Origin: Paraflavitalea pollutisoli
GTDB taxonomy: Bacteria > Bacteroidota > Bacteroidia > Chitinophagales > Chitinophagaceae
Direction: 5' to 3'
DNA: 64,000 nt
Assembly: GCF_029360705.1 (NCBI RefSeq)
Contig: NZ_JARKMX010000014.1
Span: forward strand, 372,001-436,000
Every line of letters starts with the position of its first letter. Position 1 is the first letter of the stretch. Below the pieces are notes generated by a model. The model was not told the DNA's origin, searched no databases, and saw nothing but the letters and a program-made list of their open reading frames with translations. The position numbers and the translations under genes were made by a program. Of the stretch, positions 1 to 64,000 are shown piece by piece.

Positions 1-842
1 AGTGCTTCGCCTTCGATACCGATCAGCAAACCTGGGTTGGTACAGAACTGACCGACGCCGAGGGTGATGGAACCTGCATACATTTTTGCAATGTCTGCTG
101 CCGACTGCTCCATTTTGCCGGGCATTAACCAAACGGGGTTGATGCTGCCCATTTCGGCAAATACGGGGATGGGCTCTTTGCGTTCGTTGGCCCAGTCGAA
201 CAGGGCTTTGCCGCCCAGGTAAGAACCGGTAAAGCCAACGGCTTTTGTATAAGGATGGGTGACGAGTGCTTTACCCACTTCGAAAGCAGCGCCATGTACA
301 TGGGTAAAGGTTCCGTCGGGAAGATTCAGTTTTTTAACAGCCTCGTTGATGATACCGGCAACGAACTCGGAGGTGCCGGCATGGGCGGGGTGTGCCTTGA
401 CGATCACCGGGCAACCTGCTGCGAGTGCGGTAGCGGTGTCGCCGCCGGCCGTAGAGTAGGCAAACGGGAAATTGCTGGCGCCAAAGACCACTACAGGGCC
501 CAGGGGCACGAGCATTTTACGGATATCGGGTTTGGGAGGGGTACGTTCTGCGTTGGCGGTATCGATGCTGATCTCGAGCCACTCTCCTTTCTCACAGGCG
601 TCGGCATAACTGGTCAGTTGAAATACGGTGCGTCCTTTTTCATTGCGCAGGCGTGCCTCGGGCAGGTTGGTTTCGCGCATGGCTGTATGGATCAGCTCAT
701 CGGGAGCATTTTCCAGACCGGTGGCGATGGCGCGCATCAGGCCGGCACGTTGCTTCAGGGACAATTTTCTAAACTGGTGGAATGCCTTCCAGGCCTTTTC
801 CATTACATCATTGATCTCGGCTACGGTTGCATCTTTATACAT
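1..842 (-). CDS. 2-oxoglutarate-semialdehyde (2,5-dioxovalerate) dehydrogenase, 3'-truncated by window edge
   Basis: Reading the minus strand from the ATG at 842 gives about 280 residues of an aldehyde dehydrogenase; the C-terminal part lies beyond base 1. Visible family marks are FGASNFPFAYS (NADP-binding loop and catalytic Asn), VGFTGS, FAEMGS (general-base Glu) and GQFCTNPG with the catalytic Cys. The wording fits NADP-dependent 2-oxoglutarate-semialdehyde dehydrogenase, which oxidises the semialdehyde to 2-oxoglutarate as the last step of hydroxyproline, pentose or sugar-acid breakdown. The next in-frame ATG upstream (859) is followed at once by a stop, so 842 is the start. The DapA-family gene just upstream on the same strand supports a joint pathway, although a terminator-like hairpin separates them. 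Confidence 0.85.
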   Translation of the reverse strand, partial: MYKDATVAEINDVMEKAWKAFHQFRKLSLKQRAGLMRAIATGLENAPDELIHTAMRETNLPEARLRNEKGRTVFQLTSYADACEKGEWLEISIDTANAERTPPKPDIRKMLVPLGPVVVFGASNFPFAYSTAGGDTATALAAGCPVIVKAHPAHAGTSEFVAGIINEAVKKLNLPDGTFTHVHGAAFEVGKALVTHPYTKAVGFTGSYLGGKALFDWANERKEPIPVFAEMGSINPVWLMPGKMEQSAADIAKMYAGSITLGVGQFCTNPGLLIGIEGEA

Positions 843-939
843 AGTAAACTCTTTTTACATGAATTGGCTAATCATCTTTGCCCGGCTTCCAACAGGGCCG
901 GGTCACAGTATTGTTGCAGCAATATACAAAGCAGCGGGG

Positions 940-947
940 CAAAGGTA
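940..947 (-). promoter_or_regulatory. TACCTTTG, TAnnTTTG-type -7 box for the aldehyde dehydrogenase
   Basis: On the minus strand the box reads TACCTTTG, a perfect match to the Bacteroidota primary-sigma -7 consensus TAnnTTTG. It lies about 98 bases before the ATG at 842 and just after the hairpin at 953-990, so the dehydrogenase may have its own start. No clear TTTG -33 box is visible. Confidence 0.35.
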
Positions 948-952
948 AAAAG

Positions 953-990
953 AACCGGGTGAGCTTCCCTGCCGGACGACTCACCCGGTT
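953..990 (-). terminator. Rho-independent terminator of the DapA-family gene
   Basis: AACCGGGTGAG and CTCACCCGGTT form a perfect 11-bp stem around a 16-base loop. On the minus strand it is followed by CTTTTTACC. It lies 8 bases past the stop of the DapA-family gene. Confidence 0.75.
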
Positions 991-997
991 ATATCCC

Positions 998-1933
998 TTA
1001 CAGGTAGTTATTCACCACCGAAAGATTCAGGTAGTCGGGTAATACGGGGCGTGTGCGCATGCCTTCGTCGATGATGGCCTGTACGCGTGCACGCTCTTCA
1101 CCGATGATGCGGAGACGGGGGGCACGGGTGTGCTCGGAACCGATACCGGTAGCTACCGATGCCAGTTTGATGTATTGTACCAGCTTGGCATCGATATCGA
1201 GGTCGAGCAATGGCATGAACCAACGGTAGATAGCAGCCGCTTCTTCCAGCTGACCAGCCTTTACCAGGCGGTAGATCGCTACTGTTTCGCGGGGGAATGC
1301 GTCGACGAGACCAGCCACCCAGCCATCAGCGCCCATCACGAGCTCTTCCATCGCAAGCGGGTCTACGCCACACATGATCTTGTAGCGATTACCGAAACGG
1401 TTGATCATCCGGGTTACGTTACTCACGTCGCGGGTTGATTCTTTCACGGCACCGATATTGGTGCATTCGGTCAGCTCTTCGAACATGTCGAGGGTGATCT
1501 CGATCTTATAATCGACCGGATTGTTATAGAGGATGATCGGGAGGTCGGTATTCGACGCGATCGTTTTGAAGTACTCTACCGTTTCGCGGTGGTCGCTCTT
1601 GTAGCGCATCGGCGGCAGCAGCATCAAACCTTGCGCTCCCCATTTGGCAGCGAGGGTCGCCTGGTTGATGGCTTCTCTTGTTGAGCCTTCTGCAATATTG
1701 AGGAGCACAGGTACCTGGCCGGCAGCTTTCTGGAGCGCGGTCTTCACCAATGCTTCTTTTTCAGCAATTGTGATAACACTGGCTTCGCCCAGTGTGCCAC
1801 CAAGGATCAAGCCATCGACACCAGCTTCGATCTGGGCTTCGATGTTTTTCTCAAATAAGGGGAGATCCAATTCATCATCGGGTGTAAACTGTGTTGTGAG
1901 TGCAGGGAAGACACCTTTCCATTCAAAATGCAT
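998..1933 (-). CDS. dihydrodipicolinate synthase (DapA) family aldolase/lyase
   Basis: 311 residues, a full-length class I aldolase-type TIM barrel. The family marks are GGTLGE (45-50) in place of the usual GTTGE, Tyr136 in ILYNNP, and the Schiff-base Lys164 in GAVKES. Its neighbour encodes 2-oxoglutarate-semialdehyde dehydrogenase. That pairing fits either the deaminase acting on 1-pyrroline-4-hydroxy-2-carboxylate (trans-4-hydroxyproline route) or a 2-keto-3-deoxy sugar-acid dehydratase. I favour the hydroxyproline route because Bacteroidota often encode this pair beside hydroxyproline epimerase, but the rest of the cluster lies outside the window. Lysine biosynthesis is less likely in this context. 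The ATG at 1933 is clear, and a possible -7 box TAGTTTTG lies at 1951-1958 on the same strand. Confidence 0.8.
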   Translation of the reverse strand: MHFEWKGVFPALTTQFTPDDELDLPLFEKNIEAQIEAGVDGLILGGTLGEASVITIAEKEALVKTALQKAAGQVPVLLNIAEGSTREAINQATLAAKWGAQGLMLLPPMRYKSDHRETVEYFKTIASNTDLPIILYNNPVDYKIEITLDMFEELTECTNIGAVKESTRDVSNVTRMINRFGNRYKIMCGVDPLAMEELVMGADGWVAGLVDAFPRETVAIYRLVKAGQLEEAAAIYRWFMPLLDLDIDAKLVQYIKLASVATGIGSEHTRAPRLRIIGEERARVQAIIDEGMRTRPVLPDYLNLSVVNNYL

Positions 1934-2194
1934 GGGCTTATAATTTTGATCAAAACTACGGTTGTACTGATATATTTGTTTGGCGGTATTTAATCAGTTT
2001 TAGTACAAAATTCGCAGGGTTGGATGGTAGATGCTTGCTGGCGCCTCTTTTACAGTTGGTAAATGATCGTTTTGCGTTTTCGGTTGCAGCTGCGTTAGGT
2101 AGGGTGCAAACGTTTCCGGTGGTCGTCTCCCTCCAACCATCCTGTGCCGTCTGCACCGGCAGCTATCTGCCGATCGCTATCAATATACCCATTA

Positions 2195-3505
2195 TTAGTT
2201 TACCAATTCTCCTTCCAGGTCGTAGTCGTAGGCCTTGGTGATCTTTACATACACGAATTCGCCGGGGGTAAGCCTTTTGGTGGTGTTGACGATGACTTCG
2301 TTGTCCACTTCCACACTGTCGAATTCGGTACGGCCCAGGTAACGACCAGATTCCTTTTTATCGATCAATACTTTGAATGTCTGTCCTATTTTCTCCTGGT
2401 TCTTCTCCAGGCTGATCTCCTGCTGCACTTCCATGATCTCCTGTGCCCGGGCCTCTTTTTCTTCGGCGGGGATATTGTCTTCGAACCCGTAAGCCGAAGT
2501 GTTCTCCTCATGCGAGTAGGTGAAGATACCTACCCGGTCAAAGCGGTGTTCGCGCAGGAAATCCTTTACATCTTCCACATCCTGCTGCGTTTCGCCGGGG
2601 AAGCCGGTGATGAGTGTGGTACGCAGGCAGATGCCGGGTACTTTTTCGCGGATGGTGCTGATCAGTTCGCCCATTTCCGCCCTGGTGATCTGGCGGCGCA
2701 TGGCTTTCAACATAGGATCGCTGGCATGTTGCAGCGGCATGTCGAGGTATTTACAGATGTTGTCCCTTTCGCGGATCACATCCAGTATTTCAAGGGGGAA
2801 CTTCGAAGGGTACGCATAGTGCAGCCGGATCCATTCCAGGCCTTTTACGTCGGCCAGTTTATGCAACAGCTCTGCCAGCATGCGTTTTTTATAGATGTCG
2901 AGGCCGTAGTAGGTCAGTTCCTGGGCGATGAGCATCACTTCTTTCACGCCCATCTTCACCAGGCGTTCTGCTTCTTCTACCAGCGACTCGATGGGGCGGC
3001 TCACGTGGGTGCCGCGCATCAGCGGAATGGCACAGAAAGAACAGGTGCGGTTACAGCCTTCGGAGATCTTGAGGTAGGCATAATGTTTCGGCGTGGCCAG
3101 CAGGCGTTCGCCGATCAGTTCTGCTTTATAGTCTGCTTCAAATTGCTTCAGGATGAGGGGCAGTTCCATCGTGCCGAAATAGGCATCTACTTCGGGGATT
3201 TCCTGCTCGAGGTTGTTTTTGTACCGCTCGCTGAGGCAACCGGTCACATATACTTTGTCGAGCTTGCCTTTGCGCTTCAGGTCTACCTGATCGAGGATGG
3301 TATTGATGGACTCTTCCTTGGCTTTGTCGATAAAACCACAGGTATTGACCACCACAATATTGTGATCGAGTTTCTTGTTCTCGTGCACCACGTTGATATC
3401 ATTGGCTGCGAGCTGACCGCTCAGCACTTCGCTATCCACCATGTTCTTGCTACAGCCCAGCGTAATGATATTGACCTTATCCTTTTTTAATGACCTCGTT
3501 TTCAT
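2195..3505 (-). CDS. rimO: ribosomal protein S12 (Asp88) methylthiotransferase RimO
   Basis: 436 residues, typical RimO length. The N-terminal UPF0004 domain starts with VNIITLGCSKN and holds Cys18, Cys56 and Cys90, the ligands of the auxiliary Fe-S cluster. The radical-SAM motif is C151-N-R-T-C155-S-F-C158, followed by AIPLMRG. The C-terminal about 65 residues form the TRAM domain. The enzyme adds a methylthio group to a conserved Asp of ribosomal protein S12. In Bacteroidota rimO usually follows ftsY and the L28/L33 genes; here a small barrel gene on the other strand sits between rimO and ftsY. The long open frame on the opposite strand is a shadow. Confidence 0.95.
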   Translation of the reverse strand: MKTRSLKKDKVNIITLGCSKNMVDSEVLSGQLAANDINVVHENKKLDHNIVVVNTCGFIDKAKEESINTILDQVDLKRKGKLDKVYVTGCLSERYKNNLEQEIPEVDAYFGTMELPLILKQFEADYKAELIGERLLATPKHYAYLKISEGCNRTCSFCAIPLMRGTHVSRPIESLVEEAERLVKMGVKEVMLIAQELTYYGLDIYKKRMLAELLHKLADVKGLEWIRLHYAYPSKFPLEILDVIRERDNICKYLDMPLQHASDPMLKAMRRQITRAEMGELISTIREKVPGICLRTTLITGFPGETQQDVEDVKDFLREHRFDRVGIFTYSHEENTSAYGFEDNIPAEEKEARAQEIMEVQQEISLEKNQEKIGQTFKVLIDKKESGRYLGRTEFDSVEVDNEVIVNTTKRLTPGEFVYVKITKAYDYDLEGELVN

Positions 3506-3522
3506 AATATTTAAACAGCCGG

Positions 3523-3554
3523 CAAAGGTACGCCGCTTCCCCCAAAAGTACCAA
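3523..3554 (-). promoter_or_regulatory. rimO promoter, TTG-N21-TACCTTTG
   Basis: On the minus strand TTG (complement of 3552-3554), 21 bases, then TACCTTTG (complement of 3523-3530), 17 bases before the rimO ATG. This matches the Bacteroidota TTTG / TAnnTTTG pattern in the -7 box and approximately in the -33 box and spacing. Confidence 0.5.
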
Positions 3555-3751
3555 TTAAGTTGATCGGTATAAGGGATTTTACCAACGCTTCCCAGGGCGG
3601 GAATGGGCTATTCGCACTACTGTCCATTGGGGCCCGCCGCGGTTATTATCTCATGGTTTGCAGGTATTTATGACCAGTATTTTTGAGATTTAGGTATCTT
3701 GCGGCCCATTTGGCACAATATTTATAATTACGAGCACTAAATAAACTAGAC

Positions 3752-4228
3752 ATGAAAAAAGTAACCATTGTTGCAGTAGCTATGATCTGTTTGCTGACCA
3801 TCGGGCAAACAGCCTATTCCCAATCAACCGGCAGCACGTACAAAACAGCCCTGGGCGCCAAAGTTTATTTTGGTAACGGTACCCTGGGTGGCGTTAACAT
3901 CAAACATTTCCTGAACAACAATGGTGCGCTGGAAGGCTCGCTGTTGTTTGAGAATGGCTATGTTGGTATTGAAGGTCTGTACGACTGGCATGGTGACATC
4001 GCTGGTGCGGCAGGTCTGAAATGGTATGTAGGTGGTGGTGGTATGGTATTGTTCCCTACCAAAGATTACCTGGATACCTGGTTTGCCCTGCGCGGTACGC
4101 TCGGTCTGGATTACAAATTCACCGGCGCTCCTATCAGCGTAGCTTTTGATGTGAACCCCACTTTCCAGCTCGCTCCTAATACCGACTTCCACTTCTGGGG
4201 AGGTTTTGCGTTCCGTTTTGCGTTCTAA
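3752..4228 (+). CDS. small outer-membrane beta-barrel protein
   Basis: 158 residues. It starts with a classical Sec signal peptide (positive MKK, hydrophobic run, cut near AYSQ). The mature part alternates polar and hydrophobic residues in short strands rich in Gly and aromatics and ends in FAFRFAF, the aromatic C-terminus typical of outer-membrane barrels. The size suggests an 8-stranded barrel, perhaps OmpW- or OmpX-like in architecture, but I do not recognise a named family. It is transcribed against the flanking ftsY and rimO genes, splitting a gene order normally kept in Bacteroidota. Confidence 0.7.
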   Translation: MKKVTIVAVAMICLLTIGQTAYSQSTGSTYKTALGAKVYFGNGTLGGVNIKHFLNNNGALEGSLLFENGYVGIEGLYDWHGDIAGAAGLKWYVGGGGMVLFPTKDYLDTWFALRGTLGLDYKFTGAPISVAFDVNPTFQLAPNTDFHFWGGFAFRFAF

Positions 4229-4258
4229 TCCGTGAAGAAAGAATTTGCCTGCATAGAG

Positions 4259-4288
4259 AAAGGGCGTGTTGTCACCAACACGCCCTTT
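4259..4288. terminator. bidirectional terminator between the barrel gene and ftsY
   Basis: AGGGCGTGTTG and CAACACGCCCT form a perfect 11-bp stem with a TCAC loop. A-rich sequence stands on one side and T-rich on the other, so it can serve both convergent genes. Confidence 0.85.
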
Positions 4289-4328
4289 TCTTATTGTGAT
4301 TATTTGTGCGCTTTTTTGCTGATCCGGG

Positions 4329-5297
4329 TTAGTCTTTCTTCTCCAGGTTGAAGAGGCTATCGACGAACTCGTGTTTGTCGAAGACGAGCAGGTCTTCCAT
4401 CTTTTCACCCATTCCGATAAACTTGACGGGGATCTTGAACTGGTTGGCAATCGCCAATACGACGCCGCCCTTGGCGGTACCGTCGAGCTTGGTAATGGCC
4501 AGGGCCGATACATCGGTGGCAGCGGTAAACTGGCGGGCCTGTTCCAGGGCGTTCTGCCCGGTTGAGCCATCCAGTACCAGCAATACTTCATGTGGTGCTT
4601 CGGGAATATGTTTTTGAATAACCCGTTTGATCTTGCTCAGCTCATCCATGAGGTGGGCTTTGTTGTGCAGGCGGCCGGCGGTATCAATGATCACTACGTC
4701 GGCGCCTTTTGACACGCCACTCTGAACAGTATCGAAAGCGACGGAGGCGGGGTCGGCGCCCATGCCCTGCTTCACGATGGGTACTCCTACCCGATCGCTC
4801 CAGATGGTCAGTTGGTCGACGGCGGCGGCCCGGAAAGTATCGGCAGCACCGAGCAATACGGATTTACCGGCTTTCTTGAAGTTGTAGGCCAGTTTACCGA
4901 TGGTGGTGGTTTTACCCACCCCATTCACGCCCACTACGAGGATGACGAAGGGTTTGGCGGGCAGTGTCGAGTCGAATGAATAAGCGGACGCCTCGGGGGC
5001 ATCTACCAGCAGGCTTTCGATCTCCTGTTGCAGGATGCCATTGAGTTCAGCAGTATTGAGGTACTTGTCTTTCGATACGCGTTTTTCAATGCGTTCGATG
5101 ATCTGCACGGTGGTTTCGATACCCACGTCGGCACTGACCAGGGCTTCTTCGAGGTTATCCAATACTTCGTCGTCGACCGTACTTTTACCAGCAATGGCTT
5201 TGGTCAGCTTTGACAGGAAGCCGGTCTTCGTTTTCTCCAACCCCTGGTCGAGTGTTTCTTTCTCTTTTTTACCGAATAATTTATTGAACAGGCCCAT
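4329..5297 (-). CDS. ftsY: signal recognition particle receptor FtsY
   Basis: 322 residues counted from the ATG at 5297 (MGLFNKLFGKK). A GTG 24 bases upstream would add 8 residues of no family character. The NG domain shows the G1 loop GVNGVGKTT (123-131), DTFRAAAVDQL, the G3 loop DTAGRLHNK and the G4 loop TKLDGTAKGG. The N-terminal acidic A-domain is almost absent, as in most Bacteroidota. FtsY is the membrane-side GTPase that docks SRP-ribosome complexes at SecYEG. It lies in the conserved order rpmB-rpmG-DUF4295-ftsY. Confidence 0.95.
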   Translation of the reverse strand: MGLFNKLFGKKEKETLDQGLEKTKTGFLSKLTKAIAGKSTVDDEVLDNLEEALVSADVGIETTVQIIERIEKRVSKDKYLNTAELNGILQQEIESLLVDAPEASAYSFDSTLPAKPFVILVVGVNGVGKTTTIGKLAYNFKKAGKSVLLGAADTFRAAAVDQLTIWSDRVGVPIVKQGMGADPASVAFDTVQSGVSKGADVVIIDTAGRLHNKAHLMDELSKIKRVIQKHIPEAPHEVLLVLDGSTGQNALEQARQFTAATDVSALAITKLDGTAKGGVVLAIANQFKIPVKFIGMGEKMEDLLVFDKHEFVDSLFNLEKKD

Positions 5298-5321
5298 ACT
5301 GCTGAAAGGTTTAATGAACAC

Positions 5322-5353
5322 AAAAAGCTGTTCCTATGAAAGAACAGCTTTTA
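5322..5353 (-). terminator. terminator after the rpmB-rpmG-DUF4295 operon
   Basis: AAAAGCTGTTC and GAACAGCTTTT form an 11-bp stem with an 8-base loop. On the minus strand the right arm runs into five T. It separates the ribosomal-protein operon from ftsY. Confidence 0.75.
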
Positions 5354-5374
5354 AATATTATACTTACTCACCCA

Positions 5375-5548
5375 TTATTTTTGAGCCAGGAAATCCTTCA
5401 CTTTCTCTTTGTGCACGATCTGCTCCTTGAAAGTGTAGGCACCAGTTTTGGGGCTGCGAACCGCACGGATCACTTTGGTCCAGTTCTTCGCTTCTGCTGA
5501 AGCCTTCGCATCCTTAACCTTCGAGTTTTTAGAAGCTGCTTTTGCCAT
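5375..5548 (-). CDS. DUF4295 family small basic protein
   Basis: 57 residues starting MAKAASKN, very rich in Lys and Ala, with the block NWTKVIRAVRSPKTGAY in the middle. It was found by translating the gap between rpmG and ftsY and is a common Bacteroidota protein in exactly this position. Its function is not known to me; the operon with L33 and L28 suggests a ribosome-associated role. The ATG at 5548 follows rpmG by 108 bases. Confidence 0.85.
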   Translation of the reverse strand: MAKAASKNSKVKDAKASAEAKNWTKVIRAVRSPKTGAYTFKEQIVHKEKVKDFLAQK

Positions 5549-5556
5549 ATATACTT

Positions 5557-5635
5557 AATTTGAAAATTAGCGAATTTGAAAATTGAGCATTCGTCATGCT
5601 CTGTACCAACATCTGTACTAATTCATTTTCAAATT
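5557..5635. repeat. 12-bp direct repeat AATTTGAAAATT with an inverted copy
   Basis: AATTTGAAAATT occurs at 5557-5568 and 5573-5584, 16 bases apart, and ATTTTCAAATT, its inverted form, at 5625-5635. All lie between rpmG and the DUF4295 gene. The inverted copy could pair with either direct copy in the transcript. Confidence 0.6.
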
Positions 5636-5656
5636 AGCACATTTTCATCCTACCAA

Positions 5657-5839
5657 TTACTTGATTTCCTTGTGCACAGTCACCTTTTTCAGGATGGGGT
5701 TGAATTTCTTCAACTCCAGGCGCTCAGGGTTGTTTTTCTTGTTCTTGGTAGTGATATAGCGGCTGGTACCGGGTTGACCACTGGTTTTGTGCTCAGTGCA
5801 TTCCAGGATCACCTGTACTCTGCTTCCTTTCTTTGCCAT
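5657..5839 (-). CDS. rpmG: 50S ribosomal protein L33
   Basis: 60 residues. [18 protein letters not shown] at the N-terminus and the basic tail ending VHKEIK are L33 traits. The zinc-binding CxxC pairs are absent (only one Cys), so this is the C-minus, zinc-independent form. It lies 28 bases after rpmB in the same operon. Confidence 0.93.
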
Positions 5840-5867
5840 TGTTATAGACTTTTTACTTTACTTTAAG

Positions 5868-6104
5868 TTAGATTTTCTCGCCTTGGGCTCTCAGCTCCTT
5901 CACCACCACGTTCAAACCTCTCTTGTTGATGGTACGGATACCTTCAGTAGACAGTTTCAGGGTAATCCACTTGTCTTCTTCAGCGAGAAAGAAGCGTTTA
6001 GTCTGCAGGTTGGGCAGAAAACGGCGCTTTGATTTGATATTCGAGTGGGAAACGCGGTGCCCAGACACTGGAACTTTACCTGTTACCTGACATACTCTTG
6101 CCAT
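5868..6104 (-). CDS. rpmB: 50S ribosomal protein L28
   Basis: 78 residues. MARVCQVTGK, the central SNIKSKRRFLPNLQ and the C-terminal LNVVVKELRAQG are typical of L28. It is the first gene of the rpmB-rpmG-DUF4295 operon; the ATG at 6104 stands 22 bases after a TACCTTTG box. Confidence 0.95.
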   Translation of the reverse strand: MARVCQVTGKVPVSGHRVSHSNIKSKRRFLPNLQTKRFFLAEEDKWITLKLSTEGIRTINKRGLNVVVKELRAQGEKI

Positions 6105-6125
6105 GACTTCAAAAATTTAGGACGG

Positions 6126-6133
6126 CAAAGGTA
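6126..6133 (-). promoter_or_regulatory. TACCTTTG, -7 box of the rpmB operon
   Basis: Perfect TAnnTTTG on the minus strand, 22 bases before the rpmB ATG. The -33 region is AT-rich but has no clear TTTG. Confidence 0.5.
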
Positions 6134-6242
6134 GCGATTGCTAATGAATAATTGAAAAGAATGTTGGGGATTTTCGAACAAAGATTGTCCACACTGTGAA
6201 TTTCGGGAAAACTGGTGGAATAATAATGGCCTGAATATGACT

Positions 6243-6482
6243 TTATTTCTTGAGAATCATTACTAAAGAGATCACAGAAGCGATGATGGCGATCAACTGC
6301 GCCAGGGAAGTTACATAGATGGTACGGGAAAGCTCGGAACGCACGCCGCCCAACTCCCTGGCCAGGTCTTCTTTGGTGGCAAATTTCGCGTCTGCCGCTG
6401 CAAACCGTTGATCTATATAGGCCCGGAGCGTTGCGAACTCACGAGTCATGCGCTCATCCAACTGTTTTATATCTTTTTGCAT
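6243..6482 (-). CDS. small coiled-coil protein with one C-terminal membrane segment
   Basis: 79 residues from the ATG at 6482 (MQKDIKQLDERM); a TTG 33 bases upstream is the only longer alternative. Residues 1-55 are charged and heptad-like, predicted coiled coil, with LRAYIDQRF and ATKEDLARELGG. Residues 56-76 form one hydrophobic helix, and the protein ends MILKK, so the tail is cytoplasmic or anchors in the inner membrane. The layout resembles small phage-derived or DUF1640-like coiled-coil membrane proteins, but I cannot assign a family. It stands alone between rpmB and ppk1, divergent from ppk1. Confidence 0.6.
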   Translation of the reverse strand: MQKDIKQLDERMTREFATLRAYIDQRFAAADAKFATKEDLARELGGVRSELSRTIYVTSLAQLIAIIASVISLVMILKK

Positions 6483-6690
6483 AATCTGCTCCAAGTGTTT
6501 GTGTGGGGGGGCCAATCGTTTTGGTTAATGTAGTTGCGCTGTACAAATATAACACTTTTTTGTTATTAATAAAAACCAATATAGGATTGGCGCAGGCGCC
6601 ACAATTGCATGAAAAACAAGATAATAAATAATAATTCCTTAATTTAAAGTTCGTTTTGGCTGCGCCATCTTTGGCGAAAGCGATTTCTAA

Positions 6691-8811
6691 ATGTTAGCAA
6701 TGAAAAGGAAAACCATCGCAAGAGATATCAGCTGGCTGTCTTTCAATGCAAGGGTGTTGCAGGAAGCCGCCGACCCCAGCGTGCCCCTCCGGGAACGGAT
6801 CAAGTTCCTCGGCATCTTTTCCAACAATATGGATGAATTTTTCCGGGTACGGGTAGCCACCCTCAAACGCATGGCCGATGTAGGGCCCAAACTGCGTAAC
6901 ATGCACCTGGAACAGGCACCGGACAAGATCCTCGACAATATCCAGCAGATCGTTCTGGAGCAACAGGCCGAGTTCAACGCCATTTTCGAGACCGTCCGCA
7001 AAGACATGGCCCGCGAGAAGATCTTCCTGCTCAATGAAAAACAACTCAATAAAGACCAACAGAAATTTGTACAGACCTTTTTTGAAGAAGAGGTACGTAA
7101 CAATATAATTCCCCTGATGGTGGAAAGTATTCCCCAATTCCCCTATCTGCGGGAGAAATCGATCTATCTCGGCGTGGTCCTGTCCCGCAAGGATAGCTCC
7201 CTGCGCCGTAAATATGCCATTCTCGAGGTGCCCTCCAAGGCGGTGGGCCGTTTTATCAAACTCCCCTCTCCCGAAGGCCAGCACCATATCATCCTGCTGG
7301 AAGATGTCATCCGCTACAACCTCAAGAGCATCTTTTCCTTTTTCGGGTACGACCGCTACCAGGCCTGGGTCTTTAAAGTGACCAAGGATGCCGAGCTCGA
7401 CCTCGACACCGACCTGTCGACCACCCTCATCCAAAAGATTGAAAAAGGCCTCAAGAACCGGCGTAAGGGCAAACCCGTGCGCTTTGTGTACGATAAGGAG
7501 ATGGACGACGGCCTGCTGGCCTACCTGATCCGCAAGCTCAATATCTCCCGGAAAGAAAGTGTGATCCCTGGCGGGCGCATCCACAATTTCCGGCACTTTA
7601 TGGATTTTCCAGACGTGTTTCAACGCAAGGGACAACGGAAAAAGCCCTTCCAGCATCCCCTGCTCAAGAATACGATGCGGGTAACGGATATGGTATTGCA
7701 AACGGATATCATGCTCAATTTCCCGTATCATTCGTTTAGCCCGGTGATCGACCTGCTGCGCGAGGCAGCCATCGACCCGGATGTAACGGCCATCAAGATC
7801 ACCGCTTACCGGCTGGCCTCCAATTCAAAAGTCATCAACGCCCTCATCAATGCCGTGCGCAACGGCAAACAGGTGACGGTGATGCTGGAATTGCGGGCAC
7901 GGTTCGACGAAGAAAACAACCTGGAGTGGAAGGAAAGACTGGAAGAAGAAGGCGTGAAGGTGGTGATCGGTATTCCCAACATGAAAGTGCATGCAAAGAT
8001 CTGCCTGATCAAGAAACGGCAGAACAACCATACCATTCATTATGGTTTCGTGAGCACCGGCAACCTCAATGAAAAGACTTCTACAGTATACGGCGATCAC
8101 TGTCTGCTGACGGCCGACCGCTTCATCATGGCGGATGTCAACAGGATCTTCAACTACCTGGAGAAACCCAAGGAAGGCGCCAAGTTCCTGAAGGCTTGCA
8201 AAACATTGATCCCCTGCCCCACGGGCCTGCGCCGCGAGTTGAACAAACTCATCAGTCGCGAGATCCGCCATGCGCGTGCTGGTTTGGGTGCTGCCATTAC
8301 GCTCAAGGTAAACTCCCTGTCGGACGAAGAACTGATCACCCGCTTGTACGAAGCTGCCCGGGCTGGTGTAGAGATCAAACTCATCATTCGTGGTATCTTC
8401 TGTATGTACAGTGAAAGCAAGAAGTTCAAGGTACCGGTGAAAGCGGTCAGCATCATCGATGAGTACCTCGAACATGCGCGTGTATTCATCTTCCACAACA
8501 ATGGTAATGAAAAAGTATATATCTCTTCCGCCGACTGGATGGTACGTAACCTGGACCACCGGGTAGAGGCTACTTGTCCCATTATGGATGAGAATATTAA
8601 AAAAGTGTTGAAAAATATACTGGAAATTCAGTTGAGTGATAATGTAAAAGCCAGAATTTTGGACAATGATCTCAGCAACCGGTATGTGAGGGACCGAAAA
8701 ACCAAGAAGGTTCGCTCGCAGGTGGAGATCTATAATTACCTGCATCAGAAGACCAGCGCTGTACTGGATAGCCTCTCATCACCCGTACAGCAAGCGGAGG
8801 TTATACAATGA
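6691..8811 (+). CDS. ppk1: polyphosphate kinase 1
   Basis: 706 residues, the full PPK1 length. The N-terminal domain opens with ISWLSFNARVLQEA and FSNNMDEFFRVRV. The two phospholipase D-like domains carry the catalytic His434 in MKVHAKICL (autophosphorylated, equals E. coli His435) and His595 in YLEHARV (equals His592), plus the ADP-binding STGNLNEKT region and SSADWMVRNLDHR. It makes long-chain polyphosphate from ATP. A Ppx/GppA gene follows after 31 bases, so synthesis and breakdown are probably co-expressed. An internal ATG at 6700 is a possible start. Confidence 0.96.
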   Translation: MLAMKRKTIARDISWLSFNARVLQEAADPSVPLRERIKFLGIFSNNMDEFFRVRVATLKRMADVGPKLRNMHLEQAPDKILDNIQQIVLEQQAEFNAIFETVRKDMAREKIFLLNEKQLNKDQQKFVQTFFEEEVRNNIIPLMVESIPQFPYLREKSIYLGVVLSRKDSSLRRKYAILEVPSKAVGRFIKLPSPEGQHHIILLEDVIRYNLKSIFSFFGYDRYQAWVFKVTKDAELDLDTDLSTTLIQKIEKGLKNRRKGKPVRFVYDKEMDDGLLAYLIRKLNISRKESVIPGGRIHNFRHFMDFPDVFQRKGQRKKPFQHPLLKNTMRVTDMVLQTDIMLNFPYHSFSPVIDLLREAAIDPDVTAIKITAYRLASNSKVINALINAVRNGKQVTVMLELRARFDEENNLEWKERLEEEGVKVVIGIPNMKVHAKICLIKKRQNNHTIHYGFVSTGNLNEKTSTVYGDHCLLTADRFIMADVNRIFNYLEKPKEGAKFLKACKTLIPCPTGLRRELNKLISREIRHARAGLGAAITLKVNSLSDEELITRLYEAARAGVEIKLIIRGIFCMYSESKKFKVPVKAVSIIDEYLEHARVFIFHNNGNEKVYISSADWMVRNLDHRVEATCPIMDENIKKVLKNILEIQLSDNVKARILDNDLSNRYVRDRKTKKVRSQVEIYNYLHQKTSAVLDSLSSPVQQAEVIQ

Positions 8812-8842
8812 GGCAGGTTGTTGTTTCACGCTAAATTAACCC

Positions 8843-9751
8843 ATGAGACTGGCGGCCATTGATATTGGAAGTAACGCGGCAAGATTGCTGATCTCGGATG
8901 TAGTCATTCAGGACAACGGCAAACCGGTGTTCCAGAAGATCAACCTGATCCGTGTACCCTTGCGTTTAGGTTTTGATGTTTTCGAGCAAGAGGCCATCAT
9001 CTCCCCTGCCAAGGAAGCGATGATCCTGAATACCCTGAAGGCGTATCGTCACCTGCTCGATGCCTATGAGGTGCAACACCTCAAAGCCGCCGCCACCTCA
9101 GCCATGCGGGATGCGACGAATGCATCGGCTATCCTGCAGCGCATCAAACACGAAACCGGTATCGAGATCGAGATCATCACCGGCGATGCCGAAGCCTCCC
9201 TCATCTACGAGAATCATATCGCCGAAAATATGGACCGCGACCACTCTTACCTCTACATCGATGTAGGCGGTGGCAGTACCGAACTGACCTTTTTTGCCGA
9301 CAATAAACTGGTCTTTAAACGCTCTTTCAATATCGGCACCATCCGCCTGCTGAAAAAACAGGTGGAGGACTGGCATTGGGAAGAGATGAAAGAAGTATTG
9401 AAACGGGAAACCCGCGGTCACTTCAACGATATCGTGGGCATTGGTTCGGGCGGCAACATCAACAAGATCTTCTCTATCTCCAAAAGAAAGGAAGGCAAAC
9501 CCCTGCAACTGGAATTGCTGAAAGACTATTACAAAGAGTTCAGCAGCTTTACCCTGGAAGACAGGATGCGCCTCTATAAACTACGTGAAGACCGGGCGGA
9601 TGTCATTGTACCTGCCTTGCAGGTTTACATCAATGTGATGCGGTGGGCCAATATTTCGGAGATCTATGTGCCTAAGATTGGCCTGGCCGACGGATTGATC
9701 CAGCACCTGTACGAAGAGCTGAAGGCAAAACGCAAACTGCCTACGTTTTAA
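8843..9751 (+). CDS. ppx: exopolyphosphatase Ppx/GppA family
   Basis: 302 residues, the short Ppx/GppA form without the C-terminal HD domain. The ASKHA-fold phosphate loops are visible: [13 protein letters not shown] at the N-terminus, [10 protein letters not shown], and [13 protein letters not shown] in the middle, then [10 protein letters not shown]. The family removes terminal phosphate from polyphosphate or converts pppGpp to ppGpp. The operon with ppk1 supports the polyphosphatase role. Confidence 0.88.
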
Positions 9752-9795
9752 GTGGTTTTTCCTACCTTTCCGCCCGCTTAACCAAAAAATCCGTC

Positions 9796-10611
9796 ATGTC
9801 TGTCAACAAAGAAGTTAAAAGGATCACCACCAATACCCTGCAAAAGATGAAAGTAAATGGCGAAAGGATCTCGATGATCACCGCCTACGATTATTCTTTT
9901 GCCCGGCTTTTTGATGAAGCGGGGGTGGATACGATCCTGGTGGGCGACTCTGCTTCGAATGTGATGGCCGGTCACGAAACGACCCTGCCCATTACCCTCG
10001 ACCAGATGATCTACCATGCTTCTTCGGTGATCCGGGGTGTGAACCGCTCCCTCGTTGTGGTGGACCTTCCCTTCGGTACGTACCAGGGCAATTCCAAAGA
10101 AGCGCTGGCTTCGGCGGTACGGATCATGAAAGAGACCGGGGCGCATGCCGTGAAGATTGAAGGGGGTGAAGAGATCCTGGAATCGGTGAAGCGTATCCTG
10201 GCAGCCGGTATACCGGTGATGGGCCACCTGGGCCTTACGCCACAATCCATCTACAAGTTTGGTACTTATACCGTGCGCGCCAAGGAAGAGGCGGAAGCCA
10301 ATAAACTGCGCCGCGACGCCCTCATTTTGCAGGAAGCTGGCTGCTTTGGCCTGGTGCTGGAAAAGATACCAGCCGCCCTGGCCAAGGAAGTGTCAGAAAG
10401 TCTGGCCATTCCCACCATTGGTATCGGGGCCGGTAAGCACTGCGATGGTCAGGTGCTGGTGATGCACGATCTGCTGGGCATCAATACGGAATTCAAACCC
10501 CGTTTCCTGCGTCAATACCTCAACCTGCACGAGCAGATCACCGGCGCCGTTAAGAACTACGTGAAAGACGTCAAGTCCCGCGATTTCCCCAACGAACAGG
10601 AGCAATACTAG
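9796..10611 (+). CDS. panB: 3-methyl-2-oxobutanoate hydroxymethyltransferase
   Basis: 271 residues, standard length. The motifs are [31 protein letters not shown] with the metal ligand Asp51, [25 protein letters not shown] and [15 protein letters not shown]. PanB transfers a hydroxymethyl group from methylene-tetrahydrofolate to 2-oxoisovalerate in pantothenate synthesis. It follows ppx by 44 bases. A near-consensus TACCTTTC at 9763-9770 may give it its own promoter. No other pan gene is in view. Confidence 0.95.
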
Positions 10612-10616
10612 AAAAC

Positions 10617-10692
10617 AGGCACCAAGGTATCGAGGCAACGAGGCATAGAGGCAGCAAGGCAACGTAGGAAATACAGCAATACAAGGCAATAC
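10617..10692 (+). repeat. octamer array 1 (AGGCANCN)
   Basis: Starts 6 bases after the panB stop: AGGCACCA, AGGTATCG, AGGCAACG, AGGCATAG, AGGCAGCA, AGGCAACG in strict 8-base phase, then decaying into GCAATACAAGG. Same unit and orientation as the arrays at 15120, 20564 and 24532. Confidence 0.8.
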
Positions 10693-10853
10693 AAACTTAT
10701 GACCCGAATGCCCAACCTATCAAGGGCCACCCGATCTCTACGGGTTTGCCTGTAGTTGTCGTTTTTATCCGCACGGCTGTTGTACATATCCTGCACAGGC
10801 CTATCAAATCTGCCCCGAATTGGTTAAATTACAAGTAACCAAACAGGACTTGT

Positions 10854-13439
10854 ATGAGAAAACTAACGCTCTTACTGGCGCTCATTGCCAGTTCCTATCT
10901 GTCATCCGCCCAAAAGACCATTTCCGGCACCGTCAAAGACGCTAAAACCAAGGAACCACTCGCCGGCGCTTCCATCACGATCAAAGGCACCAACCAGGGC
11001 ACCACTTCCAACGGCAATGGCCAGTTTACCCTGCCTACCCAGGCTGGCGATGTGGTGGTGATCCGCTACATCGGTTATGGCGTACAGGAATTCGCCGCCG
11101 ACAACCAGGCCAGCTGGGACATTGAACTCACCTCCAGCAGCGGCAACCTGCAGGAAATAACCGTCGTGGGCAGCCGCAGGCTGGGACGCACCGCCACCGA
11201 AACGCCGGTGCCCATCGATGTGATCGACATCAAGAACATCGCCCGGCAAACCGGCCGCTTCGATGTCAACAATATGCTGCAGTTTGCCACCCCTTCTTTC
11301 AATGCCAATAAACAATCCGGCTCCGACGGAGCCGACCACATCGATCCGGCCACCATTCGCGGCCTCGGGCCCGACCAGACGCTGGTCCTCATCAATGGTA
11401 AACGCCGGCACCAATCATCGCTGATCAACTTATTTGGCACCCGGGGCCGCGGTAATACAGGCACCGATCTGAATGCGATCCCCGCCTCGGCCATCGAGCG
11501 GGTGGAAGTATTGCGCGATGGCGCCTCTGCCCAGTATGGCTCCGATGCCATTGCCGGTGTGGTAAACGTGATCCTGAAATCATCTGTCAACGAGTTTACC
11601 GCCAATATCAATACCGGCGTGTACGACGCCAAGAAATACCGGTACGATCGCAACTATGATGGCGAGAGCTTTCAGATCAATGGTAATTATGGTACGCGCA
11701 TCGGCGAGAAAGGCTTTATCAACTTCACCGCCGATTACCTCACCAATGCAAAGACCAACCGCGTACCGCCTCCCGGCGCCGTGACTTACCGCCGCCAATT
11801 CGGCGACGCTTCTGCCGAGAATTTCAGCGCTTTCTTCAACAGTGAAATACCGGTAGCCGACAATACCACCGTGTATGCTTTTGGCGGCTATAGCTATCGC
11901 TTTACCGATGCCTTTGCCTGGACACGCGAAGCCGATGACGACCGCAACATCAAAGACATTTACCCCAACGGTTTCGATCCGCGTATACAGTCGGCCATCG
12001 ACGACAACTCCATTTCGGTGGGGGTGCGTACCAAACACAATGGCTGGACCATCGACCTCAACAATACGTATGGCCGCAACAAGATGCATTACTATGTAGA
12101 CGGCACGCTTAATGCGAGCCTGCTGGCCAATTCACCCACGCATTTCGATGCCGGTGGCTTTTCCTTCTCGCAAAACACGACGGGCCTCAACTTCTCCAAG
12201 CCCTTCGATGTAGCGGAGGGACTGAACCTCGCCTTCGGTGCCGAATACCGGATCGACCGGTACAGCATCTTTGCGGGCGAAGAAGGTTCCTGGCAGAACT
12301 ATGGCATCATCGATACGGTGATCAATGGCCAGATCGTCAAATACGACAAGCTACAGAAAGCGGCTGGCTCGCAGGGCTTCCCAGGCTTTCAGCCCCGTAA
12401 TGCCGTCGATGCCAGCCGCAGCAATTTTGGCGGCTATGTAGATGCGGAACTGGATATTACCCGCGCTTTTCTGCTGTCGGGTGCTGTACGCTATGAAAAG
12501 TACAGTGATTTTGGCAGCACGCTCAATGGCAAACTGGCTACCCGTATCAAGCTGGCGAAAGGTTTTAACCTGCGCGCTTCCGTCAGTACCGGCTTCCGCG
12601 CACCCTCGTTGCAACAACGCTACTTCAACACCATCTATACCAATTTTGAAGGCGGCGTACCGGTAGAAGTGTTGCTGGCCAATAATCTCAGCACCGTGAC
12701 GCGCACGCTGGGCATCCCACCCCTGAAAGAAGAGAAATCCGTGAACCTGAGTGCCGGCTTTACCGCGCAACCTGCCAAAGGACTCACGCTGACAGTGGAT
12801 GGATACCTCATCAATGTGAAAGACCGCATCGTGCTGACGGGTACCTTCGACCAGAGTGACCCGGATATCGGTGGCGACCTGGCTGCGCTGGGTGTGGGCA
12901 AGGCCAATTTCTTCACCAATGCCATCGACTCGCGCAATATCGGGATCGATGTGATCCTGACCTATAATGCCACCCTTGGCAGTGGCCGGTTGAATACCAC
13001 GCTGGCGGCCAACCTCAACAAATTGACCATCGAAGATATCCATACGGCGCCCAAGCTGGTGGGTAAAGAAGAGAACTACCTCAGCGAACGCGAAAAGTCT
13101 TTTATCATCGCTTCTGCCCCCAAAAGCAAGATCAACCTGACGGTGGATTACAGCACCTCCAAATTCAGCGCCACCGCCCGCTTTGTGCGTTATGGTGAAG
13201 TGACGCTGCTGGGGTACGATGATAAACCCAATGTTTATTCGCCCAAAGTCACCACTGACCTTACGGTGGGTTACCGGTTCTCGCGGAATGTTGGCCTCTA
13301 TGTGGGTGCCGACAACGCCTTCAATGTGTACCCCGATACGCAGGACCAGGAGAATACGGAGATGGGTGGCTTGTGGGATTCCGTGCAAATGAATTTTGGC
13401 GGCCGGCATTATTTTGCCCGGCTCAGCTTCACGTTTTAA
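10854..13439 (+). CDS. TonB-dependent outer-membrane receptor without SusD partner
   Basis: 861 residues. Signal peptide (cut near SSAQ), then a carboxypeptidase-regulatory-like domain (KTISGTVKDAKTKEPLAGA, about 21-100), a TonB-box/plug region starting near EITVVGSRRLGR with INGKRRHQSS and VEVLRDGASAQYGSDA, and a long 22-strand-type barrel ending ARLSFTF. No FecI/FecR or SusD genes flank it, so it is a lone receptor whose substrate cannot be read from the sequence. A terminator closes the unit. The octamer repeat array lies upstream. Confidence 0.9.
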   Translation: MRKLTLLLALIASSYLSSAQKTISGTVKDAKTKEPLAGASITIKGTNQGTTSNGNGQFTLPTQAGDVVVIRYIGYGVQEFAADNQASWDIELTSSSGNLQEITVVGSRRLGRTATETPVPIDVIDIKNIARQTGRFDVNNMLQFATPSFNANKQSGSDGADHIDPATIRGLGPDQTLVLINGKRRHQSSLINLFGTRGRGNTGTDLNAIPASAIERVEVLRDGASAQYGSDAIAGVVNVILKSSVNEFTANINTGVYDAKKYRYDRNYDGESFQINGNYGTRIGEKGFINFTADYLTNAKTNRVPPPGAVTYRRQFGDASAENFSAFFNSEIPVADNTTVYAFGGYSYRFTDAFAWTREADDDRNIKDIYPNGFDPRIQSAIDDNSISVGVRTKHNGWTIDLNNTYGRNKMHYYVDGTLNASLLANSPTHFDAGGFSFSQNTTGLNFSKPFDVAEGLNLAFGAEYRIDRYSIFAGEEGSWQNYGIIDTVINGQIVKYDKLQKAAGSQGFPGFQPRNAVDASRSNFGGYVDAELDITRAFLLSGAVRYEKYSDFGSTLNGKLATRIKLAKGFNLRASVSTGFRAPSLQQRYFNTIYTNFEGGVPVEVLLANNLSTVTRTLGIPPLKEEKSVNLSAGFTAQPAKGLTLTVDGYLINVKDRIVLTGTFDQSDPDIGGDLAALGVGKANFFTNAIDSRNIGIDVILTYNATLGSGRLNTTLAANLNKLTIEDIHTAPKLVGKEENYLSEREKSFIIASAPKSKINLTVDYSTSKFSATARFVRYGEVTLLGYDDKPNVYSPKVTTDLTVGYRFSRNVGLYVGADNAFNVYPDTQDQENTEMGGLWDSVQMNFGGRHYFARLSFTF

Positions 13440-13466
13440 TTACTTGCGTTATAGATCATCCCACCA

Positions 13467-13494
13467 GGGCCGTCTTTGTAGTAAAAGGCGGCCC
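13467..13494 (+). terminator. terminator of the TonB receptor gene
   Basis: GGGCCGTCTTT pairs with AAAGGCGGCCC (one T-G wobble) around a 6-base loop and is followed by TTT. It lies 28 bases after the stop. Confidence 0.75.
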
Positions 13495-13562
13495 TTTCAG
13501 TAACATCCCCCTCCCGCCAGGTGATGGACTGCCCGATGCCCCTTCCCTCCCCTTTTATTCCT

Positions 13563-13570
13563 TACTTTTG
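13563..13570 (+). promoter_or_regulatory. TACTTTTG -7 box for the ALDH7 gene
   Basis: Perfect TAnnTTTG, 19 bases before the ATG at 13590. No TTTG is seen at -33. Confidence 0.4.
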
Positions 13571-13589
13571 CGTCCTTAACATTGCAATT

Positions 13590-15113
13590 ATGGATTTTCT
13601 TGCTCAATTGAAAATACAAGCCAGTAATGCGGGCGTATCGACCGGACAAACCTGGATCAACACGACCGGCCAGCCCATTGCCTCCCATTCGCCTGTAGAT
13701 GGTAAACTGATCGGTTCCGTACAGGCAGCCGACCAGGCCAGTTACGAAACAGTGATCGCCAAAGCCCAGGAAGCTTTCCTCGCCTGGCGCCAATGGCCCG
13801 CGCCCAAACGTGGTGAAGTGGTACGTCAGATCGGCGAAGCGTTGCGTCAATACAAAGAGCCTTTGGGTAAACTCGTTTCTTATGAAATGGGCAAGAGCCT
13901 GCAGGAAGGATATGGTGAAGTACAGGAGATGATCGATATCTGCGATTTTGCGGTTGGCTTATCGCGCCAGCTCCATGGCTTTACCATGCACAGCGAACGC
14001 CCGGCGCACCGTATGTACGAGCAGTGGCATCCCCTGGGTCTGGTAGGTATTATTTCCGCGTTCAACTTCCCCGTGGCGGTATGGAGCTGGAACACCATGC
14101 TGGCTTGGGTATGTGGCAATGTGTGCATCTGGAAGCCTTCTGAAAAGACGCCACTCTGCGCAGTAGCGTGTCAACATATTGTTGAGGAAGTGTTTGCCAA
14201 GAATAACGTACCCGAAGGTGTATGCGGACTGGTCGTGGGTAACCGCGAAGTGGGTGAATGGCTGTCGACCGATACGCGCGTGCCACTGGTATCTGCCACC
14301 GGCTCTACCCGTATGGGTAAGGCAGTAGGTGCTGCTGTGGGTGCCCGCCTGGGCAAGGCCTTGCTGGAACTGGGTGGCAACAATGCCATCATCATTTCGA
14401 AAGACGCCGACCTTGATATCGCCGTGATGGGCGCCATCTTTGGCGCGGTAGGCACGGCCGGACAACGCTGTACCACTACCCGTCGCCTCATCATTCATGA
14501 AGACGTGTACGACACCATTAAAAATAAACTTGTCAATGCTTACCAACAATTGAGCATTGGCGATCCGCTCGATCAAAAGAACCATGTGGGTCCGTTGATC
14601 GATACCGATGCTGTGAAACTCTATCAGCAATCGATCGAGGCTTGTAAAAAAGAAGGTGGAACGTTTGTGGTAGAAGGGGGTGTACTGGAAGGCACCGGCT
14701 ACGAAAGTGGTTGTTATGTGAAGCCCTGTATTGCCGAGGCGCAACCCCATTATGCCATCGTGCAACACGAAACCTTTGCCCCTATTCTGTACCTGCTCAA
14801 ATACAAGACCATCGAGGAGGCTATCGCCATCCAGAACGGTGTACCACAGGGCTTGTCGTCGTCGATCATGACCCTCAACCTGCGCGAAGCCGAACAGTTT
14901 CTCTCTGCCTGGGGCAGTGATTGTGGTATCGCCAATGTGAACATCGGTACTTCTGGTGCAGAGATCGGCGGCGCCTTTGGGGGTGAAAAAGAAACCGGCG
15001 GTGGTCGCGAGAGTGGTAGTGATGCCTGGAAGGCGTATATGCGCCGGCAGACCAATACGATCAACTACTCGACCCAATTGCCATTGGCACAGGGGATCAA
15101 GTTTGATTTGTAG
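13590..15113 (+). CDS. ALDH7-type dehydrogenase (L-piperideine-6-carboxylate / alpha-aminoadipate semialdehyde dehydrogenase)
   Basis: 507 residues from the ATG at 13590 (MDFLAQLKIQ); earlier in-frame starts add a non-family leader and would overlap the promoter. Catalytic residues are Asn159 in SAFNFP, Glu260 in LLELGG and Cys294 in GQRCTTTRR. The C-terminal GGGRESGSDAWKAYMRR and LPLAQGIKF are hallmarks of the ALDH7 (antiquitin) group, which oxidises alpha-aminoadipate semialdehyde/piperideine-6-carboxylate in lysine breakdown. No other lysine catabolic gene is nearby, so the substrate is inferred from family only. Confidence 0.87.
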   Translation: MDFLAQLKIQASNAGVSTGQTWINTTGQPIASHSPVDGKLIGSVQAADQASYETVIAKAQEAFLAWRQWPAPKRGEVVRQIGEALRQYKEPLGKLVSYEMGKSLQEGYGEVQEMIDICDFAVGLSRQLHGFTMHSERPAHRMYEQWHPLGLVGIISAFNFPVAVWSWNTMLAWVCGNVCIWKPSEKTPLCAVACQHIVEEVFAKNNVPEGVCGLVVGNREVGEWLSTDTRVPLVSATGSTRMGKAVGAAVGARLGKALLELGGNNAIIISKDADLDIAVMGAIFGAVGTAGQRCTTTRRLIIHEDVYDTIKNKLVNAYQQLSIGDPLDQKNHVGPLIDTDAVKLYQQSIEACKKEGGTFVVEGGVLEGTGYESGCYVKPCIAEAQPHYAIVQHETFAPILYLLKYKTIEEAIAIQNGVPQGLSSSIMTLNLREAEQFLSAWGSDCGIANVNIGTSGAEIGGAFGGEKETGGGRESGSDAWKAYMRRQTNTINYSTQLPLAQGIKFDL

Positions 15114-15119
15114 GGGAAA

Positions 15120-15159
15120 AGGCATAGAGGCAACCAGGCACTAAGGCAGAAAGGCAACG
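15120..15159 (+). repeat. octamer array 2 (AGGCANNN)
   Basis: Five units in strict 8-base phase: AGGCATAG, AGGCAACC, AGGCACTA, AGGCAGAA, AGGCAACG, starting 6 bases after the ALDH7 stop. Degenerate copies continue to about 15183. Confidence 0.8.
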
Positions 15160-15343
15160 AGTGCAGAAAGCAACAGAAAGCAGCCTGCCTGACATTTGCG
15201 CCGATGGATCGCCAGCGGCCGAATGGCCGCCAAAAAAGTCATTTCCAACGACATATTAGTGCTTTTAACCGTATAATGGCCGGGCGGCCATACTTTTTTG
15301 CCGCCCTATTCGTTCATTAAGACTGGAAAGCCAGTTTCTGACT

Positions 15344-16795
15344 ATGAAAAGATCGTTTACCCTGCTGCTGTTATTGGTGATCGTTGTTGCCGGCCAGGCC
15401 CAATTGCGGGTAGCTGTGCTGGGAGGTCCCCATTCCGCCTCTGTGAAAGAAACGAATAGTATATCCGGATGGGAAACCAACACCAAGCCGTTTTACACGA
15501 GCCGGAGTGGTTTCAACATCGGTTTTCTCGGTAATGTGCCGCTCAACAACAGCGGTAGCCTGGCCCTGCAACCCGGGGTATTCTATCAATCAAAAGGCAG
15601 AAAGTATACCCGCGCCTTCGATACTTCGGTGACACACACTGACACCCTCACCTACCGGTCCAATTTCTTCGTCAACTATATCGAGATCCCGTTCAACCTG
15701 GCCTATAAACTGCCCCTGGGCAAAAAAGCCAAGTTCTTCCTCAGCGCTGGCCCCTATGTAGGGTTTTACTTCAATGGCAAAAACTCGAGTGAGGTGCTGG
15801 TCGCGCCGACCGATTCTACGCTGAGCTTCAGCAAATCGGAGGAGACCTTTGAAGTGGGTAAGGGCAGCCGCAAGATGAAGACGGTCGATTTCGGTATCAA
15901 TGGCCGCGTGGGCTTTGAGCTGGGCGGTGTCATTCTCTCGGGCTTCTACAGCCAGGGATTGACCAATTTCTTCCAGGCAGATTACGACGCTACTTATAAA
16001 CACCAGGTGATCGGTGCCTCCCTCGGCTTCTGGCTCAACAAGCCAGCTGCCACAGCGCCACCGAAGGTGAAGGATCGTGATAAGGATGGTATTCCTGATG
16101 ACCAGGATGCTTGTCCTACCCTTCCCGGATCTGTCCTGACCAAGGGCTGTCCGGATAAGGATGGCGATGGCGTAGCCGACCAGGTAGACAAATGCCCGGA
16201 TGTAGCCGGTGTTGCCGCTTATCAGGGCTGCCCGGTACCGGATACGGATAAGGATGGCGTGAATGACCTGGAAGATAAATGTCCGAACGAAGCCGGACCG
16301 GCTTCGAACCAGGGTTGTCCGCTGCCCAAACCCAAACCGGAACCCGATACGGATGGCGATGGGGTGATCGACAAGGAAGACCAGTGCCCTACCGAGGCGG
16401 GTACCAAAGCGAACAATGGCTGTCCCGTGCTCCGGAAAGAAGTGATCGAGCAGGTGAACTTCGCCGCCCGTAACATCCTCTTCCAAACAGGCAGTGTAAC
16501 GGTGGATGCCAGCTCGTATGCTGCGCTGAATGAGATCGTGTCCATCTTGCAGAAGAATCCGAAACTGCGCCTCAACATCAACGGCTATACCGACAATGTG
16601 GGGGCTATCACTTCCAATAAAGAGATCTCGCAAAAACGGGCCGATGCGGTGAAAAAATACCTCAACGAAAAGGGTATTGCCATCAACCGGTTGACGGCCA
16701 AAGGCCACGGTCCGGCTAATCCAATCGCCGACAACAACACCGTAGCGGGTCGTGTAAAAAACAGACGTGTGGAATTAAAGCTGCAGGAACTGTAG
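15344..16795 (+). CDS. OmpA-family protein with N-terminal barrel, TSP type-3 repeats and peptidoglycan-binding domain
   Basis: 483 residues. Signal peptide (cut near AGQA), then an outer-membrane barrel-like region (about 20-230, PorT-like pattern with YIEIPFNLAYKL), then four or five thrombospondin type-3 calcium-binding repeats of the type DxDxDGxxDxxDxCP (about 243-360), then the OmpA domain (about 370-483) with INGYTDNVG, SQKRADAVKKYL and NRRVEL, which binds peptidoglycan. It should tie the outer membrane to the wall. Monocistronic, closed by a terminator. Confidence 0.9.
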   Translation: MKRSFTLLLLLVIVVAGQAQLRVAVLGGPHSASVKETNSISGWETNTKPFYTSRSGFNIGFLGNVPLNNSGSLALQPGVFYQSKGRKYTRAFDTSVTHTDTLTYRSNFFVNYIEIPFNLAYKLPLGKKAKFFLSAGPYVGFYFNGKNSSEVLVAPTDSTLSFSKSEETFEVGKGSRKMKTVDFGINGRVGFELGGVILSGFYSQGLTNFFQADYDATYKHQVIGASLGFWLNKPAATAPPKVKDRDKDGIPDDQDACPTLPGSVLTKGCPDKDGDGVADQVDKCPDVAGVAAYQGCPVPDTDKDGVNDLEDKCPNEAGPASNQGCPLPKPKPEPDTDGDGVIDKEDQCPTEAGTKANNGCPVLRKEVIEQVNFAARNILFQTGSVTVDASSYAALNEIVSILQKNPKLRLNINGYTDNVGAITSNKEISQKRADAVKKYLNEKGIAINRLTAKGHGPANPIADNNTVAGRVKNRRVELKLQEL

Positions 16796-16815
16796 GCTTT
16801 CTCAACATAACTACT

Positions 16816-16848
16816 GGCCATTCATGTAATCTTACTACGTGGATGGCC
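16816..16848 (+). terminator. terminator of the OmpA-family gene
   Basis: GGCCATTCATGTA pairs with TACGTGGATGGCC (two G-T wobbles), followed by TTCTTTTT. Confidence 0.75.
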
Positions 16849-17093
16849 TTCTTTTTATATTTTGGCTACCGGGAATGCGCCGAAAATGAGCCGATTATCG
16901 ATTTTCGAGCCAATTTGTGGCATTTCCGGTCTGCTATTTGACTAGTTGACCATCAATAGCCAGGCGTATTTTCGATGATTCCCGAAAAGGGAAAATTAAC
17001 GTTAAGGATTAGCAAAAAACAAGATATTTGTCCCTTTGCATCAAACTTATCTAATCATTATAACATCTGAGAGTAAGTAATAAATCAATCACA

Positions 17094-18800
17094 ATGATTA
17101 AACCGGTAAAAGTTACAGGGCTGGCTGTCGCCCTTGTGTTGACAGGATTTGCTACGCAGGCGCAACAGGATAACCATACCCAAACCGAGGAACTCCCGAA
17201 AGGCTGGCATTTGCTTGACAAAACGAAAGATGGTTTTTATGGCATCAGTGTAGACAAGGCCTATGAATTTATTAAACAAAAGGGACTGAAGAGTAAGACC
17301 GTGGTGGTAGCCGTGATCGATTCCGGTGTGGATACCCTGCATGAAGACCTGAAGCCCATTTTGTGGAAGAACCCCAAGGAGATTCCCGGCAATGGCATCG
17401 ACGACGACGGCAACGGATATATCGACGACGTATACGGCTGGAACTTTATCGGAAACAAAGATGGTCGCAACCTGAAACAAGACTCGTACGAAGGCGCCCG
17501 TGTATACCATGCCCTGAAGGCGAAATACGAAGGCAAAAAGATCGACCCCGCTACGCTGAAAGGCGATGAGCTGGAAGAATACAATATGTGGCTGAAAGCC
17601 AAGGCCCGCATTGAAGGTGGTAACGGCGAACCCGAGATCGACCTGATGCTGCTGAAACGCCTGCTGAAAGGCGCCAAAAAAGGCGACAGTATTTTGCAGG
17701 TGGCCCTGAGCAAAGAAACCTATACCGGTAATGACCTGGATACCCTGGTACCTAAAACCCCGGTTGACAAAGCTGCCCGTGAAAACATCCTTTACCTGTT
17801 CCGCGCCAATCAGCAAATGGAGCAGAGCAACAAGGAGCTGATCGGCGAATTTGAAGAGTTTGTGAATGGTGAAGAGCGCAAGGCAGAAGCCAAGGAAAAA
17901 GCGCCCCCCTCTTACCGTAAAGACATCATCGGTGACGATGAGAACGATATCAACGACAAATATTATGGTAACCCCGATGTGATGGCGGCTACGCCTTTTC
18001 ACGGTACCCACGTATCTGGTATCATTGGTGCCGTGCGCAACAATGGCAAGGGAATGGATGGTGTGGCCGATGATGTGCGCATCATGATGATCCGTGCCGT
18101 ACCAGATGGTGATGAGCACGATAAAGACATTGCCCTGGCGATCCGTTATGCGGTCGACAATGGCGCCAAGGTCATCAACATGAGCTTTGGTAAGGATTTC
18201 TCTCCACAAAAGAAATGGATCGACGACGCGGTGCGTTATGCCGATACCAAGGGTGTACTGCTGGTGCATGCTGCGGGTAACGATGCCAAGAACGTAGATA
18301 CGGCGGATAATTTCCCCAATGCTGCTTTCCGCGATGGTAAGGGCCGTGCTACCAACTGGATCACGGTGGGTGCGAGTGGCGATCCCAAGAGTGGTGGTGT
18401 TACAGCACCTTTCTCCAACTATGGTAAAAAGGAAGTAGATGTATTTGCCCCTGGTGTACGCATCTATTCTACCATTCCGGGTACTACTACGTATGGTAAC
18501 GCACAAGGTACCAGTATGGCCTCGCCCGTTGTGGCTGGTGCTGCTGCCTTCCTGCTGGAATACTTCCCCTACCTGACGCCCCAGCAGATCAAGTACTGCC
18601 TGGAAAAATCAGCGCAGGCACCTGCGAATAAGGTAACCAAACCCGGTACAGAAGAAGAGGTTCCTTTGAGTGAGCTGAGCCGCACCGGTGGTGTGATCAA
18701 TGTATATGAAGCTGCCAAGATCGCTGCTACCCTGCAGCCTCAGAAAGGCACTCCGCAGAAAAAAGTAGCGAAGCCTACTTTGCAGAACAAGAAAGGATAA
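17094..18800 (+). CDS. secreted subtilisin-like (S8) serine protease with large insertion
   Basis: 568 residues. Signal peptide (cut near TQAQQ). The catalytic triad is Asp76 in VAVIDSGVD, His303 in PFHGTHVSG and Ser474 in QGTSMASP; the oxyanion Asn is in HAAGND (395-396). Between Asp76 and His303 there are 227 residues, far more than the roughly 30 in classical subtilisin; part (about 135-285) is a charged, helical insert. There is no obvious pro-domain and no type IX secretion C-terminal domain, so the mature enzyme is probably periplasmic or surface-bound. A terminator follows. Confidence 0.92.
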   Translation: MIKPVKVTGLAVALVLTGFATQAQQDNHTQTEELPKGWHLLDKTKDGFYGISVDKAYEFIKQKGLKSKTVVVAVIDSGVDTLHEDLKPILWKNPKEIPGNGIDDDGNGYIDDVYGWNFIGNKDGRNLKQDSYEGARVYHALKAKYEGKKIDPATLKGDELEEYNMWLKAKARIEGGNGEPEIDLMLLKRLLKGAKKGDSILQVALSKETYTGNDLDTLVPKTPVDKAARENILYLFRANQQMEQSNKELIGEFEEFVNGEERKAEAKEKAPPSYRKDIIGDDENDINDKYYGNPDVMAATPFHGTHVSGIIGAVRNNGKGMDGVADDVRIMMIRAVPDGDEHDKDIALAIRYAVDNGAKVINMSFGKDFSPQKKWIDDAVRYADTKGVLLVHAAGNDAKNVDTADNFPNAAFRDGKGRATNWITVGASGDPKSGGVTAPFSNYGKKEVDVFAPGVRIYSTIPGTTTYGNAQGTSMASPVVAGAAAFLLEYFPYLTPQQIKYCLEKSAQAPANKVTKPGTEEEVPLSELSRTGGVINVYEAAKIAATLQPQKGTPQKKVAKPTLQNKKG

Positions 18801-18827
18801 GTTATTTTTCGTTAATAGATTGGAATG

Positions 18828-18848
18828 GGCTGACCGTCGTGGTCGGCC
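18828..18848 (+). terminator. terminator of the subtilase gene
   Basis: GGCTGACC and GGTCGGCC pair (one T-G) around GTCGT, followed by TTTTCT. Confidence 0.8.
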
Positions 18849-18949
18849 TTTTCTATTGGTGGTGGGACCAGGCGATTGCATGTGGATTTGGTAGTGGTTT
18901 GTTTCGGGAAGTCGCAGGTTTTTGATAGCTTTAGTTAAAACAACTGCGT

Positions 18950-19504
18950 ATGGTGAGCCGAAAACAGGTGTTGGTGCCCGAAGCTTACAACAACTACATC
19001 AATGCCATTACCGAAAACGAACTGGATGCGGCGTTGCGGAAGAACAGCCGGCGTTTTCGCAAGCTGCTCAAAAATATCCCCAAGAAGAAGATCAACTACG
19101 CCTATGCCGAAGGCAAGTGGACGCTGAAAGAATTGCTGCAGCATATCGTGGATGCGGAGCGGGTGTTTGCTTTCCGGGCTTTGCATTTTGCCCGTAAGGA
19201 TACGGCTCCCCTGCCTGGCTTTGATGAAAATGTATGGGCCATTACCGCCAAGGCGCCCAAGCGCAGTTGGAACGACCTGGTGGATGAATTCAACGCCCTG
19301 CGTGTATCGACCGAGTTCTTGTTTGCTTCGCTGGATGAAGACCAGTTGCTGCAAAACGGTACGGCCAACAATAACCAGATGAGTGTAGTCGGACTCGGCT
19401 TCGTGTGTGCCGGTCATGTGGCGCACCATATGCGGATCATCAAGGAGCGTTACCTGCACGAGTATCCTGCCAAAAAGAAAAAGGCGAAGAAATACGAGCC
19501 CTAA
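18950..19504 (+). CDS. DinB-family putative metal-dependent protein
   Basis: 184 residues, a four-helix DinB/YfiT-like protein. The metal ligands expected for the family are His65 (LLQHIVDAE) and His156 plus His160 (GHVAHHMRII). DinB-like proteins act as bacillithiol- or other thiol-dependent transferases or hydrolases; the actual substrate is unknown. The C-terminus is a Lys-rich tail. It stands alone between terminators and a repeat-rich gap. Confidence 0.85.
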   Translation: MVSRKQVLVPEAYNNYINAITENELDAALRKNSRRFRKLLKNIPKKKINYAYAEGKWTLKELLQHIVDAERVFAFRALHFARKDTAPLPGFDENVWAITAKAPKRSWNDLVDEFNALRVSTEFLFASLDEDQLLQNGTANNNQMSVVGLGFVCAGHVAHHMRIIKERYLHEYPAKKKKAKKYEP

Positions 19505-19608
19505 AGGCTTCCCGGGCTGGCGTACTGCTCCCCTTTCTCCCGGAAAAGGTATCGCCAATGCCCACCCACCTGTATCATTTACCGATTTTATTGCGCATTC
19601 GTAGCGTA

Positions 19609-19685
19609 GATGCAGCGGCTCTATAAAGGGCCGCTGCATCACTGCTGCATCACCGCTGTATCTCCGCTGCATCTCCGCTGCATCC
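19609..19685 (+). repeat. five 11-bp tandem repeats preceded by an inverted copy
   Basis: CCGCTGCATCA, CTGCTGCATCA, CCGCTGTATCT, CCGCTGCATCT, CCGCTGCATCC stand head to tail at 19631-19685. Just before them, GATGCAGCGGC (19609-19619) is the inverted unit and forms a hairpin with the first copy. The block lies between the 3' ends of the convergent DinB and DUF2520 genes; no gene is in this 279-base gap. Confidence 0.85.
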
Positions 19686-19783
19686 TCTATTACCGCGTAC
19701 AAAATCAATGCATTCCGCGAGGAGCTGGCGAGCAGGGGACGCCCACACTCCTATAACAATGATAATAAATGAGTTATACGGGA

Positions 19784-20548
19784 CTATATTTCTTTCGGCC
19801 GCTGGATGCTCTGGGTAAACCAGGCGTAGAGGTCCTTGAGCTCGCCGTGAGGCTGCAGCAGTTCGAGGTGTTTTTGGATGGTGGGTTCGTCACGCCGGAT
19901 AGCGGGGCCCGTTTGGGAGGAGGCCGGCGAAGCCTGTTGCAGGCGGTCGGCTACCTGGCTGATGAGCGGATGCAACAGGGAGAAGTTGGCCTGTTCTTCG
20001 GCACAGTAACGCTCGGCCAGGGTGTAGAGGTGGTTGGTAAAATTGCTGACGATCACCGCCGCCACATGTAGTTTGAGGCGTTGTTCATCGTCTGCCCGTT
20101 GTACCTGTGGCGAGATACTGGCGGCCAGGGTATTGATCGTGGCCAGGTCCTCTTCGTTGGTAGCGTCGATCAACAAGGGGATGGTGGGCAGTTGCTCCAT
20201 TTCTTTGCGCAGGCTCTGCAAGGGATACAACACGCCATACCGATCGCTGGCTGCTTGCAGCACTTCTTTCGACACCGATCCCGCGGTATGTACAACCAAT
20301 TTCTTGTGCAGGGACAGGGTGGCTGCCACGGTTGCTATCGCTGCATCGGTTACGGCCACGATGTACAAACTGGCCGTTTGATCGAGCTGTTGGGTGCTGG
20401 TGGTATACGCTGCCCCGAGTTGCTCTGCCAGCACATGGGCTGCTTTGGCGGATCTACCGACGACCTGTACGATCTGGTGCCCTGCGGCGCGAAGCTTTTT
20501 GCCCAATACCGTGGCGGTATTGCCGGTTCCGATGATGACGATGCGCAT
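19784..20548 (-). CDS. Rossmann-fold DUF2520 protein (F420/NADP oxidoreductase-like)
   Basis: 254 residues from the ATG at 20548 (MRIVIIGTGN). The frame stays open for a further 59 residues upstream, but that part is only translated repeat DNA. The N-terminal half is an NADP-binding Rossmann domain with VIIGTGNTATVLG; the C-terminal half (about 120-250) with LHVAAVIVSNFTNHLY is the DUF2520 helical domain. The build resembles ketopantoate or pyrroline-5-carboxylate reductases. The substrate is unknown. Confidence 0.85.
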   Translation of the reverse strand: MRIVIIGTGNTATVLGKKLRAAGHQIVQVVGRSAKAAHVLAEQLGAAYTTSTQQLDQTASLYIVAVTDAAIATVAATLSLHKKLVVHTAGSVSKEVLQAASDRYGVLYPLQSLRKEMEQLPTIPLLIDATNEEDLATINTLAASISPQVQRADDEQRLKLHVAAVIVSNFTNHLYTLAERYCAEEQANFSLLHPLISQVADRLQQASPASSQTGPAIRRDEPTIQKHLELLQPHGELKDLYAWFTQSIQRPKEI

Positions 20549-20563
20549 GGGGGCAAGGTACGG

Positions 20564-20710
20564 AGGAAAGGCGGAAAGGCAGCGAGGCAACAAGGCACCA
20601 AGGCATCGAGGGGAAAGGCAGAAAGGCGAGGCGGAAAGGCAGCAAGGCAACCAGGTAGAAAGGCAACTAGGCATCGAGGCAGCAAGGCAACAAGGAAAGG
20701 CAGCGAGGCG
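20564..20710 (+). repeat. octamer array 3 (AGGCANCN) between divergent genes
   Basis: About 150 bases of AGGCAACA, AGGCACCA, AGGCATCG, AGGCAGCA, AGGCAACC, AGGCAACT and AGGCATCG, with AAAGGCGG and AAAGGCAG interruptions. It fills most of the space between the starts of the DUF2520 gene (minus) and the hydrolase gene (plus), so it sits in both 5' regions. Confidence 0.85.
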
Positions 20711-20775
20711 TTTGATGAACAGCATGCGACGGCTACTGTTTGCAGTTCGGTGGTAGTGGGGTAACTTGCCGCCCT

Positions 20776-21621
20776 ATGAAGTTGGCGCAAAAACTGGTGG
20801 TGAATTATTTCCGGGCCAAGCTGAACCTGCTGGCCCTCGTCTCCAACAAAGCAGCGGCACGCAGTGCCTTCCGGCTTTTCTGTACGCCCCTGCGCAAACC
20901 CCGGTTCAAAGAAGCACCCCCTGTCTTCAAACGTGGCGAAGCCCTCTCTTTCTCCCTCGACGGACTTACCATCCGCGGCCATCGTTGGAACCACCCGCGC
21001 CCACACAAAGTACTTGTCATTCATGGCTTCGAATCGACGGTCAAAAACTTCGACCGCTATATCGCTCCCCTCCTCAAGAAGGATTATGAAGTGCTTGCTT
21101 TCGATGCGCCGGCCCATGGCAGTTCGGATGGACAACGGATCATCATTCCTCAATATGTCGACATGCTGCGTACCATTCACGAGCAGTATGGCCCCGTCAA
21201 CAGCTTCATGGCCCATTCGCTGGGCGGCCTGGCGCTGACGTTGTTTGTTGCCTCCATTCCGCATGGGCCCGACACCAAGGTGGTGCTGATCGCCCCGGTG
21301 ACCGAAACCACCACCGCCATCGATACTTTCTTCCGTTTTCTTGACCTGCCCGCTGGCGTACGCAAGGCCTTCGATCAACATATTCACGACCTCTCCGGCT
21401 ATTGGCCATCCCATTACTCCATACGCCGCGCCCTGCAGCAGGTACAGGCCCAGGTATTGTGGTTTCATGACGAGCAGGATGAGCTGACGCCGCTATCCGA
21501 TGCCATCAAAGTACGCGATGACCAGCATCCCCGGCTGGATTTTGTCATTACCCAGGGGCTCGGGCACCGGGCTATTTACCGGGATAATAAGGTAACGAAG
21601 CAGGTGGTGGAGTTTTTGTAG
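20776..21621 (+). CDS. alpha/beta-hydrolase (serine lipase/esterase-like)
   Basis: 281 residues from the ATG at 20776 (MKLAQKLVVNYF); a longer frame upstream starts in the repeat flank. Oxyanion-hole motif HGFEST (83-88), FDAPAHGSS (109-117), nucleophile Ser148 in AHSLGG, and the likely catalytic His in GLGHRAIYR near the C-terminus. No signal peptide, so cytoplasmic. TTTG-N19-TAACTTGC ends 6 bases before the ATG, so the mRNA may have almost no leader. The substrate is unknown. Confidence 0.88.
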   Translation: MKLAQKLVVNYFRAKLNLLALVSNKAAARSAFRLFCTPLRKPRFKEAPPVFKRGEALSFSLDGLTIRGHRWNHPRPHKVLVIHGFESTVKNFDRYIAPLLKKDYEVLAFDAPAHGSSDGQRIIIPQYVDMLRTIHEQYGPVNSFMAHSLGGLALTLFVASIPHGPDTKVVLIAPVTETTTAIDTFFRFLDLPAGVRKAFDQHIHDLSGYWPSHYSIRRALQQVQAQVLWFHDEQDELTPLSDAIKVRDDQHPRLDFVITQGLGHRAIYRDNKVTKQVVEFL

Positions 21622-21739
21622 GGCGTTGCGCCCTCATTTTCATCATATCATTTTAACGCTCATCTATTAATCTGCCTGCGGAAAGCGAAGATTTTCTATA
21701 TTGACAGCAGTTTCATCAACGATTAATCTTTTTTATCAT

Positions 21740-23326
21740 TTGAACCAGCTCACAAGGAGAAAATTTCTACAGCACAGTAGCCGGCTGGCGGGTGGTGCGT
21801 ACCCTGCTATGATGGCACTGGGACTTTTGAAAGAAGCCCCCGCCCATGCTTTTGACCTGCCCAGCGACCCCGAGGCCAACCGTGAACACGTCATTATTCT
21901 GGGAGCCGGTCTGGCCGGTATGACAGCGGCTTACGAATTACAAAAACTAGGTTATCGCTGTACCCTCCTCGAAGCGCGCAACCGTTCCGGTGGCCGCTGC
22001 TGGAGTGTACGTAAAGGATCGGTACATACCGAAACCGGTACCCCCACGCAACAAGCGAACTTCGACGACGGATTGTATTTCAATGCGGGCCCTTCCCGCA
22101 TCCCCCACAACCATCAACTCTCTTTACATTACTGCAAGGAACTCGGTGTGCCCTTACAGGTGTACAACAACGTGAACGAGTCTGCCTATTATTTCAGTGA
22201 AGGCAAAGGTCCGCTGAGTAATAAAAAGGTGCGGGTACGCGAGGTGCACAACGATGTACGGGGTTACCTCAGCGAGCTGCTGGCGAAAGCGGTGGACAGT
22301 CATGCCGTGGATGCGGCCCTCTCCAAAGAAGACGCGCAAAAGGTGGTGGAGTACCTGCGCGCGGAAGGTGGGCTGGATATCGACAAACTGTACAAGGCTT
22401 CCGCCCGCCGGGGTTATATTGAACAGCCGGGTGCCGGTGAAAAAGCCGGTCGTATTGCGGAACCCCATACGCTCGCTGCGTTGGTAGGCTCCGGACTACT
22501 TGATCCAGATTTTTACAATGTCGCCGAATATACCTATGAGTTACAGATGACGATGTTCCAGGCCGTGGGGGGTATGGAGGTGATCGCGCAGCATTTTGAA
22601 AAGAAGTTGCAGCAACCCATTCGCTACCAGGCCGAAGTAACGGCTATCCACAACACGGAAAAAGGGGTACAGATCATTTACAAAACACCAGCCGGTGCGC
22701 AACGCATCGATGGAGACTATTGTATCTGCACCATTCCGTTACCCGTGCTCAGCAATATCGACCATGATTTCTCTTCTGCCGTGAGCCGTGCGATCGACTA
22801 TGCCAATTATATCAAGACGGGCAAGATCGGTTTGCAATTCAAACGCCGGTTCTGGGAAGAAGATGAAAACATCTATGGCGGCATCACCCATACCAATAAC
22901 GAACTGACGCAAATTTTTTATCCTTCCAACGATTATCTCGGGAAGAAGGGAATGCTGATCGGGTATTATAATTTCAACGAGAAAGCACGGGTGGTAGGTG
23001 ACCTGACTTATGCGGAGCGGGAAAAGCTGGCGCTGGCGAAAGGCAGGCTGATCCACCCACAATACGATACCGACTTCGAGCGATCGTTTTCCGTGAGCTG
23101 GCACAAGACGCAGTACAACCTGGGTGGCTGGTCGGTGTATACGAGCGAAGACCGGCAAACGCATTACAAGGCCTTGCTGACGCCCGACAAGCGTACGTAT
23201 TTTGCGGGTGAGCATACAACGTACCTGAACTCGTGGATGGCCGGGGCCTTTGAATCGGCGCGGCAGGTGACCGCTGCACTCCACGGCCGCATTTCAGAAA
23301 AGCAATTGACGTATCCGAAACAATAA
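21740..23326 (+). CDS. flavin monoamine oxidase with Tat-type signal
   Basis: Without an ATG before residue 37 of the frame, the start must be a TTG, at 21740 (MNQLTRRKFLQ) or 21701; I chose 21740 because it puts the twin-arginine motif TRRKFLQ at the N-terminus. The FAD-binding motif is VIILGAGLAGMTAAYEL followed by LLEARNRSGGR; the C-terminal GEHTTYLNSWMAGAFESA closes the flavin site. Family members oxidise amino acids or amines to imino/oxo acids with H2O2. A Tat-type aminotransferase gene follows after 14 bases, so the two form an operon. Confidence 0.87.
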   Translation: MNQLTRRKFLQHSSRLAGGAYPAMMALGLLKEAPAHAFDLPSDPEANREHVIILGAGLAGMTAAYELQKLGYRCTLLEARNRSGGRCWSVRKGSVHTETGTPTQQANFDDGLYFNAGPSRIPHNHQLSLHYCKELGVPLQVYNNVNESAYYFSEGKGPLSNKKVRVREVHNDVRGYLSELLAKAVDSHAVDAALSKEDAQKVVEYLRAEGGLDIDKLYKASARRGYIEQPGAGEKAGRIAEPHTLAALVGSGLLDPDFYNVAEYTYELQMTMFQAVGGMEVIAQHFEKKLQQPIRYQAEVTAIHNTEKGVQIIYKTPAGAQRIDGDYCICTIPLPVLSNIDHDFSSAVSRAIDYANYIKTGKIGLQFKRRFWEEDENIYGGITHTNNELTQIFYPSNDYLGKKGMLIGYYNFNEKARVVGDLTYAEREKLALAKGRLIHPQYDTDFERSFSVSWHKTQYNLGGWSVYTSEDRQTHYKALLTPDKRTYFAGEHTTYLNSWMAGAFESARQVTAALHGRISEKQLTYPKQ

Positions 23327-23340
23327 CCAAACTAACTACT

Positions 23341-24513
23341 ATGTCTACACACATGAACCGCCGGCAACTGCTGAAGACCGGCGCCCTGCTGACCGGCGGA
23401 TTGGGCCTGCTGCCAACGCTCGCTACTTCCGCCCTGGCACACGCACCCGCCGAATCTTTCCATCCATTGAAAGTGCTGGAGACGGATGAATCGGTGTTGC
23501 TCTCAGCCCCACCGGAAGTGAAAGCCCGTCTATCGGCGAATGAGAATCCTTTTGGTCCGTCGGTGAAAGCCAAGCAAGCCATCCAGGATGCCATTGCCAA
23601 GAGCTACCAGTATCCGTTTATGGCCAGCCGGGAGCTGATCAGTAAAATATCTGCCTACGAAAATATTCCTGCGGAGCAGATCCTGCTGGGAGCCGGCTCC
23701 TCCCCCATCCTGCTGGCGGCGGCCTTGTATTACAGCAAGGACGGCGGCAGCGTTGTGACGGCCGATCCTTCGTATGATGACCTGCCCGAGAAGGCGGAAG
23801 ACTTCAAGGCCCGGTTGATCAAAGTGCCGTTGACTGCCGACTACCACCTCGACCTCGACGCGATGGAGAAAGCCATTGCCGCCGACACCAAGCTGGTGTA
23901 TATCTGCAATCCCAATAACCCCACTGCGACTGCGTTGGATACCGCGAAACTGCGCGCCTTCTGCGAACGCGTATCCGCCAAAGTACCCGTATTTATCGAT
24001 GAGGCCTATATCGATTACCTCGATGACCCGAAGGCAGCTTCTATGCTGGACTGTGTGCGCAACAAACAAAACGTGATCATTGCCCGTACTTTCTCCAAGC
24101 TGTACGGCTTTGCGGGCTTGCGGGTAGGTTATGCCGTTGGCCCGACTGCCACGATGCGTGCGATCAGTCAGTACAGCAATGGCGGCATGTCGATCGCCGC
24201 TACCTCTATTCAGGCTGCTGCTGTGGCCTACAACGATTTCGAGTACCTGAACGCGGCGAAAGCCAAGACCGTGGCGTCCAAACAATTCCTGTACGATGTA
24301 TTGAAAGCGGAAGGATATACCTGGATCCCTTCGGCAGCTAATTTTGTGATGTTCCCCATCAAAATGGAAGCACGTAAGTTTGGCGATGAAATGATGAAAC
24401 GGGGCGTATCGATCCGTACCTGGAAATTTGCCGGTAAGGAATGGTGCCGTATCAGCATCGGCACGATGGAAGAGATGCAGGCCTTTGCGAACGCGTTTAG
24501 AGAGATATCTTAG
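23341..24513 (+). CDS. histidinol-phosphate aminotransferase-like PLP enzyme with Tat-type signal
   Basis: 390 residues. The N-terminus MNRRQLLKTGALLTGG with a hydrophobic stretch and an ALAHA cut site is a Tat-type signal, unusual for a fold-type I aminotransferase. Family residues are SANENPFGPS (65-74), Asn193 in CNPNNPT, Asp220 in IDEAY, the PLP-binding Lys253 in TFSKLYGFAGLR, and the C-terminal Arg in WCRISIG. It is HisC/CobD-like, but the export signal and the amine oxidase operon argue against histidine synthesis. The substrate is unknown. Confidence 0.87.
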   Translation: MSTHMNRRQLLKTGALLTGGLGLLPTLATSALAHAPAESFHPLKVLETDESVLLSAPPEVKARLSANENPFGPSVKAKQAIQDAIAKSYQYPFMASRELISKISAYENIPAEQILLGAGSSPILLAAALYYSKDGGSVVTADPSYDDLPEKAEDFKARLIKVPLTADYHLDLDAMEKAIAADTKLVYICNPNNPTATALDTAKLRAFCERVSAKVPVFIDEAYIDYLDDPKAASMLDCVRNKQNVIIARTFSKLYGFAGLRVGYAVGPTATMRAISQYSNGGMSIAATSIQAAAVAYNDFEYLNAAKAKTVASKQFLYDVLKAEGYTWIPSAANFVMFPIKMEARKFGDEMMKRGVSIRTWKFAGKEWCRISIGTMEEMQAFANAFREIS

Positions 24514-24531
24514 AAAGAATGGCTGTCTTAT

Positions 24532-24630
24532 AGGCAACCAGGCATCGAGGCAACCAGGCATCGAGGCAAATAGGCAACGAGGAAAACCAATACAAGGCAA
24601 CTAGGTAACGAGGCATCGAGGCAACTAGGA
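24532..24630 (+). repeat. octamer array 4 (AGGCANCN)
   Basis: Six perfectly phased units AGGCAACC, AGGCATCG, AGGCAACC, AGGCATCG, AGGCAAAT, AGGCAACG at 24532-24579, then looser copies. It starts 19 bases after the aminotransferase stop and ends about 50 bases before the Hint-protein gene. Confidence 0.85.
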
Positions 24631-24682
24631 ATACAAATACAACCGTAGCGGGAAAAACAATTTAGTCACTGAAAATTTGAAC

Positions 24683-25699
24683 ATGAAATATAAGACATGC
24701 GGATACAAGCAGGCCCTTGCTTTGTCCGTGGCGCTGAGCGCATCCGTACTCTATGCTGCCGGACAGGACAAACCGGCTCGCAGCCTGAGCCTGGAAGAAT
24801 ACGAAAAAGCCAAGGCTTTTGCCGTGAAGGACCTGGACAACGATACCTATGTGAAGTTTGAGAATGCTTATGTACTCGACCGGTACGAGAGTCGTAAGCC
24901 TTATTTCATCACAGGCGATGATGGCAAAAAGAAACGCATCGACATTTACAAACTGCTCGCCAAGGAAGGCATGGCCGACCTGGGTGTGATGGTGTTCTAT
25001 ACCAACGAAACCGGCAAGGTATACAAGGCCGTGATGCCCAGCTTTACCGCCGACGCCAAGGTATGGAACAAGTATTTTGAAGATATCCATGCCATCGACA
25101 AGCAAGAAGCCAATTTTGTACTGAAGCTGTCGTATGTACTATCCAAAGAGTTTGGCTTCCAGCTGTACAAAGCTGCCAATGCGGGTAAAGACCTGAGCAA
25201 GGAATCGGGTACCTATGGTAATGATATTTGTTTCCCCGGCAGTATGCAGGTAAGCATGGCCGATGGCGGTACGCGGGCGTTGGAAACGATTCAACCGGGC
25301 GACCGGATCGTAACCGTCGATGCGGCCACACAACAGACTACCGTGGTGACGGTGAAGGAGCTGACTTCCCATGCAGCCAGTAACTATGCCCTTACGCAGC
25401 TGACTTTGCTGGGCGCCCAGGAAACGGTGACTGCCGAAGGTACCGCCGTATTGCTCTCCGCCAAGACATTGTCGGCCACCCCCAACCACCCGGTCAAGAC
25501 ACGGAACGGCGACAAAAAGATGGGTGAGGTACGGGCTGGCGATGAGATCCTTTGCGCCGATGTTCGCGGTGGTGGTTACCAGGCTTTCCGGGTGTGGCGG
25601 GTGGCCGAAGGGGCTGGCGGACACCAAAAAGTGTACAATATCGTAGCCGACGGCGGCAGCACCTTCGTGATGAACGGGGTGATGGTATTGCAGAAGTAA
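24683..25699 (+). CDS. secreted protein with C-terminal Hint (hedgehog/intein-type) domain
   Basis: 338 residues from the ATG at 24683 (MKYKTCGYKQ). Signal peptide to about 27, then an unknown domain of about 150 residues with EYEKAKAFAVKDL. The Hint domain spans Cys183 (DICFPGS) to the end: ALETIQPGDRIV, the TPNHPV block (266-271) with the catalytic Thr and His, and a terminal VYNIVADGGSTFVMNG. The usual intein-final His-Asn and +1 nucleophile are absent, and the protein ends MVLQK, so splicing is not expected. An N-S shift at Cys183 with release of the N-terminal domain is possible. Confidence 0.85.
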   Translation: MKYKTCGYKQALALSVALSASVLYAAGQDKPARSLSLEEYEKAKAFAVKDLDNDTYVKFENAYVLDRYESRKPYFITGDDGKKKRIDIYKLLAKEGMADLGVMVFYTNETGKVYKAVMPSFTADAKVWNKYFEDIHAIDKQEANFVLKLSYVLSKEFGFQLYKAANAGKDLSKESGTYGNDICFPGSMQVSMADGGTRALETIQPGDRIVTVDAATQQTTVVTVKELTSHAASNYALTQLTLLGAQETVTAEGTAVLLSAKTLSATPNHPVKTRNGDKKMGEVRAGDEILCADVRGGGYQAFRVWRVAEGAGGHQKVYNIVADGGSTFVMNGVMVLQK

Positions 25700-25717
25700 T
25701 TGACTATAACAACTTTG

Positions 25718-25752
25718 CAACCCGCGTACGGACGAGTCCGTTACGCGGGTTG
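25718..25752 (+). terminator. terminator of the Hint-protein gene
   Basis: CAACCCGCGTA pairs with TACGCGGGTTG; an inner CGGA/TCCG stem closes the loop. Followed by TTTATTTT. Confidence 0.85.
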
Positions 25753-26217
25753 TTTATTTTACGGAAAATCCCGATCGCATAATAATTCGTGCTGATTGAA
25801 TAACTCGGGTAACGTAGATTGCATACAGGTTTAGGATTTCCATTAGTTTGGACAGGGCACCTCTCAACATTCGAACTTCCCTAGTTTACGTGCAAACTCA
25901 CTTATTGTAACAAACGGTAGTAACGGCGACGAGACCCGATCGCTGGTGAACTACTCTTACACCTCAATCTGGTACGGTTCAACGCAATGATGAAGCAAAA
26001 AATTGTATCTTTTTTACAGGCTTAATGGTTAAATGGCGCGCTGCGCGGGATGCACAGCAATCCCTGGATGTACTCCATTGCTGTCTGTGGCCAGGATGGC
26101 TATGGAGCAACCGGGGATGATGGTGTGTATTCCGCAACAGCCAGTCGTTTTGATCAGGCGGCTGTCGACACCTCTATTCCTGCACCTAGCATTCATTCAT
26201 CTATTAAACCTTTTGCT
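25753..26217. other. gene-poor gap before the AraC-type gene
   Basis: About 465 bases. The reading frame of the AraC-type gene is open back to 26050, but that part has no recognisable domain. Apart from ATTAAACCTTT at 26197-26207, a partial match to the susC-upstream motif, I see no conserved feature. Confidence 0.5.
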
Positions 26218-26583
26218 ATGCAAATTCAATTATCAGAAGCCGATGTGCAAAGACTTGCCCTTGTACGTGAGACTATTATGAAGAACCTGCGTTATCATTA
26301 CACGATCCCCACGCTGGCGCAGACCGCAGGCATCAATGAGTTCAAGCTCAAAACAGGATTCAAAGCGCTGTATGGCCAACCGGTGTTTGATTTCCTGACC
26401 GAACAGCGGATGCGAATGGCGATGGAACTGATGGAGAGCAACAACTACTCCATCGGTGAGATTGCCCACCGTTGCGGTTACAACCATCCTACTAATTTCT
26501 GCGCGGCTTTCCGTAGGCGGTACCATATCCGCCCATCCGATTACCGGAAGAATATCCCCGAGCAGATCAAGAGTGCCGTATAA
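26218..26583 (+). CDS. stand-alone AraC-type DNA-binding protein
   Basis: 121 residues from the ATG at 26218 (MQIQLSEADVQR). It consists almost entirely of the two helix-turn-helix motifs of AraC: first IPTLAQTAGINEFKLKTGFK, second SIGEIAHRCGYNHPTNFCAAFR, ending HIRPSDYRK. There is no ligand-binding domain, a type common in Chitinophagaceae. An in-frame ATG at 26050 would add 56 residues of no known domain. It lies upstream of the MauE/sigma/SusCD module but is separated by a strong terminator. Confidence 0.85.
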   Translation: MQIQLSEADVQRLALVRETIMKNLRYHYTIPTLAQTAGINEFKLKTGFKALYGQPVFDFLTEQRMRMAMELMESNNYSIGEIAHRCGYNHPTNFCAAFRRRYHIRPSDYRKNIPEQIKSAV

Positions 26584-26606
26584 TGGCTCTTTGAACGGGC
26601 TATCCA

Positions 26607-26635
26607 ACAGGCGGAGCTTAGGGAGCTCCGCCTGT
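26607..26635 (+). terminator. terminator of the AraC-type gene
   Basis: ACAGGCGGAGCT and AGCTCCGCCTGT form a perfect 12-bp stem with a 5-base loop, followed by TTTAT. Confidence 0.9.
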
Positions 26636-26931
26636 TTTATTACCAGCCTGCCCTACTAAATATTTCCATCTACATCAGGGGGTTTCCTGCTTCCATCAGG
26701 TTCGTGGGCTAACTTACAGGTATCGGCACACTATTCCTGCTTTAACCCCTATTTTTAAATAGAACTATATGTATGCACCCGACCCCATCATCCGGGTGGC
26801 TGGAAACTGAGCCTGGCTATTTATTTTTTGTTTCTTTGCGCGCCTTGTATTTGTGAAGGATAAGGCAGTGAACCTGCCAGGCGCTACTCTCCCAGCCCCC
26901 GGATCTTTTAGCTTATTACCAGATCAACTAT

Positions 26932-27366
26932 ATGAAACGTACTATTTTACTGGAGATCATTGTTGCCTTGTTTGTTGTGTTGTTCCTGTATACGGCGATC
27001 AGCAAGCTGATGGAATACAGCATTTTTGTAGAGCAACTCAAGGAATCGCCGATCGTCGGCTTTGCTGCGGTGCCGGTTGCTATAGGTTTACCCTTAGTCG
27101 AGTTTGCGTTGGTGGCCGGCCTGGTGTTGCCCCGGTGGCGGTTACGTGCTTTGTATGCCTCTAGCGGGCTGATGGTTGCCTTTACTATTTATATTATCGT
27201 GTTGATGAATGTAGCAGAGCACCTGCCCTGTAGTTGCGGCGGTGTATTGGCCCAGTTGTCGTGGCATGAACATATTGTATTCAATTTAGTATTCATTGTA
27301 TTCGGGATATTGGGTATTCTGCTGCATCGCAAGGAGTTGCATGCCGGACGCGCTATACCCGGTTAG
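26932..27366 (+). CDS. MauE/DoxX-like redox-associated membrane protein
   Basis: 144 residues with four predicted membrane helices. The pattern LYTAISKLMEY after the first helix, and CSCGG (about residues 101-105) before the last helices, matches the MauE/DoxX group of Bacteroidota. These proteins are thought to assist periplasmic thiol-disulfide chemistry. It lies 93 bases upstream of the sigma factor of SusCD module 1 on the same strand, and a TlpA-like gene lies near module 2. The link is inferred. The 348-base gap before it holds only the terminator above. Confidence 0.8.
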   Translation: MKRTILLEIIVALFVVLFLYTAISKLMEYSIFVEQLKESPIVGFAAVPVAIGLPLVEFALVAGLVLPRWRLRALYASSGLMVAFTIYIIVLMNVAEHLPCSCGGVLAQLSWHEHIVFNLVFIVFGILGILLHRKELHAGRAIPG

Positions 27367-27459
27367 TAGTATGCGTTATTTTTTTCCTTTTTTGAATAGT
27401 TGGATTTAAATTTAGGTTCGTTCTTTACAATGGCCTCCCCCGGCTATTAATCAACTACC

Positions 27460-28113
27460 ATGAACGAATCGCTCCCGATCTTAAAACGGCTGCAGGCCGG
27501 CAACAAGCAGGTCTTATTCGAGCTGGACGCTCAATATGCTGAAGGCCTGTTCCGGGCACTCTCTTACCAACGACTCCTGGTCAATCAAGCTGATTTCGAT
27601 GAAATCTTTAACGAAGCGTTGCTGAAAATCTGGGAAAGCCGCGATGAATTGCCGGCTGATACGCAGGTTGGCCGGTTGCTGTGCACGATGACGCGTCGTA
27701 AGGCGATCGACCGTTTTCGGCAGTTCAGTACGCGGGCGGGGCAGTTGTTGCGGCCGGTGATGCCCGAGCAACTCGAGGAAGGCGCGCTGGATGAGCCCGT
27801 CGCTACCCATGAGTGGCCAATGTGGCAGGCCCGGATCGACCGGTTCCGGTCGGCTGTGGATCAACTGACCGAACCTCAACGGGCGGTGATCGAGCTGGTC
27901 TTCTTCCAGGGTAAGTCGCTGCGAGAAGCGGCCCGTGAGTTGAGTATGGCTTATACCACGGCGGCGACACACCGGGTGCGCGCCCTGGAAAAGATGCGCG
28001 ACTATGTAGCTCCTTATATTACGCCAGATATTTTAGATCAACTAGCGCCTTTACTATCAGCGCTTTGGTTACTTATTTCAACTTTTTTAAAAAATAATTG
28101 CCTCCCGATGTAG
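27460..28113 (+). CDS. ECF sigma factor (FecI-type), module 1
   Basis: 217 residues. Region 2 shows FDEIFNEALLKIWES followed by RRKAIDRFRQF; region 4 shows LTEPQRAVIELVFFQGKSL and AYTTAATHRVRALEKM. The C-terminal 35 residues end in a hydrophobic stretch. It precedes a FecR gene by 28 bases and should direct transcription of susC1-susD1 when the receptor senses its ligand. Confidence 0.9.
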   Translation: MNESLPILKRLQAGNKQVLFELDAQYAEGLFRALSYQRLLVNQADFDEIFNEALLKIWESRDELPADTQVGRLLCTMTRRKAIDRFRQFSTRAGQLLRPVMPEQLEEGALDEPVATHEWPMWQARIDRFRSAVDQLTEPQRAVIELVFFQGKSLREAARELSMAYTTAATHRVRALEKMRDYVAPYITPDILDQLAPLLSALWLLISTFLKNNCLPM

Positions 28114-28141
28114 TAATAATTCCAATTTGCTCGGCTTTACT

Positions 28142-29356
28142 ATGAACTCAACCTTGTCTATGGAATATCTCGACACACCAATATCCATCATCTACTGGAA
28201 AAACCAGTACGGTGAGCCGCTGACGGTCGAGGAAGCCGAGCAGTTGGAAGCGTGGCAACGGGCCCATCCGGGCAAGGCACCTCATGTGGTGCTGCACAAT
28301 GAGCTAACCTTCCATGAAGCTTTTAAACAAGGGCGACAGGCAGCGATGCAACGGTTACTGGCGACCATCGATCCAGCGACTGTTCCGGCGGAGACGGAAA
28401 CTCCTGTGGTGCCTATGCCTACTACGCGTTGGTACCAGCAACGCAGGATCGTTGTGGCAGCGGTAATTGCCGGCAGTGTAGGGATTGGCGTAGCGCTGTG
28501 GATGCCTGACCACAAAACGGCCGAATCCGGTCAGACGCAACAGGTAGCCCATACTGTCCAACGTCCAGCAGCCAGCGATACGGCTTTGTTTGTAGAACTG
28601 GCGGATGGGGAACGGTTTGCGGTGGGGACGAAAGATACTGGTGTGTTGGCGCAACTGGGTAGTGTTCAGCTACGTAGTACCGGGTCACGACAATTGGTAT
28701 ACGAGGCAGTGGCCGGTGAAAAAGGGGAGGCTCTGATCCATCATAAGATCGTTACGATTGGCCAACAGCTGGTTACTGTTGAACTAGTGGACCATAGTGT
28801 GGCCGAGCTGGGACCCCATAGTTTACTACAGGTAGACGTATCCGGCAGTAGTGAAAAAAGAATTGTACATTTGGCAGGTATCGCGCATTTCACGGTGGCG
28901 CATGATAAAAACCGTCCTTTTATAGTCAATACTGCTGGTGCCACGCTACAAGTATTGGGAACTGAGTTTGTGGTGACTACAAAAGACAAGGATTTCACGA
29001 CTGTTGGACTGGTGAATGGGTCCTTGCTGGTATCGGGCGCGCGGCAACGGGCCACGCTTGTACCCGGACAAACGGTTCAGGTATCCCCTTCGGGCGACGT
29101 CAGGTATGTAAAAGACCGTTTGAACAGTTTACTTGGTTTTACAGAGAATCGATTTTATTATAGTAATAAAACGCTGGCTACCATTACAGCAGATATCGAA
29201 CAATGGTATGCCGTGCAGCTAATCGACAGCAACCCCTCAGATTCGTTAGGCACTTATCATTTTGGTCCTGTACCCCGCGACCTTCCGTTGACTAAAGTAT
29301 TGGAAAAACTAAACAAGCTGACAGGGCACCAGTTCCGATACGAGCAACGACCTTAA
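28142..29356 (+). CDS. FecR-family anti-sigma factor, module 1
   Basis: 404 residues from the ATG at 28142 (MNSTLSMEYL); a TTG 15 bases upstream is the only earlier start. The cytoplasmic N-terminus carries EEAEQLEAW. One membrane helix (about 100-120, VVAAVIAGSVGIGVALW) follows, then the periplasmic FecR domain with VGLVNGSLLVSG and VPGQTVQVSP, and the C-terminal DUF4974 part with LTKVLEKLNKLTGHQF. It should hold the upstream sigma factor and receive the signal from the STN domain of SusC1. Confidence 0.92.
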   Translation: MNSTLSMEYLDTPISIIYWKNQYGEPLTVEEAEQLEAWQRAHPGKAPHVVLHNELTFHEAFKQGRQAAMQRLLATIDPATVPAETETPVVPMPTTRWYQQRRIVVAAVIAGSVGIGVALWMPDHKTAESGQTQQVAHTVQRPAASDTALFVELADGERFAVGTKDTGVLAQLGSVQLRSTGSRQLVYEAVAGEKGEALIHHKIVTIGQQLVTVELVDHSVAELGPHSLLQVDVSGSSEKRIVHLAGIAHFTVAHDKNRPFIVNTAGATLQVLGTEFVVTTKDKDFTTVGLVNGSLLVSGARQRATLVPGQTVQVSPSGDVRYVKDRLNSLLGFTENRFYYSNKTLATITADIEQWYAVQLIDSNPSDSLGTYHFGPVPRDLPLTKVLEKLNKLTGHQFRYEQRP

Positions 29357-29455
29357 CCCCCGTAGTAGAACGCATTGCCCCACCTGGTATGACAGGCATG
29401 GGCGCTAAAGAGTCTGTCCCAAAATTGCGGGACGCCATTGAACCACCTTTTTACC

Positions 29456-29471
29456 AATCCTTAAAAGGATT
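29456..29471. promoter_or_regulatory. perfect 16-bp palindrome AATCCTTAAAAGGATT next to the susC1 motif
   Basis: AATCCTT and AAGGATT mirror each other around AA. The palindrome touches the ACCATTAAACC motif at 29472. Its size and symmetry fit an operator or a short hairpin. Confidence 0.5.
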
Positions 29472-29487
29472 ACCATTAAACCTTTCC
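29472..29487 (+). promoter_or_regulatory. shared susC-upstream motif ACCATTAAACCTTTCC (copy 1)
   Basis: The 11-mer ACCATTAAACC also occurs upstream of susC2 and susC3, each time in coding orientation. Here it lies 72-87 bases before the susC1 ATG. It may be the promoter element of the FecI-type sigma factors; the role is inferred. Confidence 0.55.
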
Positions 29488-29496
29488 TTGATGATG

Positions 29497-29519
29497 CCAA
29501 TGGCCTCCGTGGCCATTGG
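29497..29519 (+). terminator. terminator or attenuator between fecR1 and susC1
   Basis: CCAATGGCC and GGCCATTGG form a perfect 9-bp stem with loop TCCGT, followed by TTTTTCT. It lies only 39 bases before the susC1 ATG and downstream of the shared motif, so it may terminate fecR transcripts or attenuate susC1. Confidence 0.7.
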
Positions 29520-29558
29520 TTTTTCTCGTTTGATGCGTATAACCTAAACGATTGGGCA

Positions 29559-32500
29559 ATGCCTGAAAAAGTCCAGAGGGTAACACTACTGCTCACCATG
29601 CTGCTGCACACCACGCTGGTGGTGTGTGCTTACGACACCAGCCGCACCTATCCGGTCAATTTCAAAAACACACCGATTGCGCTGGCGCTACAATCCCTGA
29701 CCCAACAGTCGGGACAAGCGATTAATTTTCAAACCCAACAATTGCCGCCGAGGTGGCGGGTAACGCTCGACACCACGGCTACCGTCCTGGAGATCGTAAG
29801 GTTGCTGTTTAAGGATCAGCCTTATTTTATCGAGCTCACGGATGGTGATATTTATATCCGGCTCAAACCGGCCCGGATCGTTACCCTGCGCGTGGTGAAT
29901 CCGGCGAAGCAGGCTTTGGAAGGTGTGACCATCCGGGATCTGCGGCAGGACTCGAGCCGGAGTGGCTCTACCGATGCAGACGGTAAGTGGCAATGTCTGC
30001 TCTTTGGCGACTCGCTGCCAGTGGAACTGACGATGATTGGTCATTACTCACGGCGGACCGTGGTTTACGACCACCAGGAAATTGCGCTGGAGGAAAATAT
30101 TGCCGAATCGGATCCTGTGGTGATTGCCTATGGCAAGAGTCCGCGGCGGCGGATTGTGGGTAATGTGTATGAAGCGAAGATCAATTTCGTCGGCAAACCT
30201 TATGACAATGTCAATAGTCTCCTGCGGCTATTGCCGGGTGTGCTGGTAAGGAACAAAACCGATATACCCTGGGGCAGCCAATCTTTGGAGATCGAAGGCT
30301 CCCGGACCATTCAACCGCTTAGTGGCATCCGGCAGGTCGATGAACCACTTATACTCATCAATGGACTTCCTTGCCCGGCGCGCGTGGGGTCGCTGAGCCA
30401 ATTGGCCTCTGCGGCTGGAGATCCCAGCAATACCGGCGCCGGTTTACACCCGCTCAGCTTTTTGAATGTCGATGATATCGAAACGATCACGGTACTTAAA
30501 GATGCCAGTGCTACCGCCATTTATGGTGCCCGGGGTGCCAATGGCGTTATCCTGATTGAATTGCGCAAACCCACCAACCAAACCCCGCTGTTCAACCTGT
30601 ATGTGATGACCGGCATTACCAGCTCCTATCGCCGGCCGAAAACGTTAAACACGACTGAATTCCTGGACTTACGCCGTTCGGCCTTTCCCCCCGGTACCGT
30701 TTTCGATAAGACCAATTTTCCTGAGTTGTATATGGACAGCAGCTTGTACACGAATTGGTCTGATGTGCTGTACAAGAATACCGCTATCTCGCACACCACC
30801 CAATTCTCTGCTTCCGGCCAGGTGAGTCGTGTAAGCTGGTTGGGCAGTTTCAATTATCGCCGTGACTCGTATGTGTTCCCGACGCACAATAAAGATGAAT
30901 GGGCCCGGTTTTACAACCAGCTTAACTACAAATCACAAAACCACAAACTGGAGCTCAACAGTTTTGTTTCCGCCAGTATTGGCGAAAATGCTACGCCTGC
31001 ATCCGAGCTCACCCCCATCGTATTTGCTACACCACACGCGCCTAGAAAACTGCAAGCTGATAGCCTCGATGTTTATAACCATCCCTTGCGCTGGTTCAAT
31101 AGCCAGTACCGGGCTCAATCCAACTACTACCTGGCAAACCTTCAATTGAGTTATTCTTTTCTGAAATACTTTAAAGTCAAACTGGACGGTGGCATTGGCT
31201 GGCAGCAATTGAAAGAAAAGGCCAGTTTTCCGCTTTCCTATTATCCACCCGATAGCAGTAGTCGTGGTCATATCGACCAGGCTGGTCGACAGATCTTCAC
31301 CTGGCTGGTAGAACCACAATTGCATTTCCATCTTGCCCGCGGCAAACTAAGCTGGAACGCACTTTTAGGCGCCAACTACCAGCAGTCAAAATATCGCAGC
31401 GAGGTTCGTACCCTTCCCGGCTATACCAGTGATGACAAACTCAATCAACAGTTGGTCTACCCTACCCTGGATACCTTCTGGACGCAGTACAAGCTGCTCA
31501 GCTTTTTTGGTCGTGTGAACCTGGAAATCGATCAACGATACGTATTGGAAGGCAGCGTTCGCCAGGATGGCTCCTCCCGCTTTGCGCCTGAAAACCAGTT
31601 CGGCATCTTTTACTCGGTGGGCGGGGCCTGGTTGTTGTCTGCTACCAACTTCTGGAAACCACTGCAGCCCGTTATCAACCTCGCCAAGCTGCGGGTCAGT
31701 CATGGCGTGACCGGCAACGACCAGGTGGACGATTATGGTTATATGGGTCAATATAGGGCTACGAATGTCGCCTATCAATACGGCGCTTTGCCAGGATGGG
31801 TGCAGAACCTACCGGCCAGTAATAAATTAACCTGGGCAGAGACCCGCAAAACCGAAGCGGGTCTCCACCTGGAATATAAAAAGCGTCTCGGCCTTGATCT
31901 GGGCGCTTACTGGCACCGTAGCATTAACCAGGTAATCCGCCTGCCATTGGCAGCGCAAAGCGGGTTTAGCGAACTGGCCTATTGGAATTTCCCGGTCGTT
32001 GTCGACAATCGGGGCTGGGATGTATCATTGCATTACAAAACAGTGAATACCACCAATCGTTGGCAGACCTCCCTACAATTGAATTATACACATCCCCGTA
32101 ACCTGCTACGCTCCTTTGATTCTATCACCACCAATATACTACGTCAGGAATTACTATTGAGCAAACCACTTACTGCCAGAAAACTGTATCATTATACCGG
32201 TGTAGATCCAATTACTGGGCTATACACGGTGGCCGACTTCAACGGAGATGGCAAGATTACGGACGTGGACAAACAATCCATTCGCGATGTGGAAGTCAAG
32301 GGCTATGGGAGCCTTTCTGTGCAAGTGAAATATGGCCGATGGGCTGCTGGCTTTATCCTGGAAGGCCGCCAACAAACTGGATATTCTGCCATCTCTTACG
32401 CCAATCAACGACTATTTCCGGGCCGACTCGAAGCCTCAGGTTTCAGCAATCAGCTACAGAGTGTGTTGAACCGATGGCCTGTTGCCAATGCCCAATATCA

Positions 32501-32795
32501 ACGACCTGCCACCTCTCTCAGCACAGCGGCAGACAAGGCATTCGACCACTATATGAATTCAGACGCCATTCAAACCGATCAAAGTTATGTCTGCCTGAGG
32601 CACTTGGCATTGGAATATACCTTTCCCTTCAAAGGAATTTTCAATAAATCCATTAACCAAATGCGCCTTTTCCTGCAAGGCCAAAACCTTGTGGTACTAA
32701 GTAGATATAAAGAAGGCAACCCCACGCTTACCCAACCATTTGCACAACCCGTTACGCGGACGTTCAGCCTCGGTGCACAAATTAGCTTTAAATAA
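29559..32795 (+). CDS. SusC/RagA-family TonB-dependent receptor with STN domain, module 1
   Basis: 1078 residues. Signal peptide to about 24, STN signalling domain (about 30-105, IALALQSLTQQSG), carboxypeptidase-regulatory-like domain (about 108-180), then the plug opening with VVIAYGKSPRRR and the SusC signature ITVLKDASATAIYGARGANG, then the barrel ending LGAQISF. IAYG replaces the common VGYG at the plug start, as in the other two SusC proteins here. With SusD it imports a ligand through the outer membrane; the STN domain passes the signal to FecR. The ligand is unknown. Confidence 0.93.
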   Translation: MPEKVQRVTLLLTMLLHTTLVVCAYDTSRTYPVNFKNTPIALALQSLTQQSGQAINFQTQQLPPRWRVTLDTTATVLEIVRLLFKDQPYFIELTDGDIYIRLKPARIVTLRVVNPAKQALEGVTIRDLRQDSSRSGSTDADGKWQCLLFGDSLPVELTMIGHYSRRTVVYDHQEIALEENIAESDPVVIAYGKSPRRRIVGNVYEAKINFVGKPYDNVNSLLRLLPGVLVRNKTDIPWGSQSLEIEGSRTIQPLSGIRQVDEPLILINGLPCPARVGSLSQLASAAGDPSNTGAGLHPLSFLNVDDIETITVLKDASATAIYGARGANGVILIELRKPTNQTPLFNLYVMTGITSSYRRPKTLNTTEFLDLRRSAFPPGTVFDKTNFPELYMDSSLYTNWSDVLYKNTAISHTTQFSASGQVSRVSWLGSFNYRRDSYVFPTHNKDEWARFYNQLNYKSQNHKLELNSFVSASIGENATPASELTPIVFATPHAPRKLQADSLDVYNHPLRWFNSQYRAQSNYYLANLQLSYSFLKYFKVKLDGGIGWQQLKEKASFPLSYYPPDSSSRGHIDQAGRQIFTWLVEPQLHFHLARGKLSWNALLGANYQQSKYRSEVRTLPGYTSDDKLNQQLVYPTLDTFWTQYKLLSFFGRVNLEIDQRYVLEGSVRQDGSSRFAPENQFGIFYSVGGAWLLSATNFWKPLQPVINLAKLRVSHGVTGNDQVDDYGYMGQYRATNVAYQYGALPGWVQNLPASNKLTWAETRKTEAGLHLEYKKRLGLDLGAYWHRSINQVIRLPLAAQSGFSELAYWNFPVVVDNRGWDVSLHYKTVNTTNRWQTSLQLNYTHPRNLLRSFDSITTNILRQELLLSKPLTARKLYHYTGVDPITGLYTVADFNGDGKITDVDKQSIRDVEVKGYGSLSVQVKYGRWAAGFILEGRQQTGYSAISYANQRLFPGRLEASGFSNQLQSVLNRWPVANAQYQRPATSLSTAADKAFDHYMNSDAIQTDQSYVCLRHLALEYTFPFKGIFNKSINQMRLFLQGQNLVVLSRYKEGNPTLTQPFAQPVTRTFSLGAQISFK

Positions 32796-32800
32796 ATTCT

Positions 32801-34195
32801 ATGCGAGCTGTATCCTGCACAATGATTCTTTTAACTATCCTATTAGTTGGTTGTACTAAACTCACGAATGTCGATGGACCACCCAACCGATTTGACAATC
32901 CATTCCAGAGTGATGAAACGGCCACTGGTCTGATTTTGGGTATCTACGAGAAAAATATGGAACGTCAATGTCTATTTAACGGACACATGAGCCGATATGG
33001 CGGATTACGAAGTACCGAATTTGCACTTCGAATTGTCAGCGGAGATGACGGCGATTTCCAGCTTTTACAGTTGAAGCCCAATAATCGCGTGCTCGGTTTC
33101 TTATGGTTACCAGCTTACGAATGTATTGCCCGCTGCAATCTTGTATTGCACGAACTACCTGGAGCAAAGGATGTTAGCGAATCATTAAAGCCCATTCTTT
33201 TGGGCGAAGCCTATTTTCTGCGTGCTTTGAGTTACTTCTACCTCGTAAATCTCTTTGATAGTATTCCACTCGTCACCGGCATCGATATTGGAGAAAACAG
33301 TCAATTACCGCAATCAGGAGCGAAGTCCATTTACGATCAGATTGAGCAGGACCTCCAGGCAGCCCTACCACTTTTACCAGATCGACATCCAGATACAGGA
33401 TTGGACTCATTACGCCGTACCCGCATCGAAAAGGGAGCTGCAAACGGCTTATTAGCGCGCGTTTATTTGTATCTAGGTAACTATGAACAAGCAGCCCACT
33501 ATTCCACTCTTGTAATTGAGCAAGGTGGCTATCAAATGGAGAATCTAGAGAAAGTATTTTATAATACTAGTAGAGAAACTATCTTGCAATTTAAACCGGT
33601 TATGGCCACTGCCAGTACCGCTGAAGCTTCCATCTTTTTACCAGACGTGGGTGGCATACCTAATTATGAACTAACGAATACAGTATTACAATCATTTGTA
33701 GCCGGGGATTTACGCAAGTCTCAATGGACACGATTGATGCGTGTTGGTACGCAAGACAAATACCAGGCAAGAAAATACACTATCACTACAGCGCAACCCC
33801 GATTAGAATACAATATCGTATTAAGATTGGCCGAACAATACCTAATAAGGGCCGAGGCGCGTGTGCGCCTCGGCGATATTTCAGGTGCTAGTGCCGACCT
33901 TAGCATTATTCGGCAACGCGCTGGCCTCAATTCTCTACCCGGGAACAGCACAGTTTTGAGCTTACTACAGGCTATTGCTTCGGAACGACAAGCAGAACTG
34001 TTTGCAGAATGGGGCCATCGATTACTAGACCTGCATCGCTGGTGGTCATTGCCGACTGGTGATGTACTACAATTTCGCGCCGACAGCGTATTGAAATCAC
34101 AGCCAGGATGGCATCCGTATATGCGTCATTGGCCCATACCGCAACAAGAATTGTTTAAGAATCCGCAACTACATCAAAACGAAGGCTATAACTGA
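32801..34195 (+). CDS. SusD/RagB-family lipoprotein, module 1
   Basis: 464 residues, starting 5 bases after susC1. Lipoprotein signal with lipobox LLVGC. SusD traits are YFLRALSYFYLVNLF, GLLARVYLYLGNYEQA, LRLAEQYLIRAEAR, AEWGHRLLDLHRW and the terminal FKNPQLHQNEGYN, a variant of the usual NPxLxQNPGY. It is the lid that closes over SusC and binds the ligand. The gene stops 2 bases before the stop of the convergent small exported protein gene. Confidence 0.93.
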   Translation: MRAVSCTMILLTILLVGCTKLTNVDGPPNRFDNPFQSDETATGLILGIYEKNMERQCLFNGHMSRYGGLRSTEFALRIVSGDDGDFQLLQLKPNNRVLGFLWLPAYECIARCNLVLHELPGAKDVSESLKPILLGEAYFLRALSYFYLVNLFDSIPLVTGIDIGENSQLPQSGAKSIYDQIEQDLQAALPLLPDRHPDTGLDSLRRTRIEKGAANGLLARVYLYLGNYEQAAHYSTLVIEQGGYQMENLEKVFYNTSRETILQFKPVMATASTAEASIFLPDVGGIPNYELTNTVLQSFVAGDLRKSQWTRLMRVGTQDKYQARKYTITTAQPRLEYNIVLRLAEQYLIRAEARVRLGDISGASADLSIIRQRAGLNSLPGNSTVLSLLQAIASERQAELFAEWGHRLLDLHRWWSLPTGDVLQFRADSVLKSQPGWHPYMRHWPIPQQELFKNPQLHQNEGYN

Positions 34196-34197
34196 CA

Positions 34198-34512
34198 TTA
34201 ATAATTACTGTAAATAATCGCAGTCGCTTGGCTCGCATGGTATCCCCACTCAAAGGCCGTAAGGCCAGCGCCTGAAGAACCGCTGAAAGTATAACCGGAA
34301 TAGGCGCTGCGCAATCGAGTCAATTCATCATTCACCGTCGAGACCTCACCAGTGAATGACACCCAATCCGGATCGTTGTACCAGGAATACGTTACACGTC
34401 TATCAATAAATGGAGCAATGGTTGCATCTGGACCGGGAGGTGTTGTTGGCAAAGCGTTAACTTGCACGAGCAGGCAGGCAGCGACTAGCACTGCGAAGAT
34501 TGCTTTCTTCAT
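34198..34512 (-). CDS. small exported protein, family A (copy 1)
   Basis: 104 residues, signal peptide cut near NALP. The mature part has RRVTYSWYNDPDW, ELTRLRSAY and GLTAFEWGYHASQAT. The same pattern (YxWYxDxD, ELxRLR, GLTxxEWGxH, AT) is found in the 93-residue protein at 58472-58753. No Cys, no membrane helix in the mature part. I do not recognise the family; the size and signal resemble small DUF6520-type Bacteroidota proteins. It converges on susD1 with 2 bases between the stops. A leader hairpin of GAGGTT/AACCTC arms lies before the ATG. Confidence 0.75.
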   Translation of the reverse strand: MKKAIFAVLVAACLLVQVNALPTTPPGPDATIAPFIDRRVTYSWYNDPDWVSFTGEVSTVNDELTRLRSAYSGYTFSGSSGAGLTAFEWGYHASQATAIIYSNY

Positions 34513-34970
34513 GGTCGAGGTTTTTTATATGATGAATAAAAAATGAGAACCTCAATATTTAACGCCACTTGCTGTTTTTGGATAGCTTCGCCGGTCCATT
34601 CAGCCAAACAGTACATCCTCGTTGGGAGCGAGTTAAAGAAATACTTTTAGGCAAGGCTTTGCCTGCGGGAAGTTTACTGGGATGCCCAAGGGTATATGAG
34701 GAGATCTTAGTGGGAGATCAATATAGCAGTATGCAGCTTGTATGAGTGGGAAATTAAAAATAGCTTCAGAGGAGATAATGGGGCTGTGGTATTGTCCACA
34801 GTTATAAAAGCAAGCGGTAATTGATAACGGAAGAAAGGGAATATCTATCCTACTACTAAAGTGCCTATATATATTTTAACCGTGTAGTGGATAACAATCT
34901 CAAGATAAAGTAATTTTTCAATACGACGTGCGAATAATTCTAAATAAAGTGCCGTTGATTTTGACTTGTC
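34513..34970. other. gene-free stretch between accessory genes
   Basis: 458 bases, AT-rich. It contains a short AGGCAA/TTGCCT hairpin near 34653 and the leader hairpin of the small exported protein; otherwise nothing recognisable. Confidence 0.5.
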
Positions 34971-35633
34971 TTATTTTTTACGCGTCTTCAATTCTCCGAG
35001 GCAATTTATGGACAGGTTGCCAATTTCCAGCTCGGGAAAATGTTTCCGCAGTTGGTCCAGCTCAATCAGTTGCTCATATTGACCAGCAGCAATCTCCGAA
35101 TTGTCGTATACATCTACCCAATGCAGCTGCGTGCCAACGATTTTCTCACCCAGTTGATCACAGACCATCGCGTCTATCGCCTCCGACATTTTTTCCGTCG
35201 GCTCCTCCCCTATGTTGGCATAACATTGTACCGTATACCTGTTGGCCCTGGGTGTCCAAATCGGCGGCAGGCAGCGTATACTGGCCCTTGTAATGCCCGT
35301 GTCTGCATACTCCTTATCCAGGTGCTCCCCATACAACCCGGCGGGCTGCAGCCCATATACCTTCCAGCCTTTGAGTGCTGGCGCTTTGGCTGCCATGTTC
35401 TCCGCCATGCTGAAGTAGCGGGGATTGGCCAATGCCGTGATCGTTATTGAACTCTCCCCCTCCTCGGGATAAAACAGGACTACCGACAATCGCTTGGTAT
35501 AAGCCCGCATATGTGTTACCAGTTCCCGCTCCCAATACCTCTTCAGGTCTTTGTCCATTTCATTGAGGTGCCGATAAATCTCGCTATTGAAGCTGAACCA
35601 GGTCCAAAATTGTTTGGCATGATTAAATAACAT
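34971..35633 (-). CDS. uncharacterised protein, second gene of a two-gene operon
   Basis: 220 residues, no signal peptide, no membrane helix. The sequence starts with FWTWFSFNSEIYRHL, then a block ITITALANPRYFSMAENM and AAKAPALKGWKVYGLQPAG. I associate this order (FWxWF near the start, a beta-strand block, then AP-x-x-x-GW) with uncharacterised bacterial proteins of similar size, but I cannot name the family. Its start overlaps the end of the upstream HTH-like gene by 11 bases, so the two are probably co-translated. Confidence 0.7.
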   Translation of the reverse strand: MLFNHAKQFWTWFSFNSEIYRHLNEMDKDLKRYWERELVTHMRAYTKRLSVVLFYPEEGESSITITALANPRYFSMAENMAAKAPALKGWKVYGLQPAGLYGEHLDKEYADTGITRASIRCLPPIWTPRANRYTVQCYANIGEEPTEKMSEAIDAMVCDQLGEKIVGTQLHWVDVYDNSEIAAGQYEQLIELDQLRKHFPELEIGNLSINCLGELKTRKK

Positions 35634-35856
35634 CGGTTTTAATTTTTATTGTCTTCTTACTTTCATTGAGTCGTTTTAACGCGTCGTCCAAATCTATCGT
35701 GAGCACCACGCAGAACTCTTTTATGGATAACACTTGTACCTCTACCTTTTCTAGTTTATTCCTGACATATTGAATCCTTCGCCAAGCGGTACTTTTGGAT
35801 TTATTTATAATGTCCCTGGCATACTGAATTGTAATTTCATCTGACGCGAGAATCAT
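35623..35856 (-). CDS. small helix-turn-helix-like protein
   Basis: 77 residues. ITIQYARDIINKSKSTAWRRIQYVR looks like a helix-turn-helix with a basic recognition helix, followed by LSIKEFCVVLTIDLDDALKRL. Small proteins with this build (HTH, then SIxEFCxxxxID) occur in Bacteroidota accessory regions, probably as regulators. It is the first gene of a two-gene unit with 34971-35633. Confidence 0.6.
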   Translation of the reverse strand: MILASDEITIQYARDIINKSKSTAWRRIQYVRNKLEKVEVQVLSIKEFCVVLTIDLDDALKRLNESKKTIKIKTDVI

Positions 35857-36235
35857 GACTGTGGTTTTTCGGTTAAAGGATTTACTTTGAGGTATAGGGT
35901 TACGTAACGGCTTCCACCATTATACGCTCAATAGTCCTGTACGGGCATACCATCCCCTTTACTTAATTGTTTTTATTTTGCGAACGGATTACACATCCGC
36001 CCTTACTATCAGTATAACCTTAACCGGGTGCATCCCGAGCGGACAACACCTTCGCCCTTTTAGCAATGATCTCATCAGCAAGAAAAAAATATAGCAGCTA
36101 CTATGAACAGTTAGTTGACAGATCCAATATTATCTTATTGTTACGACACTAAATTATATAGAATTGATTAAATATATAGTGGACTTTCTACAAAATATTT
36201 TTACTATTTCAGTTCACGTACAATTGCGTTTCGCC
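35857..36235. other. gene-free AT-rich stretch
   Basis: 379 bases between the HTH-like gene and the end of the divergent paralogue gene. No repeat, hairpin with T-tail or promoter box was recognised. Confidence 0.5.
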
Positions 36236-36970
36236 TTATGCGCTTCTTAACTGCAGTGGACCAGGAACAGTTATCCAACTTTTAGCTCCTGGCAAGCTAT
36301 TTTGTGCATACCACTGACCGAAAACTGCGACAAAACAGCAGTACTCCTTTACGTTCGGCCACTCAAACAACATTTGCTTTCCGGGCATCCACATTCGCTT
36401 GCCCGGCATGGCCACCGTTTGCTGCCAAGGTGTGTGTAATACCTGGTGCACCTCCTGTATCACCAAGACCGTCGCTTTGATGCGCAGGTGCGTGTAGGGT
36501 GCCGGCAAGTGCCAATCAATGACTGGCATCGTCGATGGCCATGTAACCAAGCATCTGTTGTTGCCCTCCCGTTTAATGACGGGATTGGCTTGTATCATGT
36601 ATTGTTGCCAACGATGCCATCTATTGCAGTCGAGGTTATCCAAGGATTGCGCATTCTCCTGGAGCAGGCTACGAAAACCTGGCGGATTGCGTTGATCTTT
36701 GGACAACCCTTTGCGGATAGCGCCCGCCAACAATCGCACCGGACTTTTGATGCCGGTCGCCGGAACCAGCACTTTGGCCATGTCCCGTGCCAGCTGTAAA
36801 GCCCCGGCAAAATCCGTAGCGGATTGGCGTGTGTGAAAAAAAACTGGATCGACCATAACCCGCTCGGCGGAAAGTCCAATCTTGTGCAGCTTATAATATC
36901 CATCTTTAGGTTGCAATGTAAAGCCGGGGAATTCCCGTTTGCTGATCCTATCGCGTTTGTTGTTTTTCAT
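36236..36970 (-). CDS. uncharacterised protein, divergent paralogue of its upstream neighbour
   Basis: 244 residues from the ATG at 36970 (MKNNKRDRISKRE); the frame is open upstream, but that part overlaps the neighbour. It shares with 37032-37790 the N-terminal pattern DGYY...GLSAERVMVDPVFFHTRQ and a C-terminal pattern PVIDWHLPAPYTHLRI, where the neighbour has PAIDIAAPADSTHFNI. Much less conserved than the neighbour and possibly decaying. Function unknown. Confidence 0.65.
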   Translation of the reverse strand: MKNNKRDRISKREFPGFTLQPKDGYYKLHKIGLSAERVMVDPVFFHTRQSATDFAGALQLARDMAKVLVPATGIKSPVRLLAGAIRKGLSKDQRNPPGFRSLLQENAQSLDNLDCNRWHRWQQYMIQANPVIKREGNNRCLVTWPSTMPVIDWHLPAPYTHLRIKATVLVIQEVHQVLHTPWQQTVAMPGKRMWMPGKQMLFEWPNVKEYCCFVAVFGQWYAQNSLPGAKSWITVPGPLQLRSA

Positions 36971-37031
36971 ATAAAGATCGTTTGGGAGAAGAAGGAGCCA
37001 GGCTGGATGGCCCGGCTCCTTTTCCCTGTGT

Positions 37032-37790
37032 TTAAGCAGGTAAATCCACCACAGCCAATTGCAAGGCACTTGCGCCTTTACTTTGGTTGTGCAGGTTTCC
37101 GTTGACGATGATGAGGAACTCAATACCTACCAGCAACAGGATTGGTACTGTACTGTTTGCCGGTAAGTTCATCGCGAGGGAAGCCGCTGCCAGGGGTTGG
37201 TTGTCCCAAGGCAGGTTCACCGTGTTCGCCCGCACGAGGCTGGCCGTCTCGGCATCAAAATCAATCGCCATGGCCGCGGCGAAGATGTTGAAGTGCGTAG
37301 AGTCTGCCGGTGCCGCGATGTCGATTGCGGGCGTGAGGGCTGGTACCTGAACAGCTACCTGGCCCGTTACGCGATCGATGGAAAAGCCCAGGTCGGGTTT
37401 CAGCGCCTGCGCCAATGATACGCCGAGGTTGAACTCAAACCCCTTTAAGAGCGTGAGATCACCTTCACTCACCTTGCGATCGCCCCAGTCGTTGTTGGGA
37501 TCCGATTTGAGGATCCGTGACATGACCTGGGTGACGCGACTGGCGGCGCGGTTGTCGCCCGCTCTGCGCATCTCGTTGTTGACGACCTTCCGGAAAAACT
37601 TGGCAGCTTTGCCGGAAGCGCCAAACTCGCGGCCATTGAGGCGGGTGTTCTTAAAGCGGGGATCCGATTTAATGCGCTCACCGCTGACGCCACCTTTGGC
37701 GCGGGCCAGGTACCCGTCCTGGCTTTTGTAGAAACTGATGTCATCGATAGTTCCTGCCAACTTGATGTGGCGGTTGATCTGCTTTGCCAC
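37032..37790 (-). CDS. uncharacterised Bacteroidota protein family (GTIDDISFYKS...DGYLARAKGG)
   Basis: 252 residues from the GTG at 37790 (MAKQINRHIK), the only start matching this family as I remember it. Conserved stretches are LAGTIDDISFYKSQDGYLA, GGVSGERIKSDPRFKNTR, REFGASGKAAKFFRK and VTQVMSRILKSD, then LLKGFEFN and a beta-rich C-terminal half with ADSTHFNIFAAAMAID. Genomes of this phylum often carry several copies; no function is known to me. It lies directly upstream of its divergent paralogue, with 61 bases between. Confidence 0.75.
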   Translation of the reverse strand: MAKQINRHIKLAGTIDDISFYKSQDGYLARAKGGVSGERIKSDPRFKNTRLNGREFGASGKAAKFFRKVVNNEMRRAGDNRAASRVTQVMSRILKSDPNNDWGDRKVSEGDLTLLKGFEFNLGVSLAQALKPDLGFSIDRVTGQVAVQVPALTPAIDIAAPADSTHFNIFAAAMAIDFDAETASLVRANTVNLPWDNQPLAAASLAMNLPANSTVPILLLVGIEFLIIVNGNLHNQSKGASALQLAVVDLPA

Positions 37791-37938
37791 TTTTGTGCTT
37801 TTAAAAGGTTTGGATTGATGATGCTGTTGCGTTGCCCGCGGTGCAACGTCTATAAGAAAGTTTGGATCGTAGCGAGCGGGCGCCAGCTTCCCTGCTGTTT
37901 ACCGTCCAAACTGCTCATTTTTTGTTCTTACGCTATTT

Positions 37939-37993
37939 TGATACACTATCTATACGGCATCTATACACCATCCTTACACTATCCTTACCCTAT
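37939..37993. repeat. five degenerate 11-bp tandem repeats
   Basis: TGATACACTAT, CTATACGGCAT, CTATACACCAT, CCTTACACTAT, CCTTACCCTAT in strict 11-base phase; consensus YYWTACNCNAT. They lie about 150 bases upstream of the GTG at 37790, within the divergent control region 37791-38266. Confidence 0.75.
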
Positions 37994-38080
37994 CCACCAA
38001 TTTTATGAGCCCCATGTCTTCGTTCGCACTAACCTGTTGCAAACGTAGGGCAGGTATCGATCGCTTCCAAATATGTGACT

Positions 38081-38150
38081 AGTTTTGACTACTAATAAAC
38101 AGTTTTGACTACTCGCCTTTTTCCGCGCCCTATTCATTAGTAGCCAAAAG
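38081..38150. repeat. motif cluster TTTTGRCTACTAAT: two direct copies and one inverted
   Basis: AGTTTTGACTACT stands at 38081-38093 and 38101-38113 (20-base spacing). CATTAGTAGCCAAAAG at 38135-38150 is the inverted copy (its complement reads CTTTTGGCTACTAATG). A weaker inverted copy is at 38155-38166. They stand just upstream of the promoter at 38182-38214 and look like operator sites. Confidence 0.65.
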
Positions 38151-38181
38151 CGTTCAATAGTGGTCGTAATTGGTCAACCCA

Positions 38182-38214
38182 TTTGGAAACGGGCCTGTCG
38201 CCACCGTATGTTTG
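38182..38214 (+). promoter_or_regulatory. promoter TTTG-N21-TATGTTTG
   Basis: TTTG at 38182-38185 and TATGTTTG at 38207-38214 match both boxes of the Bacteroidota primary promoter with a 21-base spacer. Transcription would start about 45 bases before the ATG at 38267. Confidence 0.6.
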
Positions 38215-38266
38215 TAGGGACATGTTGGTCATGACAACAATCCATTTATTCTAAAACATCATTACC

Positions 38267-38506
38267 ATGAAAAGACCAGTTCATACCGCCAAAGTGATCC
38301 CGCTTGCGGGCACCCCAACTGCCGACGCCTCACGCCCCTTGACGGGGGAGCGCCCGCAAGCATCCAGAAAGCGTACCCCAAAAACAGGTGTCCTCTATCC
38401 CACCACCTCCTTTATGCCATCGAAGCAGGCCACCGGAAAAAGAAAGGGAAAGGGAAATGCAACACCTGCTGCTGCCACACGCACCCGCAAGAAACAACGA
38501 GCTTAA
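38267..38506 (+). CDS. small Lys/Arg-rich basic protein
   Basis: 79 residues, low complexity, rich in Lys, Arg, Pro, Thr and Ala, with KRKGKGNATPAAATRTRKK near the end; no signal peptide, no membrane helix. It could bind nucleic acid. The strong promoter at 38182-38214 and the ATG at 38267 favour a real gene. I do not recognise a family. Confidence 0.45.
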   Translation: MKRPVHTAKVIPLAGTPTADASRPLTGERPQASRKRTPKTGVLYPTTSFMPSKQATGKRKGKGNATPAAATRTRKKQRA

Positions 38507-38725
38507 TGGCCGATGGGGATGGAACGATCCGCTCCGCCCCATCGCTATTGTGGTGACGTGTTGCAACCAGGCCTGATTCGTAACACAACGGAAGCTGCGG
38601 CCTTTTCGGCTCCAGGCTAACTACCCGGAAGAAGCCAGACCTTCCTCTGCGGACACACCTCCGCCTTTCCTGCAGCCGCGCGTGCTGTGGCTTCCGTTGT
38701 TCTTTTACAACACCTTTAAAACTAC

Positions 38726-38944
38726 ATGCTGATGAGTATACCAGAAAGATTAAGTAAACCAACACCGCCCTTCTTCAAGAAGCTGCGCAATGTATCGCTG
38801 ATATTAGCTGCTGCCAGCGGCGCCCTCCTCGCGAGTGCAGACTTGTTACCCAAAGTGCTGCAGCAGGCGGCCTGCTATATTGCAGTGGCGGGCACTGTTG
38901 CTGGCGCCGTGAGCCAGGCGGTGGTGAAAGAAGAAGAACAGTAA
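38726..38944 (+). CDS. small two-helix membrane protein, holin-like
   Basis: 72 residues. After TPPFFKKLRNVSL come two short hydrophobic helices (LILAAASGALLAS and YIAVAGTVAGAVSQA) and a charged tail KEEEQ. Proteins with the pattern PxFFKKLRNxxLxLAAAS occur in Bacteroidota phage-like or accessory regions and look like holins. No lysin or other phage gene is nearby. A strong terminator follows. Confidence 0.65.
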   Translation: MLMSIPERLSKPTPPFFKKLRNVSLILAAASGALLASADLLPKVLQQAACYIAVAGTVAGAVSQAVVKEEEQ

Positions 38945-38970
38945 TCTATTTCAGGATAAGCGAGTAAAAG

Positions 38971-38998
38971 AAGCCCCACGATGTTTGTCGTGGGGCTT
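38971..38998 (+). terminator. terminator of the holin-like gene
   Basis: AAGCCCCACGA and TCGTGGGGCTT form a perfect 11-bp stem with a 6-base loop, followed by CTCTTGTC. The rest of the gap to 39281 is AT-rich and featureless. Confidence 0.85.
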
Positions 38999-39281
38999 CT
39001 CTTGTCACTTTTTATCGGCGTTCTCTATTGCGTTGAGGTACCAATTATTGCTATTAACCTTCTACGGGTCTCCATATGAGATGCGTTAAGAAAAATCGTA
39101 GAGTTGGTTACATGGTGAAAATTGACCTATCCTAAGTACTTATTAGGTTTACTTACATTTAACACTACGTCACCCAAAAAGTGTAAAAAATATGAAGGTA
39201 AACAACACATGTTGAACTTATATCATTTTTCAACTTGTTAGGGATAGCGAACAACTCATCAGTATCTTAAATCCGTTTCGC

Positions 39282-39569
39282 CTAATCCTCAATGCCGACA
39301 GCTTTTGACTTAAAACAAATTGATGTAGACGGGCATAGAGTTGTGGTTATGGGACAAGCATATGTAGCCGCATACTCTTGGGCAGCGCCATCAATAGTAG
39401 AAGAGTTTGTGCAACTGATTACAATCCGATTGCAAATCGTAGTCGTCAAAGTAGTTGTCAACAGACGAGAATATGCACATACGTTAGGTGTTTTCACTTT
39501 GAATGCAAACAGTGCGCTAACTGCACTAATTACGACAATTCCATAAATCATTGCTTTGGGAGTGTTCAT
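39282..39569 (-). CDS. small exported Thr/Cys-rich protein, family B (copy 1)
   Basis: 95 residues from the ATG at 39569 (MNTPKAMIYG). Hydrophobic signal stretch, then FKVKTPNVCAYSRLL, Thr-rich LTTTLTTT, and CPITTTLCPSTSICFKSK. It shares AFKVKT, NVCA, the TT-x-TT block, CP-x-T and KSK with the protein at 46060-46359. Five Cys in the mature part. The leader carries a hairpin also found at copy 2. The layout resembles DUF6520 proteins; function unknown. It stands 3' of the GH51 gene on the same strand, separated by a terminator. Confidence 0.7.
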   Translation of the reverse strand: MNTPKAMIYGIVVISAVSALFAFKVKTPNVCAYSRLLTTTLTTTICNRIVISCTNSSTIDGAAQEYAATYACPITTTLCPSTSICFKSKAVGIED

Positions 39570-39577
39570 AAACAGGC

Positions 39578-39597
39578 GCCTTTTGCATCCAAAAGGC
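39578..39597 (-). promoter_or_regulatory. conserved leader hairpin of family B (copy 1)
   Basis: GCCTTTTG and CAAAAGGC form an 8-bp stem (loop GATG on the coding strand), ending 8 bases before the ATG. The hairpin at 46031-46049 has the same place and shape with compensatory changes in the stem. Confidence 0.6.
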
Positions 39598-39738
39598 AAA
39601 AGTTTAGCGGTTAAATAATATAGAGTGGAAGAAAATTGGCAGGATAAGGTGTAACACAACTAAGGTAATCCATCCGATTACTGCAATCAGTATGATTAGT
39701 GATGCCTTGGGGATTATCTTCCGGCCCTAAACACAAAA

Positions 39739-39756
39739 TCCCCGCATGTGCGGGGA
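39739..39756 (-). terminator. terminator of the GH51 gene
   Basis: TCCCCGCA and TGCGGGGA pair with a very short loop; on the minus strand TTTTGTG follows. Confidence 0.65.
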
Positions 39757-39784
39757 CCTGTTTCATTCATGGCTTCTATGGTTA

Positions 39785-41746
39785 TTACATCTTATATCGA
39801 AAGACTGTCAATGAGTAAGGAGGAAGCTCAATGAGCGCATTTGGCTTCCCTTGCCATTTCGTGACCATTGGAATTACGCTATCCGGCTTCTCCATTGTAT
39901 TCTGGTCGTTGATACCAAGACCTTTCAACACCGTAATCGTTCCCTCCAGTTTTTTAGCCTTAGCCCCTTTCCAATTCAAACTCCGCGTCTTTTTATCTGC
40001 AGAAGCATTCACCAATTTTATGATAACTTCCTTTGAGGCAGTATCGATCGCAGCCGTCACGAAACAGCTATCCTGCCCGGTAACTGGTTTTCCCTCTTCC
40101 AAAATCGGTATTGCATGTGTGCCCCTGTTGTTGCTAAACATCTGTTGAACATAATAACTGGGTGTTTTCAAAACCTGGCTGTTGTTAAACCAAATCAGGT
40201 TTGGTGTCCACTGCCAAGCATCCGTATGAGCGAATAAGGGCGCATAGGCACTCATCGTCACAATATCCGCATTGCGCTCCAAGCCCGTCATGAATGCCGC
40301 TTCGGCAAGTGCACACAACAAGGTATTCTTGTTGTCCTGGCTCCCAATGCGCACGCTGTGGCAGGCATATTCTCCGAGAAAGATCTTTGGCCCTTTTCTG
40401 TCGTAGTTGTCATACTTCGCGCTGTTCATCAGAAACCAATTGGGCGTTTGGTAGTAGTGCTCATCGATGATATCCACTTGCAGTTTGCGCAAGGTGGTAT
40501 CCATATATCTGAACTGGGGGTTCGGTGAATACCCTGTACTGGTGATGAGCTGCATCTCCGGATATTTTGATTTAATGGCCTTGCTAAAAGCCAGTAATCG
40601 CTCAATGTATTGGGGGCCCCAGTTCTCATTGCCGACACCCAGCCATTTCATGCCAAATGGAGCAGGGTGCCCCAGATCTGCCCGCTTTTTACCCCAGGTG
40701 GTATTGACGTCGCCGTTTGCAAATTCAATTAGATCCAGCGCGTCCTGGATGTATGTATCAAGCTGGTTCATCGGCACTACCTCGGCTGTATTGAACTGGC
40801 AACTCATGCCACAGTTGATGATTGGCATTGGGGAAGCTCCAATATCATCGCACATTTGAAAGTACTCGAAAAAGCCCAGGGCGTAGCTTTGGTAATAATC
40901 AGGCGTTGGTCGTTTCTCTACCCCATGGTTCCATTTATTAATGATGAGCTTGCGCTCATTCAGTGGGCCAATGGTATGCTTCCACTGGTAGCGTTCGTTC
41001 AGGTCAGTACCCTCCACGATACAACCTCCTGGAAAACGGACAAAACCAGGCTTGAGATCGGCCAGGGACTGCACCATGTCAGCGCGAAGCCCATGGGACC
41101 GTTTCTTCCAGGTATCGGAAGGATACAGCGAGATCATATCGAGGTCCAATTTACCTTGCCCATCGAACCAGATGACGAGGCGACCTTTACTGGTGGTATC
41201 GTCTGCCGTGAGATTAATGGATTGTTCCTGCCATTCACCGCTGACCGCATTCGGGCTTATGGTGGTTTTCGCTATGGGTTTACCAGTTTGATTGAAAATC
41301 TGAACGGTGAGCGTAATACCTGGCGTGGACTGCCTGTACATCATTGAAAGGCTGTATGATTGCCCTTTCTTAATCACCATACCCCCAAAACCTTCGTTAA
41401 TAAGTCCAATACCATTCGCTACCTGCTGTTTGGCTATTTGCAAATACTTTGGATTGTTGGCGTTCTCTGCCTGTCGATTTACTATCACTAACGTACCGTC
41501 AGGCGCTTTACCAGCTGCAGGCTTCCACCCCATCATGGGATCATTGAACTCGAAAGACCCGTTCTTCACCAGGTCAGCATTCAGACCACCGTCAGCTCCC
41601 CTATTGATGTCTTCGAAAAAAATACCCCAAAGCGATTCAGCAATTGGCTTTCGATTACCTGTAAGGTCTACATTGTAAGCCACCGGCGCCTGCCCATTTG
41701 AACGGATGGCGGCGACTAATAAAAGAAAAGCGGTATATCTTTTCAT
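39785..41746 (-). CDS. alpha-L-arabinofuranosidase, GH51
   Basis: 653 residues. Signal peptide (cut near SNGQ). Residues about 25-60 hold LWGIFFEDINRGADGGL, followed by a carbohydrate-binding-type beta domain (about 65-210). The GH51 barrel shows FVRFPGGCIVEG (236-246), the acid/base Glu374 in GVGNENWG and the nucleophile Glu459 in FLGEYA; the C-terminal part is the GH51 beta domain. It releases arabinofuranose from arabinan, arabinoxylan or arabinogalactan in the periplasm. It is divergent from a flavoenzyme/membrane fusion gene that may handle furanose sugars; whether they cooperate is only a guess. Confidence 0.93.
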   Translation of the reverse strand: MKRYTAFLLLVAAIRSNGQAPVAYNVDLTGNRKPIAESLWGIFFEDINRGADGGLNADLVKNGSFEFNDPMMGWKPAAGKAPDGTLVIVNRQAENANNPKYLQIAKQQVANGIGLINEGFGGMVIKKGQSYSLSMMYRQSTPGITLTVQIFNQTGKPIAKTTISPNAVSGEWQEQSINLTADDTTSKGRLVIWFDGQGKLDLDMISLYPSDTWKKRSHGLRADMVQSLADLKPGFVRFPGGCIVEGTDLNERYQWKHTIGPLNERKLIINKWNHGVEKRPTPDYYQSYALGFFEYFQMCDDIGASPMPIINCGMSCQFNTAEVVPMNQLDTYIQDALDLIEFANGDVNTTWGKKRADLGHPAPFGMKWLGVGNENWGPQYIERLLAFSKAIKSKYPEMQLITSTGYSPNPQFRYMDTTLRKLQVDIIDEHYYQTPNWFLMNSAKYDNYDRKGPKIFLGEYACHSVRIGSQDNKNTLLCALAEAAFMTGLERNADIVTMSAYAPLFAHTDAWQWTPNLIWFNNSQVLKTPSYYVQQMFSNNRGTHAIPILEEGKPVTGQDSCFVTAAIDTASKEVIIKLVNASADKKTRSLNWKGAKAKKLEGTITVLKGLGINDQNTMEKPDSVIPMVTKWQGKPNALIELPPYSLTVFRYKM

Positions 41747-42222
41747 GAATAATTCGATTAATGATTATCCCGGCAAATCCGGTACTCCATGAAACGAACA
41801 ACCAAGCACTTTAACTATTCGTCTTCTGAATTTTCCCCAACTGCCCTTTACCTATTGAAGTTAAAGCTAGCTAATTGAATGTCACCAGCACTAAATCGCG
41901 CAAACCTCACAACTTTGTACACTACTCAAAAAATACTCTTTTCATCAGCCAAAATCCTAATCCAATTATATCAAGGGTATATCTTGCATACAGTTCACGC
42001 AGCAAGGCAATGACCACGATGAATTTAGTTTGCACAATTCCTTTTACCCCGACCAAGAGCCGACCCAAATTCACATTACTACTCAAAACATCTTTTATTT
42101 AACTAAAAGATCATTACCAGCATACTTATATACTAATCACAGGCTACACATTCATTAACCGAACAAGAGCTGCTGCATCGCATTTCTGTCGCGCAGTTGC
42201 TCAATCATTGAACCTTATACAT
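41747..42222. other. 476-base divergent control region, GH51 / fusion gene
   Basis: AT-rich, without recognisable gene, repeat or TAnnTTTG box. It must hold the promoters of both divergent genes. Confidence 0.5.
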
Positions 42223-45200
42223 ATGCCCAAGAAAGCCATTATTATCGGCGCAGGTCCTGCCGGCCTTACTGCCGCGTATGAGCTCCTGAAACGTACCGAC
42301 ATCAAGCCAATCGTCATCGAGAAATGCAACCAAGTGGGTGGCATTTCCAAGACCGTCAGTTATAAGGGAAACAAAATGGACTTCGGTCCACACCGCTTTT
42401 TCTCCAAGAGCGACCGGGTGATGAACTGGTGGACCAACATCATGCCCCTCCATACCCCTAAAGGAGAAGACCTTACGATCAGTTACCAAAACAAATCGAG
42501 AACCCTTGACACAGGTAATTTCCTGACTACCGACGAAACAAATGGGCTACCCCCCAAACAGTCGATGATGGTCATTCCTCGTCTCACGCGCATCTATTTC
42601 CTTCGTCAGTTCTTTGCCTACCCAATACAATTATCCATCGCCACACTTGGCCAATTGGGTATTTGGACTACCATTAAAATTGTGTTCTCTTACCTATATG
42701 CCCGGCTGGTTCCCCGTAAACCAGAAAACAGCCTGGAAGATTTCATGATCAATAAGTTTGGCAGTGTACTTTATCACATTTTCTTCAAGGATTATACCGA
42801 GAAGGTGTGGGGCATGGATTGCAATAAGATCTCTGCAGATTGGGGCGCGCAACGCATCAAAGGCGTTTCATTGAGTAAGGCAGTTATCCATGCAGCGAAG
42901 GCACTCGCCAAAAAGAAAAAGAAGACTGATATCAATCAAAAAGATACAGAAACCAGCCTGATCGAGCAGTTCCTCTACCCAGCTATGGGCGCCGGTGCGA
43001 TGTGGGAAGAAGTGGCCCGCCAGGTGGAAGTGATGGGGGGCAAGATCGTCAGCAATTACGATGTTAAGCATATCCTGACCGAAGGTGATCAAATCACCGG
43101 CATCCAGGCTTTAAATATGCAAACAGGACAGCTTGAATCTCTGGAAGGAGACTATTTTTTCTCTACCATGCCCGTCAAAGAGCTAATCAGCGGCATGAAA
43201 ACGGATGTACCCACAGAAATTAAGGATATTGCAGAGGGGCTCATTTATCGGGATTTTGTTTACGCAGGCGTGCTGGTCAAGAAGATGACCATGGCCACCC
43301 CAAAAGATAGCTGGATCTATATCCAGGAGAAGGATGTAAAGGTTGCCCGCATGCAGGTATATAATAATTGGGGACCTTATATGGTAGCCGATCCCAATAC
43401 GGTATGGCTAGGCCTGGAATACTTCTGTACGAAAGGCGATGCGATCTGGAATACTACGGACGAAGATATCAAGAAGCTAGCCGTTGAGGAACTCATCAAA
43501 ATGGACCTCATCACACGCGAAGATGTGTTGGACAGCACCGTTAACCGGATGGAAAAGACTTATCCTGCTTACTTCGGCACCTACACCCGGTTTGAGGAAA
43601 TACAAAATTACCTGGAGCGTTTCCCCAACCTGTTCCTTGTTGGACGAAACGGCATGCACAAGTATAACAATACCGACCATAGTATGCTGACGGCGATGGT
43701 AGCGGTAGACAATATCGCCGAAGGAATTACCAGCAAAGCTAACCTGTGGGAAATTAATACCGAGCAGGAGTATCATGAGGTCAAGAAAGATTCGATTCAG
43801 GAAAACAACGGCACCCTCGATAAAAACGCACCAGTTCCTAATTTCGGGGGCAATAGAGCCGCAGCTGGTGGGTTGAAATCATTTATTCTTCGCGACAAAA
43901 CAAACCGGCAGTTTTTATGGTTTGCGGCCATCATCTCCGTCATACAATTTGTGATATTTAAGTACTTCTATCCATTCGCCCATTATATACACGGAGATTC
44001 CTTTGTCTACATACAAGCGGCTTCTGGCAATTGGGACATTAATACGCACTTGATCGGCTACTCCCGTTTCTTACGACTATTTAGTGTGTTCAGCAGTTCA
44101 GATGTATTATTAACCGCCTTTCAATACCTGATAGCACAGGCAAGTGGCATGTTTTTCCTGTTCACGATCTTCTATTTCCATCAGATTGGAAGAGTCATGC
44201 GATATATCCTAGTGATTATTATGGTCGTAAATCCAATGTTTTTGTACATAGCCAATATGGTTTCCAGTGATTGCCTCTTCATGAGTTTAAGTCTAACCTG
44301 GTTTTCGCTTCTATTATGGATTCTATATCGGCCATCCAATCTAATTATTCTAGCACACACCATAGTAATTTCATTTGCATTCACTGTTCGTTATAATGCA
44401 CTGGTATATCCCGGGATAGCCGTCTTGGTATTCCTTTTCGCAAAAATACCTTTTCACAAAAAGGCCATTGGTATAGGATCATTCCTAATTCTTTGCGGGC
44501 TATTCGTCGCCTATACTGGAAATAAATTCAAAGAGCTAACTGGCATTTGGCAATTCTCGCCTTTCAGCGGCTGGCAGGCAGCGAATAATGCTATGTATAC
44601 GTATCGCTATGTCGACAGCGCCGACAGAAAGCCTGTTCCCAAAAAGTTCTTTGCCCTAGATAGTACGATCAGGGACTATTTTGATAAACACAGAGATATT
44701 AAGAAGTTTCCCATTGAAGACATAAAGGCCAGCACTTTCTATATGTGGACACCAGGACTGCCACTATACGCCTATCGAGACAAAGTTTTCTTTGACAAAA
44801 AGGATACACTTGCAACTGATTTGAAGATGTGGTCAAGTATGGGGCCATTGTACAAAGACTATGGAACCTGGATTCTTAAGCAATACCCTCTTCAATTTGC
44901 ACAACATTTCGTCGGGCCAAATTTTATCAAGTATTACGCCCCGCCAGCAGAATTTATGGAATTCTACAACGGAGGAAACGATAGTGTCACCCTCGGAGCC
45001 GTAAAATGGTTTCATTATAAAAATGCCCACGTTTATTCCCGAATTATGGATCCCAAATCTTATATACTTGAAATTTATCCGATTGTTACGGGGATGATGA
45101 ACGTTATGCTGTTTTGTTCACTAATCTGTTTCGTATGGCTAGGCGGACTGAGGAGAACAACTCCTCTAAAAAAAACCTTAATCCTAGTATTTGCTATTTG

Positions 45201-45387
45201 GTCCATCAATGCAATATTCACCATCCTTTCATCGCCAGCTGCTATTCGATTGCAAGCTTTTCCTATTTTGCTTGAAACAGCTTTTGCGTTGATTTTGGTA
45301 GACTGGCTATATAACTTGGCAAGTAAAACTGAATTAGCGAAGACTTCGAAAGAGCAAAACTCACTAAATACGGCAATCACGAACTAG
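42223..45387 (+). CDS. fusion: UDP-galactopyranose-mutase-like flavoenzyme plus polytopic GT-C-like membrane domain
   Basis: 1054 residues from the ATG at 42223 ([14 protein letters not shown]); the TTG 15 bases upstream is less likely. Residues 1-510 form an FAD-dependent protein: GxGxxG motif at 9-14, [19 protein letters not shown] (54-62), [10 protein letters not shown], and a final [21 protein letters not shown]. This is the UDP-galactopyranose-mutase/protoporphyrinogen-oxidase-like group of polysaccharide clusters. After a linker (about 510-560) come about ten membrane helices; the first loop has HGDSFVYIQ (590-598), the Asp-containing loop typical of GT-C glycosyltransferases. Such flavoenzymes are normally about 500-residue single proteins. 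The frame is continuous. A TlpA-like gene follows after 34 bases. Confidence 0.8.
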
Positions 45388-45421
45388 CGTCCATTTTCTT
45401 TTGTAGAATAAAAGCAAACCA

Positions 45422-45913
45422 ATGAGATATTCACCGCTAATATTATTACTAATTTTTTCTGCTTGCTTTGGCAAGAAGCCGGAAACAACAGGAAACGAGG
45501 GTAAAACACTTCCAGAATTCAGCCTATTAATGCTAGACAGTACCTATCTCAACACAAAAAATATAAAAACAGGCAAGCCATCTGTATTCTTCATTTTTAG
45601 CGCCTATTGCCCACACTGTAAATCGCAACTTTTAAGCATGCTAGACAATATGGATAAATTAAATGAGACCCAAATCTATATGATAGCCCAAGAACCACTT
45701 TCCGCAATTAGGGAATACTACAAAAATGCAAACCTGGTTAAATTCCCAAATATAAAAATGGGAATCGACACTTCAGGATTTCTCGGAGAATACATGCACG
45801 TAAAAGGGATACCCTATTTGGCCTTATTTGACAAGGAGAAAAAATTACTTAAAGCATATTTAGGTCCGACTAAAACATCCATAATCAAAGACGGCCTTTC
45901 CTTAAACAACTAA
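45422..45913 (+). CDS. TlpA/thioredoxin-like lipoprotein
   Basis: 163 residues. Lipoprotein signal with IFSAC (Cys15). Thioredoxin-like fold with FIFSAYCPHCKSQ, the redox pair Cys63-Pro-His-Cys66, and a cis-Pro in VKGIPYLALFD. The CPHC pair fits a periplasmic thiol oxidoreductase anchored to a membrane. It lies 34 bases after the fusion gene and 146 bases before family-B copy 2, whose mature form has Cys residues that could be its substrate (inferred). Confidence 0.85.
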   Translation: MRYSPLILLLIFSACFGKKPETTGNEGKTLPEFSLLMLDSTYLNTKNIKTGKPSVFFIFSAYCPHCKSQLLSMLDNMDKLNETQIYMIAQEPLSAIREYYKNANLVKFPNIKMGIDTSGFLGEYMHVKGIPYLALFDKEKKLLKAYLGPTKTSIIKDGLSLNN

Positions 45914-46030
45914 TTAAAAATCAAACTTTTTGCGCAGAGATACGAAGCAGCGACTTGCAAGCACTGCTTCAAGTGGAGCAGCCGAAAACCACTTTCATCA
46001 GAGTAGGCAATGAAATTCCATTAAAGTTTA

Positions 46031-46049
46031 GCTTTTTGATCCAAAAAGC
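46031..46049 (+). promoter_or_regulatory. conserved leader hairpin of family B (copy 2)
   Basis: GCTTTTTG and CAAAAAGC form an 8-bp stem with loop ATC, ending 10 bases before the ATG at 46060. Same position as the hairpin at 39578-39597. Confidence 0.6.
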
Positions 46050-46059
46050 ACCTTTTTTT

Positions 46060-46359
46060 ATGAAAAGAGTAAAAATCATGCTGACTTCAGTACTTGCATT
46101 GGCAGTTGTTGCTGGTGCTGTAGCTTTCAAAGTAAAAACTGATAATGTGTGCGCTTGGGCAAAATTATTCCCAACAACCGTCACCACACCTTCGACTACA
46201 CTTTTTTCAACCGACAGAGTGACAACAATTCCAGGTATTCGCGCAACTACAACTACTACAGCAAACGTATATGCGCTAACACAAGTTACTACAGCGGCTG
46301 AATGTCCCACTACACCTGTAATTGGACTGAAAAGCAAGACAATCGCAAACGAGGAATAA
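46060..46359 (+). CDS. small exported Thr/Cys-rich protein, family B (copy 2)
   Basis: 99 residues from the ATG at 46060 (MKRVKIMLTS); earlier in-frame codons run through the hairpin and lack a signal. Signal stretch LTSVLALAVVAGAVAF, then KVKTDNVCAWAKLFPTTVTT, a Thr-rich middle (ATTTTTA), AECPTTP and KSKTIANEE. About a quarter of the mature part is Thr; two Cys. Paralogue of 39282-39569. It converges on susD2, with the terminator 46383-46409 between. Confidence 0.7.
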   Translation: MKRVKIMLTSVLALAVVAGAVAFKVKTDNVCAWAKLFPTTVTTPSTTLFSTDRVTTIPGIRATTTTTANVYALTQVTTAAECPTTPVIGLKSKTIANEE

Positions 46360-46382
46360 TTAATATCAATATTCCATTTAAT

Positions 46383-46409
46383 AAAAGCGGAAGAACTTCT
46401 TCCGCTTTT
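46383..46409. terminator. bidirectional terminator between family-B copy 2 and susD2
   Basis: AAAAGCGGAAGAA and TTCTTCCGCTTTT are perfect mirror arms of 13 bp around one C. A and T tails fit both directions. Confidence 0.8.
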
Positions 46410-46531
46410 ACATTCTGAAAATTCTAAAAATATTCGCGACGACGATCTCTAGCAGTATTCCAATTAACCCTAGAAAATACCAATTGCGTATCGTATCAGA
46501 CGTCGCAATAAAAAGTAAAACTAAAGGCTTA

Positions 46532-48001
46532 CTAATAACCAGGGTTTTGAGTTAGTCGTGGATTAAATAACAAATCATTAAAAGGTATAGGCAAAAGTTG
46601 GTCTTCAGTCTCCCACGTACCACCTTTCTCAGGCGTAACCTTACTCATTATCTCGTTAATTTTATTAACTCTTTTCAGATCAAACCATCGATGCCCCCAT
46701 TCACAAAATAGTTCAACTTGACGTTCATGAAGAATTGCATTCAATAATTCCTTCGCTGAAACTGAAGAAATAACTTTTTCAATTAATGGAAGATTAGCTC
46801 TCAGTCTAACCTTATTTATATCATCAATGGAACCATTCAAATTACCTTCGTTTGCTCTAGCCTCTGCCCTTATTAAATACATTTCCGATAATCTAAGGCA
46901 AATGCTGTATTCCTGCATTTGATCTAAATTTAATAGATTGGGATTATATTCTCCTTCCTTATACTTATAGGGAAAATAAGATAAATTAGGGGGCTCCCCA
47001 AAACTACTAATCCACAAATCCTCCCTTTGATCATCTGGTTCAAATGCATTTAAAAGATACGAACTTAACTGAACCTGTTTTTCAAAGCCTAACCCAGAGG
47101 GTATTGCTGACAAATTAAATCTTCGCCCTTCAGTAGTATTCCAACCAATACTAGTTGGTTGAATCTGCCAAATAGCATCTTTTGAGCCTTTTAAAAATGT
47201 AAATCCTATTGGATCTAAATTGAACAAGGCAGTATTATCAATTATTCTAGTGGATTCCATTTCCGCCAGTTGCCACTTTTCAGAATAAATATATACACGT
47301 GCTAGAAGTGCAGTAGCCGCCCATTTTGTTGGACGTACACGTTGTTCTAGACCCACTCCATAATTAGTCAAACGGCCATTTAAATATTTGTCGTTTAAAA
47401 GCTCCCTTGCACTCAACAGATCTTTAATAATGGCTTGGTACACCTGATCGACTGATGTTCGAACCAATAAACGAGTCTGCTCTGGATCAGTAGAAGTCGG
47501 CAAAGGAATACTACCATATAAATTTACAAGATAAAAATTCAACCAACTTCTAATAAATAAGGCCTCCCCTGTTAGTTGATCCTTAATCCTACTCGTCAAC
47601 TTGCTGTTACCCTGTAGCCCTTCCAAAGCTGAATTACAACGAAAAATTAAGTTGTAATACGAATTCCAAAATTCGTGTCCCCGAGAAACACTTTCATTAG
47701 AAGCCAAGGAATTATGGTAGTAGTCTAGCTTTGCCATATCAGCTCCATCCCAAATCGTCCATTCATCAGCTAAAAGTCCAACCAATTCAGCAATCTCGGC
47801 CCCCATATCTATTAAATCTGAACTGATTCCAGTCAAAACAACAATCGCCGTTTCGTCTGTTGTAAACATACTGGCTTGAGAAACATTACCCTTTGGAACT
47901 TCTACTTGCACGAATTTTCGGCAATTTACAAATTGCATTATCAAGAAAACAAATATGGCATGAATCAAAGTAAGTCTGCTTTTTCCTGATTTCATTCTCA
48001 T
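46532..48001 (-). CDS. SusD/RagB-family lipoprotein, module 2
   Basis: 489 residues. Lipoprotein signal with MQFVNC (Cys27). SusD traits are EALFIRSWLNFYLVNLYGS, ALLARVYIYSEKW, CLRLSEMYLIRAEAR, CEWGHRWFDLKR and the terminal FNPRLTQNPGY. Hand counts of sampled lines give about 37-40% GC, lower than the neighbouring core genes. It follows susC2 by 38 bases and should act as its ligand-binding lid. Confidence 0.93.
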   Translation of the reverse strand: MRMKSGKSRLTLIHAIFVFLIMQFVNCRKFVQVEVPKGNVSQASMFTTDETAIVVLTGISSDLIDMGAEIAELVGLLADEWTIWDGADMAKLDYYHNSLASNESVSRGHEFWNSYYNLIFRCNSALEGLQGNSKLTSRIKDQLTGEALFIRSWLNFYLVNLYGSIPLPTSTDPEQTRLLVRTSVDQVYQAIIKDLLSARELLNDKYLNGRLTNYGVGLEQRVRPTKWAATALLARVYIYSEKWQLAEMESTRIIDNTALFNLDPIGFTFLKGSKDAIWQIQPTSIGWNTTEGRRFNLSAIPSGLGFEKQVQLSSYLLNAFEPDDQREDLWISSFGEPPNLSYFPYKYKEGEYNPNLLNLDQMQEYSICLRLSEMYLIRAEARANEGNLNGSIDDINKVRLRANLPLIEKVISSVSAKELLNAILHERQVELFCEWGHRWFDLKRVNKINEIMSKVTPEKGGTWETEDQLLPIPFNDLLFNPRLTQNPGY

Positions 48002-48039
48002 TATCTACATTTTTACTGCTAAAAGCCAATTACCAAAAT

Positions 48040-51000
48040 TTATAAATTTATCTGGGCACCAACTGTGATAACTCTAAGTGGGGGAAGCCCACCAAGACTT
48101 AAGGTTTCGGGATCTAAACCATTATATCTACTAAAAGTCAAAATATTTTGCCCATTCGAGAAAATTCTTAGTTGTTTTATCTTAAGTCTCCTTAGTAATT
48201 TCTGAGGCACTGTATAGGAAAGTGAGATATTCTTCAATCTTAAGAATGACAGGTTTTTATATGCCAAATCTCCCAATATTGTGGGCATTCCAGTACTAGA
48301 AGAAGCATACTTCTGATATATCCCTGGCATTTCGGGACTTTGCCACCGGTTTAAGACAGCAACTGGTTGATTACCGTATACAACATATGGATCGTTAAAA
48401 GCTACTAACCCAGCAACAGTAGTAAATCTAATAATATCATTAGCCTTTCTATTGCTAAATTGCCAGAGGAAATCTAATGTTAAAGACTTAAATGTGAAGG
48501 AATTTTGAAACCCTCCATACCACCTAGCACTAGTATTATATAAAATCGTTCTATCATCCAAAGAGGGCTGAGAAGTAGGTTGCCCATGGGTACTATTAAA
48601 CTGGTATATACCTTTCTCTCTATTTAAGCCATAATAAGAATATGTCTTCGTAGTTCCTAGCGGTGCACCAATTAGCATGGTATTACTTAATGGTGACAAA
48701 TCCAGACCAGGGAATTTTACAAGTTTATTGCGAGGGATCGTTAAATTGAAACTAGCATTGTATTTAATATTTCCCAGGTTAACACCAGAACTAGTAAGTA
48801 AAAACTCCCATCCATCATTCTGAATTACTGCAGGTAAATTTTGAAGATATGATCCGAAACCTGTCATGATTGGCATATTTACTGATGTCAAGCTATTTGA
48901 ACTCCTATTATTATAGTAATTAATTGACAAAAGACATTTATCGTTAAATAAACCAATGTCAACGCCAGCCTGCATTTTTCGAGTCTCTTCCCACTCCAAA
49001 TATGGATTTGGCAACCCTGTTGGCGCATACACACCTGAAGTTCCTTGATAAGAAATATCCCGATAAGACGGTTGATAAAGGTTCATAAATCTATAGTTGC
49101 CAATCTGATCGTTACCAGTGGTTCCATAGCTACCCCTTATTTTTGCAAAACTAACTATACTAAATAGTCTCCTGAAAAAGTTTTCCTCGCTAACCACCCA
49201 CCCGATCGCCACTGAGCCAAAATTATTAAATTGACTTTCGGATCCAAATCTAGAACTTCCATCACGTCTCGCAGATAAATTCATCAAATACTTACCTCTG
49301 TATGAATAGGCTACTCGGCCAAAAACAGCATTATATTTGTATTCACTAGCATCAACCCCCCAAGGTCTAATTACCATACCAGATGTCATATTTTTTAACA
49401 AAGCATCGCTTGAAAAACCCGTCACCCAAAAACCTCTGCCATCATTGACCTGATTTTGAAAAGTCGTACCCGCTAAAACATTTAAAGAATGAAACCCAAT
49501 TTTAAATTGCCACAAAAGTTGGGGTTCAACAATCCAGCTGCGTGTGTTATTATAATTAAACTTTGAACTCCTTTCTCTACCTTCTCGCTTTTCAGGCTTC
49601 TCAGTTTCTTCATAAGAGGCACTAAATTGATCCGAAGCCATTGATGTAAATCCGAATGTGCTTTTAAGCTCAAGTCCATCAATAATTCGATAGCTTACGC
49701 TTGCGTTACTTATTAAATTGTCTACTTTAGTTTCAAAAACATTATAAAGCTTGGATAATGGATTGTACCAAGTTGAATTACCATTTGTGGGATTAGGCGC
49801 CCAATTTAAACTTCCATCACCATTGAATAATGCGGGAGCTACTGGTGGCAAATTAAGAGCGTAGCTTGTAAAATCAACACCTGGTAATTTATTTAGGTTG
49901 TACATATAACTAGCCCCCATTTGCAACTTAAATCGCTGATCTTTAGAAGTTGCTGAAACATTTAAATGAAGACTTCCTAACGAATTTGCGAAAGACCCGG
50001 GAAAAACAGTGCTTTCACGGCCATAAGTAGAGCTAACCAAAAATTGGGTATATTCAGATCCTCCCGAGACACTAACGGTACCTCTTGTAAAGTTTGCATT
50101 ACCTCCAATCAACTCCTTCTGCCAATCTGTGTACCGAGTGGTATCCCAAACACCTCGCAAGTCATAGTCGCTTGACAATATTGGTCTCCCGTCGTTTCGT
50201 TTTGCCTCTCTGCGCATTTCCATATATTGAGCACTGCTGAGTAGTTTAATCTTTTGGGGAACATGTCCGACACCTTGTTGTAAATTCACATCTATTTTAA
50301 GACTTCCTGGCTTTCCTTTTTTTGTTGTTATGAGAATTGCCCCATTGGCCGCTCGCGAACCATATATTGCAGTAGCATCCGCGTCCCTTAGGACAGTAAT
50401 GCTTTCTATGTCAGCCGGGTTAATGTAGGCGAGTGGGCTTCCATAATTTGACAAACTTCTTTCTCCATCATTTGATGATGTGCCTAGAATAGGTACATCT
50501 CCCCCACCCGAAAATGTGGATAGATTTTGCGAAGAATAGGGGATACCATCAACTACTATAAATGGATCTGAGCCAACAACTGAATTGTCTAAGTTGTTTC
50601 TTCCTTGAATCCTTATAGTAACTCCACCACCTGCAATCCCATTTTCTTGAGCAACTACTAATCCAGGAACTCTGCCAGCTAAGGATAATAACGGATTGTT
50701 TATTGGTTGCTTTTCTATGTCTTCGGCCTTAATAGTTACAATTGGCCCCAAGCTCATACGTTGGGATGATTTTCCATATGCAATGATTTGGACCTCGTCC
50801 AGCTTGCTAGTCTTACCTTTGACTGTTACAATTATTGAAGTTTGGCCTTTGATAGCAAACTCAGACGTTTCAATATTTGTTCCAGTCAAAATCAATACAG
50901 ATGTAGCTTCAACCCTTTTTATTACAAATTCTCCATCCCCATCAGTTGAGGTTCCTAATTTATTGTTTCCTTTAACTTGTATTGAAACCCCGGCCACCGG

Positions 51001-51459
51001 ATCGCCCCTTTCATTTATTACACGACCACGCACATCAATCTGTAATTGATAAACCAACTCAAGATTTTGTTGTATCTGGATTTTTTTCTCAATTTTTTCC
51101 TTTATAATAATAACACGTTCGATCACGGTGTATGTCAAAGGTTGACCTTGAAGAATGACACCTAATGCATCAAAAATCTTAGCGTTAGCTACATTTATGG
51201 TAATCGGCTTTGCTTTGGCCAAATCAGTTTCGCTGTAAGTAAAAGTATAACCAGTTTGTTTCCTGATCTCTGTGAGCACTTTTGAAAGTGGGGCGTCCTT
51301 GAAATTTAGATTTACCACTTGAGATTCACCTGGCGGATTAAATGCCACCATAGGAATCAACCATACAATCAAAAATAACAGTTTGTAAAATCGCTGAAGT
51401 TTTGCTATCGTATCAGCATTGGGGCAGTTTTTTCGTTGACCATAAGCAGATCGTAACAT
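48040..51459 (-). CDS. SusC/RagA-family TonB-dependent receptor with STN domain, module 2
   Basis: 1139 residues. N-terminus with a cytoplasmic stretch before the signal helix (KLLFLIVWLIPMVAF), STN domain (about 48-120, LSKVLTEIRKQTGYTF), carboxypeptidase-regulatory-like domain, plug starting DEVQIIAYGKSSQR with VDGIPYSSQN and the signature ITVLRDADATAIYGSRAANG, and a barrel ending VGAQINL. Like susD2 it is AT-rich. It shares the IAYG plug start with SusC1 and SusC3. The ligand is unknown. Confidence 0.93.
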   Translation of the reverse strand: MLRSAYGQRKNCPNADTIAKLQRFYKLLFLIVWLIPMVAFNPPGESQVVNLNFKDAPLSKVLTEIRKQTGYTFTYSETDLAKAKPITINVANAKIFDALGVILQGQPLTYTVIERVIIIKEKIEKKIQIQQNLELVYQLQIDVRGRVINERGDPVAGVSIQVKGNNKLGTSTDGDGEFVIKRVEATSVLILTGTNIETSEFAIKGQTSIIVTVKGKTSKLDEVQIIAYGKSSQRMSLGPIVTIKAEDIEKQPINNPLLSLAGRVPGLVVAQENGIAGGGVTIRIQGRNNLDNSVVGSDPFIVVDGIPYSSQNLSTFSGGGDVPILGTSSNDGERSLSNYGSPLAYINPADIESITVLRDADATAIYGSRAANGAILITTKKGKPGSLKIDVNLQQGVGHVPQKIKLLSSAQYMEMRREAKRNDGRPILSSDYDLRGVWDTTRYTDWQKELIGGNANFTRGTVSVSGGSEYTQFLVSSTYGRESTVFPGSFANSLGSLHLNVSATSKDQRFKLQMGASYMYNLNKLPGVDFTSYALNLPPVAPALFNGDGSLNWAPNPTNGNSTWYNPLSKLYNVFETKVDNLISNASVSYRIIDGLELKSTFGFTSMASDQFSASYEETEKPEKREGRERSSKFNYNNTRSWIVEPQLLWQFKIGFHSLNVLAGTTFQNQVNDGRGFWVTGFSSDALLKNMTSGMVIRPWGVDASEYKYNAVFGRVAYSYRGKYLMNLSARRDGSSRFGSESQFNNFGSVAIGWVVSEENFFRRLFSIVSFAKIRGSYGTTGNDQIGNYRFMNLYQPSYRDISYQGTSGVYAPTGLPNPYLEWEETRKMQAGVDIGLFNDKCLLSINYYNNRSSNSLTSVNMPIMTGFGSYLQNLPAVIQNDGWEFLLTSSGVNLGNIKYNASFNLTIPRNKLVKFPGLDLSPLSNTMLIGAPLGTTKTYSYYGLNREKGIYQFNSTHGQPTSQPSLDDRTILYNTSARWYGGFQNSFTFKSLTLDFLWQFSNRKANDIIRFTTVAGLVAFNDPYVVYGNQPVAVLNRWQSPEMPGIYQKYASSSTGMPTILGDLAYKNLSFLRLKNISLSYTVPQKLLRRLKIKQLRIFSNGQNILTFSRYNGLDPETLSLGGLPPLRVITVGAQINL

Positions 51460-51630
51460 AATTGATTCCTTAATGTTGTCGTTAACAAAAAGGCAACTGC
51501 AGTATATTGAAGGTATCTTTACTAATCAATAAGCCCTTCCAGATATAATAACCGTTGCCAAGTTTCGGATCAAAAAGAGAACTTAAAATCTCATAGGCAA
51601 GGCAAAGGTTATGCTTAACGATTGCAGCGA

Positions 51631-51645
51631 GGGGGTTTAATGGTT
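51631..51645 (-). promoter_or_regulatory. shared susC-upstream motif ACCATTAAACCCCC (copy 2)
   Basis: On the coding strand AACCATTAAACCCCC, about 172 bases before the susC2 ATG. Same 11-mer as at 29472 and 63880. The 408-base gap 51460-51867 otherwise holds only the terminator at 51790-51825. Confidence 0.55.
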
Positions 51646-51789
51646 AAGACTTGGTAGGAATAACGCTTGTAGAAGTTATTTGGAGACTATTTAGCATCAC
51701 CCACTAGAATATTAAACGAACATGCGGTAAGGCATAACCATTAATTTGTTATCTTTTTATAAAATTATTTACCCAGTGCCCCATAATGG

Positions 51790-51825
51790 AAAAGATCGCG
51801 TAGGTATCCCTAATCGCGATCTTTT
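51790..51825 (-). terminator. terminator between fecR2 and susC2
   Basis: AAAAGATCGCG and CGCGATCTTTT form an 11-bp stem; an inner TAGG/CCTA pair extends it. It lies 43 bases after the fecR2 stop and 331 bases before susC2, so susC2 must have its own promoter. Confidence 0.8.
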
Positions 51826-51867
51826 ACTGCTCTTTTATACTAACAATCGGTAGTATCCTATTTCCTA

Positions 51868-53085
51868 TTACTCCGCTACATAAATCGTTTTGCCCCTCAC
51901 TTCAAAATGTACCTTTTGTGTTGCTTCCAGTATCTCAAATAATTTTGACAACGGTAAATTCCGAGAAACTGTTGCCGTGAACCTTTCGTCGATCGGTTTC
52001 GGCATCTCAATGGCATCTATTCCAGGGTACCAGCGCTTCACTTCCTGCAGTATCTCTTTTAACGGAGTCGCCTTGAAATCAAATAGACCATTTTTCCAGG
52101 CAATAATAGTTTCCGTCTCAACTTCTGTCACCTCGATACCTGGCTTATTTTCACCAACAATCGCTTGCTGTGCTGGCTTCAGTACAACTTTACTTCTTGT
52201 AGCCATGGCCTTGACCTCTACCTTCCCTTCTAACAACGTAGTCAACAACTTTCCCTCTTCGCCATAACTGCGTACATTGAAATGAGTACCAAGCACCCGC
52301 ACTTCAGCATCGGCCGTAGCAACAATAAACGGTTTAGACGGCTGTTTCGCTACCTCAAAATAGGCCTCGCCCGTCAGTTCCACCCTGCGTTCATCCCCAG
52401 AAAATCGCACCGGAAAACGCAGGCTGGCGTCGGCATTCAACCAAACCTTGCTGTTATCGGGCAAAGTAAGCGCGATAAAACTCCCCCGAGCTGTCCTTGC
52501 CGTATTATAAGCCATTGGCTCATCGACATCAGGATTGCCCCCTTTATTACTACCGGTTTTATACTCCAGCATTTCTCCCTGCTTTCGTACTGCAACCCCC
52601 TGATCTTCCGTCAACACACCATTTTGCTGGTCTTCCAACAGAATGGTGCGGCCATCACTTAGGGTCAGCGTAGCTTTATTTGCTCCCGGCAGAATATTCT
52701 CCCCCTTATTGGCCTCCACAACTGGCGCCGCCTGGGGAGTCTTCTGATTGACCAACCAGAGAACCAGTGCCGTGGCCAACACCAACAGCGTGGCGGCGGC
52801 CACCATCCAGTACCAGGATCTTTTGTATGCCGGCAGTTTTACAGGAACTCCATTCAACCCGATCCGGGCAGTTAATCGTTGCCAGCTCGCCTCCTTGTTG
52901 TACTTAGCCATTGCTGCTAAGGATTTCGCTACTTCTACGTCGTCCTGGCACCGGTCGTAAAAAGCCGCATTTTCTTGCAAAGTAGCTTTCCAGGCATCTA
53001 GTTCCTTCTGTTCGCCTTCCGAGATATCGCCCTCCTGCTCAGCCAACAATATCCTAACTATATCATTTACAGCTACTTCTTTCAT
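51868..53085 (-). CDS. FecR-family anti-sigma factor, module 2
   Basis: 405 residues. Cytoplasmic part with EGDISEGEQKELDAW, one membrane helix (about 85-110, WYWMVAAATLLVLATALVLWLV), periplasmic FecR domain with VELTGEAYFEVAKQPSKPF and VLGTHFNVRSYG, and the C-terminal DUF4974 part with LKEILQEVKRWYPG and PLSKLFEILEA. It probably pairs with the sigma factor at 56850-57473 and with SusC2. GC content is more like the core than susC2. Confidence 0.92.
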   Translation of the reverse strand: MKEVAVNDIVRILLAEQEGDISEGEQKELDAWKATLQENAAFYDRCQDDVEVAKSLAAMAKYNKEASWQRLTARIGLNGVPVKLPAYKRSWYWMVAAATLLVLATALVLWLVNQKTPQAAPVVEANKGENILPGANKATLTLSDGRTILLEDQQNGVLTEDQGVAVRKQGEMLEYKTGSNKGGNPDVDEPMAYNTARTARGSFIALTLPDNSKVWLNADASLRFPVRFSGDERRVELTGEAYFEVAKQPSKPFIVATADAEVRVLGTHFNVRSYGEEGKLLTTLLEGKVEVKAMATRSKVVLKPAQQAIVGENKPGIEVTEVETETIIAWKNGLFDFKATPLKEILQEVKRWYPGIDAIEMPKPIDERFTATVSRNLPLSKLFEILEATQKVHFEVRGKTIYVAE

Positions 53086-53187
53086 ACATTTGATTATTCA
53101 TGAGGAAATGGTTTATAGGTTACTGTATAAGAACGAATTGGTGGGAAAAGTCAACCATTACCAATGGAAAGTATTTGGCTAGTCGTA

Positions 53188-55887
53188 TTACTTGCGCATC
53201 TGCTGCAGGTTATACAAAAAAGTAAGCAGCCAGTAACGTTGCAATACCTGGCCGTTTGAATCTTCGATAAAAGTGGGCGTAATGATCCTGTTGACCGAGG
53301 TATTTTGGTGCAGCAGGTCATATACCGACAGCCTGACAACTCCCCGGCTATCTTTTAGCAGATGATAGTTTACAGCCATATTCCACAGCGTAATACCCTT
53401 CGGAAATCCGGGCGCCGTACGCGCATTGTACACATATTGCCAGTTTTGCTCCCAGACCATTTTCTTTGGCCAATTCACCAGCACAATGCCAGTGACTGTA
53501 TGATTAATGGTATTGGCATCGAGGTTGGGCTGCATCGAATATCGATTCTGGACGAACCGGATCGTCCAGGCCGGCATCACCGTCACCAGGCTCTTATAGG
53601 TAAAGGTCATAGCGAAGCGCTGGTTTACCACCCAACTATTCGTTACGTTTTGCAACTTATTTGAGTAGGAAACATTCCTGTTGTGATACCCATTGTTGTA
53701 CTGCGACAGCCGTAAAGTCCAGTTTTTCCGGCGCCAACTGTAGCTGTAGCTGGAATTGAAGCCGACTGTGTAGTTTCCATCGCTATTCACCGGGCGGGTA
53801 ACCTGGATACTATCGAACCAGGTATCTTCGACCACCTGGTTTTTAACGGTTCCCACACCAACCCCTATAGTCCAGAACTGCCTGCTGCTGAATTGCTCGA
53901 TACCAATATCCAGGTTGTGGTAGAAAGACGGTTTTAAATCCGGATTGCCCAAACGCAGGTATAGTGTATTCCTGTTGTCAGGTACTGGTTGCAATTGCTC
54001 GATGGTAGGCTGCTGGCTTCGCCCCGCGTAATTCAGGGTTATGTTACCTGTTTTACTAAAGGGATAGGAAATGCGTGCTGACGGAAAAATATTGATAAAT
54101 CGTTTGCCAAAGTAGGCTTTGGGCCATTCGGAATTATTCTGCTGGTCAAGCCATTGTACACCCGCCCCGATCGATCCATTCCATTTAGGCCCTGTGAAAT
54201 GAATCGCGGAGCTTGGCATATTGATCACCTGTTTATTTTGAAAAGCATTCGAGAACACAGTATCGACCAGATCGTATCGACCGCTCACTGGGTTAAATTG
54301 ATTCGTCCATCGATTGTTATCCCCTTGTGACCGGCTATGGGTGTATTTCAATTCCCAATTGAGCCGAGGGGTCAACGGTTCGGTATAGCTAGCTGACACA
54401 CTCCAAAACCTGTTGGCCCCTTTAATGTTGCTTTGCTGATCGATCAACTGCTGACTGACGGAACCATCTTGCTGGTAAAAAAACGTGGTTGCTTTATTGG
54501 TTTCTGTACCTGGCCGTTCATTTCCATTGAATAACACACTAAACGTGATCGACCGACCTGGCTTTCCCAAGCGGCGCCCCATAAACAATTCAGCATTCAT
54601 ATCACGCTCCCTGGTACTGTTGCCCCACTCGCTGGTCGTATTATTGATTGGTTGGCCGCCCAGGCTTGCAGAACCTGCCTGGCTTTGGACTTGACCTTGC
54701 TCCCTTGCCAACCTGCCATTGATGGACAGGTATATATCCGTGAGACTGTCCAACTTGTAATTCACCATCCCGTTGACCTTATGCCAATCGTTGGTATTCT
54801 TACTGTTGTTCAAGGCATGGTAAACAAACCCAGTGTCGCCCAGGAAATTCTGCCGGCGGGTCGTAACGCTGTTGACGGTCTTGGCGTGGTTGTAAAAATA
54901 GCTGCCGTTCACCGTCAGCTTTTCGCCAAACACATTCCCAAAGTTTAGTCCTGCCCCTTTTGTTTCAGTAATCCCACGGCTGCCACCCGCGTTCTGATCA
55001 GGCTTCCCTGTCATCAGGTCGCCTTCCGTCAGGTTGATCCGGTTGATGCTGTTGAGGTTACCTATGAAATTCAATTGTAGTGGCCCATCCAGGTAGTTGA
55101 GGCTGGTACCAGACTCATAGCGTTTATCTGTACCCAGGCCTGCTGCCGCCCGTCCAAACACCCCTCTTTTCTTGTCTTTCTTGAGCGTGATGTTGATGGC
55201 CTTGTCTTCCCTGCCCGTTTTGATGTTATTGAACAAGGCTTCCCGGGTTTTCAGGTCTACGACCTGCACTTTATCAATGATATCCTTGGGCAGGTTTTTG
55301 GAGGCTATCTTAAAATCATTGCCGAAAAAATCCTTTCCATCTACCGTGATCTTGGCGATCTTCCTGCCCTGGTAAGTGATGCCGCCATTTTCGTCGACTT
55401 CTAAGCCAGGCAACAGCCGTAGGAGGTCTTCCATCACTCCGTTCACCGAAGTCTTGAAGGAACCGGCATCGTATTCGATGGTATCTTTTTTGATCAGCAC
55501 CGGTGGGCGACGAGCCGCCACCACCACATCTTCTAGTTGGTCATAGAATTTTCTCAACTGCACCGTACTGATCAGGAGCTCTTTTGTTTCTGGTGCAATG
55601 ATAAAATCCTGGGTATAGGAACTGAGCCCGCTGTAAGATACCAGTACGCGGCAAGGTTTGGCCTGCGGAATATCGCGCACAATGAACTCCCCTTTCTTGT
55701 TGGTCATCGCATAGCTAACCAGGGAAGAATCTGCCACCAGGAAAACAGATACCGTAGCGGCCTCGATGGGCTGACTTGAAGCGGAATCTACTACTATCCC
55801 CCGAAGAGATCCCACGCGGCTGCGTTGCGCTTGTACTGCACCCGTTGTACATATAGCCCACAAGAGCAAGATGGCGAGGCAACGCAT
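53188..55887 (-). CDS. outer-membrane beta-barrel receptor (TonB-dependent-receptor-like) with carboxypeptidase-regulatory-like domain
   Basis: 899 residues. Signal peptide (cut near AVQAQ), carboxypeptidase-regulatory-like domain (LRGIVVDSASSQPIEAATV, about 28-110), plug-like region with LEDVVVAARRPP, DLLRLLPGLEVDENGG and KITVDGKDFFGND, then a barrel of the outer-membrane beta-barrel family 3 type. There is no SusC signature, STN domain or SusD partner. It lies between the FecR and the sigma gene of module 2 on the same strand, an unusual place. The role is unknown. Confidence 0.87.
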   Translation of the reverse strand: MRCLAILLLWAICTTGAVQAQRSRVGSLRGIVVDSASSQPIEAATVSVFLVADSSLVSYAMTNKKGEFIVRDIPQAKPCRVLVSYSGLSSYTQDFIIAPETKELLISTVQLRKFYDQLEDVVVAARRPPVLIKKDTIEYDAGSFKTSVNGVMEDLLRLLPGLEVDENGGITYQGRKIAKITVDGKDFFGNDFKIASKNLPKDIIDKVQVVDLKTREALFNNIKTGREDKAINITLKKDKKRGVFGRAAAGLGTDKRYESGTSLNYLDGPLQLNFIGNLNSINRINLTEGDLMTGKPDQNAGGSRGITETKGAGLNFGNVFGEKLTVNGSYFYNHAKTVNSVTTRRQNFLGDTGFVYHALNNSKNTNDWHKVNGMVNYKLDSLTDIYLSINGRLAREQGQVQSQAGSASLGGQPINNTTSEWGNSTRERDMNAELFMGRRLGKPGRSITFSVLFNGNERPGTETNKATTFFYQQDGSVSQQLIDQQSNIKGANRFWSVSASYTEPLTPRLNWELKYTHSRSQGDNNRWTNQFNPVSGRYDLVDTVFSNAFQNKQVINMPSSAIHFTGPKWNGSIGAGVQWLDQQNNSEWPKAYFGKRFINIFPSARISYPFSKTGNITLNYAGRSQQPTIEQLQPVPDNRNTLYLRLGNPDLKPSFYHNLDIGIEQFSSRQFWTIGVGVGTVKNQVVEDTWFDSIQVTRPVNSDGNYTVGFNSSYSYSWRRKNWTLRLSQYNNGYHNRNVSYSNKLQNVTNSWVVNQRFAMTFTYKSLVTVMPAWTIRFVQNRYSMQPNLDANTINHTVTGIVLVNWPKKMVWEQNWQYVYNARTAPGFPKGITLWNMAVNYHLLKDSRGVVRLSVYDLLHQNTSVNRIITPTFIEDSNGQVLQRYWLLTFLYNLQQMRK

Positions 55888-56007
55888 ATGCTGCAGGATA
55901 AGATTAGGTTATCGGCGATAGAAGCCATACCCAATGTAGCCAAATAGAAGAATGAGGTCGGTAGTAATTAGGGGCGAAAGCCGTAGATTCGTACCAACTA
56001 CTTGCTT

Positions 56008-56853
56008 ATGCCCTTAACAACTTACCAACCTGGCCCGCTCCCTACCACCATCGATGCCGTCATTCAGCAATTGGAGCAATTGATCGAAGCATGCGCTGCC
56101 CAAAAGGACCGTATCGGGTATTTTGCGGCTCTTTACCATAAAGTAACGGTACGGGTAAAACAAGGCATTCAAAACGGGGAATTTGAAGACGGACCACGCA
56201 TGGAGCGGCTCGATGTGCTATTTGCCAATCGGTACCTCGCAGCTGTTCGCCAATACTTGCACAAGGAACCACCTACCGGGTCCTGGACAGTGGCATTTAC
56301 CGCCACCCATAAACGCCGTACATTAGTTTTGCAGCATTTATTGCTGGGTATGAATGCGCATATTAACCTCGACCTGGGGGTGGCTGCGGTAGAAACTATG
56401 GCGGGGCAAGATATCGATACCATCCGAGGCGACTTCAATACGATCAATACCATCATTGGCTCCCTGATCTTTGAAGTGATGAACGAGATCAACCGGGTAT
56501 CTCCCCTGCTGTCCTTGTTTGGCTTTCATGCTACCAACGAATCCATCCTGATCCAATTCAGCATTACCAATGCCCGGGATGGGGCGTGGAGCTTTGCAGA
56601 AAATCTGGCACTAAAAGTGGGAAAACCGCCCGCGGACTGGGCCACTTGCATCAATACCCGAGATGGTAGTATTCAAAAACTGGGACAATCGCTTACCAAA
56701 CCCAAGGGACTCATACGCATTACTATGTGGTTTATTCACCTATTTGAATGGAAAAACCCTGCTCGTGTGATCGGCGCTTTTTATAAGCAGGAGAAAAAGT
56801 ACATCACTACCGCTGAGCTGGATGTGAAAAAGAAGCCGGCCACTGCTGCCTAA
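56008..56853 (+). CDS. DUF5995-family protein
   Basis: 281 residues from the ATG at 56008 (MPLTTYQPGP); a TTG two codons upstream is less likely. Mostly helical, no signal peptide. Stretches matching what I know of DUF5995 are ERLDVLFANRYLAAVRQY, LLLGMNAHINLDLGVA and GDFNTINTIIGSL. Members are uncharacterised; the conserved His/Asp could bind a metal. The stop overlaps that of the convergent sigma-factor gene by 4 bases. Confidence 0.75.
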   Translation: MPLTTYQPGPLPTTIDAVIQQLEQLIEACAAQKDRIGYFAALYHKVTVRVKQGIQNGEFEDGPRMERLDVLFANRYLAAVRQYLHKEPPTGSWTVAFTATHKRRTLVLQHLLLGMNAHINLDLGVAAVETMAGQDIDTIRGDFNTINTIIGSLIFEVMNEINRVSPLLSLFGFHATNESILIQFSITNARDGAWSFAENLALKVGKPPADWATCINTRDGSIQKLGQSLTKPKGLIRITMWFIHLFEWKNPARVIGAFYKQEKKYITTAELDVKKKPATAA

Positions 56854-57473
56854 TCTTCGCACAATGCCTTGAAAAAATGCAGTAATAAGGCCACTGGGAG
56901 CACATTTTTCTTGAGCAGCGCAGCTTTTAATATATTAATGGCTTTGGTTTTCTGGTTACGTACCGTTTGCTCGGAGAGATTCAACAATTGCGCTATTTCG
57001 CGCGTCGTTAGCCGATCGAAGAAATGAAGCTTGAAAATTTCCTGGCAACGATCGGGTAATTCTGACATTTGCTGGTACAACTGCTGAATGTATTCCGCGT
57101 ACATCATGTCATAATCATCCTTCTGCATTTCAGAGATATAGTACTCGGAAGTATACAGAATCTCTTTGTGGATGCGGTTGTGTATCTCTTCGCTGCGGAG
57201 GTGATCGTAGCAAGCATTTCGGGTAGTGACATATAGAAATGCCCTAATACTTGGCAAACTATCGAAATTCTGGCGGAGCAGCCATAGTTTGGAGAAGGTT
57301 TCAGATACAATGTCTTCGCTCACCTGGTCATTCCTCGTCAACTGATAGGCATAATATACCAGTGCCCGGTAGTTGTTTTTCCACAGCTGGTTCAGCGCGG
57401 GGATAGCTTGCCTTTCGTCTTCTTTCAGGGCAATAGCTATGGTGGTGTCGTTGTTGATCTCAGCAGAAATCAT
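56850..57473 (-). CDS. ECF sigma factor (FecI-type), module 2
   Basis: 207 residues from the ATG at 57473 (MISAEINNDT); a TTG five codons upstream is possible. Region 2 has DIVSETFSKLWLLRQNF and TRNACYDHLRS; region 4 has LPDRCQEIFKLHFFDRLTTREIAQLLNLSEQTVRNQ, the typical Bacteroidota FecI form. It most likely serves FecR2 and SusCD2, but a receptor gene and an opposite-strand gene now lie between sigma and FecR. Confidence 0.9.
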   Translation of the reverse strand: MISAEINNDTTIAIALKEDERQAIPALNQLWKNNYRALVYYAYQLTRNDQVSEDIVSETFSKLWLLRQNFDSLPSIRAFLYVTTRNACYDHLRSEEIHNRIHKEILYTSEYYISEMQKDDYDMMYAEYIQQLYQQMSELPDRCQEIFKLHFFDRLTTREIAQLLNLSEQTVRNQKTKAINILKAALLKKNVLPVALLLHFFKALCED

Positions 57474-57912
57474 AGTGATGCTCGGCAATTAAACGGGTCC
57501 TTGAATTAAGTAAATGGCCTATTAAAGGATAGTGTCCGATTGATCGCCGGGCCACTGAAGCCTGGAGGCGAAGTATTCACTCAGGGATATCTAAAGGAGG
57601 TTATCGATTAGGAATTTGAATCCAGGCTGGCAGACAATTGATTGATAAGCAATGTTACTCGAAAAAAACTGGATTTACCCGCCGCTCCTCCCATTTTTTT
57701 TGCAAAAATGAATTGGCATATGAAAATCAATTGTTTCTAACGGTTGTTACGCATGATTGAGGTACCCGTAATAGATCTGACCGGGCTCAAATTTTGCTTT
57801 AACAAGATTTGCAGCAGCCAACTATGGTTAGATGCTTGTCCCAATCGTAGTATTATATACGGCCGGCCCAATGATCGGCCAGCCTCTATATTATTTAACA
57901 AAAAAGCTACGT
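57474..57912. other. gene-poor gap between sigma factor and exported protein
   Basis: 439 bases. Open frames here are short and overlap the next gene in other frames. No convincing promoter box, repeat or hairpin was seen. Confidence 0.5.
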
Positions 57913-58398
57913 ATGAAAATGTTCTGTTTCCTAACCGGGATACTGATCAGTTGTGCTTGCTATGCCCAAGAAGGCGTGAAAGGTACCTGGGTAATGAAAA
58001 CAAAAGAAGTTGTGACTGGCCCTGACTATGAAAATGGCATCCCGACTCAAGTCTCTTTCAAACAGGAAGGAGATTCCCTGATTATCGAAAGCGTGTTTAT
58101 TGAAAACAATGCCGAAGTCAACAACCGGCAAGCAGTATTGATGAACGGCCAGCCCGCCACAAAAACTGGCGCCGCCTCCGGTAGAAAGTACGTTAGAAGC
58201 ATCAAATGGAATGCTGACAAAAAAGGACTTGTTTTCACTACGGTGATCTACGTGCCAGAAAATCCTACAGAAGTAGACCTGACACGCATTGAAACGATCA
58301 CTGTATCGCCAGATGGCAAAGAACTCACGTTGAACAAAAAATCCGTCGAGACGAAGGCCGAAAACTGGGAAAGTAAAGCTGTATATGTACGAAAATAA
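57913..58398 (+). CDS. exported lipocalin-like protein of unknown function
   Basis: 161 residues from the ATG at 57913 (MKMFCFLTGILIS); the frame is open further upstream without family features. Signal peptide (cut near CYAQ), then GVKGTWVMKTKEV, the Gly-x-Trp start typical of lipocalin-like domains, and alternating beta strands with RIETITVSPDGKELTLNK. The last strand ends WESKAVYVRK. No partner gene is obvious. A terminator shared with the convergent gene follows. Confidence 0.65.
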   Translation: MKMFCFLTGILISCACYAQEGVKGTWVMKTKEVVTGPDYENGIPTQVSFKQEGDSLIIESVFIENNAEVNNRQAVLMNGQPATKTGAASGRKYVRSIKWNADKKGLVFTTVIYVPENPTEVDLTRIETITVSPDGKELTLNKKSVETKAENWESKAVYVRK

Positions 58399-58414
58399 TT
58401 CTTAGTCACCTAAC

Positions 58415-58444
58415 GGGCTCCCTCCAATGTCTGCGAGGGAGCCC
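58415..58444. terminator. bidirectional terminator
   Basis: GGGCTCCCTC and GAGGGAGCCC form a perfect 10-bp stem with a 10-base loop. It serves the lipocalin-like gene and the convergent family-A gene. Confidence 0.85.
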
Positions 58445-58471
58445 ATTACCTTTTGTCCCTCCATAAGACCA

Positions 58472-58753
58472 CTACAAATCACTAAAGATCACCACGGTTG
58501 CATAATACGGATGCTCGCCCCACTCATATTCGGTTAAACCCAGCGTGTAGGCGCTACTGAAGATATTGGCCGGGTGCAGCATGCGCAGCCGCAATAACTC
58601 GGCACTCACGCTGGACGAAGAACCCGCCGAAACGGTCATGTCTTCATCCATATACCAGGTATAGATCTGTCGGTCATCAAGGGATGTTGTTGGCGTTTTG
58701 TAACTACCCAATACCACTAAAGCTCCCAATAGGAGCAAGGAGAATCTTTTCAT
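58472..58753 (-). CDS. small exported protein, family A (copy 2)
   Basis: 93 residues from the ATG at 58753 (MKRFSLLLLG). Signal peptide, then RQIYTWYMDEDM, AELLRLRMLH, FSSAYTLGLTEYEWGEHPYYAT. About 40% identical over the mature part to the 104-residue protein at 34198-34512. It follows susD3 on the same strand after 182 bases, so it may be the last gene of module 3 or have its own promoter. Function unknown. Confidence 0.75.
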   Translation of the reverse strand: MKRFSLLLLGALVVLGSYKTPTTSLDDRQIYTWYMDEDMTVSAGSSSSVSAELLRLRMLHPANIFSSAYTLGLTEYEWGEHPYYATVVIFSDL

Positions 58754-58935
58754 AAAAAAAGGTTTACTATTTATAGATGTGATGCACTCAATACAAGCCA
58801 TCGGATAGTGCACGGCGCCAGGAAGCAATCATATAGTAGGAAGCACTTACAAGGTAGGGGAAATAAACAATGGGGATTGGATCGCCGCCACTAATTGATG
58901 CCGCTCAAGCGGATCTATACCCAGTTTGCGACGGG

Positions 58936-60351
58936 TTATTCATACCCGGGATTTTGCACCAACGCCGGATTTAAAGTCAACTCTGCCGCCGGCACCGGTA
59001 ACAAGGACTGGTACGGCCTCCAACCAGTCTTGCAGCTGCTCATCACCTCCTCCAGCCGGTACTTATAGGTTTGGATATTGACCATTCGCTTCAGGTCGAA
59101 CCAACGATGCCCGCCCTCGGCCAATAACTCCACCCTCCGCTCCTGCTCTATCGCCACCAATACCTCATATTGCGTCAACCCATCAGGCAACGGTGGCAGA
59201 CCAGCCCTGCTCCGGATCACATTCACATCCATCACCGCTCCCCGATCCCCTTCCAGCCTGCCCAACTTAGCACGCGCCTCCGCCCTGATCAACCAAATCT
59301 CCGCCAGTCGCATCACGCAATGCGCCTCCTCAGCAGGCCATTTGTTTTGGCGGTACTTCACCGGATAATACCCCTGCTCATTCGCCTGCATGAAGTATCG
59401 TAACCAGGCCGCCTTTCTATGGTCGCCCGTTTCGAAACCATCCATCATATTATCACTCACCGCATACGCCGGCATGGCACCAGCCGTGAAAGGAATGAAC
59501 CGGCGAGCCTCACCCGTACCAAAGCCATCGATAGCGGGCCACAACGCCCAAATCGTTTCTTCACTGTCGGCCATCCCGATAGCTGCCTGCCTTGCCGCCA
59601 GCTGATAATAACCTGACCGGATCAACTCATCTGCCAGCAACACTGCCCGGTCGAAATTGTGCCGGAACAAATACACCCTGGCCAGCAAGGCCGTGGCCGC
59701 GGTGTTGTAGGCCCTCACCCGCTTTGGTTCCCTTTTCACGCCACCGGCCGGGAAAGGCTCCATTTGCTTACTGGCCTCGACCAGGTCTTTGATGATCAGT
59801 TCATAGATATCTGCTACCGAAGCGCGGGGTAATCGCGCGTTCTCTTTAAAATCCAACCCGATTACTTTGGGTACGCCGCCAAACAGATTCACCAGCATAA
59901 AGTAATTGTATGCCCGTAAAAATTTTGCTTCGCCCATCAATTGTAGCTTCAGCCCGGTCCTTACCCCGGTCGACTGCCCCAACTTCTCCAGCACGGTATT
60001 CGCCAATACGATTGCCTTGTAAGGATCGCCCCACATCGTTGCCAGTACACTGTTCCCCGGCTGTACCTGGCCACTAAAGTATTCACCATCTGCTTTCGTC
60101 GCGGTAACCCCTACACACCGCAGCTCATCTGTCAACAAACCCAAACTGACCGTATGGGCACCCTGCATAAACTGTGCACCCTGCGCCATGACATAGTAAA
60201 TATGGGATACGGCAGCGATCGCTGCCGTATCCTGGTTAAACACCTGTTCTGTTGCGATGCCTCCGGGCGGCATATCCAGCACCAGCATTTTTTTACAGTG
60301 CATGGCTGCAACAGCTATGAAAAGAAGCGCCAAATGGTTATTGCGGTTCAT
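58936..60351 (-). CDS. SusD/RagB-family lipoprotein, module 3
   Basis: 471 residues, starting 5 bases after susC3. Lipoprotein signal with AAMHC (Cys19). SusD traits are EAKFLRAYNYFMLVNLFGG, ALLARVYLFRHNF, CVMRLAEIWLIRAEAR, AEGGHRWFDLKR and the terminal LNPALVQNPGYE. It should be the ligand-binding lid of SusC3. Confidence 0.93.
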   Translation of the reverse strand: MNRNNHLALLFIAVAAMHCKKMLVLDMPPGGIATEQVFNQDTAAIAAVSHIYYVMAQGAQFMQGAHTVSLGLLTDELRCVGVTATKADGEYFSGQVQPGNSVLATMWGDPYKAIVLANTVLEKLGQSTGVRTGLKLQLMGEAKFLRAYNYFMLVNLFGGVPKVIGLDFKENARLPRASVADIYELIIKDLVEASKQMEPFPAGGVKREPKRVRAYNTAATALLARVYLFRHNFDRAVLLADELIRSGYYQLAARQAAIGMADSEETIWALWPAIDGFGTGEARRFIPFTAGAMPAYAVSDNMMDGFETGDHRKAAWLRYFMQANEQGYYPVKYRQNKWPAEEAHCVMRLAEIWLIRAEARAKLGRLEGDRGAVMDVNVIRSRAGLPPLPDGLTQYEVLVAIEQERRVELLAEGGHRWFDLKRMVNIQTYKYRLEEVMSSCKTGWRPYQSLLPVPAAELTLNPALVQNPGYE

Positions 60352-60356
60352 ACTCC

Positions 60357-63300
60357 TTACAATTTAGTTTCGAAGCCCAACACCACACCACGCATGGAGG
60401 GTATGCCAGAATAGGACTGCACAATGGTGGGATCGCCCTTGTACCCTTTGCTGTTTTGCCATAAATTTTGTCCCTCTATATAAAAGCGGCAACTGCTTAC
60501 GCCCCATTTGTTGAGTGTCTTCAATCCAAAGGGCGATATGGTGGCGCGGATATATTTTAACCGGTAGTAAGACATGTTCGCGAGCAAGGCCCGCGACTTT
60601 TTAACGTTCTCCACGCCTTGCTGCAAATCCGGCGTATTACCTACCCGCTGGAATTTCGACACATCGCCCGGCTGTCGCCACCGGTTGGCGAAAGCTGCCG
60701 GCAGGTTCATCTGTAACGATTTCTGCCATTTTCCCGGCGTATTGTTGATGTAGGCCATGTATAATTCCGGGTCTATACCCTGCTGCGTACAGGCATCGAT
60801 GCAAAAATCCAGTTCGAACCAATCCCGCTTGATATTGCCCGTCCAGGCTGCAAAAAAGCTGGGGGTCAACGATCCTGCCACCACATTATCTTCGTCGCCT
60901 ATTACGCCATCGCCATTCCGATCTACGTACTGAAAAACACCCGTGGCGGGATCCACTCCGCCGAACCCAGCCCCCTGCTGCACCGTGAGTGGCTGACCGA
61001 CTATCAACGAACTACTATACAGGGAAGAATCGAGCCCCTTGAAATACTTCAGTTTGTTGCGATACCCTGATAGTACCAGCTGTGTGGAGAAACGGCGGTT
61101 CTTCTCCACCTTCGAGGTGTAGTTGATGGTGAACTCGGTACCCGCGTTTTCCACCCCCGCTTCGGCATTGTTGCCGCGCACCACGCCCAATCCTGATTGT
61201 GCGGCCACCGTTGTGCTCACCACCTGCCGTGAGGTGACATTGGAATAGTAAGCCCCCACCAACGATAAGCGATCCCAGAGCTCCAGCTCAATGGCCACTT
61301 CTTTCTTCCGGTTCAGTTCCGGCTTGGGATAAAAATCGGCCAGTCCATCAGGCTGCAGGGTGCCCGTACCGCCATAATTATCCTGCGAACCAGGCCGCCA
61401 TACGCCAATTGTTTTGTAGAGTGCCGGGTGATTGCCCGATGTACCATAGCTGGTGCGCAACCTACCGTTGGTAATCCAGGAGTTGGGTGACCGTAAAAAC
61501 TTTTCTTCCCCAAACAACCACACCAACCCGACGGCGCCGTACCCATAGGCCTTGGGCTTTGCCCCTATCCTACCGATCCCATCTACCCGCGTGGTGAGTT
61601 CGGCCACGTATTTGCCCCGCCATTCGCCGTGTATACGGCTGAAACCTGCCGCATACCGGTAATTGGTGCCTCCCTGTTCGGGTTTTATTTTACCGGCCGT
61701 GGCGGGCGTCGTGAGCGGTGTATTTTTGGGGTAATCCGAAGCGATGATCATTTCTGCCCGTTCTTTTTGGTCGAGGTAGGTGGCCCCCAGCAACAGGTTT
61801 ATTTTGTATCGACGCTCGTTGTTGGCGATCCGGTATTCCAGCTGTGGTTCCAGGATGATGCTACTGAACCGGGTATTGGCAAAGTTCGCGGCCCCCAACT
61901 TCGCCTGGGCCGGATCATTGGCTTTTTCGGGAAAGATGGCTACTTCCTCCACCCGGGCATTGTGCAAGCCATATGATAAACGCCAGGTCGTTTGCGGCAT
62001 TTCATAGGCTACCTGTCCTGACGCGAGTACACTGGCCATCGTCACGGTGTAGGTTTGTAGCAGCTTTGCCCAGGGATTAACGAACGCCACGTTGTTCTTT
62101 TTCCACTGCATTTGTCCGTTCTTATCATAAGGTTCCGGCGTATTGGGTGGCAGCCTGAAGTAGGGGGTGATGTCGGTAGCCGGCATGATATCGGTAGAAG
62201 TGCCGCCCACGATACTGGCGCCTATCTTCCATTTGGGAGCCGGGTTTGCCTGGAATCCGATTTGGGTAGTGACCTGGCTCGACGGCATATTGGCCGGAAA
62301 GATCGAGGAAGACTTGCGACCGCCGATGCCCATGTTGTAATTGAGCCTATTGTCGCCCCCATTGAGTTGCATATGAACACTATTCATGCGTGCCGTTTCA
62401 CCCATTAATAACCGCGGCAGGTCAATGGAACGCGTAGTATCCCAGTATAGCTCCGGAAATTTAGCCGGGTCTTGTGTATTGCCTTGCATGGTATGGCGCA
62501 TTGGCAGGTAGTGGGCCGTGCCCATCATGCTGGGCAGCGTGCTGGCCCTATACCAACCGGTGTTGTAGTTAAGGGTCAAGCGTGGTTTGCCATTCTTTCC
62601 TTTTTTGGTTGTTATCAGCATGGCGCCATGCGCGGCCAGTGATCCGTAAATAGCCGTCGCACTCGCGTCTTTCAATACTTCTATACTTTCTATATCCAGG
62701 TTATTCATTAACCCAAACAGGCTGAAACCACCTGCCATGACGCCACTACCATCGGGCATAAAACCAGGCCCCGTGAGCTTGCTGGACCATTTGGAGCGGG
62801 TAATAAAGGGGATACCATCTACGATGATCAGCGGGTCGTTGGCTGGCAACTCACTAGGCCCCTGGTCTTCACCAATTCGTGGGTTAAACCCTCTGACACT
62901 TAACCTGACGGCTGTGCGATACAATCCATTTAACGGAACGCCCGATACACCCGGCGCCCAATCTGATATGGAAGCGAATGCATTGTCGGGTCGAACTGGC
63001 GACAAATCATTTCCCCGTATTTTATCTACCGAACCGACGTTCGATTTCTTGATAGCGGATCCATAGGCTATGACGACGACTTCGTCCAGGGGTTTGTCAT
63101 TTTCCTTCAAAGTGATCAGGGCTGTATCACCCTTGATCAACAGCACAGATCTTTCGTGGTATTTCTCTCCACTCACGCGCACTTCCAACAGAAAACCTTC
63201 CTGCTGTATCCTGAACCACCCCTTTTCATTCGTAAAAATGCCCGCTTGCTTTCCCGTCACGGTAACGTAACACCCGGGAATGGGTGCGCCGTCTTCGTCA

Positions 63301-63728
63301 ATCACGTAGCCTACATATTGCGTCAAGGGCTTTGGAGGCAAGGGGATCACGGTTCTCTTACCCGGTTTCAACACGATAAAGTCTTCGTAGTAGGTTACAT
63401 CCAATCCTTTACCCTGGAGAATTTCATCAAACAGTTCCCTTACTGTTATATTTTTAACATTGATAGAAATAATTCTTACATGGATAATGTCGGGTAAGGA
63501 ATATCCAAACTGCCAGTTGGTTTGCTTCTTAATTTCGTTAATGACTTGTTCAAGCGTCGCATTTTCCAACTTGATGGATACGCGTGTACGCAAAATGAAC
63601 TTGCCCACCGGCTGTTTTTGCCGCGGTTCAATACGTTGCGGAACTGCCTTTAGTACCACTGGCTGAGCGACCGTTCCTACAAACAAAAAGAGCATACAGA
63701 CATACAAAATAAATCCCCGTGTCATCAT
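60357..63728 (-). CDS. SusC/RagA-family TonB-dependent receptor with STN domain, module 3
   Basis: 1123 residues. Signal peptide to about 21, a basic linker, STN domain (about 48-120, LEQVINEIKKQTNWQF), carboxypeptidase-regulatory-like domain with GYVIDEDGAPIPGC, plug starting DEVVVIAYGSAIKKSN with IIVDGIPFI and the signature IEVLKDASATAIYGSLAAHG, barrel ending RGVVLGFETKL. The STN domain calls for a FecR/sigma pair; none precedes it up to base 64000, so regulation is either by a distant pair or by genes beyond the edge. Confidence 0.93.
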   Translation of the reverse strand: MMTRGFILYVCMLFLFVGTVAQPVVLKAVPQRIEPRQKQPVGKFILRTRVSIKLENATLEQVINEIKKQTNWQFGYSLPDIIHVRIISINVKNITVRELFDEILQGKGLDVTYYEDFIVLKPGKRTVIPLPPKPLTQYVGYVIDEDGAPIPGCYVTVTGKQAGIFTNEKGWFRIQQEGFLLEVRVSGEKYHERSVLLIKGDTALITLKENDKPLDEVVVIAYGSAIKKSNVGSVDKIRGNDLSPVRPDNAFASISDWAPGVSGVPLNGLYRTAVRLSVRGFNPRIGEDQGPSELPANDPLIIVDGIPFITRSKWSSKLTGPGFMPDGSGVMAGGFSLFGLMNNLDIESIEVLKDASATAIYGSLAAHGAMLITTKKGKNGKPRLTLNYNTGWYRASTLPSMMGTAHYLPMRHTMQGNTQDPAKFPELYWDTTRSIDLPRLLMGETARMNSVHMQLNGGDNRLNYNMGIGGRKSSSIFPANMPSSQVTTQIGFQANPAPKWKIGASIVGGTSTDIMPATDITPYFRLPPNTPEPYDKNGQMQWKKNNVAFVNPWAKLLQTYTVTMASVLASGQVAYEMPQTTWRLSYGLHNARVEEVAIFPEKANDPAQAKLGAANFANTRFSSIILEPQLEYRIANNERRYKINLLLGATYLDQKERAEMIIASDYPKNTPLTTPATAGKIKPEQGGTNYRYAAGFSRIHGEWRGKYVAELTTRVDGIGRIGAKPKAYGYGAVGLVWLFGEEKFLRSPNSWITNGRLRTSYGTSGNHPALYKTIGVWRPGSQDNYGGTGTLQPDGLADFYPKPELNRKKEVAIELELWDRLSLVGAYYSNVTSRQVVSTTVAAQSGLGVVRGNNAEAGVENAGTEFTINYTSKVEKNRRFSTQLVLSGYRNKLKYFKGLDSSLYSSSLIVGQPLTVQQGAGFGGVDPATGVFQYVDRNGDGVIGDEDNVVAGSLTPSFFAAWTGNIKRDWFELDFCIDACTQQGIDPELYMAYINNTPGKWQKSLQMNLPAAFANRWRQPGDVSKFQRVGNTPDLQQGVENVKKSRALLANMSYYRLKYIRATISPFGLKTLNKWGVSSCRFYIEGQNLWQNSKGYKGDPTIVQSYSGIPSMRGVVLGFETKL

Positions 63729-63771
63729 TGTGCTGTTGTTTTAACACTTTCAAAATCGGGTTTTGGAAAAA

Positions 63772-63819
63772 GGCAATAGCTACTTGCGCCTGGCTTTGCA
63801 GCCAGGTCATGTTATTGCC
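63772..63819 (-). promoter_or_regulatory. two-part hairpin in the susC3 leader
   Basis: Outer arms GGCAATA / TATTGCC (63772-63778, 63813-63819) enclose a perfect inner hairpin CCTGGCT-TTGC-AGCCAGG (63789-63806). It lies between the shared motif and the ATG of susC3, so it would be in the mRNA leader. Confidence 0.55.
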
Positions 63820-63877
63820 AGGGCTTGACATGGGCTCAAGCCAATACACTACTTATACAACGGCTCAGGGCTTGGAA

Positions 63878-63890
63878 GGGGTTTAATGGT
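63878..63890 (-). promoter_or_regulatory. shared susC-upstream motif ACCATTAAACCCC (copy 3)
   Basis: On the coding strand ACCATTAAACCCCTTCC, about 150 bases before the susC3 ATG. Same 11-mer as copies 1 and 2. The rest of 63729-64000 shows no gene. Confidence 0.55.
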
Positions 63891-64000
63891 CAGAAAAAGG
63901 AAAACAAGATTTACTGGAAGTTGATCCTTGAGATCTGTAACAGGTCTTAACGTGGAAAATTGGATGCTGAACGCCGGCCAGGACGGCTTGGGCGCATCAG

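Follow-up and report, generated by a model that had tools for sequence, protein, structure and literature searches.

Genes of the Analyzed Locus

The window, i.e., the whole analyzed stretch of 64,000 nucleotides, contains three susD genes, and each of them is accompanied at its 3' side by a gene encoding an exported protein of 93-104 amino acids. This adjacency had been reported in a first-pass annotation and was recovered when coordinates, gaps and strands were rechecked. The genes relevant to the analysis are:

27460-28113, + strand: ECF sigma factor of module 1 (PF08281, 1.2e-10)
28127-29356, + strand: FecR-type anti-sigma factor of module 1 (PF04773, 1.5e-13)
29559-32795, + strand: susC1, 1078 aa; Plug domain, divergent N-terminus that is STN-like by eye; in the A-linked SusC clade
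32801-34195, + strand: susD1, 464 aa (PF07980, 1.3e-25); member of the A-linked SusD set
34198-34512, - strand: A1 (family A), 104 aa; convergent to susD1 at a distance of 2 bp
39282-39569, - strand: B2 (family B), 95 aa; adjoins a GH51 arabinofuranosidase gene, no susD beside it
45422-45913, + strand: TlpA/redoxin-like lipoprotein (Redoxin, 7.6e-9), upstream of B1; a usual neighbor of family B
46060-46359, + strand: B1 (family B), 99 aa; DUF6520-like; convergent to susD2, gap 172 bp
46532-48001, - strand: susD2, 489 aa; of a SusD type widespread in Chitinophagaceae
48040-51459, - strand: susC2, 1139 aa; STN domain; outside the A-linked SusC clade
58472-58753, - strand: A2 (family A), 93 aa; 182 bp 3' of susD3, same strand
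58936-60351, - strand: susD3, 471 aa (PF07980, 3.6e-31); A-linked set
60357-63728, - strand: susC3, 1123 aa; its own FecR and sigma genes lie just past the window end

All three SusD proteins match the Pfam families SusD_RagB and SusD-like_3. The Pfam STN domain was detected in susC2 (1.6e-12) and not in susC1 at E<=1; the N-termini of the A-linked SusCs appear STN-like by eye. The small proteins A1, A2, and B1 all satisfy a simple signal-peptide rule and lack a conserved lipobox Cys, and searches of Pfam and NCBIfam gave nothing for them at E below 0.1. A1 and A2 are homologous (E 1e-11), as had been proposed, and B1 is unrelated to both. A single family comprising A and B was rejected, as no A-B similarity was detected and their matches are separate. 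The idea of one and the same relation at all three susD genes thus holds for the adjacency, but it covers two unrelated cases, family A and family B.

Two further ORFs of the window deserve mention. Positions 24677-25699 (+) encode an exported-looking protein of 340 aa with a C-terminal Hint (hedgehog/intein-type) domain (PF01079, 2e-9) and almost nothing beyond, and positions 42208-45387 (+) form an ORF of 1059 aa, the first ~527 residues of which match FAD-dependent PRK07208 proteins; it may be a fusion with an unmatched second half.

Distribution and Genomic Context of Family A

A search of the genome contigs with A1 alone yielded no matches and a query built from the Niastella/Longitalea subset recovered eight loci. 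With the family A profile, 28 good loci were identified in 20 of 396 Chitinophagaceae genomes, among the carriers Niastella and Longitalea, and three more genomes gave only weak matches. Outside the Chitinophagaceae, family A was not found in a sample of 395 genomes of the phylum.

Inspection of neighborhoods of 15-20 kb revealed an ECF sigma-FecR-susC(-susD) operon whose 3' end directly adjoins the family A gene in 24 of the 28 cases. The binomial probability of this number falling by chance into the 410-bp flanks is ~1e-52, a rough value, as the related genomes are not independent. The enrichment of family A homologues beside susC/susD, for which the first-pass annotation had asked, is therefore present, and family A is no chance neighbor of sus operons. 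The remaining four genes are two extra tandem copies (L063 and L064) and two orphans with no sus operon nearby (L044 and the truncated L065).

Convergent orientation was found for 22 of the 24 operon-abutting genes, with gaps of mostly 2-20 bp. Since A2 and the gene of locus L050 encode the same protein on the susD strand, this orientation is usual and not required. With gaps mostly below 20 bp the convergent transcripts probably overlap, and A could conceivably work mainly as antisense RNA against susD or susC, the protein being secondary. The two same-strand genes speak against this, as does the purifying selection acting in A codons outside the susD overlap, and we regard such a mode of action as highly improbable.

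Nineteen of the 24 genes adjoin susD, and five adjoin susC in operons devoid of susD (L047, L048, L052, L054, and L055). ECF sigma factor and FecR genes were located directly upstream of susC in the 19 units with susD as well as in the five without. Within 20-kb neighborhoods only the genes for sigma factor, FecR, SusC, SusD, and A recur widely between genera; a recurrent CAZyme or peptidase gene was not detected there. Sigma factor, FecR, SusC, A, and usually SusD form a five-gene unit that is kept across four genera. The first-pass annotation had regarded susD as the constant partner of the small gene, which does not hold for family A: because five operons keep A without SusD, A belongs to the SusC transducer, and the constant elements are SusC and the sigma/FecR pair.

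The A-linked transporter proteins also stand apart by themselves. When the same genomes were searched with a SusD profile, the top 19 matches (607-733 bits) were exactly the 19 A-linked SusDs, followed by a match of 548 bits with a gene of ~440 aa, not A, on its 3' side; as 13 of the 19 A-linked SusDs had been used to build the profile, this score gap is partly built in, and the other six group alike. The A-linked SusCs group together in the SusC tree (support of the clade 0.997), and A accompanies 24 of the 25 members; the lone exception is the second SusC of locus L047 (12575-15871). As judged by profile and tree, family A defines a subtype of sigma/FecR-coupled SusC(D) locus. The suggestion of a new type of SusCD locus can be upheld insofar as family A marks one monophyletic SusC(D) subtype; it does not extend to SusCD loci at large. 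In the literature searched, no paper on DUF6520 or on the arrangement of A and sus genes was found.

Several observations were made in the vicinity of these units. Several species of the genus have a gene pair for an AraC-type regulator and MauE close to A-linked modules (window 26050-26583 and 26932-27366; L046 and L049). At locus L250 (genome G383) a 107-aa exported protein with a Y-x-W-Y motif is encoded convergently, abutting the susD stop; it is possibly a remote member of family A (hhalign 36 percent). Locus L066 carries a short A-like remnant (9872-10081, -; 31 bits), which is oriented convergently to a susD; the SusC that goes with this susD is not a member of the A-linked clade.

Properties of the Family A Protein

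A1 is composed of a signal peptide, a short linker and a conserved domain of ~65 aa with the pattern YxWYxD...E..RL...GL..FE.G...I.S. Among 27 family A members there is no conserved Cys near the signal peptide, as would be expected for a SusE/F-like lipobox. The DUF6520 profile did not reach its cut-off against family A (best E 0.085, in two of 27 members), and the two are unrelated. With no match in Pfam or NCBIfam, family A is a new, so far unnamed protein family.

Within the Niastella/Longitalea group pN/pS amounted to 0.33 for A, 0.27 for SusD, and 0.25 for SusC, and the family A core, with a pN of 0.21, is as constrained in this group as the signal peptide. The family A gene is under purifying selection, and a chance ORF is ruled out by the homologues, the linkage and pN/pS. 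Most A start codons are preceded by a conserved TAAAACC-like stretch, which by eye differs from the one before the sigma gene.

AlphaFold2 models of family A were poor, with a mean pLDDT of 54 (10 sequences) and 56 (12 sequences) for inputs consisting of window sequences and the less diverse relatives. The conserved part was modeled with modest confidence as beta-alpha-beta-beta-beta, and a Foldseek search with the poor model returned no fold match. A PDB match to grappling hook protein A (5.4e-7) was discarded, as it adds up 13 YxWYxD snippets of a repeat protein, each of them below threshold, and has no single significant stretch. Likewise, a fusion of the A domain within a 549-aa protein at locus L067 was dismissed; the match is weak (18 bits) and the protein resembles the L,D-transpeptidase type.

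Proposed Role of Family A

Bacteroidota rely mainly on SusC(D) systems for import, and for most of these no ligand is known. When TonB-dependent transducers with an STN domain sense a ligand, they signal to anti-sigma factors of the FecR type. We propose that one lineage of SusC cell-surface-signaling transporters in soil-type Bacteroidota has in family A a dedicated exported partner, a reading to which we assign a probability of about 50%. Family A is probably part of an import and sensing system, and with respect to the roles suggested in the first-pass annotation (ligand, processing product or accessory of the complex), we prefer an accessory or ligand-delivery role.

A possible course of events begins with the export of A by its predicted Sec-type signal peptide (simple rule), by which a small soluble domain would be freed into the periplasm or to the outside. 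The domain may then bind SusC or the ligand of SusC and would either deliver or present this ligand to the transporter or itself act as the inducing ligand, whereupon SusC would signal via its STN-like domain to FecR and then to the sigma factor. Encoded in a separate, usually convergent unit, A could be made before, or independently of, the sigma-driven expression of susCD, and its action would not depend on SusD. Counting against this reading are the poor structure models, the missing fold match and the two orphan A genes at L044 and L065.

The layout resembles that of HasI-HasS-HasR-HasA for haem uptake in Serratia, where sigma factor, anti-sigma factor and TonB-dependent signaling receptor are likewise adjoined by a gene for a small exported protein, and where HasA is secreted, binds to HasR and participates in signaling and induction (PMC9249621). 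By analogy, family A is perhaps a ligand-delivery or inducer protein. The systems differ in that HasR is not a SusC and no SusD is involved, and hasA is part of the receptor operon, with secretion genes of its own, whereas family A genes mostly run convergent to their operon; neither Pfam nor NCBIfam places family A in a known hemophore family. With SusCD/RagAB systems under FecI/FecR-type regulation the units share SusD, an ECF sigma factor, FecR and a SusC that carries a plug and a region which by eye resembles an STN domain, but they add a lineage-specific exported protein, include five cases without SusD and are devoid of conserved CAZyme or peptidase genes. SusE/SusF-like surface lipoproteins are also encoded by accessory genes 3' of susD; the mature family A protein, in contrast, has only ~65-85 aa, lacks a conserved lipobox Cys and is usually encoded on the opposite strand.

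The exported protein might also be the cargo or signal itself, i.e., an autocrine or kin-recognition peptide which is exported, possibly clipped, and imported by its cognate SusC(D). Such a peptide would agree with A being the only other gene conserved in a unit without degradative enzymes nearby and with the second tandem copies at L063 and L064, and SusCD/RagAB systems can import peptides (PMC11817032). The core of ~65 residues, however, resembles a folded domain kept by purifying selection and not a processed peptide, and no conserved protease or dedicated secretion gene was found near A, so that we consider an imported peptide rather unlikely.

Because an outer-membrane export signal was not recognized in family A, a periplasmic site is favored over an extracellular one. 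There, A could act as a regulator on the STN domain of SusC or the C-terminal domain of FecR and tune the release of the sigma factor without touching the ligand. The periplasm is the default place of a soluble Sec-exported protein, and the strict linkage with sigma factor, FecR and SusC, with SusD dispensable, would fit well; on the other hand, A shows no similarity to known signaling domains in Pfam and NCBIfam, and a purely regulatory function appears doubtful to us.

Being linked to a single SusC lineage and kept where SusD is missing, family A would represent an unrecognized component, and as a short exported protein it would offer an experimental handle on ligand recognition and signaling by SusC units without degradative enzymes. 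It is a considerably more speculative proposition that a Bacteroidota SusC transducer has in family A a secreted protein ligand or "substrate-phore", which would be the first class of this kind to be described, and that its lineage, which in places lacks the SusD lid, senses or imports through an exported partner of its own.

Family B and the Frequency of Small Exported Genes Beside susD

The genome of 8.76 Mb contains about 102 SusD matches. A small exported gene of the A, B, or DUF6520 kinds was present 3' of susD in four of 100 susD genes checked, a survey by the simple signal-peptide rule without a trained gene caller, which may have missed a few small genes. Three of the four are those of the window; the fourth is a true DUF6520 gene at C14:145121. 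The remaining susD genes are mostly followed by a large gene on the same strand. Since only four of 100 show it genome-wide, the occurrence at every susD is a local trait of this neighborhood. Downstream of susD an exported 98-aa ORF was also noticed that contains, by eye, little beyond an STN-like domain and may be a stand-alone or truncated signaling domain (L123, 7160-7528, +; in the genome itself on C12 near 394316).

In family B proteins the signal peptide is conserved, and the mature part varies and contains Cys and Thr. In layout, a short exported protein with Cys, they equal DUF6520 (PF20130), against which several relatives of family B scored 12.8-21.1 bits, i.e., below the curated cut-off of 25.4; B1 itself has no DUF6520 match. 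Family B can thus be described as remotely DUF6520-like by sequence and is a separate and weaker case than family A. SusD2-type genes occur in 115 of 396 genomes, and a B or DUF6520-like gene was located at their 3' side in four of 29 loci examined. Family B, which had been included in the pattern by the first-pass annotation, hence adjoins susD only sporadically.

The small genes beside susD, those of family B and others that are DUF6520-like, might nevertheless share one functional slot, general to SusCD loci with sigma/FecR and occupied by unrelated small exported proteins. Convergent genes of DUF6520-like or other small exported proteins do recur beside susD (B1, L197, L209, L217, L251, L130, and L053 at 7452-7757), an A-like one is found in L250, too, and the sporadic cases of L053, L250, and L251 leave room for a looser general trend. 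Their low frequency in the SusD2-type loci and in the genome argues against a shared slot, and so does the usual setting of family B, next to genes for a TlpA-like lipoprotein and a peptidase of the S9 type (the S9 label deriving from reading the sequences); we judge it rather improbable. A tandem array of family B genes was observed between peptidase-like genes on contig 10 of genome G318 (233889-247459 and 307639; L069, L079, L082, and L084-L087), which looks like a diversifying family of exported peptides.
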